The position numbers and the translations under genes were made by a program. Positions 1 through 33,155 of a stretch of 33,155 nt of DNA are shown piece by piece. The stretch spans positions 1 through 33,155 of the forward strand of contig LJZR01000040.1 of the NCBI GenBank assembly GCA_001314865.1. The letters are read 5' to 3'. How positions within the stretch are numbered: the first letter of the stretch is position 1; every line of letters begins with the position of its first letter. Below the pieces are notes generated by a model. That model made no database searches. It saw only the letters and a program-made list of their open reading frames with translations, and was not told where the DNA came from. The DNA is from Phormidesmis priestleyi Ana (lineage in GTDB: Bacteria > Cyanobacteriota > Cyanobacteriia > Phormidesmidales > Phormidesmidaceae).

Positions 1-49
1 GTTCATTGACGGATAGGTTTAGCTCTTTGGCGAGTTTGTTGAATTTCAT
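1..49 (-). CDS. 5' end of unknown gene, paralogue of the gene at 1509-1922 (runs off window)
   Basis: Only the first 16 codons are in the window. They read MKFNKLAKELNLSVNE. The start resembles the MKLNQLADQIHAKT start of the gene at 1509-1922, so the two are probably paralogues. The ATG overlaps the TGA stop of the upstream gene as ATGA, the same coupling seen at 1919-1922. Nothing can be said about function, and the rest lies to the left of the window. Confidence 0.5.
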   Translation of the reverse strand, partial: MKFNKLAKELNLSVNE

Positions 50-447
50 CGGTTAAAAATCTCCAAGATGGAATGGGTGAGTTGGGCGGCTTGTTCAGGA
101 GGAATGTGGTTCTGCTCAAAGAGATCTCTGAGTGCGTCTTTTTTGGCATGAAAAGTGACGACATCAGGCAACATTTTTTCGGTCAGAGCATCGCCTCTCA
201 CCCCGGCTGTGGTGTAGCTGCGATAGCGGATGATGGCTTCTGCTTGTTCGGGATTAAGGAGAGTGTCAGCCGCGTATCCCTCGAAGCTGGGGTGACGATT
301 TTCAATGAGCCAGTTTTTAGCTCGCATTAGATTTCGGCGATTTGCATTGAGATCTTTGGCGAGTTGGCGCAGGCTGATCCGCCCCCGGCATTCTTCATGG
401 AGGACGGTGATTGTTGGGGGTAGGGGAGACTGAGCGCTGTAAACCAT
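46..447 (-). CDS. Unknown 133-aa protein, possibly DNA-binding
   Basis: I do not recognise this family. Residues about 15-50 (ECRGRISLRQLAKDLNANRR) look like a helix-turn-helix of the kind found in small plasmid or phage regulators, followed by a mixed helical C-terminus rich in E, Q and A. The start at 447 is the first ATG of the frame; no strong ribosome-binding site is visible, so it could be further downstream. The stop overlaps the next ATG as ATGA, which suggests translational coupling to the gene leaving the window. The same arrangement (putative HTH gene coupled to an MK-F/L-N protein) recurs at 1509-2287. Confidence 0.55.
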   Translation of the reverse strand: MVYSAQSPLPPTITVLHEECRGRISLRQLAKDLNANRRNLMRAKNWLIENRHPSFEGYAADTLLNPEQAEAIIRYRSYTTAGVRGDALTEKMLPDVVTFHAKKDALRDLFEQNHIPPEQAAQLTHSILEIFNR

Positions 448-508
448 TGATTTTTGGTTACGTTTTTGATTGTTGACAGGATGGTTTTAGGAATCTTGGA
501 AATATTAG

Positions 509-544
509 GTGCCTCCGGGGGCGGTAGTGCCTCCGGGGGCGGCA
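509..544. repeat. Two 18-bp GC-rich tandem units upstream of the 46-447 gene
   Basis: The unit GTGCCTCCGGGGGCGGTA occurs at 509-526 and again, with one change, at 527-544. The 152 bases between the genes at 46-447 and 600-992 otherwise hold no gene that I can support. On the minus strand each unit carries GGAGG, but neither lies at a useful distance from a start codon. Confidence 0.6.
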
Positions 545-599
545 GTGACCCAGGGACAGAGGACACCCAGGGGAGGGGGACAGGTGGGGACAGATGCCG

Positions 600-992
600 T
601 TAATCCTCCGCAGTTTCAAGTGAGGCATCTGTTGTTTGCTCAGCAGAAAAGCAGCTGAAGCGTTCCACCAATGCAGCTCGCTTGTCAGCATTGACGACGG
701 TGACAACAGCGGTTTGAATGCCCTTGAGCGACAGGATGAGCGCAGGCTTGCCCACTGCTTTGGTGAGTCGCCAGAGCTGTGCGCCGACCCGTTGGGTTAG
801 CTGATGCTCTTTGTCGAAGGCGATGAACTCTTGCCAGAGGGCTTTGGATTCGTCGAAGAGTCCTTGGCTCGCGAGCTGGAGTTCGGCCAATGGCGTATTT
901 TGGGTGGTGGCAATTTCGTGACTGCTGCTTTCTGTGGCAGTCGGCTGTTGAACTTCCTGCTTAATCAGGGCAGCGATTCTTTTGTTAGCCAT
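600..992 (-). CDS. Unknown 130-aa soluble protein
   Basis: The reading frame is open further upstream, but the ATG at 992 is preceded by AAGGAAG at a suitable distance, so I choose that start (MANKRIAALIKQEVQQ). The protein has a lysine-rich N-terminus, a Ser/Thr/Gln-rich linker near residues 20-40, and a compact helical/strand region from about residue 45 to 115 (LWQEFIAFDKEHQLTQRVGA). No catalytic or binding motif is recognised. It lies in the same minus-strand cluster of small genes as its neighbours, after a 296-base gap containing a perfect 8-bp inverted repeat. Confidence 0.5.
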   Translation of the reverse strand: MANKRIAALIKQEVQQPTATESSSHEIATTQNTPLAELQLASQGLFDESKALWQEFIAFDKEHQLTQRVGAQLWRLTKAVGKPALILSLKGIQTAVVTVVNADKRAALVERFSCFSAEQTTDASLETAED

Positions 993-1117
993 AACTTGGG
1001 GCTTCCTTAATTTTGGTTTGCATAGTTTTCGGTCCTTGCGGACGCAGATGAGATTGGCGGGAGTGGTTTTGCGTTTGGTTGAGATGGCGTCGGTGATGAC
1101 GATGGGTTTAACGTGCG

Positions 1118-1135
1118 CTCGGCAGTGCTGCCGAG
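1118..1135. promoter_or_regulatory. Perfect 8-bp inverted repeat upstream of the 600-992 gene
   Basis: CTCGGCAG, two bases (TG), then CTGCCGAG. It lies 126 bases upstream of the ATG at 992. There is no following T-run on either strand, so an operator or cruciform site is more likely than an intrinsic terminator. The rest of the gap at 993-1288 is GC-rich and shows no gene that I can support. Confidence 0.45.
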
Positions 1136-1288
1136 GACTGTTAGCGTTGTGCAGGTAGATGTTTATCCCCCTGTCCGCACGGGGCCGCGGCGACACACGG
1201 CGCGTCTGTTCCCTAGCCCTTCAGTCTTTTGGCTATTCGGTTGTGATGAAACTTGAGGTATGAAACTGTAGGCAAAACTTGGTTGGCG

Positions 1289-1498
1289 CTATTCGCTGTC
1301 GGGATAGCGGTCGATGGCTTCGAGCGTGATGGCGTTTGTCGCTGGGTCGATGACGATGGCGCGATCTGTTGTCGGCATGACCCAATCATTGTTGGTTCCA
1401 CTTTCAGAGGGGCGTTTGGAGAGAACAAAGGCGATCGCGCTTGCTATCAGACCGAGGCACAGCAGTCCAACAAACAGAAGGTGGATGCGTTTGAACAT
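1289..1498 (-). CDS. Small single-pass membrane protein, 69 aa
   Basis: Residues 1-4 are positively charged (MFKR). Residues 5-27 form one strongly hydrophobic helix (IHLLFVGLLCLGLIASAIAF), followed by KR and an acidic soluble tail. This fits a signal-anchor protein with its tail outside the cytoplasm, or a short secreted peptide; the Cys in the helix is not in a convincing lipobox. It starts 10 bases after the stop of the 137-aa gene and is probably in the same transcript. No family is recognised. Confidence 0.5.
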   Translation of the reverse strand: MFKRIHLLFVGLLCLGLIASAIAFVLSKRPSESGTNNDWVMPTTDRAIVIDPATNAITLEAIDRYPDSE

Positions 1499-1508
1499 CG
1501 GCTGGCTC

Positions 1509-1922
1509 CTACTGGCTAAGCGTGGGCTTAACGGACGCTTGGCTCACCTGCGGTTGAACGGAGAGGGCATACAGTTGCTCTAGCGATTGCACTGCGCCCA
1601 GCAGCCTCAGAATGCGATCTGACATAGAGCCATTGGGATAGCGGCGGCAGAGTTCATCGGCCACTGACGTGCGCAGGCTAATGGCGATTTCTGCTGTCGC
1701 GGCAGGATCTGACATTTGCATTTGAGCGATCGCGGCTTTCGGATCTACAATCTGTCGATCTCGCATATAGCGAAAGACAGTCGTAATTTGCTGCGCTTGT
1801 GATTGGCTTAGGGGAGTGCCGCCATGAGGATTGGGCAAGTCAGTGAACTCAAGCGCTTTGGCAATGGCGATGAGAGCAATGGTTTTGGCGTGAATCTGGT
1901 CGGCGAGCTGGTTGAGTTTCAT
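1509..1922 (-). CDS. Unknown 137-aa helical protein coupled to an HTH gene
   Basis: The protein is mostly alpha-helical with many A, Q, L and S residues (QLADQIHAKTIALIAIAKAL at the N-terminus) and a low-complexity tail. No family or catalytic motif is recognised. The start ATG overlaps the stop of the HTH gene upstream as ATGA, so the two proteins are probably made in equal amounts and may act together. A paralogue begins at 49 on the same strand after the same kind of overlap. A partition accessory or replication regulator of a plasmid is one possibility, but this is a guess from context. Confidence 0.5.
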   Translation of the reverse strand: MKLNQLADQIHAKTIALIAIAKALEFTDLPNPHGGTPLSQSQAQQITTVFRYMRDRQIVDPKAAIAQMQMSDPAATAEIAISLRTSVADELCRRYPNGSMSDRILRLLGAVQSLEQLYALSVQPQVSQASVKPTLSQ

Positions 1923-2287
1923 GAAAAGTGCTCCTGGAATTGGGTGAGCAGGGCAGGGGAAATGCGAGGGGCGAGCCAGTCGCAGGCTTCGCTCAAGGTA
2001 AGGCGCAAGCTACAGTCGGCCATCAGGAAGTCGCGGATTTGGGCTTTGGGTGTGCGTTGGGTTTTGTACTGGGCGAGTTCGGTGAGTACTTGTTGCTGCC
2101 TGCGGTTGAGCGCTCTGCCGTCGAGTTTTTCGAGGAAGTCGGGATGGCCAAAGTCTTCTCGCAGCAGGCGGATGTAGCTGCGGATGGTGCGCTCGTGGCG
2201 GTTTAGGGCAGCGGCGACCTCTGTGACTTTGGCGTAGCTGTCGTTAGGGGCGGATGGAATGGTAGAGGGAATATCGTTGGGGTTCAT
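1919..2287 (-). CDS. Putative helix-turn-helix DNA-binding protein, 122 aa
   Basis: Residues about 18-50 (AKVTEVAAALNRHERTIRSY) read as a helix-turn-helix with a MerR/excisionase-like spacing, followed by a helical segment with LNRRQQQVL. I choose the ATG at 2287 because a copy at 3355 begins at the equivalent place and both share an upstream leader. The frame is open further upstream but that part has no protein-like similarity to the copy. Its stop overlaps the next ATG. A dyad about 30 bases upstream in the leader could be its own operator. Confidence 0.6.
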   Translation of the reverse strand: MNPNDIPSTIPSAPNDSYAKVTEVAAALNRHERTIRSYIRLLREDFGHPDFLEKLDGRALNRRQQQVLTELAQYKTQRTPKAQIRDFLMADCSLRLTLSEACDWLAPRISPALLTQFQEHFS

Positions 2288-2307
2288 GGCATGAGATGGG
2301 CAGGTAT

Positions 2308-2364
2308 GTAGGGGGTGCCGGGTAGTACCCGTGGATCTAGGGCAGGAAATAAAAAAGCGGTCAG
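2308..2364. promoter_or_regulatory. Duplicated leader with a 6-bp dyad, copy 1
   Basis: The stretch matches 3371-3427 closely. Its core CGGGTA-G-TACCCG (2319-2331) is a perfect dyad and is followed by the identical run GTGGATCTA and an A-rich AAATAAAAAAGC. It lies upstream of the HTH gene at 1919-2287. Conservation of both sequence and position in two copies argues for an operator or leader element and not chance. Confidence 0.55.
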
Positions 2365-2475
2365 TGGTGAGATGATTTGCGCAATCGCGATGTTGCTTAC
2401 TTGACGCAAGATTAGCATAGGTTATGCTAACAAGGTCAAGCATTTACTCTCATTGCTCAAAAAACAGCTCAACTA

Positions 2476-3039
2476 ATGGCAGAATTAAGCGAAGCTTTGT
2501 CAGATGCCTTGATGGGTAAAGATGTTCGATTAAATTACGTACTGATGACTGATGAAACGCATCAGCGTTTTGTGGCGGCTTGTGACCAGTTAGGCTGGGC
2601 GCGAAAGTCTCTGGTGCAACAGTGCATTCAATCCTTCTTTACCGAGCATCGCTCTTTCTACTGCAATGCCGCGATTGCGGATGCCGCAGCGAGAGGCATA
2701 CATCAAAATCAGTATTATTCTTTGCTAAGAGATGGTGATGAGGGCAAGCTCCCCGTTTACCTAAACCTGCGTCCTAGCTTTGGCGAATCTCCCATTGCAA
2801 CGACGCCTCCTGTTCCGACTGATACCAGTAACCGACGACGGTATAGTACTGTCACGATGGGCGATTTCAACTACGTGCTGCTGAAGGTGGCAAAGTTGGT
2901 CGATAATGACAGCTGGGCTGGTATCACGAGCAGAATTGTCAGCTGGCACTTTTCTAACTATTGGGAAAACGTCTACTTGCCACAGATAGCAATGGATGAG
3001 AAACGAACGTTTGAATTGCCAGCTGTATTTGAGCCCTAA
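2476..3039 (+). CDS. Unknown 187-aa protein, possibly with a DNA-binding N-terminal half
   Basis: This gene runs opposite to the HTH gene at 1919-2287, sharing a divergent upstream region. Residues about 25-55 (DETHQRFVAACDQLGWARKS) could be a ribbon-helix-helix-like or short helical DNA-binding unit. The rest has aromatic and charged residues but no motif I recognise. The ATG at 2476 has no clear ribosome-binding site. Its 3' end meets the end of the broken gene copy at 3040-3355, tail to tail. Function unknown. Confidence 0.55.
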   Translation: MAELSEALSDALMGKDVRLNYVLMTDETHQRFVAACDQLGWARKSLVQQCIQSFFTEHRSFYCNAAIADAAARGIHQNQYYSLLRDGDEGKLPVYLNLRPSFGESPIATTPPVPTDTSNRRRYSTVTMGDFNYVLLKVAKLVDNDSWAGITSRIVSWHFSNYWENVYLPQIAMDEKRTFELPAVFEP

Positions 3040-3355
3040 TCTGTTTTGGCGGTGCTCGTAGCGGGAGCCTGGAGGGCGGCGGCAAATTGGAGAAAGAAAT
3101 ACACCGCGCAGAAATTGGGTGAGGCGATGGCAAACGCTGTTGATGATTGAGAGATCGCGCAGCGTCTCCACCGGAGAATCGCCCATTGCGCTTTTCGAGA
3201 AAGTCAAGATGGCCGAAGTCTCTACGCAGCAGACGGATGTATTGGCGCACCGTGCGCTCATGGCGCGACAAGGCAGCGGCAACTTTTGAAACTGCGACGT
3301 AGCCGTCATCAATGCAGGTGGCGCTAGGTGCTTGGTGTAGGTCAGTTTGCGTCAT
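3040..3355 (-). pseudogene. Frameshifted partial copy of the HTH gene at 1919-2287
   Basis: The N-terminal part (VSKVAAALSRHERTVRQYIR, then RDFGHLDFLEK) is clearly paralogous to the gene at 1919-2287. After NGRF the copy carries about eight extra residues and then RSLNHQQR, matching RALNRRQQQ of the intact gene. The similarity then continues in another frame, where RLTQF stands opposite ELAQY. The reading frame therefore no longer encodes the second half. The open frame runs on to 2954, antisense to the plus-strand gene, but without similarity. I call it a decayed duplicate; a shortened functional HTH protein is possible. Confidence 0.6.
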
Positions 3356-3370
3356 GGCTTGAGGTGGGAA

Positions 3371-3427
3371 AGTAGGAGGTGCCGGGTAGTACCCGTGGAT
3401 CTAATGCGGGAAATAAAAAAGCAGTCA
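3371..3427. promoter_or_regulatory. Duplicated leader with a 6-bp dyad, copy 2
   Basis: Second copy of the leader at 2308-2364. The dyad CGGGTA-G-TACCCG lies at 3383-3395, again a short way upstream of a gene of the same HTH family, here the broken copy. The last bases overlap the 3' end of the gene at 3425-3799. Confidence 0.55.
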
Positions 3428-3799
3428 GCGGGTGGATGCTTGAGCTGTGAGTGCTAGCGGTCGTTCTATGGGGCATTCGTTCATTGGAAAGCTGCGTTCG
3501 GCGTTGAGGTCGAGCAGGGGCGTGAGCTGGCTGCTGAGGAGGGCAGCGGCATCCGAGAGCATGGGATAGAGGCGTTGCCAGAACTGAGGATGATTGCCTT
3601 TGAGTGCTTCGGTGGCAGTTTCGAGGGCTTCGTTGAGAGAGGCAATGGCACTCAGCTCATGTTCGTAGACAGCAGATTCTTCGGGGCTGATATGGGCGAG
3701 GTCTAGGGCGATCAGGTTGCGGGCGATCCCGTCTAGGTCGGGCTGGCTTGAGGGATAGACATTCATAGTCGAAAGCGCATTCTGGGCGAGAGAAAACAT
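3425..3799 (-). CDS. Unknown 124-aa helical protein
   Basis: The protein is acidic and helical in its middle (EESAVYEHELSAIASLNEAL), with no recognised motif. I start at the ATG at 3799 and not the adjacent TTG. It is divergent from the ribbon-helix-helix gene at 3900, and the 100-base region between them carries a perfect 10-bp inverted repeat, so the two may share control. The stop lies just inside the duplicated leader of the next gene downstream. Function unknown. Confidence 0.5.
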   Translation of the reverse strand: MFSLAQNALSTMNVYPSSQPDLDGIARNLIALDLAHISPEESAVYEHELSAIASLNEALETATEALKGNHPQFWQRLYPMLSDAAALLSSQLTPLLDLNAERSFPMNECPIERPLALTAQASTR

Positions 3800-3819
3800 C
3801 AAGCATGAACAAATAGTAG

Positions 3820-3847
3820 CTTATGGTTGTAAATATGCAACCATAAG
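3820..3847. promoter_or_regulatory. Perfect 10-bp inverted repeat between divergent genes (operator candidate)
   Basis: CTTATGGTTG, eight bases, then CAACCATAAG. It overlaps a second, 5-bp dyad (GCAAC at 3837-3841, GTTGC at 3847-3851). It sits 21 bases before the start at 3799 and 53 bases before the start at 3900. The ribbon-helix-helix protein encoded next door is an obvious candidate to bind it; this is an inference. Confidence 0.55.
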
Positions 3848-3899
3848 TTGCAGAATGAAAGGCATGTACAACACCCGCTAAGATTGGAGGCGTAGAGTG

Positions 3900-4097
3900 A
3901 TGAGTAATCCGATGGCTAAAAAGGTTTTTGCTTCCGTACCTGATGCGGTTGCAAAAGACTTAGAGGAGTGGTCTAAGCAGCAGGGGCGATCTCTGTCGAA
4001 TCTGATTGCATACCTGCTCGAAAACTCCGTTAAAAAGGCCAAGGTGCAAGGTGAGTTTGTCTCGAAGAATTTAGAAGCTGACGATACGCAGGAATAA
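3900..4097 (+). CDS. CopG/ribbon-helix-helix family protein, 65 aa
   Basis: Residues 6-47 match the ribbon-helix-helix pattern common in cyanobacteria: a short strand (KKVFASVPDAVAKDLEEW) followed by two helices with the turn GRSLSNLIAYLLE. Such proteins dimerise and bind inverted repeats, often as antitoxins or plasmid copy regulators. GGAGG at 3886-3890 is 9 bases before this ATG; a GTG at 3897 and an ATG at 3912 are alternative starts. No toxin-like gene follows directly, so a stand-alone regulator is likelier than half of a toxin-antitoxin pair. Confidence 0.75.
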   Translation: MSNPMAKKVFASVPDAVAKDLEEWSKQQGRSLSNLIAYLLENSVKKAKVQGEFVSKNLEADDTQE

Positions 4098-4577
4098 GGT
4101 GCGTTTGAGTTAGGTTAGTCGTTGTAACAGCGTTAGGGACAGCGGTAAGGTTCTTGGGCTGTTTGCTGCATCGACACTCAAGATGACTTAGCAAAAGAAC
4201 AGTCGTAGAGCCTTTAGCAGAATAAGCTGCGAGTCAGCGAAGGCTGAGCGGTCAGTGGTGTTGCGTTGGGTGGGTTTTGCCAGCGTGATTAGCTTGTGTT
4301 GAATGCGATCTGGGTGTGGGCGATCGCGCAGCCTTTCAAGGGAATCGCGCTTAGGCTGGATTTTCTAGAGATTGAGTTCATTCTTGTTTCATCGATCCAT
4401 ATCGATGGAAAAGCAAAGTAACCGCAATGCATTGCTACGTGGCTCGATAGAAGTCTTGATTAAGGTTAACTCAATTTAACTCAATTTGAGCTATAAAAAA
4501 CAAAACTGAGCTTAAATGAGTAGAAAAGCGTGCAGTATGCCTTGGTGTGTCAGTATTTGGGAGTTGCCTTAACAGTT
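4098..4577. other. 480-base gap with small dyads and a 10-bp tandem repeat
   Basis: No convincing gene. It contains a HIP1 octamer near 4320, a 7-bp dyad CATCGAT-CCAT-ATCGATG at 4390-4407, and the 10-bp unit TTAACTCAAT twice in tandem at 4466-4485, running into the palindrome CTCAATTTGAG at 4480-4490. The last two lie upstream of the gene at 4578 and may be its control region. An open frame with a GTG start at 4530 extends the next gene but looks like leader. Confidence 0.4.
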
Positions 4578-4754
4578 ATGAAGATGCCGAGATATTCGCT
4601 CGATTTGTCCGAAGAGGATAAGCAAAGAATTGAGACCTGCCGCACTGATTTGAGCTGGCAAGAGTTGAGTTTCGGCGCAAAGCTAAAGGTGCTGATCCTA
4701 GAGAAGTTGCAGCAATACGAGAAAGAACGAGACGAGAAGTCGGATAAGGCATAA
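4578..4754 (+). CDS. Small charged helical protein, 58 aa, possibly a DNA-binding antitoxin
   Basis: From the ATG at 4578 the protein reads MKMPRYSLDLSEEDKQRIET and ends in a long charged helix with several E, K and D residues. The layout of a short strand followed by helices and a charged tail is like ribbon-helix-helix regulators, but the match is weak. A second ATG lies at 4584, and the frame is open from a GTG at 4530. No toxin gene directly follows. Family not firmly recognised. Confidence 0.45.
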   Translation: MKMPRYSLDLSEEDKQRIETCRTDLSWQELSFGAKLKVLILEKLQQYEKERDEKSDKA

Positions 4755-4850
4755 GGGTGAGAGGCTTTGCCATTGCTACTAGCGCAGTCAATACATCAGA
4801 CACCCCTTTCTTAGGATTGCTACAATCAACTCACCTCAACCTATATCGTT

Positions 4851-5105
4851 ATGTCCATCACCCTTGATCTCCCCCCTCAAATAGAAACTCTTTTGCGCCA
4901 ACGCGCCGAAAGCACTGGGCAAGATATAGGGCAAATTGCGATCGCCGTTCTTACCTGGGGTCTTAGCCTCAACGACGAAGACTTTTTTGAAACCTTAAAC
5001 AGCATTCAACGCAGCCTTGATGACTTTAACCAGGGTCAATTCTCTAGTTTGGATGACTTGGTTGCTGAGCAAAATCAGAAGTACGGTCTTGCCCTAGAGC
5101 CATGA
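4851..5105 (+). CDS. Antitoxin-like protein, 84 aa, upstream of a ParE/RelE remnant
   Basis: The N-terminal region (SITLDLPPQIETLLRQRAES) is a strand plus helix as in ribbon-helix-helix antitoxins. The C-terminus is acidic, which is typical for wrapping a toxin. The stop overlaps the toxin start by four bases (ATGA), the usual coupling in type II toxin-antitoxin operons. In the cell it should bind and silence the toxin and repress its own promoter. Since the toxin next to it looks truncated, the antitoxin is probably an orphan here. Confidence 0.65.
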   Translation: MSITLDLPPQIETLLRQRAESTGQDIGQIAIAVLTWGLSLNDEDFFETLNSIQRSLDDFNQGQFSSLDDLVAEQNQKYGLALEP

Positions 5106-5329
5106 CCTCCCGAGCTGATTTATCAAGCGTGGCAAAAGTGGAAGCCGATTCTACTTTTTTGAGCTTTTCCCAATACACGACCATAGAGCAAGCTCAGAGC
5201 TGGTATCAGGGATTAATCAAAGCTATCAGCACCTTTAAAACCATGCCTCGTCGCTGTGCGATTGCACGGGAGAACGATTTTTATGCCTCACAACGGACAA
5301 TGGGGGATGTCGATAACCCTAACGGGTGA
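5102..5329 (+). pseudogene. Truncated RelE/ParE-family toxin
   Basis: The N-terminal two thirds look like a cyanobacterial ParE/RelE toxin: AQSWYQGLIKAISTFKTMPR then CAIAREND, which in this family leads into the core strands with the catalytic or gyrase-contact residues. Here the frame ends after 75 residues with an unrelated tail (RTMGDVDNPNG), where intact proteins usually run about 95-105 residues. The loss of the end coincides with the 3' end of the FGE gene on the other strand (stop at 5319), so the break probably marks an insertion or deletion border. Likely inactive. Confidence 0.6.
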
Positions 5330-6191
5330 GAGGCTGAAGAGTCCTCGGGGCTAGACAACTCACTCGAAAACCGATCTTGAAGCTGCGGAGGTCGGGCGTA
5401 AGGCTGAGGCGAGTGGCGCAGCGGCAATCCCCCGGAATGTCGCCCCAAGAACCACCGCGTAGGACACGACTTGACGCCCGATTGTCAGTCACCCAAGCAC
5501 TGCCGTCGGTTGGCGCACCCTTGTAATTATTGTGCCAGTGATCTGCGCACCACTCCCACACATTGCCGTGCATATCGCAGAGGCCAAAAGCATTCGCTAC
5601 ATCGAAAAAAGCGACGGGTGTTATTCCTTCTCGATATTCTCCTTTAGGGCCATAGCCATAGGAACCTGACCAATCTCGGTCTTTATCATCTGTTCCTCGA
5701 TAGTTGGCTAAGTCTGTTGTAATTGTGTTGCCAAAATGGAAGGGTGTGGTCGTACCGCCCCTGCAAGCATATTCCCACTGCGCTTCGCTAGGCAGATGGT
5801 ATTGTTTCTTTGTGTGGCGAGAGAGGCGATCGCAAAACTCCACCGCCTCCTCCCAGCTTACTTGTTCCACTGGGCGATCATCTCCCTTAAAGTTTGAGGG
5901 AGCAGGATTTAATTCTCGATTTACTAGCGCTAACCCAGCCACGAATCGCCACTGGCTCTGTGTAACCGGGTATTTCCCCATAAAAAAAGTTTCAACGCTG
6001 ACCTCGTGCTGAGGGCTCTCGTCGTCGTAATTATCTAACTCATCTTTGGGCGAACCCATTCTGAAGGTGCCGCTTGGTATTTGCATCATCCGTAGCGGTA
6101 TCTCGTCACCTAGCAGTTCATCGAAGCAAGGGTTCTGTCCTGAGCTGCGATTGATTTTGACTTTGGGCGTGCGAGTTTGCAGAGAGGCCAT
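5319..6191 (-). CDS. FGE-sulfatase domain protein, putative DGR variable protein 3 (290 aa)
   Basis: A stand-alone formylglycine-generating-enzyme-type domain with C-type-lectin-like fold. Visible family motifs are FRMGSP near the N-terminus, KYPVTQSQWRFVA, PVEQVSWEEAVEFCDRLS, LPSEAQWEYACRGGTTTPFH, LCDMHGNVWEWCADHW and the end RVLRGGSW...GFRVSC. I start at the ATG at 6191 because earlier codons do not resemble the family. The true enzyme needs two cysteines after GGSW; only one remains, so ligand binding is more likely than catalysis. Residues 250-273 are the hypervariable block. It follows its paralogue by 98 bases on the same strand and ends tail to tail with the broken toxin. Confidence 0.85.
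   Translation of the reverse strand: MASLQTRTPKVKINRSSGQNPCFDELLGDEIPLRMMQIPSGTFRMGSPKDELDNYDDESPQHEVSVETFFMGKYPVTQSQWRFVAGLALVNRELNPAPSNFKGDDRPVEQVSWEEAVEFCDRLSRHTKKQYHLPSEAQWEYACRGGTTTPFHFGNTITTDLANYRGTDDKDRDWSGSYGYGPKGEYREGITPVAFFDVANAFGLCDMHGNVWEWCADHWHNNYKGAPTDGSAWVTDNRASSRVLRGGSWGDIPGDCRCATRLSLTPDLRSFKIGFRVSCLAPRTLQPLTR
5330..5374 (-). repeat. 45-bp identical 3' tail of FGE gene 3 (IMH candidate)
   Basis: Identical over 45 bases to 6301-6345. It follows the variable block and covers the codons for GFRVSCLAPRTLQP and the region up to the stop. The 1004-aa gene has a diverged version at about 7290-7327. In DGRs the invariant stretch at the 3' end of the variable region marks where mutagenic homing starts; this is the expected place for it. 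Confidence 0.6.
5373..5444 (-). other. DGR variable-region core in FGE protein 3
   Basis: 24 codons directly after GGSW. Compared with the other two copies (6344-6415 and 7327-7398), codon positions 1 and 2 differ at most variable codons, while the third base is conserved at 19 of 24. Here the first codons are GGC GAC ATT and later ones CTC AGC CTT. All fit an AAC/AAT-rich template mutated at adenines. Confidence 0.75.
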
Positions 6192-6289
6192 GAAGATGAA
6201 TTTGAGTGAGGGGGGAGTAAGTTTTAAAAAAATAATTTGAGGCGCTATGCGCCCCAGAGCAGAAAGTAAGAGGGCAATAGTCCATAGCG

Positions 6290-7126
6290 CTAACTGGCGG
6301 GAGGCTGAAGAGTCCTCGGGGCTAGACAACTCACTCGAAAACCGACCTTGTCGCTCCGGATGTTGGGCCTATCGCTGAAGCGAATGGCAGAGCGGCAAAG
6401 CCTCGAAAAGCTGAACCAAGAGCCGCCACGAATGACACGATCTGCGGCCTGATTGTCAGTCACCCAAACGCTTCCGTCGATTGGCGCACCTGCGTAATTA
6501 GCGTGCCAATGATCAGCGCACCACTCCAACACATTGCCGTGCATGTCGCAGAGGCCAAAAGCATTCGCTACATCAAAATAATCCACTGGTGTTGTTTCTT
6601 TTCGATATTCTCCTTCAGGCCCATCGTTATAGGTCTGGCTACCGTCATAATTGGCAACCTCAGTTGTGAGCATTTTACCAAAAGCAAAAGGCGTTGTTGT
6701 GCCTGCTCGGCAGGCATATTCCCATTCCGCTTCGCTAGGCAGCCGGTAAGGGCGTTTCGTTGTCTCATGCAATCGTTTGCAAAACTCTACTGCATCCCCC
6801 CAGCTAACCTGCTCCACCGGGCGATTGTCGCCTTTGAAGTTTGATGGGTCAGGATCTAACTCGATGTCTACCTGCTTGAGTTTAGCCACCGCTCGCCACT
6901 GTGCTTGTGTAATCGGATAGCGTCCCATGAAAAAACTGGGTAGCGCAACGGTGCGCTGAGGGCCTTCATACTTATCCCGTTCTGGCTCATCTTCAGGCGA
7001 ACCAATCTCGAAGCTGCCGCTCGGTACTAGCACCATATCCAAAGGAATTGCATTGCCTAAGTCCTCTAGCGGCTCAGTAAAGCACTCAACGGTAGTGCGG
7101 ATGCGGTCAACTATAAAAGTAGTCAT
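6290..7126 (-). CDS. FGE-sulfatase domain protein, putative DGR variable protein 2 (278 aa)
   Basis: Second stand-alone FGE-type protein. Motifs in order: FEIGSP, RYPITQAQWRAVAKL, PVEQVSWGDAVEFCKRL, LPSEAEWEYACRAGTTTPFA, LCDMHGNVLEWCADHW, and RVIRGGSW...GFRVSC. The start at 7126 (MTTFIVDRIRTT) is the first ATG close to the domain; the open frame reaches to 7402 but that part overlaps the preceding gene's end. No effector domain is attached. The hypervariable block is residues 238-261, with only one Cys after GGSW, so catalysis is unlikely. It lies 161 bases downstream of the vWA-FGE gene and probably shares its transcript. Confidence 0.85.
   Translation of the reverse strand: MTTFIVDRIRTTVECFTEPLEDLGNAIPLDMVLVPSGSFEIGSPEDEPERDKYEGPQRTVALPSFFMGRYPITQAQWRAVAKLKQVDIELDPDPSNFKGDNRPVEQVSWGDAVEFCKRLHETTKRPYRLPSEAEWEYACRAGTTTPFAFGKMLTTEVANYDGSQTYNDGPEGEYRKETTPVDYFDVANAFGLCDMHGNVLEWCADHWHANYAGAPIDGSVWVTDNQAADRVIRGGSWFSFSRLCRSAIRFSDRPNIRSDKVGFRVSCLAPRTLQPPAS
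6301..6345 (-). repeat. 45-bp identical 3' tail of FGE gene 2 (IMH candidate)
   Basis: Partner of the repeat at 5330-5374, identical over all 45 bases although the adjacent 72-base block differs at many first and second codon positions. The sharp change from identity to hypervariability is typical of a DGR variable-region border. Confidence 0.6.
6344..6415 (-). other. DGR variable-region core in FGE protein 2
   Basis: 24 codons after GGSW. The opening codons TTC AGC TTT stand against ATC CTC GAT and GGC GAC ATT in the other copies. Invariant TGC, GCC, CGC and CCC codons are shared by all three. The pattern fits adenine-specific mutagenesis of a common template. Confidence 0.75.
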
Positions 7127-7287
7127 AGGTAAAAGTAATGGAGATGGGTCAGAAAACTCTTCGGTTGCCCTACCAAGCTCACGGACCCTGTTGGGTTTTC
7201 GGATACTCGGACAAGGCCGAACATCACAGGGAAAATCTGAACTCTTTAATGCACATCTGATAGATATTCCACCTACTAGCTCTGGCA

Positions 7288-10200
7288 CTAAAGAGTCCTC
7301 AGCGCAAGACAACTGACTCGAAAACCGATTTTGCTGCTGCGGTTGACGGGCGTAACGTAGTGGCGGGTGGCGGAACGGCAAATCCCCGGATCGAGGATCC
7401 AAGAACCGCCGCGAGTAACACGAGTCGCAGCCTGATCGTCATTCGCCCAAGCACTTCCGTCGGTTGGCGCACCTTCGTAACTAGCGTGCCAATGATCTGC
7501 GCACCACTCCCATACATTGCCATGCATATCGCACAGTCCAAAGGCATTTGCGATACTAAATTCATCAACTGGCGTCGTCTCTTGGCGATATTCCCCTCGA
7601 GTGCCGCCGCTATAAACTTGAGTGCAGTTGTAGTTAGCTAACTCAGGCAGTATCGTCCCCCCGAAATGAAAAGGGGTTGTCGTTCCTGCACGGCAGGCAT
7701 ATTCCCACTGAGCTTCGGTCGGTAGCTGATAGTCGTTTCCGGTGTATTGGGAGAGGCGATCGCAAAACTCCACTGCCTCATTCCAGCTCACCTTCTCTAC
7801 AGGACGGTCATTTCCCTTAAACCCAGATGGATCAGAATCGAATGCTCGATTGACCTGTTCTAGATCCGCCACAAAGCGCCACTGAGCCTGAGTAATCGGG
7901 TACTTACTCATGAAGAAAGATGCCACGTTAACCTCATGCTGAGGGCTTTCATCGTTATAGCGGTCTGGCTCATTTTTCGGTGACCCCATCTTGAACGTCC
8001 CAGCTGGAATTGCGACCATTTCCAGGTTGGTAGCGTCTTCTAGCGGCTCAATAAATTGGTAGGCTGCTTGGCGCTTTCTCTGTATAACCCAGCCTGTTCT
8101 ACCTGCTGCACCCATTTTAGAAGTTGCAAATGACCCTGTACTCCCTAGCCCGCCTCTTTGACCTGTTACGCGCGCTACTTCAAACTCAAATTCAACCAGT
8201 TCTAGCCCTTCGGGTTCTTCTAGCTCACCAATCAGCTCCAGCACCTGTCCCTGCAACCTATCTGGCAAGTGAGGCAAGATCGCCGAGAGCACATCCAGTC
8301 GAGCCTGCCTATTCTGAATCGCCTGCACCACCGTCATCACCCGCACCAGCAAGTTAAACGATTCTCCCGCTAGCTGCGGTGCTAGCGCTATCAGTGCGAT
8401 CGCCCTTGCTGCCTCATCTTCGATGGCAACAATCTCAGCAAGCCTTTCCTCAGTACTTATCTCGGTGTCAAGCTCAACGGTTGCGATCGTGAACTCATCT
8501 ATCACCAGCTGTATAGGTGAACTCTCTTCCTTTACCTCTGCGCGGTGAAATTCTAGAGGTTTCAAATCTGGAATTTCAAAATCATCCTCTGGCAACTCGG
8601 GTTCTGATACGGGTTTATCAGGAGATCCTTCTGCCCCTCGACGCAGCCGCTCGGCAAACTTTTCATACTCACCGCCCAAGGGCTTCAAAATATCTGCGGC
8701 CACACTGCCAAAAGCCCGCAGCGTAGATAAACCCTCTGGTGCTGAGATAGAAGGATCGGTTAAGAATGCCTGAAAATCCTGTGTGGTTAGCGCATTCCAG
8801 CGGTTTTCTACCGCCGAAGAAACGCTGTTAATGACCTCAACGGTGTCTACTTCCGGTAGCTTTTTGAGTAATGCCTGCCGCACATGTGGCACGAAATCGT
8901 ACTGCATGACATCGTAGTGAGTGGCAGCTAGGTTTTCGCCATTTTCTAACTGCCCCGGCAACCGTTCTAGTAAACCACTCAAAAATACCTCTGCTACAGG
9001 GAGCGGAGAGCGATATTCGCTGAGCATAGAATCTCGGATGAGCCGCATCACTGGCAAGGTCACCACTGGCGCTGCGGCCAGTAGCATAATCAAGCGCTGA
9101 GCAGGCGGTGATGATAACTGCAAAAACCGCTGCACGCTAAGTTCGGCAACCTTTTTCGCGTCTGCCTCGTTCGTTGTTTGAGGCATTATCTGCGGCAGCT
9201 GCCCCCCATACTGCGGCAACAAAAAGCCCGGTGTTCGCTCCCGGCGATCGCCCGCTAGCATCAAACTCCAGTTACGTAAGTCTCGCGGTTCACTGGTCAT
9301 CACAGGGATCGGCATCTGCTTTTTCTCAGTTTGAGAAAGGGGCTTTCGGCCCACTGCAAATCGATTTAAGTACTGATTAGCGGTGCCAGGCTCGTCATTG
9401 CTCAGTGCGATCGCCTTCCCTCGGCCCAAGGCCGTCCGCTCCCACATCCACTCTGGCAGCATTTGCCATATCACCGTCGGCATTACCTTGGCCCAGGTTT
9501 CTAGCATGGGCAATAGTCTGCCATCCCACCAATACTCACCCGCACAGTCACTGAGCACAATGGCAATGCGCTGCCCACTTTGTTCGAGCAGCTCACTCGG
9601 ACGATGCCCCACGCGCTCTGGGTGAGATTTCAGCCGCACCGTTTCATCGGCTGCTAATCCGACTTTTTCAGCGCTCACATCCATGTTGAAGAGCTGTAAG
9701 TTCCGAAAAGCGCCGTATCGCCGAAAGGTGCGCTCTAGATCTTTGATTAATCGCTGCCATAGGTGCATCGACGAGCCCTGATCTACCACCAGAACAATGT
9801 CAAACCAGGGTTCTGTTTCAGGCTCCATGACGGGTAGCCATAGCTGCGTTCGAGCAATGCCATCTACTGTTGCCAGTTCATCTAGCCGTCGCCCAGTGCC
9901 CGCTGCGACCTGCCTGAGTAGAGGCTTTAAGGCTTTCATTACAGCCAATGGATCACGCAGCATCGGCGGGTCGGCAATCCAAACTGGCAATGCTTCAACT
10001 GGCAAAACGCCGGTTTGATGAGTCACCGTCGCCAGATTCGCTCTATTGGGCGGTGACTCTTTTGAAGGCGCTACTGCCGGTGCATCTGTCGCTATTGGCA
10101 CAATCGGCGGGGTAGAGACTCTGGTGACTTCCGGCTCAATGGCGTCAGATGGCACAGTCACAGGCGCAGACTCTATCTGTAAAGCCAGCCACAGGGTTTC

Positions 10201-10302
10201 AGCAATCTCAGTGCTGCTGAGCTTCTCATCTTCAGCCAGCAGCTTTATCAGTTTTGCAATCGCAGGTTGCGACCGGTTTGCCCCTTGCCCGGTAGTTGCC
10301 AT
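7288..10302 (-). CDS. vWA-like protein with C-terminal FGE-sulfatase domain, putative DGR variable protein 1 (1004 aa)
   Basis: A vWA-type protein of the vWA-MoxR-VMAP systems. Residues 1-100 form a helical head and a Pro/Ala-rich linker. Residues about 105-340 are the vWA-like domain with LPVWIADPPMLRDPLAVMKAL and FDIVLVVDQGSSM. The metal-site motif is D174-x-G-S-S and not DxSxS, with IAIVLSDCAGEYWW as a later core strand. A helical middle (about 370-740) is followed by an FGE domain from about 750 (AGTFKMGSP to GFRVSC). Residues 969-992 are the hypervariable block. Such proteins are thought to be remodelled by the MoxR ATPase, here 5 bases upstream. The FGE end should act as the variable recognition surface. 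Confidence 0.85.
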   Translation of the reverse strand: MATTGQGANRSQPAIAKLIKLLAEDEKLSSTEIAETLWLALQIESAPVTVPSDAIEPEVTRVSTPPIVPIATDAPAVAPSKESPPNRANLATVTHQTGVLPVEALPVWIADPPMLRDPLAVMKALKPLLRQVAAGTGRRLDELATVDGIARTQLWLPVMEPETEPWFDIVLVVDQGSSMHLWQRLIKDLERTFRRYGAFRNLQLFNMDVSAEKVGLAADETVRLKSHPERVGHRPSELLEQSGQRIAIVLSDCAGEYWWDGRLLPMLETWAKVMPTVIWQMLPEWMWERTALGRGKAIALSNDEPGTANQYLNRFAVGRKPLSQTEKKQMPIPVMTSEPRDLRNWSLMLAGDRRERTPGFLLPQYGGQLPQIMPQTTNEADAKKVAELSVQRFLQLSSPPAQRLIMLLAAAPVVTLPVMRLIRDSMLSEYRSPLPVAEVFLSGLLERLPGQLENGENLAATHYDVMQYDFVPHVRQALLKKLPEVDTVEVINSVSSAVENRWNALTTQDFQAFLTDPSISAPEGLSTLRAFGSVAADILKPLGGEYEKFAERLRRGAEGSPDKPVSEPELPEDDFEIPDLKPLEFHRAEVKEESSPIQLVIDEFTIATVELDTEISTEERLAEIVAIEDEAARAIALIALAPQLAGESFNLLVRVMTVVQAIQNRQARLDVLSAILPHLPDRLQGQVLELIGELEEPEGLELVEFEFEVARVTGQRGGLGSTGSFATSKMGAAGRTGWVIQRKRQAAYQFIEPLEDATNLEMVAIPAGTFKMGSPKNEPDRYNDESPQHEVNVASFFMSKYPITQAQWRFVADLEQVNRAFDSDPSGFKGNDRPVEKVSWNEAVEFCDRLSQYTGNDYQLPTEAQWEYACRAGTTTPFHFGGTILPELANYNCTQVYSGGTRGEYRQETTPVDEFSIANAFGLCDMHGNVWEWCADHWHASYEGAPTDGSAWANDDQAATRVTRGGSWILDPGICRSATRHYVTPVNRSSKIGFRVSCLALRTL
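7327..7398 (-). other. DGR variable-region core in the vWA-FGE protein
   Basis: 24 codons after GGSW in the 1004-aa protein. Codon pattern: ATC CTC GAT, then CCG GGG ATT, TGC, later CAC TAC GTT. Third bases agree with the other two copies at 19 of 24 codons, whereas first and second bases mostly do not. The following GGT TTT CGA is common to all three genes. Confidence 0.75.
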
Positions 10303-10307
10303 GAGCC

Positions 10308-11390
10308 CTAATCACTCAGCCGTTTGTATAGCAAATCTTGTAGTTGTTTCATTTCTTCTGGGTTCGGCCCATCCTCGCGCGTCATCAAATAAATCGCATT
10401 GAGCAATTGGTCAGTGGCCCGATCGGCCTTACCGCCTTTTTCCACAAACTCACTGATCAGTTTGGTTAAGTCCGTATCGACCTTAGACCATCCCGCTTCG
10501 TCTGCTTGTTTAAAGTGTGACTCTACCACAGCCTTTAAAGACTCTGGTGTGGGTTTAGGCATCGTCACCCGCAGGCATCGGCGATAGAACGCAGGTGGAA
10601 AATCACGCTCACCGTTGCTGGTCATAATCACAATGGGAAATTCGCAGCACTTTACCTGCCCGTGGGTAATCGGCATCTCTGGCATATTTTGATCAGCCGT
10701 TCGTACCTTTACTGTTTCGCTTTTTAGCGCTTCTCGTTTGCTGCGCCGGACTAACTCGGGAATCTCAAACTCGCCTTCCTCAAATAAATTAAGCAAGTCA
10801 TTGGGCAAGTTCAAATCGCTTTTATCAATTTCATCTATCAATAAAACCCGAGGCCGCATAGAGGGCAAGAAGGCAGTCCCGACCGGCCCTAGCTGAATAT
10901 AATCGCCTAAATCACCCTCTTCTTTCTTTTTGGGCTCGGCCTCTCGGGTTTTATCAAGCTGGGCGTCTTGTAGGCGTGAGATCGCATCATATCGATATAG
11001 CGCATCTCGTAGGTTCGCTCGCGCTGTAATGGGCCATACCAGTACCGGGCCTAAGTCCAACTCGTAGGCGATCGCATAGGCGAGTGAAGTTTTACCAGAA
11101 CCCGGCGCACCTGTTATCAGCAGCGGACGACGCAGATGAATCGCCGCATTTACGGCATCAATAATGTCTGAATGTCCATGCTCATCTGTTTGAATGCGAA
11201 AGCTACGACCGCGTTCAATCGCCCGGTCATTTTTTTGCTCAGGCGATCGCAGCGCAGCCCAGTAGGATTCGTCATCGGCTGGCTTGACCTTTTCCAAGGG
11301 CAAAAATGCTCGCCAAGGGGGACGCTCAGGCATCTCATCCAAGGGATTTTGTTCATTTGGGCAGTTACCGTGAAAGCGTTTCCAGTTCAT
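10308..11390 (-). CDS. MoxR-type AAA+ ATPase (360 aa)
   Basis: AAA+ ATPase with Walker A GAPGSGKT (residues 94-101) and Walker B RVLLIDEIDKSD (D186, E187), followed by LPNDLLNLFEEGEFEIPEL and the sensor region IVIMTSNGERDFPPAFYRRC. These are typical for MoxR ATPases that work on vWA partners. The frame is open to 11579, but that would overlap the VMAP gene by 170 bases; the ATG at 11390 leaves a 19-base gap and gives a normal N-terminus. The vWA gene begins 5 bases after its stop, so the ATPase and its likely substrate are co-expressed. Confidence 0.85.
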   Translation of the reverse strand: MNWKRFHGNCPNEQNPLDEMPERPPWRAFLPLEKVKPADDESYWAALRSPEQKNDRAIERGRSFRIQTDEHGHSDIIDAVNAAIHLRRPLLITGAPGSGKTSLAYAIAYELDLGPVLVWPITARANLRDALYRYDAISRLQDAQLDKTREAEPKKKEEGDLGDYIQLGPVGTAFLPSMRPRVLLIDEIDKSDLNLPNDLLNLFEEGEFEIPELVRRSKREALKSETVKVRTADQNMPEMPITHGQVKCCEFPIVIMTSNGERDFPPAFYRRCLRVTMPKPTPESLKAVVESHFKQADEAGWSKVDTDLTKLISEFVEKGGKADRATDQLLNAIYLMTREDGPNPEEMKQLQDLLYKRLSD

Positions 11391-11409
11391 AGGGGCACAG
11401 AGGTAAAAC

Positions 11410-12846
11410 TCAAGAAGCAACGAGCGGTTCTTTAAGGAATGGTTTGATTGGCCATCGATCCGGGCAATCGCAAAGCACTCTGAGGTGCTGGTTCGGATGA
11501 TTTTGGCGCTGGCTTCGCCATTGGCTGGCCAAGTGAGAAAAATCGGTGAGACAGTGACAGGCTTGCAGTAGGGTATCAAATTCGGTCAGTTTTTCAGCTG
11601 CTGTGATCCCTTCAACCGGCGTGAACCATAGGGCAATCGGCACCCCAGATTCAATAATGTCATCCAAAATATCTAGACTGTCTTCGCGATCCCTCGGGAG
11701 TTCGGCTAGTAGCTTCAATCCTGGCTTGTCTTTTAGTTTGTCTTCCAAATCGCCCACTGCCGGACAGGCTTCTTGCGGATGGAAGCGATCGCACGCATTT
11801 TGTTGTTCTACACAGTCCTTCAAAAGCTGCCATTTTCGTTTCACTTCTGCCTGAGTAGCGCTATCCTCAGCCCGTTCGAATGAACGAATCACAAAGCTGC
11901 GGTGCTTTCCTAAAGGACGAGGCCGACCTTTTTTATTAAAAATGTCCCAGTCGGCTATGTTTACATCTAAATGTTCGCAGGGTAAAAACAGCTCTAAAGT
12001 TGCTCTACCGCAACCATAAATGCTCAGCGCTTCTTCAGCCTGATGAATGAGATCAGATAAATGGGTAGCAACCTCATCTAGCGAGCATGTGACCGTCGCA
12101 GCGCCAAATTCGACCAGCGCTTCTTCGCCGAGAATGCGCAGTTCAGAAAAGACGGTTACAAAAGCGTTTCCATCTGTTCGCCTGGCACTTTCTTTGAGCG
12201 TAACGAGCAAATACCCTTGTCGCTCTGCCTGTGCGGGTGGCGGTGGCTTTGGGGTGACGTTATGCGCTTGAGATATGCGATCGCGCCAAGCCACTACAGC
12301 CTCTCTTAACCTCAGCTGATTAGGCTCATTGAATTCAACCCTCAGATACTCTGCAAACTGGACAGCGAGTTTCGGTTGGTAGGCTTCTATCAGCGCTTGA
12401 ATTTGACTCAATGTATTTAATGGTGGATGTTCGGGTCGAATCTCTAAAAAGCTTCCATAGGTATCTTTGAAAGCGCTTAGGAATGCTGTTTGCACAGCGG
12501 CAAAGTCAGTATACGGAGAGAAGCTAGTAAATAACTCGCTTGCATTTATCTTCGGTTCCTTTGCTATGAGCAGAGCACCGCGCAGCTCAGACTGAAGCTT
12601 CGTAATGGCAGGATGCTCCGAATGCTGCTGACAAACAGTTTTATACAGGTCATCAATTAAATTTTCCTGCCCGAACTTTTCTATCAGTGCGCCTGCCCAA
12701 GTCTCTCGATCATCGCCGCCAACATCATCTAAAGAGCAGGTGAAATTATCACGTATAAACAGCCTGAGTGATTGGCTATTGCTGCCGACATAGATTTCGA
12801 GTAAGGCTTTTCGTAGCTTGCCTTGGTTGGGGCCGTTCCATTCCAT
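11410..12846 (-). CDS. VMAP-type protein: EAD1-like N-terminus plus VMAP-C domain (478 aa)
   Basis: The third component of vWA-MoxR-VMAP systems. Residues 1-90 (LRKALLEIYVGSNSQSLRLF, then DNF) align with the N-terminus of the protease at 13330-14382: both share LR-AL, IRDNF/VSDNF and a spaced LI..F..Q pattern, as in effector-associated domain 1. Residues about 215-470 fit VMAP-C, with LELFLPCEHLDVNIADWDIF, RSFVIRSFERAE and IALWFTP. The like-with-like EAD pairing should recruit the protease. The upstream gap of 46 bases contains most of a 12-bp tandem repeat. Domain names rest on pattern recognition without a search. Confidence 0.75.
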   Translation of the reverse strand: MEWNGPNQGKLRKALLEIYVGSNSQSLRLFIRDNFTCSLDDVGGDDRETWAGALIEKFGQENLIDDLYKTVCQQHSEHPAITKLQSELRGALLIAKEPKINASELFTSFSPYTDFAAVQTAFLSAFKDTYGSFLEIRPEHPPLNTLSQIQALIEAYQPKLAVQFAEYLRVEFNEPNQLRLREAVVAWRDRISQAHNVTPKPPPPAQAERQGYLLVTLKESARRTDGNAFVTVFSELRILGEEALVEFGAATVTCSLDEVATHLSDLIHQAEEALSIYGCGRATLELFLPCEHLDVNIADWDIFNKKGRPRPLGKHRSFVIRSFERAEDSATQAEVKRKWQLLKDCVEQQNACDRFHPQEACPAVGDLEDKLKDKPGLKLLAELPRDREDSLDILDDIIESGVPIALWFTPVEGITAAEKLTEFDTLLQACHCLTDFSHLASQWRSQRQNHPNQHLRVLCDCPDRWPIKPFLKEPLVAS

Positions 12847-12861
12847 AGTGACAATTCAATC

Positions 12862-12903
12862 GCTGAGATTATTGCTGAGATTATTGCTGAGGTTATTGTT
12901 GAG
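12862..12903. repeat. 12-bp tandem repeat at the end of the membrane-protein gene
   Basis: GCTGAGATTATT occurs at 12862-12873 and 12874-12885, then with one change at 12886-12897, and a partial fourth copy follows. The array begins in the gap before the VMAP gene and reaches into the last codons and the stop of the membrane protein. It is too short and spacerless for CRISPR. Confidence 0.7.
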
Positions 12904-13312
12904 TCAACGGAGGCGCAGGTAGCAAAGGCACCGCTGCCGTATATATCAATAGCAAAAGCGAACTCCAAAAAGGATCGTAAAATGGCAGTTCAGCGAACGG
13001 CCCTCCAATGGCAAACACCCAAACAAAAAATGAAACGCAAGATAGGATAATTTGTTGCCATGCTGTTGCTTGTCCTGGCTCGCTTGTGAGCTTGCGTGTC
13101 CATAGCGCTGACAAAACCAATCCGATGACAAATAGCAGCCATAAAGCACCGATTCGGGTTTCTCCCACCTGGCTTTGAACCAGTCCATTCCCCGCCAGCC
13201 AAAAACTCACAACATCGGCTGGGATATATTTCAGCAGCCGTTCAGAATAGCCATCAACGGTTTCTGCTGATTTGCTCGATTGGTATTCAGACCATACAAT
13301 CCGACGCCCCAT
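12893..13312 (-). CDS. Three-helix membrane protein (139 aa)
   Basis: A short N-terminal cytoplasmic part with KYIPADVVSFWLAGNGLV is followed by three hydrophobic helices at about residues 54-71, 87-104 and 115-132. Position between the protease and the VMAP protein, with gaps of 17 and 46 bases, puts it in the same operon. In conflict systems of this kind membrane proteins may serve as effectors or anchors; whether this one permeabilises the membrane cannot be told from sequence. The C-terminal end lies in a 12-bp tandem repeat and may vary in length. Family not named. Confidence 0.65.
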   Translation of the reverse strand: MGRRIVWSEYQSSKSAETVDGYSERLLKYIPADVVSFWLAGNGLVQSQVGETRIGALWLLFVIGLVLSALWTRKLTSEPGQATAWQQIILSCVSFFVWVFAIGGPFAELPFYDPFWSSLLLLIYTAAVPLLPAPPLTQQ

Positions 13313-13329
13313 CTGGATTTCCTCATGCT

Positions 13330-14382
13330 TTAAGCCAAGAATTCTGCAATTTCGGCCACAATTGACGTCAGCAAAATGCCTTCGCGTATACTACCAAAGC
13401 CCCGTGACATTGAAGCGTGATGTAGGGCAACTAGCTCCCAATTCTCATTAAAACAAGGCGCTCCACTTGACCCACCACAGGTTCGATTCACGTACCAAAC
13501 TCGGCTGTGATTTGTTTGCACAACACCGCTATTGCTCAGCGATATCTGCATCACATTGCCTGCGGGGTGCTGCAAAATATTCAGACTGTCTTTCTTTTTT
13601 AAGGCAGCCACAGTCGGATTGATGCTGACTGGCTGGTATCTAGATTGAGCAATTTTGGGTTCTACTCTGAGCAATACATAGTCCAGGCTAGCAGGTGGAC
13701 TACAGGCAACAATCGCCTGCGGCGTCTCTATCACGGTGAAGCATTCGGGTAGAACGGATACATCCATTTCTTCACTGACAAAGCCAAATTCAAACTGAAT
13801 GGAAGCCGCTTTTTGAGTCAATAGGGCGAGGTCCACAGGTTGCCTGCTCAAAACATGGTAGTTCGTCAGGATGAGGTTAGGTGCAATTAAGACGCCAGTT
13901 CCCGTCCTGTCGCAATCTGCAAAGCTGATTTTGCAAACCGCATCTGCCAGTTTCAGTCCTCGCCGCAGTGAGCCAAGGTCCGATTCATAAGATAGGGGGC
14001 GAGGCAAAAACGACTCTAGCTGGATCTCATTGTCTAGCTCTGGCAGCTCGAACGGAAAATCCATGGCATGGGTTTCATGCGGATCGAGCAAAAGTTGCTG
14101 TTGCAAAAAACCTCGCAGACGCCCTATTAAATACTGTACTTCTGGATTTCGAGGTCTTTCTTTATACAGGGCGAGAATGAGTGTTGATAAATCTCCCTGT
14201 TCCTCAAAATATTCAATTAAATTATCAGAGGCGATTTTTGTCGCTTTTGACTCAGCAATTTCATCGAGCCGCGGTTCTTCGAAATTATCAGAGACGAATA
14301 TTTTTAAAGCTGAATACTGTCTGAATCCGGACGTCAACGCTCGCCTCAGCTGTGTACGGTCGTCTGTCGAAATTTTCAGCAT
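13330..14382 (-). CDS. EAD1-like domain plus trypsin-like serine protease (350 aa)
   Basis: Residues 1-90 are a death-like helical adaptor similar to the N-terminus of the VMAP protein. Residues about 145-350 are a trypsin-fold protease: GTGVLIAPNLILTNYHVL carries His176, SLDYVLLRV Asp234, and GGSSGAPCF Ser306, so the catalytic triad is complete. There is no signal peptide, so it acts in the cytoplasm. It is the first gene of the minus-strand operon and probably its effector, cleaving a target when the EAD pairs with VMAP. It begins 101 bases after the end of brxHI, so it might be read through from the BREX operon. Confidence 0.85.
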   Translation of the reverse strand: MLKISTDDRTQLRRALTSGFRQYSALKIFVSDNFEEPRLDEIAESKATKIASDNLIEYFEEQGDLSTLILALYKERPRNPEVQYLIGRLRGFLQQQLLLDPHETHAMDFPFELPELDNEIQLESFLPRPLSYESDLGSLRRGLKLADAVCKISFADCDRTGTGVLIAPNLILTNYHVLSRQPVDLALLTQKAASIQFEFGFVSEEMDVSVLPECFTVIETPQAIVACSPPASLDYVLLRVEPKIAQSRYQPVSINPTVAALKKKDSLNILQHPAGNVMQISLSNSGVVQTNHSRVWYVNRTCGGSSGAPCFNENWELVALHHASMSRGFGSIREGILLTSIVAEIAEFLA

Positions 14383-14483
14383 TTATCTTTCCTAGTCATA
14401 TCTCTATCTAGTGCCTCTCGTTTCGCGCAATTAATATAGCCTGTTGCCTAGAGCAACAGCAATTATGCCCTAGGGTATTCGAT

Positions 14484-16658
14484 CTAAGAGCGTTTAATGT
14501 TGTTGATATGTTGTTGATCCAATCTGTTGGATGGATGGGTGTTATTCAAAAAGGATAACGCTGCTGGCACATCGAGTAGATAGTTTTTGACCATCTCTAG
14601 CGAAAACAGGTCGGGTAGTGCTTGCTGGAATTTGCTGAGCCTATACTCTGGTAGCTCAGAGAGCACAAATGACTCGGTGGTCGGACTATCCCAAAAGCGC
14701 TGAGTACGTATTTCTTTGAGTGAAAGATTGATCGTATTGGGACCCACGCTATCGCCCTCAATTTTGAGGCGAAAGTTGTCGGCGACAATTTTCCAATCGT
14801 GGCCATATTGCAGGCCGTATTTTAGGGTGTGGTTAATTTGCCCGCCTGCAAATGTCCACCAAATGGCTCGGTCTGCTTCGTACTGAATGCATTGCCCTTG
14901 CGCTTTTTCTTGAGCTTTCTTGAGTAGATTGCCTAAGTCATCTCTAGCAGCATCCAAACGCACTTGCGTTTGTGGATCAATGTAGGGGATGGCGGCATCT
15001 GCTTTTAGCACGGCGGCGATCTGTTGGCATATTTCGTAGCCGAGTAGCTGCGGCACAAATCCGCCCCAGTTTGGCTTTTTGCCTCTGGGGGCTGGCTCTA
15101 CTCGGATGGTGCGATCGCTGTGATTGACATGCTTCACCACCCAAGCGCGACCGCCCAACAAAAAAGAGCTAATCTCTTCTACGAGCTTATCGACAAAGGC
15201 TTGCTCTAATGAACCGACCACATAGCCTGCTTTAGTTGTAACCTTATACAGCACAGGACTACTAAATACGGCGTATAGCTCCATAAAGTTTTTGCGGCCA
15301 AAGACTTTTTCGGCTTTGTCACCCATGGAGAGCAAGCCTCCCGACTCATACAAAAAGCCTTCGCGCAGCATGTGAGCGATGAGGGTGTCAAATTCTGGGG
15401 CTGTGATGTTTGAAAAGTCAGTGATGACGGTGAGCTGCTGCCAACATCGCTCGGCGCTAATTGCTCCAAACTGAAGGGTGAGCGCGAGTAGCTGATGCAC
15501 GAGTACGGGCCAAGCGCGGGTATTCAATTTTATTGACTCTACCCAGCCAGTGCGGACTAACTCAACAATGGCGATCGCCTGCAAAGCCGGTTCTATATCT
15601 TCACAAAAAAAGGTAGTATTTGCCCGTTGCTGAGCTCTTCGGCCAGTGCGGCCTAACCGCTGCAAAAAAGAAGAGGCTGTCGAGGGCGCATTGGCCTGAA
15701 ACACCAAATCGAGATCGCCGACATCAATGCCTAGCTCTAAAGTAGAGGTACAGACGATACTCGCATTTTCGCCTTGATAAAACCGAGCTTCTGCCGCGTT
15801 GCGTTCTTCTAAAGAGACAGAGCTATGATGCACAAACACGTCAGTTCCTCGGTTTCGCAGGCGCTCGGCAATATCTTCGGCCAAGGAGCGACTTTCGCAA
15901 AAGAACAAACTTTTTTGCCCGGCGGCTTTTTGGCTGGCTTCTTGGGCGATCGCACCCAATGTCTCTCTCAAATGAACCTTTAAATCTTTTGGCGAAGGCT
16001 TTTTCGGCGGATCAACCACACAGCCTTCTCTTTTGGAAGTTCCTTGCATCCAATGAAGGATCGCTTCTGGATTGCCGACGGTGGCACTCAGTCCCACGCG
16101 CTGGATGTCGTTGGGGGTATAGCGAGCAATGCGCTCTAAAACAGAGATTAGGTGGGTGCCGCGATCGCTGCCTGCTAGGGCATGAATTTCATCAATCACC
16201 ACCCCTCGCAGATCGCCAAATAGCTTGGCATGAGGCACCTTAGATGAGAGCAACATGACTTCTAAAGATTCGGGCGTCGTCATGAGTAACGTTGCAGGCT
16301 CTTTCATAAAAGCTTTCTTGTCAGACGCTTTGACATCGCCATGCCATAAAAAGCGTCTGAGCCCGACCATGTCGGTATACAGGCCCAACCGTTCTGCCTG
16401 ATTGTTGAGCAGCGCTTTAATGGGGGCGATGTAGAGTAGTCCGACCCCCGCAGGCTCATTGTCCATGAGCTGAGCGAGCATCGGAAACATGGAAGCTTCC
16501 GTTTTCCCCCCGGCTGTGGGCGCAAGGATAACGGCATTTTTGCCATCTAGCAGGGCATGGCTAGAGAGTTCTTGAACCGGACGCAAGGATGTCCAGCCCA
16601 ATCGAGAGACGATGGCTTCTTGCAAGCGAACAGGAAAACGAGAAAAGGCTGAGGTCAT
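14484..16658 (-). CDS. brxHI: BREX DEAD/DEAH-box helicase BrxHI
   Basis: Superfamily 2 helicase of the Lhr-like kind. Motif I APTAGGKTE (46-54), motif II DEIH (156-159), motif III SAT (191-193), and motif VI QRLGRTGR near residue 335 are all present; the C-terminal half is the extended region seen in Lhr-like proteins. It starts 3 bases after the stop of brxD, so the two are translationally close. In BREX type 6 a BrxHI is the last gene of the operon, as here. It should unwind or translocate on DNA during phage exclusion; its exact step is not known. Confidence 0.85.
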   Translation of the reverse strand: MTSAFSRFPVRLQEAIVSRLGWTSLRPVQELSSHALLDGKNAVILAPTAGGKTEASMFPMLAQLMDNEPAGVGLLYIAPIKALLNNQAERLGLYTDMVGLRRFLWHGDVKASDKKAFMKEPATLLMTTPESLEVMLLSSKVPHAKLFGDLRGVVIDEIHALAGSDRGTHLISVLERIARYTPNDIQRVGLSATVGNPEAILHWMQGTSKREGCVVDPPKKPSPKDLKVHLRETLGAIAQEASQKAAGQKSLFFCESRSLAEDIAERLRNRGTDVFVHHSSVSLEERNAAEARFYQGENASIVCTSTLELGIDVGDLDLVFQANAPSTASSFLQRLGRTGRRAQQRANTTFFCEDIEPALQAIAIVELVRTGWVESIKLNTRAWPVLVHQLLALTLQFGAISAERCWQQLTVITDFSNITAPEFDTLIAHMLREGFLYESGGLLSMGDKAEKVFGRKNFMELYAVFSSPVLYKVTTKAGYVVGSLEQAFVDKLVEEISSFLLGGRAWVVKHVNHSDRTIRVEPAPRGKKPNWGGFVPQLLGYEICQQIAAVLKADAAIPYIDPQTQVRLDAARDDLGNLLKKAQEKAQGQCIQYEADRAIWWTFAGGQINHTLKYGLQYGHDWKIVADNFRLKIEGDSVGPNTINLSLKEIRTQRFWDSPTTESFVLSELPEYRLSKFQQALPDLFSLEMVKNYLLDVPAALSFLNNTHPSNRLDQQHINNIKRS

Positions 16659-16661
16659 GAA

Positions 16662-17981
16662 TTAAAACTCAACCAGGGCATAGTTTTTTTCGTCTTGCGG
16701 CTCTGGATCAAACACAGGAAGCCCGGAGCGAATGCGCGTTTCGTCTTCGGTTAAATCAGTAGGCTCAAAGCCTTCTACTGTCATCGGGTCATAGTCCGCG
16801 TTTTGATCGGTTAAGTCCAACACATTGATAAACGCTCGCAGGAACTGACGCGGCACAACCCCAACATCTCCTTTAAAGCCAGCGGTTACTTTATTGACCA
16901 GTTTTTCAATGAAATCGGTTGTAACTTTATCGGCGAGTCTGGCAGGGTTTACGGTGGGATATATCTCTCGCAGTTTTAGGGCGACATCTCTGAGTCGTTG
17001 AGCATTAAAGGGTTTGAGTTCTAGCTGGGGCTGCCGGGGATTCACAAACCCGCCTTTGCTCTCAAACCTGACGCGATCATGCAAAGGGGGAAGCCCAGCA
17101 ACGCCGCGCTTGGTATCAAAGAATTCGGGTGTGCCGGTAAAGATCCACAGCAGTCCTTGGTAGCGATCGGCAGCGTCGCAAATTTGGCGGATGCCATTGA
17201 GTGATTTGCCGCGTACGTCGGTACGCATTCGCAAAATGGTTTCGGCTTCGTCAATCACAATCACCAGTCCTTTGTACCCAGCCGCTTTGACAATTTCTAG
17301 AATGCCTTGTAGATAATCGAGCGCTTCGCGGCTACCGATATCTCCTTTAATGCCCGCTGCTTTTTTGGCGCTGGCGGCGACATTTTCACTGCCCGAGAGC
17401 CAGGAAATAAGGGCGCTGGCCTCGGCGATTTTGCCTGCTTGCTTGAGCGTAAAAATAGTGCGCAAGACGCGAGCCATGTCTTCGGGTGCTTTGCCGCTCG
17501 TCATAGAGGCCAGATCTTCTTCTAGTCGGTTTCGGACTTTGTCGTCGAAGTCATCTGCGTCTTCGTCGGCACCTGTGCTGATTAAGCTGTCTTCTACTTT
17601 GGCAATCCAGCGGTCGAGGATGTCGCTAAGGGCACCTCTGGAGCAGGTTTTGGTGCCTAGCTCTTGCACCACTTTGCGGTACACATCGTCAAATTTGTAA
17701 AAGTGCAGGTCATTATCAGAAACCACCACAAAACTGGTGGCAAAATCTTTTGCCTGAGCGTCGAGCACCGCCAGACGAGACATGAAAGTTTTACCGCAAC
17801 CGTAACCGCCTCTTAAAAACTTAAAGACACCTTCTTGGCTGGCGGCTAGGGTGAGCTGCCGGTCTAGTTCGGTGCGCTGGGTGTCGATGCCTACCGCAAA
17901 GGTTTCGAGGGAGCGATCGGGGACGACGCCTGAGCGCAGCCGCTCAAAAATATGCTCAATATCGCGTTCGCTGATGGCCAT
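16662..17981 (-). CDS. brxD: BREX ATP-binding protein BrxD
   Basis: P-loop ATPase of 439 residues with Walker A GGYGCGKT (58-65) and Walker B GLVIVIDEAETIL (D244, E245), plus WIFTGTPEFFDT, a sensor-like motif, and PRQFLRAFINVLD near the end. These features and the position between pglZ and brxHI match BrxD of BREX types 2 and 6. It starts 15 bases after pglZ and is followed after 3 bases by brxHI. The ATPase is thought to work with BrxHI and PglZ; no nuclease domain is visible. Confidence 0.85.
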   Translation of the reverse strand: MAISERDIEHIFERLRSGVVPDRSLETFAVGIDTQRTELDRQLTLAASQEGVFKFLRGGYGCGKTFMSRLAVLDAQAKDFATSFVVVSDNDLHFYKFDDVYRKVVQELGTKTCSRGALSDILDRWIAKVEDSLISTGADEDADDFDDKVRNRLEEDLASMTSGKAPEDMARVLRTIFTLKQAGKIAEASALISWLSGSENVAASAKKAAGIKGDIGSREALDYLQGILEIVKAAGYKGLVIVIDEAETILRMRTDVRGKSLNGIRQICDAADRYQGLLWIFTGTPEFFDTKRGVAGLPPLHDRVRFESKGGFVNPRQPQLELKPFNAQRLRDVALKLREIYPTVNPARLADKVTTDFIEKLVNKVTAGFKGDVGVVPRQFLRAFINVLDLTDQNADYDPMTVEGFEPTDLTEDETRIRSGLPVFDPEPQDEKNYALVEF

Positions 17982-17996
17982 TTCTTTACCTGAGTT

Positions 17997-20900
17997 TTAG
18001 GAACTTTGATTGCCTTTAACGTAGCGTTTGCCGGTGGCGGTGGTTTCTACACTGACGGAGAACGGTACTTTTTGCCGATGCGTTTCAAAGTGCAGGGCAA
18101 ACTGTCTGACTTTGCGGGGGGTGCCTAACAGCCGGACGAGTTCGGTTTCGGTGATGGCATTGTACTGGGCTAAATGCAAAAACACATCGCGGATGCGGTC
18201 GTCTTCAAAGCTACTTTGCCAGTCATTCGTTGGCTCTCCTGAATTCGAGGTGCGACTTGATGTGCGACTTGATGACTGAGTAGTCGTGGCGGCTTCTGTT
18301 TGGCCAGCTGTTTGGCCAGCTGTTTGGCCAGACCTTCGTTTAGAGCCTGCGACTTCAAAATAGGTGTCGATCACCGCAGGCTGCACGTCTTCAGCGCCGT
18401 CGGAGTGGTATACCTCTAGCTTAATGCGCTCGTCTTTGGGGCCTTTGAGCTTAAAGAGGATTTCTACCCAGTCTTGATCGATGGCAAGTTGTACCTGTTG
18501 ATTTTTGAGCTGCGCGCCTGTTGCCTCGGCAATGTTGACGTCGATATCGGGACGGTTGGGTACGCGCAGCGACAGGTTAAGGGTGCTTGCGCCGGTAAAG
18601 GTCAGCACGCCTTGGGCGTTGGCCGCGGGTTTGACCTTTACCTGTACACGGTCGAATCCAGCGATCGCACTCCTTGCTTCTGCCTCAATGACATAGGGCA
18701 CCCAGTTAGCACTGCTCTGATAGCGGTGCGACACGGTGAGTACCGGAATAACGCGCTCTTGCAGGCTATTGCCGCCATGGACAAACGTGGCACCGGGATT
18801 GCCAGTGGCAAAAATTGCGGTGTTTTTAGGAAAAACGACATACTTGGCTGAGTCGCTGCTATGCGGCAAGTAGCTGAGTGAACTGAGCGAAACGGTGGAT
18901 AAATCCTGCTCTCTGCGGAGTTCATCAATCAGCACATGACGGCGTTGGGGGTCGGTTTTTTTGCCCCAGTCGCGCTGTTCAATGGTCACGCGGTCTTGCA
19001 GCAAAAAACCGTGGTCGGCAGTGAATACAAATTCGTTAAAGCCGAGTGTTCTGAGGTGGTTCCAGGCAGATTTTAGCTGCTGTAGCCAGCGCTCGAAGGT
19101 GACGATGCCCACGTTGGCTTCACCGGCATCGTCAATTTCTTTGCTGTGGACGACGAGCAAGTCGATTTTGCTGAGACTGCTTTTGAGGCTTTTGGTCGAT
19201 TTTTCGCAGACATCTGCCAGGGTGAGGGCTTTGGCGCGGCGATGAATGCCGTCAATACTGCGATCGCACATTGCTCTGAGCCTATCAGCAGGCCGACTCA
19301 CCGTATATTCTCCTGACTTAAATCCCTTGAATTCGCCTTTGGCAAGTGTCAGCCGCCCGCCCTTATGGACAGGCGAAAGTGCGTTCATTCCCACTGAGGT
19401 GAGTGTGGGCAGTTCGGCATAGCGGGCCTTGAGTATTGCCGTTGTGCCAGCAGCTGTGCCAGTGCCAGTGCCTTCTAGCTCTAGCAGTAGTTCGGTGGCC
19501 ATTTCGTAGCGGAAGGCATCAACCAGAAAATAGGCGACTTTGGCATCGCTGTTGCTGGGGCCGCCTGCGGGGCTGGCCTGCGTGAGCGGATGCACGACCT
19601 GTTCGTACAGGGTGCGTTGCTGAAGGGCGGGTTCGGGCAAAAAGCCTTCGGCTTCGCAAATGTTGGAGAAAGCAACTGCCCAGTCATCGGCCCAGGTTCG
19701 GTAGGTTTGGCGTAGGCGGTCGGCCTGGGTTTGCAGTTCGGTGAAGTGGGGCAGCGTGCTGTCGAGCAGTTTGGAGCGCTGCTGCTCTAGGTGGCGGTGG
19801 GCTAAATCGACCTGATAGCCGCTTTGGGTATAGGCATCTAGCGCGGCTTGCAGGGTTTGGCCGGGGGCGAGGGGCTGGCCAATGCTGACGATGGTGCTGC
19901 CCAGGTGCGCCATAGACTGAATGAGCAGCCATTCGAGGCGGCGTTGGGGGTCGCGCTGTAGCCAAAAAGATTGGGTATCGAGGCGCACTTTGGCCCACTG
20001 TAAGGCGCTGAGCCAGTCGTCGGTGGCGAGTGCTTGCAGGGCTCCTTTTTCGAGGACGGTGGTTTCTTCGAGTCGGAAGGTGTCGATTTTGCCGAGGTCT
20101 TCGGGGCGGATGTCTTCAAATTCTGCGCTGAGGCGAGCTTCGACCAGGGTGGCGGTGTCGGCGTAGATGTTGGGGTGGCGATCGCGCAAATGATTAATCA
20201 GGCGATCGCACCGTTCCCGCAAGGGCTTGGAGAGCGCTTTTAACCGTCTTAGCTCCGGCATTTTGGCCTCACGGGTGAGGTCGTGAACATACTCTACGCC
20301 CATGAGCCAAGCGATAAAGGTAATGGTCAAATCACTAAAGTTGTAGTCTTCTTTTTGTAAGTCGGTGATTTGGAGATAAAAGTCAATAAAAGTGGCGTCT
20401 AAGCCGGTGGCGCGATTGAGATGATCGACCAGGAGCGCTAGCGTATCAGCGCTGCTGAATTTGGTTTGGAAGGCTTCTTTGCCTGAGATCAGGCTGTCTA
20501 AAATCCAAGTGAGGTCAAGATTGTCGAGGTAGTGACTCAGATCGTCTTGGGGTTGGCTAAGGGCGGTTTGGAGCCATTGTTCGGCATGGGCGAGGTCAGG
20601 GACGCCGTGGGAGAGGTAGCCTTCGATATCGTCGGGGCTAACTTTGCCGGTGGCGGATTCGCGCACTAGGGTGTCGAGGGCTTTGCGGTAGCGAGTACCG
20701 GCTCGGTATAGCTCTAATATGGGCGTTTTGCGAATGGTGTCTTCGATATGGCCGGGCATGTGAATCAGCAGCAGGTCAGGCGTTTCGTTGTTACCGTGGG
20801 CTTCTAGGGCGAGCATCATTTCGAGATAGCTGCCGCGAAAGGAAACGACAGGGGCAAAGAAGTCGCCTTGGGCATGGCGCAAGGCGAGGCGATCAACAAA

Positions 20901-21023
20901 GGCGGTGTAGTGGTTGTCTTTGTCGAGCCAGATGACGAGCTTTTGATTGCGCAGCTCGCGGCTAACGTCGGCTTCTAGAGTGGTGGTGATGGGGGTCGTG
21001 GTGATGGGGGCAGAGGTGGGCAT
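17997..21023 (-). CDS. pglZ: BREX protein PglZ (1008 aa)
   Basis: PglZ is the hallmark BREX protein with an alkaline-phosphatase-like core. The metal-site motifs are VAYFLVDAFRYEMATELL (DAFRYE 502-507) and FVFTADHGFLL (DHG 670-672). The long N-terminal helical half is as expected for the family, and the C-terminus carries a repeat-rich linker followed by a small domain. PglZ members have been shown to be phosphodiesterases or nucleases in some systems. It is separated from pglX by a PIN toxin-antitoxin pair. The start at 21023 is the first ATG (MPTSAPITTT). Confidence 0.85.
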   Translation of the reverse strand: MPTSAPITTTPITTTLEADVSRELRNQKLVIWLDKDNHYTAFVDRLALRHAQGDFFAPVVSFRGSYLEMMLALEAHGNNETPDLLLIHMPGHIEDTIRKTPILELYRAGTRYRKALDTLVRESATGKVSPDDIEGYLSHGVPDLAHAEQWLQTALSQPQDDLSHYLDNLDLTWILDSLISGKEAFQTKFSSADTLALLVDHLNRATGLDATFIDFYLQITDLQKEDYNFSDLTITFIAWLMGVEYVHDLTREAKMPELRRLKALSKPLRERCDRLINHLRDRHPNIYADTATLVEARLSAEFEDIRPEDLGKIDTFRLEETTVLEKGALQALATDDWLSALQWAKVRLDTQSFWLQRDPQRRLEWLLIQSMAHLGSTIVSIGQPLAPGQTLQAALDAYTQSGYQVDLAHRHLEQQRSKLLDSTLPHFTELQTQADRLRQTYRTWADDWAVAFSNICEAEGFLPEPALQQRTLYEQVVHPLTQASPAGGPSNSDAKVAYFLVDAFRYEMATELLLELEGTGTGTAAGTTAILKARYAELPTLTSVGMNALSPVHKGGRLTLAKGEFKGFKSGEYTVSRPADRLRAMCDRSIDGIHRRAKALTLADVCEKSTKSLKSSLSKIDLLVVHSKEIDDAGEANVGIVTFERWLQQLKSAWNHLRTLGFNEFVFTADHGFLLQDRVTIEQRDWGKKTDPQRRHVLIDELRREQDLSTVSLSSLSYLPHSSDSAKYVVFPKNTAIFATGNPGATFVHGGNSLQERVIPVLTVSHRYQSSANWVPYVIEAEARSAIAGFDRVQVKVKPAANAQGVLTFTGASTLNLSLRVPNRPDIDVNIAEATGAQLKNQQVQLAIDQDWVEILFKLKGPKDERIKLEVYHSDGAEDVQPAVIDTYFEVAGSKRRSGQTAGQTAGQTEAATTTQSSSRTSSRTSNSGEPTNDWQSSFEDDRIRDVFLHLAQYNAITETELVRLLGTPRKVRQFALHFETHRQKVPFSVSVETTATGKRYVKGNQSS
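18250..18322. repeat. In-frame 12-bp repeats in the pglZ linker
   Basis: GTGCGACTTGAT is repeated at 18250-18261 and 18262-18273 (coding SRTS twice on the minus strand). TTTGGCCAGCTG is repeated at 18299-18310 and 18311-18322 and partly again, coding GQTA repeats. Both units are multiples of three, so copy changes would alter linker length without a frameshift. Confidence 0.7.
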
Positions 21024-21069
21024 ATGAAATTAAAAAATGGCTCTTGGCCAGTATGACTAGGCTGGGTGC

Positions 21070-21489
21070 CTAGTTGGAAAGCAGAAGGTTTTCAAAGGAC
21101 TGGGTATCTCTCCAACGGTAAACGCTAAAGTCTCGACGATCTGTTGTGAGGATGCGACCGTGCCCGAGTTCTTCTGCCAGTAGAACCAAAGAAGCATCTG
21201 CAAAATCCATAGGCAGGTCTTCGTACTTTTTCATCAGTACTATCATGCGGTCTAAATGCGAGTTTTGGAGATGAAAGACTTCAGCGGCGTTGCGGACAAT
21301 ACTTTGTAAAAATGCTCGTGCAGCCGTTTGGCCTACTGAACGAGCCAGCAGGTAGCAGGTTTCTGTGAGGACTGGGTAAGTCGTAATAAATCCCTCTGAG
21401 AGTTCTATGAAAGCCTGCTGTGCGATCGCATGATCTTCGTCACGCTCACTCAAGAGGGCTATAAACGCGCCCGTATCGGTGATAATCAT
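21070..21489 (-). CDS. PIN-domain toxin (VapC-like, 139 aa)
   Basis: PIN-domain ribonuclease. The acidic active-site residues are visible: D5 in MIITDTGAF, E43 in LTETCYLL, D98 in MDFADASLVLL and D117 in ILTTDRRDFS. Such toxins cleave RNA, often tRNA or rRNA. The start overlaps the antitoxin stop as ATGA. It sits inside the BREX operon between pglX and pglZ on the same strand; such an addiction pair may stabilise the locus. Length is normal for the family. Confidence 0.85.
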   Translation of the reverse strand: MIITDTGAFIALLSERDEDHAIAQQAFIELSEGFITTYPVLTETCYLLARSVGQTAARAFLQSIVRNAAEVFHLQNSHLDRMIVLMKKYEDLPMDFADASLVLLAEELGHGRILTTDRRDFSVYRWRDTQSFENLLLSN

Positions 21490-21800
21490 TGTCGATCTCG
21501 GTTATGCCTGTCTTCCATTTCTTGATGCACTAACGACTTGTAATTGCGTGATAAATGAGGATCTGCATCTTTTATACAGCCTACCAGTCCTAGCTCCTGA
21601 AAGATTTCAAAGGGAGAGTGTTTAGATTCTTGAAGAACCTGATGAGAGGGGGCAGCTTCTTCAGTTTTCGCGGATGACAATGTCTCGTTAGAAGATGCCT
21701 GAAGCTTTTGAATAGCTGTTTGCATGAGCTGGCTAGCTAGCTGAACCTGGTCTGATAGGCTAAGCTGCTCTGCGGCGTTTAATAATTCTTGGATAGTCAT
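21486..21800 (-). CDS. VapB-like antitoxin (104 aa)
   Basis: A helical N-terminus (NAAEQLSLSDQVQLASQLMQ), a Ser/Glu-rich middle, and a C-terminus FEIFQELGLVGCIKDADPHL followed by SRNYKS. The last part resembles the toxin-binding tails of cyanobacterial antitoxins paired with PIN toxins. It is directly upstream of, and overlaps, the PIN gene. No clear DNA-binding fold is visible. It lies 71 bases after the stop of pglX. Confidence 0.7.
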   Translation of the reverse strand: MTIQELLNAAEQLSLSDQVQLASQLMQTAIQKLQASSNETLSSAKTEEAAPSHQVLQESKHSPFEIFQELGLVGCIKDADPHLSRNYKSLVHQEMEDRHNRDRQ

Positions 21801-21871
21801 TGTTTAGGTAGCTCTACTTTTTTACGATGACAGCAAAATTCTAGTCTAAGTGCATTCTATTGGCCTTTTGG

Positions 21872-24800
21872 CTACATGCCTTGGAAGGCGAGCTGTTCTT
21901 TATCGGCTTTTTTGTCCTTTCGTTCGCGGCGTTTTGCCTCTTTTTCTTTTAGCGTTTTGATTATATCGGGATGCTTTGCTTCAAACTGTTGGCGGAGTGT
22001 GTCGGAGTCGGCTTCATCGATGGTGAAGTCGGGGCCGATTTCGTCTTGCAGGCGCAGTTCCCATTCGTAGGCTTTGGCGGGGTGGTATTGCCAAAAGCAG
22101 CCGTGGGCGACGGCGAGGGAGGGGTCTTGCTGGCATTTGGTATCGACGCGGTTGGGGAAGTAGCGGGCGGCGAGGTGTGACCAGTCGTAGTCTTTTTTGC
22201 CTTTGGCGGTACAGAGTTCGTGCCACCAGGTTTTAGGTTTTTTCCATTGGGGTTCTAGCAGCGGCCACAGGGCGGCGCTGTTGATCATGACGCCGTCGTC
22301 TAGGTTCATTTGGTAGCTGACTTTATCAATTTCGGGGGTGGGGTCTTTAGGATCGGCGGGGGGTGGGATGAGGTCGGCGCATTGGCGAATGAGGGCGATG
22401 AAGGCGGTGAGTTCGGTGTGGAGGGCTTGAATGTGGGTGTAGCGGGTTTCGGCTTTGGCTTGGGTGCTGGGGTCGCCTTGGTTTTTGCTGTCGGCGAGGT
22501 CGGCGAGTTCGCCTTCTAGGGCGGTGAGGTCTTTGGCGGTGTAGTCGGCGAGGAGGTCGGTGAGGGTGTGGGGTGTCCAGCGGTGGATGGAGATGTGGGC
22601 GACGAAGTTTTTGTTGGCGGAGCTGAGGGGGAAGTAGATGGGGCGTTGTTCGTACATGCCGAGGTGGACGTCTTTAAAGAAGTGGAGGCGGAGCCATTCG
22701 TGGAGGGATTTTTTGGTGATGGCGCTGCTGTGGGTGGCCCAGGCTTCGTGGAGGGGGGCGCAGGCGGGGTGGGTGAGGCTGTCAGGCCCGTTTTGTTGAT
22801 CGGCAGAATAGGCAGAAAGATAGAAAATTCCGTGAGGTAGGGGCGTTATGGCTGTGTGCGCTTCGGATTCTGGGGATTGGGATTGTAGCGGTGATGCCAA
22901 GGGAAAACGGCCTAGCGCTAACCCAACTGCATAAGAGATCCAATCTGTTGCGGGTGGCTGTTCGTAGGTGGGTTGCCAAGCAGGCAGCGGTTCCCCGGCA
23001 GGGCGATCTACGGCTCGTTGTGCCCAGGCTTGGGCGTAAGACCAGCAGGTAGCCCCCGGACTAATGAATTCTACCGAAGGTTCTCGGGCGGCTTCGTGGG
23101 TGGTGAAAGCGGCTTCGAGCTGGGCGAAGATTTCGGTGGCGGATTCGATGGGGAAGAGGGGGAGGCGGTTTACGTCGCCAAGCTCAAAGCCAACCCCAGG
23201 ATTCAACGAAGATAGGATAAATCTCGAAATTTGGTTATTCATTACGCACAAAGGATCTTCCATTTCCTGGGGAAAGATAGAAGATCCTTTCCCGCCAAAT
23301 GCACCTGGATATCGATGAACTCTTGCCGAAAAATTAGCACCAATCTGGGAGAACGCGATCCCTCGTCGAAAAAAGTACTCTGTGCCTTGGGGATAGGCTC
23401 CATGTTTTAGTTCCAGTAGAAGCTTTATCTCTAAACCTGCATCTTCCCAGCAAAGAACCTCTGTTAGCGCGTCGATCCACTGCTGTCCTTTGGCACCACC
23501 AACGTATGGAAGCCACCTGTATTGATTCTTGCTAGAGACGTTGAGAGATCGAATGTGAAATTCTGCCTCAACGACCTCGTGAGGCAGACGAAGAAATCTA
23601 GTGTTATCGGAAGTCCATGTACCTTTTCGACTTTGAAAAAGATCCCCTAATTTGGCTGTTTCGTCATAGCGGTTGAGGAATGCCTCATCCCACCAGTAGA
23701 TGAGGGGCTTTTCCTTGATGACATCGAAGCGAGTCGTCTCAAACTCAAATCGCCCTACCTGTGCCAACACCGCCGCCCGCTTACGAGCTATGTTGCCTTC
23801 CGACTTGATATCATTTGGCGCTGGCCGAAATGCAAGGCTCGTCAATTCACTTGGTTTTGCTCGGCGAAAAATAACCATTGCCACCGATAAAACAACTTGA
23901 GCAGCAGAAACTTCTTCAAACGCGCCAGTTTCGAGATCTTCTAATAAGCGTAAATCATATTCTTCAATCAGCTTCTCTCGAATCGCAGAATACTGACTAA
24001 TAAACATCCAATTCCGCATCGTTAGCAACGCCGACAATCCGCCCGGCCTCACCAACTGCAACCCCCGATCCAAAAACGCTGCATAGAGATCTGCCTTTGC
24101 TTCCGGATAGCGCTTCTTCAAATAGTCAGCATCCACCATCTTACTTGCCCCCTGATACGGCGGATTCCCCACCACCAAATCATAAGCGCCCTCCCGCACC
24201 ATCCGAATAAACCTGACCCCCGCCGCCAACTGCTCCCCCTTTAGCCGCAAACCCAAATCATCACTGCGCGTTCGGCTCGCCAAAAACGTTTCGAGCTGTT
24301 CGAGCAAAAGTGCCCTCATCCCCAATCCCTTCCTCGACCCCAACAACAAAGGCGCGTTAGAAAGATTGTCTTCTATGAGGCTAGTTTGCATAGGCTTTTC
24401 GTAGGCTGCAATCGCCTCATCCACCACCCCATCCACCTGCAACAAACTCCCCCAAGCATCCGCCCCCGCCAACGCCGCCACAATCTCATCCGTCAACGCC
24501 CCCGGAATTCCCGTCGTCGCTTCCACCGCCTCTCGCAACGCCTGCCGCGCCTCATCATCCACCGGCAACATCGCCAAATTTAAATTAGACGCCACCAAAT
24601 TCAACGCCCTCGGCCTTGCCCCCTCACAAACCGCCTTCCCCTTCAAATACAGCCCCGCCGCCGCAATCTGCACCGCCCTCGGATCTAAATCCAACCCATA
24701 CAGATTGTTCTCCAAAATCCACTCAACAATCTCTTTATCACTCCAACTTTCGCCGCCCGCTTGCCTCCGGTGCCGCGCCTCCTCTTGATAAAACGCCCGC

Positions 24801-25897
24801 AACAAATCAAACGCAATCACCAAAAAATGCCCCGACCCACAAGCCGGATCAAAAATCTTCAAATCTTTAATACTGCTCGGAATCCCCTCACCCGTCAGCG
24901 CTGGCTGCTGCACCCAATACTTCCACCGCGCCTCCGCTTCAGTCTCAATCGGCATCAGCGCATCTAGCGCCACCTCACCCGATTCTCTTTTCTCTCGCCA
25001 ATCCTTTCTTCTGTTTTCCAACCGCGCCAGCGTTCCATCCGTCACCGCCTCCGGCTGCCAACCATTTTGCGCACATATCGCCAGCCACTGCTGCCCCAAG
25101 CTATTTTGCAGCAGCCACTCCACCATGTAGCGCTCCGTAAACATCTGCGTTTTACTCGCAATCTCATGCGGCTCCACCTTGCCGCCACCATTGAGCTTTG
25201 CATCTAGCGCTTCTCGCTCTGGATCATTCCAATACTGATACACCCATCCCAAGGTTGTATCATCCAGCCAGGCACTCTCTAGCGCCGGTGCATTTAGCCC
25301 ATCCACCACCTTTCGCAGCGTACTCGCAGGCACCTCAAACAATTGCGTTAAACTAACAGAACCAAACAACCCCGGCAGCTCCAAGGCCAGCTCATCACAC
25401 AGCAGCTTTAGCAGTAGCCCATAGCCCTCGGTCTCGCCCTTACACAAGTCCGGCGCAAACTCTCGAAACTCCTTATAGCCCGCACTATTCCATCCACCCG
25501 TCACCACCGCAGGCTTCACCATTCCCCGCGCCTCAAGCTGCTTAATCACCACCAGCCGGTTCAGCACCGTCGCCCCCGCCAGCTTAATCGCGTCGGTTAA
25601 GTGCCGCTCCCAGCTCTCTTGTTCAAATTTCTGTTTGTTCTTGTCCTTGGGCTGTTGTGTTGCCACATCCGCCCGCACCTGCTCCTTGAGCCAGTCCTCC
25701 AGCCGCTTTCGCTTTTCAAACTGTTCCTCAGCCAAGCCCGCATTATCAGCAGGCCTAATCGACAGCCGATACGTCCCCTCTGCCGCCTCCCGCATTCCCT
25801 TCAGCAGCAGCCCCCCGTTTGGATCGCTGGCCGTGCCACGAAAGTCGCGGATTGTGCGGGCGAGTTTAGCTTTAGCTTCTGGCGTGAGATGAGTCAT
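21872..25897 (-). CDS. pglX: BREX adenine-specific DNA methyltransferase PglX (1341 aa)
   Basis: Large N6-adenine methyltransferase. The SAM-binding motif DPACGSGHF is at residues 350-358 and the catalytic NPPY in DLVVGNPPYQG at 577-581. The N-terminal 340 residues are the helical region typical of PglX; the part after about 650 should hold the target-recognition domain. PglX marks host DNA at a non-palindromic site, which separates self from phage. A long C-terminal lysine/glutamate-rich tail (EKEAKRRERKDKKADKEQ) ends it. Base composition falls in the presumed recognition domain near 23200-23900. It is preceded by the DUF433 gene after 67 bases. Confidence 0.9.
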   Translation of the reverse strand: MTHLTPEAKAKLARTIRDFRGTASDPNGGLLLKGMREAAEGTYRLSIRPADNAGLAEEQFEKRKRLEDWLKEQVRADVATQQPKDKNKQKFEQESWERHLTDAIKLAGATVLNRLVVIKQLEARGMVKPAVVTGGWNSAGYKEFREFAPDLCKGETEGYGLLLKLLCDELALELPGLFGSVSLTQLFEVPASTLRKVVDGLNAPALESAWLDDTTLGWVYQYWNDPEREALDAKLNGGGKVEPHEIASKTQMFTERYMVEWLLQNSLGQQWLAICAQNGWQPEAVTDGTLARLENRRKDWREKRESGEVALDALMPIETEAEARWKYWVQQPALTGEGIPSSIKDLKIFDPACGSGHFLVIAFDLLRAFYQEEARHRRQAGGESWSDKEIVEWILENNLYGLDLDPRAVQIAAAGLYLKGKAVCEGARPRALNLVASNLNLAMLPVDDEARQALREAVEATTGIPGALTDEIVAALAGADAWGSLLQVDGVVDEAIAAYEKPMQTSLIEDNLSNAPLLLGSRKGLGMRALLLEQLETFLASRTRSDDLGLRLKGEQLAAGVRFIRMVREGAYDLVVGNPPYQGASKMVDADYLKKRYPEAKADLYAAFLDRGLQLVRPGGLSALLTMRNWMFISQYSAIREKLIEEYDLRLLEDLETGAFEEVSAAQVVLSVAMVIFRRAKPSELTSLAFRPAPNDIKSEGNIARKRAAVLAQVGRFEFETTRFDVIKEKPLIYWWDEAFLNRYDETAKLGDLFQSRKGTWTSDNTRFLRLPHEVVEAEFHIRSLNVSSKNQYRWLPYVGGAKGQQWIDALTEVLCWEDAGLEIKLLLELKHGAYPQGTEYFFRRGIAFSQIGANFSARVHRYPGAFGGKGSSIFPQEMEDPLCVMNNQISRFILSSLNPGVGFELGDVNRLPLFPIESATEIFAQLEAAFTTHEAAREPSVEFISPGATCWSYAQAWAQRAVDRPAGEPLPAWQPTYEQPPATDWISYAVGLALGRFPLASPLQSQSPESEAHTAITPLPHGIFYLSAYSADQQNGPDSLTHPACAPLHEAWATHSSAITKKSLHEWLRLHFFKDVHLGMYEQRPIYFPLSSANKNFVAHISIHRWTPHTLTDLLADYTAKDLTALEGELADLADSKNQGDPSTQAKAETRYTHIQALHTELTAFIALIRQCADLIPPPADPKDPTPEIDKVSYQMNLDDGVMINSAALWPLLEPQWKKPKTWWHELCTAKGKKDYDWSHLAARYFPNRVDTKCQQDPSLAVAHGCFWQYHPAKAYEWELRLQDEIGPDFTIDEADSDTLRQQFEAKHPDIIKTLKEKEAKRRERKDKKADKEQLAFQGM

Positions 25898-25964
25898 AAA
25901 AACGGTTTAAAGATCGACTCCCATTATGGGCTGATAACCCACAATCCGTGAGCGTACAAATCAA

Positions 25965-26417
25965 TTATTTAATGCCTCTTGCTTTATGCTGTTGGGCAAT
26001 ACGAGAAACCGGAGCTTGCCGCTGAAGCCTATCGACTTTTTCGAGACGCCTTTTCATATCGTCATCTAGGGCTTCTTGATGATCCCAGTAGTAGGCTAGA
26101 GCTGAGTAGATTTTGCCAAGGGCGATATGTGGAAACTGGAAGTGGAGTTCTTCAGGACTCCAGCCATAGGCCAAGTGCGAGGTAATCAGCTCAACTACTT
26201 TCATCGTGCTGCCCTCAATGTAGGGCACTTGCTCATCGTTGAGCTGAATGTGTTTGTAGTCTGTGGCGATATAGTTCATAAAAATTAAGTCCGATTCTAG
26301 CCGTACAACTGCCTCAGCAAAGCTTTTTCGCCCAGATCCTAAACGCCTCACCCTCAAGTTTTTCAAGTCATATGCTGAGCGAAGTTCATCTTCCGACTCG
26401 GTACTATTATTCTTCAT
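25965..26417 (-). CDS. DUF433 antitoxin-like protein with extra N-terminus (150 aa)
   Basis: Residues 47-150 match the DUF433 family of cyanobacterial antitoxins: MNYIATDYKHIQLNDEQVP, then VELITSHLAYGWSPEELHF and IYSALAYYWDH. That family normally starts at this internal Met (position 26279). The first 46 residues (ELRSAYDLKNLRVRRLGSGR, then VVRLESD) look like the N-terminus of another small antitoxin family, so this may be a fusion. The ATG at 26417 has GAGAAG upstream and is preferred over 26279, which has no ribosome-binding site. The usual DUF5615 toxin partner is absent; pglX follows directly. Confidence 0.7.
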   Translation of the reverse strand: MKNNSTESEDELRSAYDLKNLRVRRLGSGRKSFAEAVVRLESDLIFMNYIATDYKHIQLNDEQVPYIEGSTMKVVELITSHLAYGWSPEELHFQFPHIALGKIYSALAYYWDHQEALDDDMKRRLEKVDRLQRQAPVSRIAQQHKARGIK

Positions 26418-26441
26418 AGACTTCTCGCTTGGCTTGTGTGA

Positions 26442-26528
26442 CTATGCTGGCCTCTGATTAAACACCTCAATAATAGGGTAATGCCCCGCCTGCGCAGCCT
26501 GATCTCGATCGTAGAAATCAACATTCAT
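26442..26528 (-). CDS. Possible 28-aa peptide between brxC and the DUF433 gene
   Basis: An ATG six bases after the brxC stop opens a frame MNVDFYDRDQAAQAGHYPII and ends at 26442, 24 bases before the DUF433 start. The tight fit between two co-directional genes suggests a small real gene or the remnant of a lost one. No family is recognised and the composition is not distinctive, so confidence is low. Confidence 0.25.
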   Translation of the reverse strand: MNVDFYDRDQAAQAGHYPIIEVFNQRPA

Positions 26529-26534
26529 GTCCCG

Positions 26535-29500
26535 CTAAATCAATCGAATCCGAATATCCGCGCTGCCCTCTAGCTTATCGACTAACTCGCTCCGCAGCCG
26601 CCCCAACAGCGCATCGACCTCCGCCACGCTGCTCACCTCCCGCTTACTCAGCAGCGAAGTCACGCTAAACTCAATCGTTTGCGTGCCGGTTTCTTGGGCG
26701 ATCGCATCATCCAAATACCGATTCGCCAGCCTCACCGCCTCATACAGCCGCTGCTGCGCCGGTTCTTTTAGCTCAATTAAAGGCGGCTGCAACGCCGCTT
26801 GAGTCGTGTTAGTAAGCGCTTCTCGCAGCGGACTCGATACCCGTGCGGCCTTCTCCTCCGTTAGCGTCGAATAACCTAAGCGGTACTGCAACTGCCCATA
26901 GACCTCTTCAAAGGTCTGCTCCTGTTGCTCAATAAAGCTGAGCCGCACCTGCTGATAATGGGCTTCAATCGCCTCAATCGCAGGCAGCAGCGCCGCCACC
27001 TCCTCCCAAGGTTTCGCTTGATGCACCTCAAAGTGCAACTTTAGCGCCGCCACCTCATGCTCTATGCCCCTAAGCCGACCCACCTGCCTCAGCTGCGCCA
27101 CCTGATGCAGCTGCACAGTCATCGCCCGCTGCACCGCACTCACCTTTTCATCTAACAGCTCAGAGAGCGATCGCCCCAGCTCATAAATGCCATCGTCTAA
27201 TACATCTAAATTGCGTTTGGTATTCAGCAGCGTTCGCTCTACTTGGCGCGATCGCGTACAGTCTTCCAATGCCTTTTGCAACTTCTGCAAAGACTCCGGC
27301 AGCGCCACCCGCCCTGGCAGTTGAGCATAGCGCTGCTCTAGCAGCCGCAGCCGCCCTGCCTGCTCTCGAAAGCGCTCATGCACTCGGTCGGCCACGATGT
27401 CCTTATCGCGATCTAGCGGTTCGCCCAGCCGCCGATCAAAAAACTGACAGATCGCATTCAAATCGCGCCGCGTTACCCCCTTGTCACTGGGCGGCAGCAC
27501 ATCTGCCCGCTTTAAATCCTGCGCCTTGGTAAACACATCTCTCGCGCCCGGATCGCGCACTGAATTGATTTCGGCCCCCGTTCCAGGCCGAATTTGCACC
27601 TTGCTCGCCCGCAATAGCCCTGCCAAGCAAGCCCGCACCACATCCGCCGGATAGCCATAGGGCGGCCCGCCAAAGTGAGTGAGCAGCGCACTGCCTGAGA
27701 TGCCCCGCTCCTCTAGCACATACTGCTCAATGCGAGTGGGGACTTCGCCCTCGCAGGTCGGCACATACTTGCCCTCATCTAAGGCCAAAATCCCCAGCCC
27801 CTCAGCCATGAACTTGTAAGATATGCCCGATAGATTTTGCTCTAATAGCTGAAGCAGCTCTGTAGTTGTCACGGCTACATTTACATACCGGTTGTAAATA
27901 TCAGGCAGTAGCCCCTCTGCCAATCGGGTCAGCAGGGAGGCAAACCCACTGCCGTACTGCTGCCGGTCAATTTGTCGTCCCCGAAAATAAACCTCGCCTG
28001 CCAAAACAAACGCCTCAGCCACCGCGTCTTTTACCCGGTTTTCAAGGGTTTCACTCTGGCTCTGTTCGTCACTGAGCAGTCGCCGCTTACTCTCCGATAA
28101 GGTCGATCGGCGAGAATCATAGCGGTTGAGCATATAGCGCGATCGCACCAATCGCTTAATCTCACCGTCTAGCCCATCTTGCTTACTCACCACCCAAAAA
28201 ATTCGACTGCTGTTGGCGCTCTCCTTAATCCATTCATCTGCTTGATTGTCGGCCTTGGGCACATAGCGAAAATCTATCGTTACCACTGCCAGTTCGCTCG
28301 GCACCTGCAAGCGCTCATCTTGCCGTTGCCTACCGTCGCTGTAGTAAGCCGCCCAGCGAAACCCATTGCCCTGGTACTTTGGATTCTCTGCTGTTCCCAA
28401 CAGATCTTTGAGCTTTTGCGCCACAATCTCACTGGTGGCATCAGGCGTTACGGTATAGCGATCGCGCTCCCTAGCCCACTCTTGCCCCGCTGAACTCTGA
28501 ATTTTATAGCCCGTTTTCTCCGAGTAGGACAGTAAGCTCAGCTCCCGCAGTTTCTCTAGCGCCTGCGTCACCTCTGCCGTTTGATTGCCTAAGCCGATGC
28601 GGCTATACAAACACTGCGCCACCAGCATAGGTGTCGTCGGCACCTGCTCTTGAATCAGCTCTAGCAGCGCTACTGCTTTGGCTGCTCGCACCGCCAGTGC
28701 ATCGGCCACGACTTCCTCATGGGCAAACAGCCGCATTAGCGTCGTTTGGACATCGTTATCGAGTGCCGATTGCTGTACGTCAAAAATATGGTCGAGCGTA
28801 ATGAGCGCGCCGAGTTCTTGTTCGCCCAGCTGCTGCTCACGGAACAGCTCGCCGAGCAGCTGCAACAGGCCGCGAATGGCATGATCATCGCCCTTGGCTT
28901 TAGTAGAGCGCGATCGCAAATTTGAGGTAATTTGCATGAGCAAATCCACATATCCGGGCAGCAGCGGATACACCTCTAAAAAGCTTTCTTTCGCAATCGA
29001 CTCGCACTCATAGCCATGCAGCTTCAAATCGCTACGATGCTGATCGAACAAATCTGCCAGTGCCCCCACCTGGTCTGCTCGCTTTTTGAGCAGCCGTTTA
29101 TGCACCACATCGCGAATATTGGTCGGCGCTAAATGCACCCGTAGCTTAGGCGGAAAGCGATCCTTAAGCTTATTGATATTGCTCTCATCGTCACTGTCTT
29201 CTAGCTTTTGCTGGCCGGTTGCCAGCAGCCACACTTGCCCTTTTAGCCGCTGCCCTAACGCCTGCACAAACGACTGCAAAGCCAGCATTCGGTTCGTATT
29301 TTGAAAAATGTACTGGCTGACTTCATCGACCACGACAAACAGTGTTTTGCCCGGTGCCCGGTGTTGAAGCATTTGTGCGATCGCTTTTGTGGTTTCCTCC
29401 GCCGAGCTACCGACCCCGGTATTGGCCCCTGCTCTACTGTCGTACCAGCTCAGCGGATCGGTATATAGCGCTGGATTCATCTCATGCAGCACTTGCGAAA

Positions 29501-30164
29501 ATTCCTCATCTGCAACCGGAGAGGTTTTTACCCTATCCCAGGGCTCGCCCAGTACCTGCTGTGCCGTCTCCAAAAATCTTGCCCATTCGCCCTCTATCTC
29601 CAGTTTCAGCTCATGGTCTGCCACATAGTGAATATCGCCGCAGTAGCCCAGCCGCCTTTGTAGCTGCCGCTTTACGACCGAGTGAATCTGCTCGTCATCG
29701 CGAGCTGCCGCCCCAATATCAAACACCACCGCGATCGGATCGATCTGTGCTTTTAGCGCTTGCCAATTCTCTCTTAACTCCGCCGCCTTCGGTGAATCAT
29801 CCCGGCGTAGCAATGCTTCTGCCAACGGTTCGCCGTTTGGTAGCGCCAATCCATCTAACGCCAAACCCAGTAGCTTTGCAAAGCTCGACTTACCCGAGCC
29901 GTAAAACCCTGAAATCCAGGATGCGGGCAGCGCTGGACTTCCTTTTTGCAATTCTTCTATCAGCCCTGCTAGCAGGCGCACAAACTGCTCATGAATGCCT
30001 GATGCTTTAATGTAATTCCAGCGCGGATCGTCCGTTGGGTAGCCGCCTGTAATAATGTACTCACCAACTTCTTCTGCCACCTTTGCCGGATTTTGCTCGT
30101 GGAAATACACCACAGGCGGAATATCGCGCGTTACGTCATTGGCAAAGAGATCTTTGAGTAGCAT
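26535..30164 (-). CDS. brxC: BREX P-loop protein BrxC/PglY (1209 aa)
   Basis: Very large ATPase. Walker A is GFYGSGKSS (residues about 86-94) and Walker B TLFVVVDEVSQYI (D280, E281), followed by VWLLATGQQKLED and a long helical C-terminal half. Length and order (after brxB, before pglX) match BrxC. I choose the ATG at 30164 (MLLKDLFANDVTRDI), which matches the usual BrxC start; an in-frame TTG at 30185 is the alternative. The 120 bases upstream of the TTG form a tandem array of 17-bp units, so expression relative to brxA/brxB may be influenced by it. Confidence 0.9.
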   Translation of the reverse strand: MLLKDLFANDVTRDIPPVVYFHEQNPAKVAEEVGEYIITGGYPTDDPRWNYIKASGIHEQFVRLLAGLIEELQKGSPALPASWISGFYGSGKSSFAKLLGLALDGLALPNGEPLAEALLRRDDSPKAAELRENWQALKAQIDPIAVVFDIGAAARDDEQIHSVVKRQLQRRLGYCGDIHYVADHELKLEIEGEWARFLETAQQVLGEPWDRVKTSPVADEEFSQVLHEMNPALYTDPLSWYDSRAGANTGVGSSAEETTKAIAQMLQHRAPGKTLFVVVDEVSQYIFQNTNRMLALQSFVQALGQRLKGQVWLLATGQQKLEDSDDESNINKLKDRFPPKLRVHLAPTNIRDVVHKRLLKKRADQVGALADLFDQHRSDLKLHGYECESIAKESFLEVYPLLPGYVDLLMQITSNLRSRSTKAKGDDHAIRGLLQLLGELFREQQLGEQELGALITLDHIFDVQQSALDNDVQTTLMRLFAHEEVVADALAVRAAKAVALLELIQEQVPTTPMLVAQCLYSRIGLGNQTAEVTQALEKLRELSLLSYSEKTGYKIQSSAGQEWARERDRYTVTPDATSEIVAQKLKDLLGTAENPKYQGNGFRWAAYYSDGRQRQDERLQVPSELAVVTIDFRYVPKADNQADEWIKESANSSRIFWVVSKQDGLDGEIKRLVRSRYMLNRYDSRRSTLSESKRRLLSDEQSQSETLENRVKDAVAEAFVLAGEVYFRGRQIDRQQYGSGFASLLTRLAEGLLPDIYNRYVNVAVTTTELLQLLEQNLSGISYKFMAEGLGILALDEGKYVPTCEGEVPTRIEQYVLEERGISGSALLTHFGGPPYGYPADVVRACLAGLLRASKVQIRPGTGAEINSVRDPGARDVFTKAQDLKRADVLPPSDKGVTRRDLNAICQFFDRRLGEPLDRDKDIVADRVHERFREQAGRLRLLEQRYAQLPGRVALPESLQKLQKALEDCTRSRQVERTLLNTKRNLDVLDDGIYELGRSLSELLDEKVSAVQRAMTVQLHQVAQLRQVGRLRGIEHEVAALKLHFEVHQAKPWEEVAALLPAIEAIEAHYQQVRLSFIEQQEQTFEEVYGQLQYRLGYSTLTEEKAARVSSPLREALTNTTQAALQPPLIELKEPAQQRLYEAVRLANRYLDDAIAQETGTQTIEFSVTSLLSKREVSSVAEVDALLGRLRSELVDKLEGSADIRIRLI

Positions 30165-30183
30165 GTTGTTCGATAGCTTAGAC

Positions 30184-30319
30184 AAATAAGTCAGTTTAGG
30201 AAATAAGTCAGTGTGGAAAATAAGTCGAAAATATAGTCTTATGAATAAACCAGTCTTATGAATAAACCAGTCTTATGAATAAACCAGTCTTATGAATAAA
30301 CCAGTCTTATGAATAAACC
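30184..30319. repeat. 17-bp tandem array between brxB and brxC
   Basis: Five identical 17-bp units AGTCTTATGAATAAACC lie at 30235-30319. They are preceded, still in 17-bp register, by three degenerate units that begin AAATAAGTC (30184, 30201, 30218). The array covers the brxB stop codon and reaches the brxC start region. There are no spacers, so it is not CRISPR. Confidence 0.85.
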
Positions 30320-30963
30320 CGAGGTCGATAGTCTCTATCTGTCGAAAGCTCTTTCATAAAAGAAAGCGCCTGCCGCTCCCTACGTTCCCCCGGATATAGC
30401 ACCACCACCGGCAGATTTCTGGTCTTTCCATCAATATGCTTTAACAGCGCTGAAGATCTAAAAAACGGATACAAAGCGCCGGTTCGACCTAGAAAAAATA
30501 GCGTTCGATTCGTCTCATTGGGATAGTCGTCGGCAAATTGACTAATTCGCTCAATGACATCGCGAGCAATTCCATCGGGACCCTCCACATAGCGAGTGAG
30601 CTTATTTTTCAAATGGGTAAGGGCTCGCTCCGGGTCTTTTTCATGGAGCCGGTGTTCCATTCGAATAATGCTCTCTAGTACCCGAGGATCTTCTGCCTTC
30701 AGCCGATCTAGCAGCAACTTCTGCAATGAAATGGACAGTACATTCCATCCCTTACCGGTTAGTTCATCGCTCAAATTACGAATCCGTTGGCGCAGGTCAA
30801 ACTCTTTTTCAGGATCGTAAGTCAAAATCGCAAATCGGTAGTTTCGCATGGTACTAATGCGAGGCCCCGCATCATCGAGCAAATCTTTCCTTAGCTCATT
30901 AATCGCCCGATCTAGCGAGGCTTGCTCAATCGTCTGCTGGATTTGCTGAGTTGGAGCGTTCAT
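30307..30963 (-). CDS. brxB: BREX protein BrxB (DUF1788, 218 aa)
   Basis: The middle and end carry the DUF1788 pattern: YRFAILTYDPEKEFDLRQRI, then FFLGRTGALYPFFRSSALLK and LPVVVLYPGE. The family is a small BREX core protein of unknown biochemical role. The start overlaps the brxA stop as ATGA, and its own stop codon lies in the first unit of the 17-bp repeat array. Length is normal. Confidence 0.85.
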   Translation of the reverse strand: MNAPTQQIQQTIEQASLDRAINELRKDLLDDAGPRISTMRNYRFAILTYDPEKEFDLRQRIRNLSDELTGKGWNVLSISLQKLLLDRLKAEDPRVLESIIRMEHRLHEKDPERALTHLKNKLTRYVEGPDGIARDVIERISQFADDYPNETNRTLFFLGRTGALYPFFRSSALLKHIDGKTRNLPVVVLYPGERRERQALSFMKELSTDRDYRPRVYS

Positions 30964-31889
30964 ACCTTCGTCTCTGGCTGTATTGCTGGCTGTATTTTGG
31001 TCGGTATCTCTGGCACGGGTATTCCTAACTCACTTTCTGCCCACCGTTCAATATCCGCATACTGCCAGTTAAATTCGGACAAATCTCCCATTCGGCTAAA
31101 TTTTAGCGCTGACAGCTGCCTCAGCCTGGGCTCTAGAAATCCTTCCCCCAAACCCACCGAAGCAAAATAAGGATTACTTAGCAGCGTTCCCTCAAACCGC
31201 AAATCCTTCAAAAAATACAGCCAATAAGTTAATGCCGCATCCGTAACCTTAGGATAAGTAAGCACACGCGTTCCAGCGGTCGTTTTGCAAAGCCCTGCGG
31301 CAGTTGCACAGGTAATCAGCGCTGTCGCCATCCTTAAAATGGTCGCCGTTGCCCATTCTGTCTGTAGGTTTTGGCGCACCCAGCGAGCGGCAATGTCTCG
31401 ATCAATGCTGACTGCGATCGCGCCTAGCTGCGATTCCCCCGGCATGCTTCGCGATCGTCGCTGCTCTAAAAAGTCTCCTGAGAATGCCCGGTACATTGGG
31501 TCGGCAAGCTGCAAATGCCAGTGGCAAATATTCTGGCGAGTCGTTGGATCGCTCGGTTGCCAACCGGTTAAGACCTTCAAAGAGGCTGGATAAGCATCGT
31601 ACCGATGGCTAAAGTCAGCGAGCAGTTGCCGCACCCGTTCCAAGCTTTTACTCCCAAACCATCGCGATTCAAACGCCCGCTCTGCCCGTTTGCCCTGCTT
31701 GTCTTGAAGGGAAAGATCGGCTGCTTGCTGTTCCCAGTAGGCCCTACTCTCGTCTAAGGCTAGGGACACGCGCAGCAGTCGAGTATGAAACTGCACGACC
31801 TCAGCGCCGTAGATAGGCTGAATTTTTGTGTCTTCTGGCGCTTTAGATTGCGGGCTACTGGCTTTTATTGTTTTGGCTTTAGATGACAT
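30960..31889 (-). CDS. brxA: BREX protein BrxA (DUF1819-like, 309 aa)
   Basis: The protein has the position and layout of BrxA: between brxE and brxB, helical, with a conserved C-terminal part (TYWLYFLKDLRFEGTLLSNP) like the end of DUF1819. About 309 residues is longer than the roughly 200 of type 1 BrxA; the extra length is at the N-terminus and the tail. BrxA of type 1 binds DNA. It overlaps brxE by 11 bases and brxB by 4. The assignment leans partly on gene order. Confidence 0.7.
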   Translation of the reverse strand: MSSKAKTIKASSPQSKAPEDTKIQPIYGAEVVQFHTRLLRVSLALDESRAYWEQQAADLSLQDKQGKRAERAFESRWFGSKSLERVRQLLADFSHRYDAYPASLKVLTGWQPSDPTTRQNICHWHLQLADPMYRAFSGDFLEQRRSRSMPGESQLGAIAVSIDRDIAARWVRQNLQTEWATATILRMATALITCATAAGLCKTTAGTRVLTYPKVTDAALTYWLYFLKDLRFEGTLLSNPYFASVGLGEGFLEPRLRQLSALKFSRMGDLSEFNWQYADIERWAESELGIPVPEIPTKIQPAIQPETKV

Positions 31890-32481
31890 TGGGCGCCTCC
31901 AAGCGATAAAACGGCATTGGATAGCGATCGCTCAAAGGCAGCAAAGCCGCTGCTAGGCTATGCGCCCTCAAGCCATAAGCAATCGACATTTCTCCTGTCA
32001 GCTCTCGACCATCCGGCACAATTTTATAGGCCGCTGCCTGTCCGGCAATCTTTAGCGTATTTTCTAAATCAGTTTGAACAAAGTCGCCTTCTAACCGCAA
32101 CGGTAGCGTTAGCCGCTCACTCGGGAGTTCTTCACTGCGCTTATGCACAGCTATCCGGTCGGCGAGTGCTTCGTCCACTGCAAAGCCCCAAAAGAAAAGC
32201 GTATTGACTAAATCTGGCTGAGAGAGCCGCTGTCGAATCTTTTGATCGTGCTCAATGGCGGCCTGCCGCACGGCCTCTAACGCTGCCCATTGACCCGTTT
32301 TAGGCAGCAGTCGCCGAAAAAAATCACCGCCGCCTAGCTCATCAGTCAAATCGGTTCGCCACCAGCCCAATCGCTGAAGCTCACCATTCCCTTCACCCGC
32401 CCAAGCCACTAAAAACTGCCAGGTCAAAATATCGTCCAAAACGGATTCCGACAGGGACTTAGCTTTCGTCAAGGGTTCCAT
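31879..32481 (-). CDS. brxE: BREX type 6 protein BrxE (200 aa)
   Basis: First gene of the operon. A 200-residue helical protein with SVLDDILTWQFLVAWAGEGN and ELGGGDFFRRLLPKTGQWAA, the pattern I associate with BrxE, a protein found only in BREX type 6. No catalytic motif is visible. Its stop is inside the start of brxA. The ATG at 32481 (MEPLTKAKSLSE) is the first in frame. The 197-base region upstream should hold the BREX promoter, but I cannot place -35/-10 boxes with confidence. Confidence 0.75.
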   Translation of the reverse strand: MEPLTKAKSLSESVLDDILTWQFLVAWAGEGNGELQRLGWWRTDLTDELGGGDFFRRLLPKTGQWAALEAVRQAAIEHDQKIRQRLSQPDLVNTLFFWGFAVDEALADRIAVHKRSEELPSERLTLPLRLEGDFVQTDLENTLKIAGQAAAYKIVPDGRELTGEMSIAYGLRAHSLAAALLPLSDRYPMPFYRLEAPNVI

Positions 32482-32586
32482 AAGTTACACCAGTCATTAC
32501 ACCAGTTATCAGATCTATCAGGTCATCTGCTTCTGCCACTAGGTCAAAAGCAATCATCGGCATTCAACTTTACCACCTCCACCATA

Positions 32587-32618
32587 AGGCTCAGGATACG
32601 GCAGGCTCAGGATATGGC
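32587..32618. repeat. 16-bp tandem repeat upstream of brxE
   Basis: AGGCTCAGGATACGGC at 32587-32602 is repeated with one change at 32603-32618. It lies in the gap between brxE and the mcrB remnant, about 100 bases upstream of the brxE start. A binding site for a regulator is possible. Confidence 0.5.
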
Positions 32619-32678
32619 TTGTTCTCTCGCCTCTTTTTCCAAATAAGCCCGTTTTCCTAGCTCGGTTTACGCTGCTGT

Positions 32679-33059
32679 TCATATATCTTTTAGAGCGTCG
32701 AGGAAAGCCGTATCCGGAGAAAATACTTTTATCGAATGCTGGCTTTCTAAATTACAAAGGTGCTGGAGGTCACCGATGAGTGTTGCATCCAAATTAGTAG
32801 ATTGCACAAACTGTTTGCCTAGCACGGCCTTGAGTCTCTCAAAATCGTTATAAAAGTACTCTTGTAAAAGAGGGATAATCTGTTGATACCAGACGAGATG
32901 AAGTTCAGCTACGTCATTGATATTCATAAAGTAGCTATGGCCAAGCTGATAGTCTTGGCCCATTAAAGCAGTAAGTCGAAGATTTATTCGATCCAAAAGT
33001 GCTGCTAAGTCTATACCTTCTACCGTGTCAAGTAGCGACGAATCAGGCATTTTTTCGTA
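32679..33059 (-). pseudogene. 3' remnant of an mcrB-like restriction NTPase gene
   Basis: The last 126 residues match the C-terminal part of McrB-type AAA+ NTPases: YEKMPDSSLLDTVEGIDLAA, LLDRINLRLTALMGQDYQLG, HSYFM, and IIPLLQEYFYND. In intact proteins the preceding residues are RRRFAF-like, and the Walker motifs come earlier. Here similarity stops at about 33059, exactly where a transposase frame ends. The upstream part including the nucleotide-binding site is therefore missing or displaced, and the open frame to the window edge is not McrB-like. It would have been part of a McrBC-type modification-dependent restriction system. Confidence 0.7.
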
Positions 33060-33060
33060 A

Positions 33061-33155
33061 CTACTCAGGCTGGGGTAGGAGCGAGCGAGTACTTCCAGAA
33101 AACAGATCGACGAGTGCATCCAAGACATCAAGACCTTGCTTTCGCAGGGTAGATA
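33061..33155 (-). mobile_element. 3' end of an IS66-family transposase gene (partial)
   Basis: Read on the minus strand in the frame ending at the TAG (33061-33063), the sequence gives STLRKQGLDVLDALVDLFSG then STRSLLPQPE and stop. The STLRKQG...DAL pattern is typical of the C-terminus of IS66-type transposases. The stop directly abuts the mcrB remnant, with no room for the usual terminal inverted repeat, which suggests a truncated element. Only 30 codons are visible. Confidence 0.45.

Follow-up and report, generated by a model that had tools for sequence, protein, structure and literature searches.

Intergenic minisatellites, or VNTRs, are a known kind of bacterial repeat, and the MIRU repeats between senX3 and regX3 of mycobacteria are one example. 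The repeat between brxB and brxC of Phormidesmis priestleyi Ana is a real, recent and ordinary minisatellite of this kind. Its direct copies are arranged head to tail, its unit falls within the minisatellite range (about 10-100 bp) and the copies exceed what chance would give. Like other intergenic minisatellites or VNTRs, it places tandem direct repeats between operon neighbours and varies in copy number between relatives. However, it departs from VNTRs generally in that its 17-bp unit has a single place in the genome and its copy-number difference is known between species only.

The surrounding operon also has a described counterpart. We take brxE, brxA, brxB, brxC, pglX, pglZ, brxD and brxHI together to be the BREX type 6 set. 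By this definition the locus is a type 6 system, with all eight genes present in order and each matched by a PADLOC profile. What sets it apart are the 17-bp arrays in the brxB-brxC spacer and the genes for a DUF433 protein and a PIN-domain protein within the operon.

Another point of comparison is the TAACTGA heptamer. These direct repeats occupy intergenic sites in cyanobacteria and Beggiatoaceae, where close strains differ mostly by whole units (PMC4679880). The brxB-brxC repeats are likewise intergenic, direct and cyanobacterial. However, the heptamer is a 7-bp unit with many places, whereas the unit here is 17 bp long and has one place. Among the publications found on BREX, tandem repeats and phase variation, none has a title or abstract opening that deals with a brxB-brxC repeat. 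Small arrays are common in the sampled genome, and the most likely explanation is that the brxB-brxC repeat is a chance mutational by-product and not a control switch.

Two adjacent arrays at the brxB-brxC junction

The window, meaning the whole stretch of DNA that was analysed, is a complete contig (C65; 33,155 bases) from a draft genome of 5.93 Mb and 136 contigs. The eight genes lie on the minus strand in the order brxE-brxA-brxB-brxC, pglX, pglZ-brxD-brxHI. brxE (31879..32481; PADLOC BrxE, E 7.4e-58) and brxA (30960..31889; BrxA, E 2.6e-86) have no Pfam match. brxB (30307..30963) matches both PF08747 (E 5.9e-24) and PADLOC BrxB (E 7.7e-83). The PADLOC match of brxC (26535..30164) is to BrxC-PglY, with 1562 bits across residues 1-1206 of 1209, and that of pglX (21872..25897) is to PglX, with 1764 bits. 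The remaining genes are pglZ (17997..21023; PglZ, E 1.2e-297), brxD (16662..17981; BrxD, E 6.1e-167) and brxHI (14484..16658; BrxHI, E 1.5e-279). A Pseudanabaena plasmid record labels its own gene 'BREX-6 system BrxE protein'.

The DUF433 and PIN-domain genes (25965-26417 and 21070-21489, by Pfam) flank pglX and are possibly parts of toxin-antitoxin pairs. Other tandem repeats on the contig have a 12-bp unit. Two perfect ones are inside pglZ (18250-18274 and 18296-18331), and one with 93% matches (12862-12903) spans the 3' end of an ORF at 12893-13312. Elsewhere in the genome, at L020 (G000:C92:1420-1854), lies another BrxB relative, distant at 28% identity. A short BrxC-like match lies downstream of it, and the locus is possibly a second BREX-like system.

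The initial annotation described an eight-unit array that keeps strict 17-bp phase over 136 bases. Part of this stands, in that there are five exact copies and a 17-bp periodicity through the next 51 bases, but the last three copies form an array of their own. Eight times 17 is 136 arithmetically, yet with the phase held strictly from 30184 the degenerate units agree with the exact one at 5, 4 and 5 of 17 positions, which is chance level. The repeat is two adjacent 17-bp arrays in different registers. Array A (30235..30319) consists of five perfect copies of GGTTTATTCATAAGACT on the minus strand (TRF: 5.0 copies, 100%), and its unit gives five matches at no more than three mismatches where 0.03 are expected. 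Array B (30176..30226, minus strand) is built from a different 17-mer (GACTTATTT...) and runs from 30226 down to 30176 through three diverged 17-bp copies, GACTTATTTTCCACACT, GACTTATTTCCTAAACT and GACTTATTTGTCTAAGC. Its 23 of 34 lag-17 matches were equalled by none of 20,000 mononucleotide shuffles. The two arrays are separated by an 8-bp spacer, ATATTTTC (30227..30234, minus strand), and a similar T-rich stretch is present in the relative L022. A distant common origin of the arrays is possible, because array B matches unit A, at the best of 17 rotations, at 10, 10 and 9 of 17 positions, more than in nearly all shuffles (2 of 5,000 mononucleotide shuffles equal it).

The repeat does overlap the brxB stop, as was first noted. 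The stop codon (TAA, 30307..30309, minus strand) lies within the first copy of array A. The coding strand of brxB ends ...CGG GTT TAT TCA TAA and the BrxB C-terminus reads ...YRPRVYS, with the same residues in the closest relative. Thus the first copy, carrying ...V-Y-S-stop, is the genuine end of brxB. Array A cannot extend BrxB, because each copy has one TAA on the sense strand and ATG, GTG and TTG are all absent from it. On the plus strand, antisense to brxB, each 17-bp step of array A holds ATG AAT AAA CCA GTC TTA TGA. This creates short MNKPVL frames that overlap by ATGA, probably by chance.

At its other end the repeat approaches brxC. Array B stops 11 nt short of the likely brxC start, the ATG at 30164-30162, and homologues likewise begin there. 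The TTG at 30185 is simply where the longest ORF starts. The stretch before the ATG, AAGCTATCGAACAAC (30165..30179, minus strand), is identical at 14 of 15 bases in the array-less relative, and its first four bases double as the end of the last array B copy.

The nearest relative and the origin of the arrays

A BrxB search of 143 relatives found matches in 13 at E <= 0.001, and a second draw of 386 phylum genomes found two at E <= 1e-20, with the own genome counted in both cases. One scan of genome contigs yielded three loci. The closest BrxB, 91-92% identical, is encoded on a 4.3-kb contig of the same-genus genome G004 (apparently the MAG Phormidesmis sp. RL_2_1). The gap from the brxB stop to the brxC ATG is 142 nt in the window and 40 nt in G004, the latter figure resting on imperfect sequence (a low-coverage metagenome assembly, with a coverage of 1.62 in its title, and an apparent brxC frameshift). 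The difference of 102 nt is 6 x 17: unit A has four more copies in the window than in G004, and unit B has two more. In a comparison between species only, copy number therefore differs among related genomes, with one copy of each unit at the G004 junction and 5 + 3 here. When the arrays are collapsed to single copies, the junction with its flanks is 166 bases long in both genomes. Ungapped identities are then 141, 140 or 144 of 166, according to the B copy retained.

The exact copies had been read as a sign of recent expansion, and the comparison bears this out. A recent local expansion of the arrays is supported by the perfection of the five copies and by the single copy of each unit in the nearest relative found, whose gap is shorter by 6 x 17 nt. 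The short 40-nt gap is probably the older state, to judge from the tandem copies, although it is not seen in any outgroup whose spacer can be aligned.

Very probably, then, two neighbouring 17-bp segments were tandemly duplicated and expanded to five and three copies as an ordinary by-product. The first segment would have taken in the final codons of brxB together with its stop, and the second would have lain within the brxB-brxC spacer. Each would have been duplicated in tandem before growing further, so that the spacer went from about 40 to 142 nt while the BrxB C-terminus and the bases before the brxC ATG were kept. The cause was presumably the same tandem-duplication process as across the genome. 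The change would be tolerated, in that a stop codon duplicated into the spacer should harm neither protein, and the array would play little or no role in regulation. One thing that this account leaves unaccounted for is the coincidence of two arrays side by side, both with a 17-bp unit.

Could the copies instead be binding sites for a DNA- or RNA-binding protein? They might form an operator, an iteron-like array or the RNA target of a Csp- or S1-like protein. The perfection of the direct repeats would fit, and the TAACTGA heptamer repeats have been proposed to bind a post-transcriptional regulator (PMC4679880). However, a search of the 5.93-Mb draft genome at two or fewer mismatches places unit A nowhere else (the backward control gives one match), and it is therefore not a dispersed element. 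The array B unit has 16 matches at up to three mismatches, two of them within array B itself, and its backward control has 30. A dispersed, heptamer-like family was rejected on these counts. In addition, part of the first array A copy codes for the end of BrxB, and TRF (score >=30) found no tandem array at the G004 brxB-brxC junction. A binding-site array is thus very unlikely, and duplication as an ordinary by-product remains the preferred explanation.

The brxB-brxC spacer as a candidate regulatory element

The initial annotation proposed that copy number could alter the distance or the RNA structure between the two genes and so tune BrxC. In the form considered here, additional copies would part the brxB stop from the brxC start, cut translational coupling and thereby adjust the amount of BrxC. 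The repeat is indeed inside an operon, and its spacer is 3.5 times that of the nearest relative found. Coupling could also matter, given that no clear Shine-Dalgarno is visible by eye ahead of the brxC ATG, either in the window (30165..30179) or in the relative. Against this stand several observations. Folding of the leader (30130-30330) gives -26 kcal/mol, whereas shuffles average -30.3 (z +1.2), and 177 of 200 shuffles are at least as stable. The suggestion of an RNA structure between the genes thus finds no backing, there being no excess over shuffles. A scan of both strands from 29900 to 30700, covering the array and its surroundings, for sigma-70-type promoters and intrinsic terminators returned no site, where chance alone would give 1.0 and 0.9.

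Nor is the distance between the genes kept. Ten junctions whose BrxB is at least 52% identical, own included, were compared, and their brxB-brxC gaps are 142, 40, 69, 74, 105, 32, 13, 149, 37 and 263 nt. The scan for arrays covered these ten junctions, and not ten further loci with distant BrxB (about 22-35% identical) or a third plasmid match (Azospirillum). A conserved distance was accordingly dismissed. The spacer is freely variable in both length and content, which is evidence against a tuned distance. TRF arrays (score >=30) are present in three of the ten junctions, with unrelated units. Besides the window, there is an 11 bp x 3.7 array in the spacer of Oculatellaceae cyanobacterium Prado106 (L024:3302-3342) and a 57 bp x 3.1 array in that of Pseudanabaena galeata plasmid pPg_02 (L067:2763-2937). 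Arrays in two of nine other scanned junctions could hint at something about the brxB-brxC spacer, a point against the by-product account.

Arrays in such places are also commonplace in the own genome, where 114 of 257 sampled gaps of 60-400 bp between ORFs of at least 90 aa contain one (67/153 co-directional, 20/56 divergent and 27/48 convergent). Without a promoter, a terminator or excess folding, with gaps of 13-263 nt and with arrays in so many short gaps, the sequence leaves tuning of BrxC by array copy number unsupported, and a regulatory spacer seems unlikely. The longer spacer may still have a modest effect on brxC translation, though nothing in the sequence supports one.

Short tandem duplications in the genome and its relatives

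The own-genome sample comprised 40 stretches (L026-L065) totalling 638,694 bases, a non-random selection made up of the beginnings of contigs and additional pieces of the large ones. It contains 384 non-overlapping TRF arrays, or 60.1 per 100 kb, compared with none in one first-order Markov copy. Periods of 7-20 bp account for 339 of them, and other 17-bp arrays are included, such as one of 6.0 copies at L048:2059-2160. Further examples are found at L034:2555-2669, L050:6381-6479 and L060:9576-9705. By a simple ORF split (at least 100 aa), 247 arrays are intergenic (1.9 per kb) and 137 are coding (0.27 per kb). Of 516 ORFs, 51 have an array across the stop and 10 have one across the start, counts that come from mechanical ORFs with imprecise, longest-ORF starts. 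Because arrays span stops more than starts and occupy so many short gaps, it is typical of this genome for an array to run from the last codons of a gene into the spacer and stop short of the following start. This genomic background is the decisive evidence on the brxB-brxC repeat.

An assembler can miscount a repeat or make one, and the genome is a draft in 136 contigs. However, array A is just 85 bp long, and coding arrays keep frame, with periods divisible by 3 in 126 of 137 as opposed to 90 of 247 outside coding sequence, which artefacts would not do. Arrays are also similarly abundant in the separately assembled sister G004. An assembly artefact is accordingly very unlikely, and the least probable of the explanations considered.

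The abundance has a lineage component. The own genome has 232 perfect 11-18-bp arrays in 639 kb and G004 has 92 in 188 kb, but the five other genus members sampled (G001, G002, G003, G005 and G006) together have 22 in 485 kb. This is a rate ratio of 8.6, drawn from non-random samples that are small for G002 (40 kb), G005 (50 kb) and G006 (67 kb). G005 is intermediate, with six such arrays in its 50 kb. Richness in arrays is not unique to this lineage, because the class-level genome G085 is rich as well, with 57 perfect 7-40-bp arrays per 100 kb (59 in the own genome) and 26 perfect 11-18-bp arrays (36 in the own genome). In one syntenic stretch, the doubled unit of none of ten own TRF rows, some of them overlapping, is present in 17 kb of G004, with some mismatch allowed. 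Yet G004 has arrays of its own there, which suggests that arrays arise and disappear fast.

What produces the duplications? Profiles for MutL, MutS, RecJ, SbcD and XseA score above cut-off in all seven genus genomes, a statement about gene presence and not function, and the Ku profile matched none of the seven. The presence or absence of these repair genes was therefore rejected as the cause, since the same pattern in all seven does not separate the repeat-rich pair. G004 has a second RecJ-like match, below cut-off and in two pieces in different open frames, and the MutL of G005 is split over two open frames. Junctions were compared in perfect two-copy duplications of period 10-30, leaving aside any with an additional degenerate copy. 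In the own sample, 57 of 116 have 0 bases of junction homology (63.5 expected by chance) and 33 have 3-12 bases (about 7 expected). In G004 the corresponding counts are 7 of 35 (19.2 expected) and 18. Junction homology thus exceeds chance, and more strongly so in G004.

Tentatively, and with confidence a little short of even, we suggest that the own genome and G004 have in common an unusually active process that makes 11-18-bp tandem duplications genome-wide, in cells that have no Ku gene but do have those for MutS, MutL, RecJ, SbcD and XseA. The brxB-brxC array would be one of its products, and arrays of this sort could provide material from which the tuning of genes, those of BREX among them, evolves. 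A more immediate lesson is one of caution, namely that the genome-wide frequency of repeats should be checked before a repeat in a defence operon is called a regulatory switch. The surplus of short tandem duplications is a better lead than the tuning of BrxC. If the 11-18-bp surplus in the two sister genomes is genome-wide, it would offer a natural system for how bacteria make short tandem duplications. It would also allow one to ask how selection sorts them, with frame kept in genes, stops tolerated and starts avoided.
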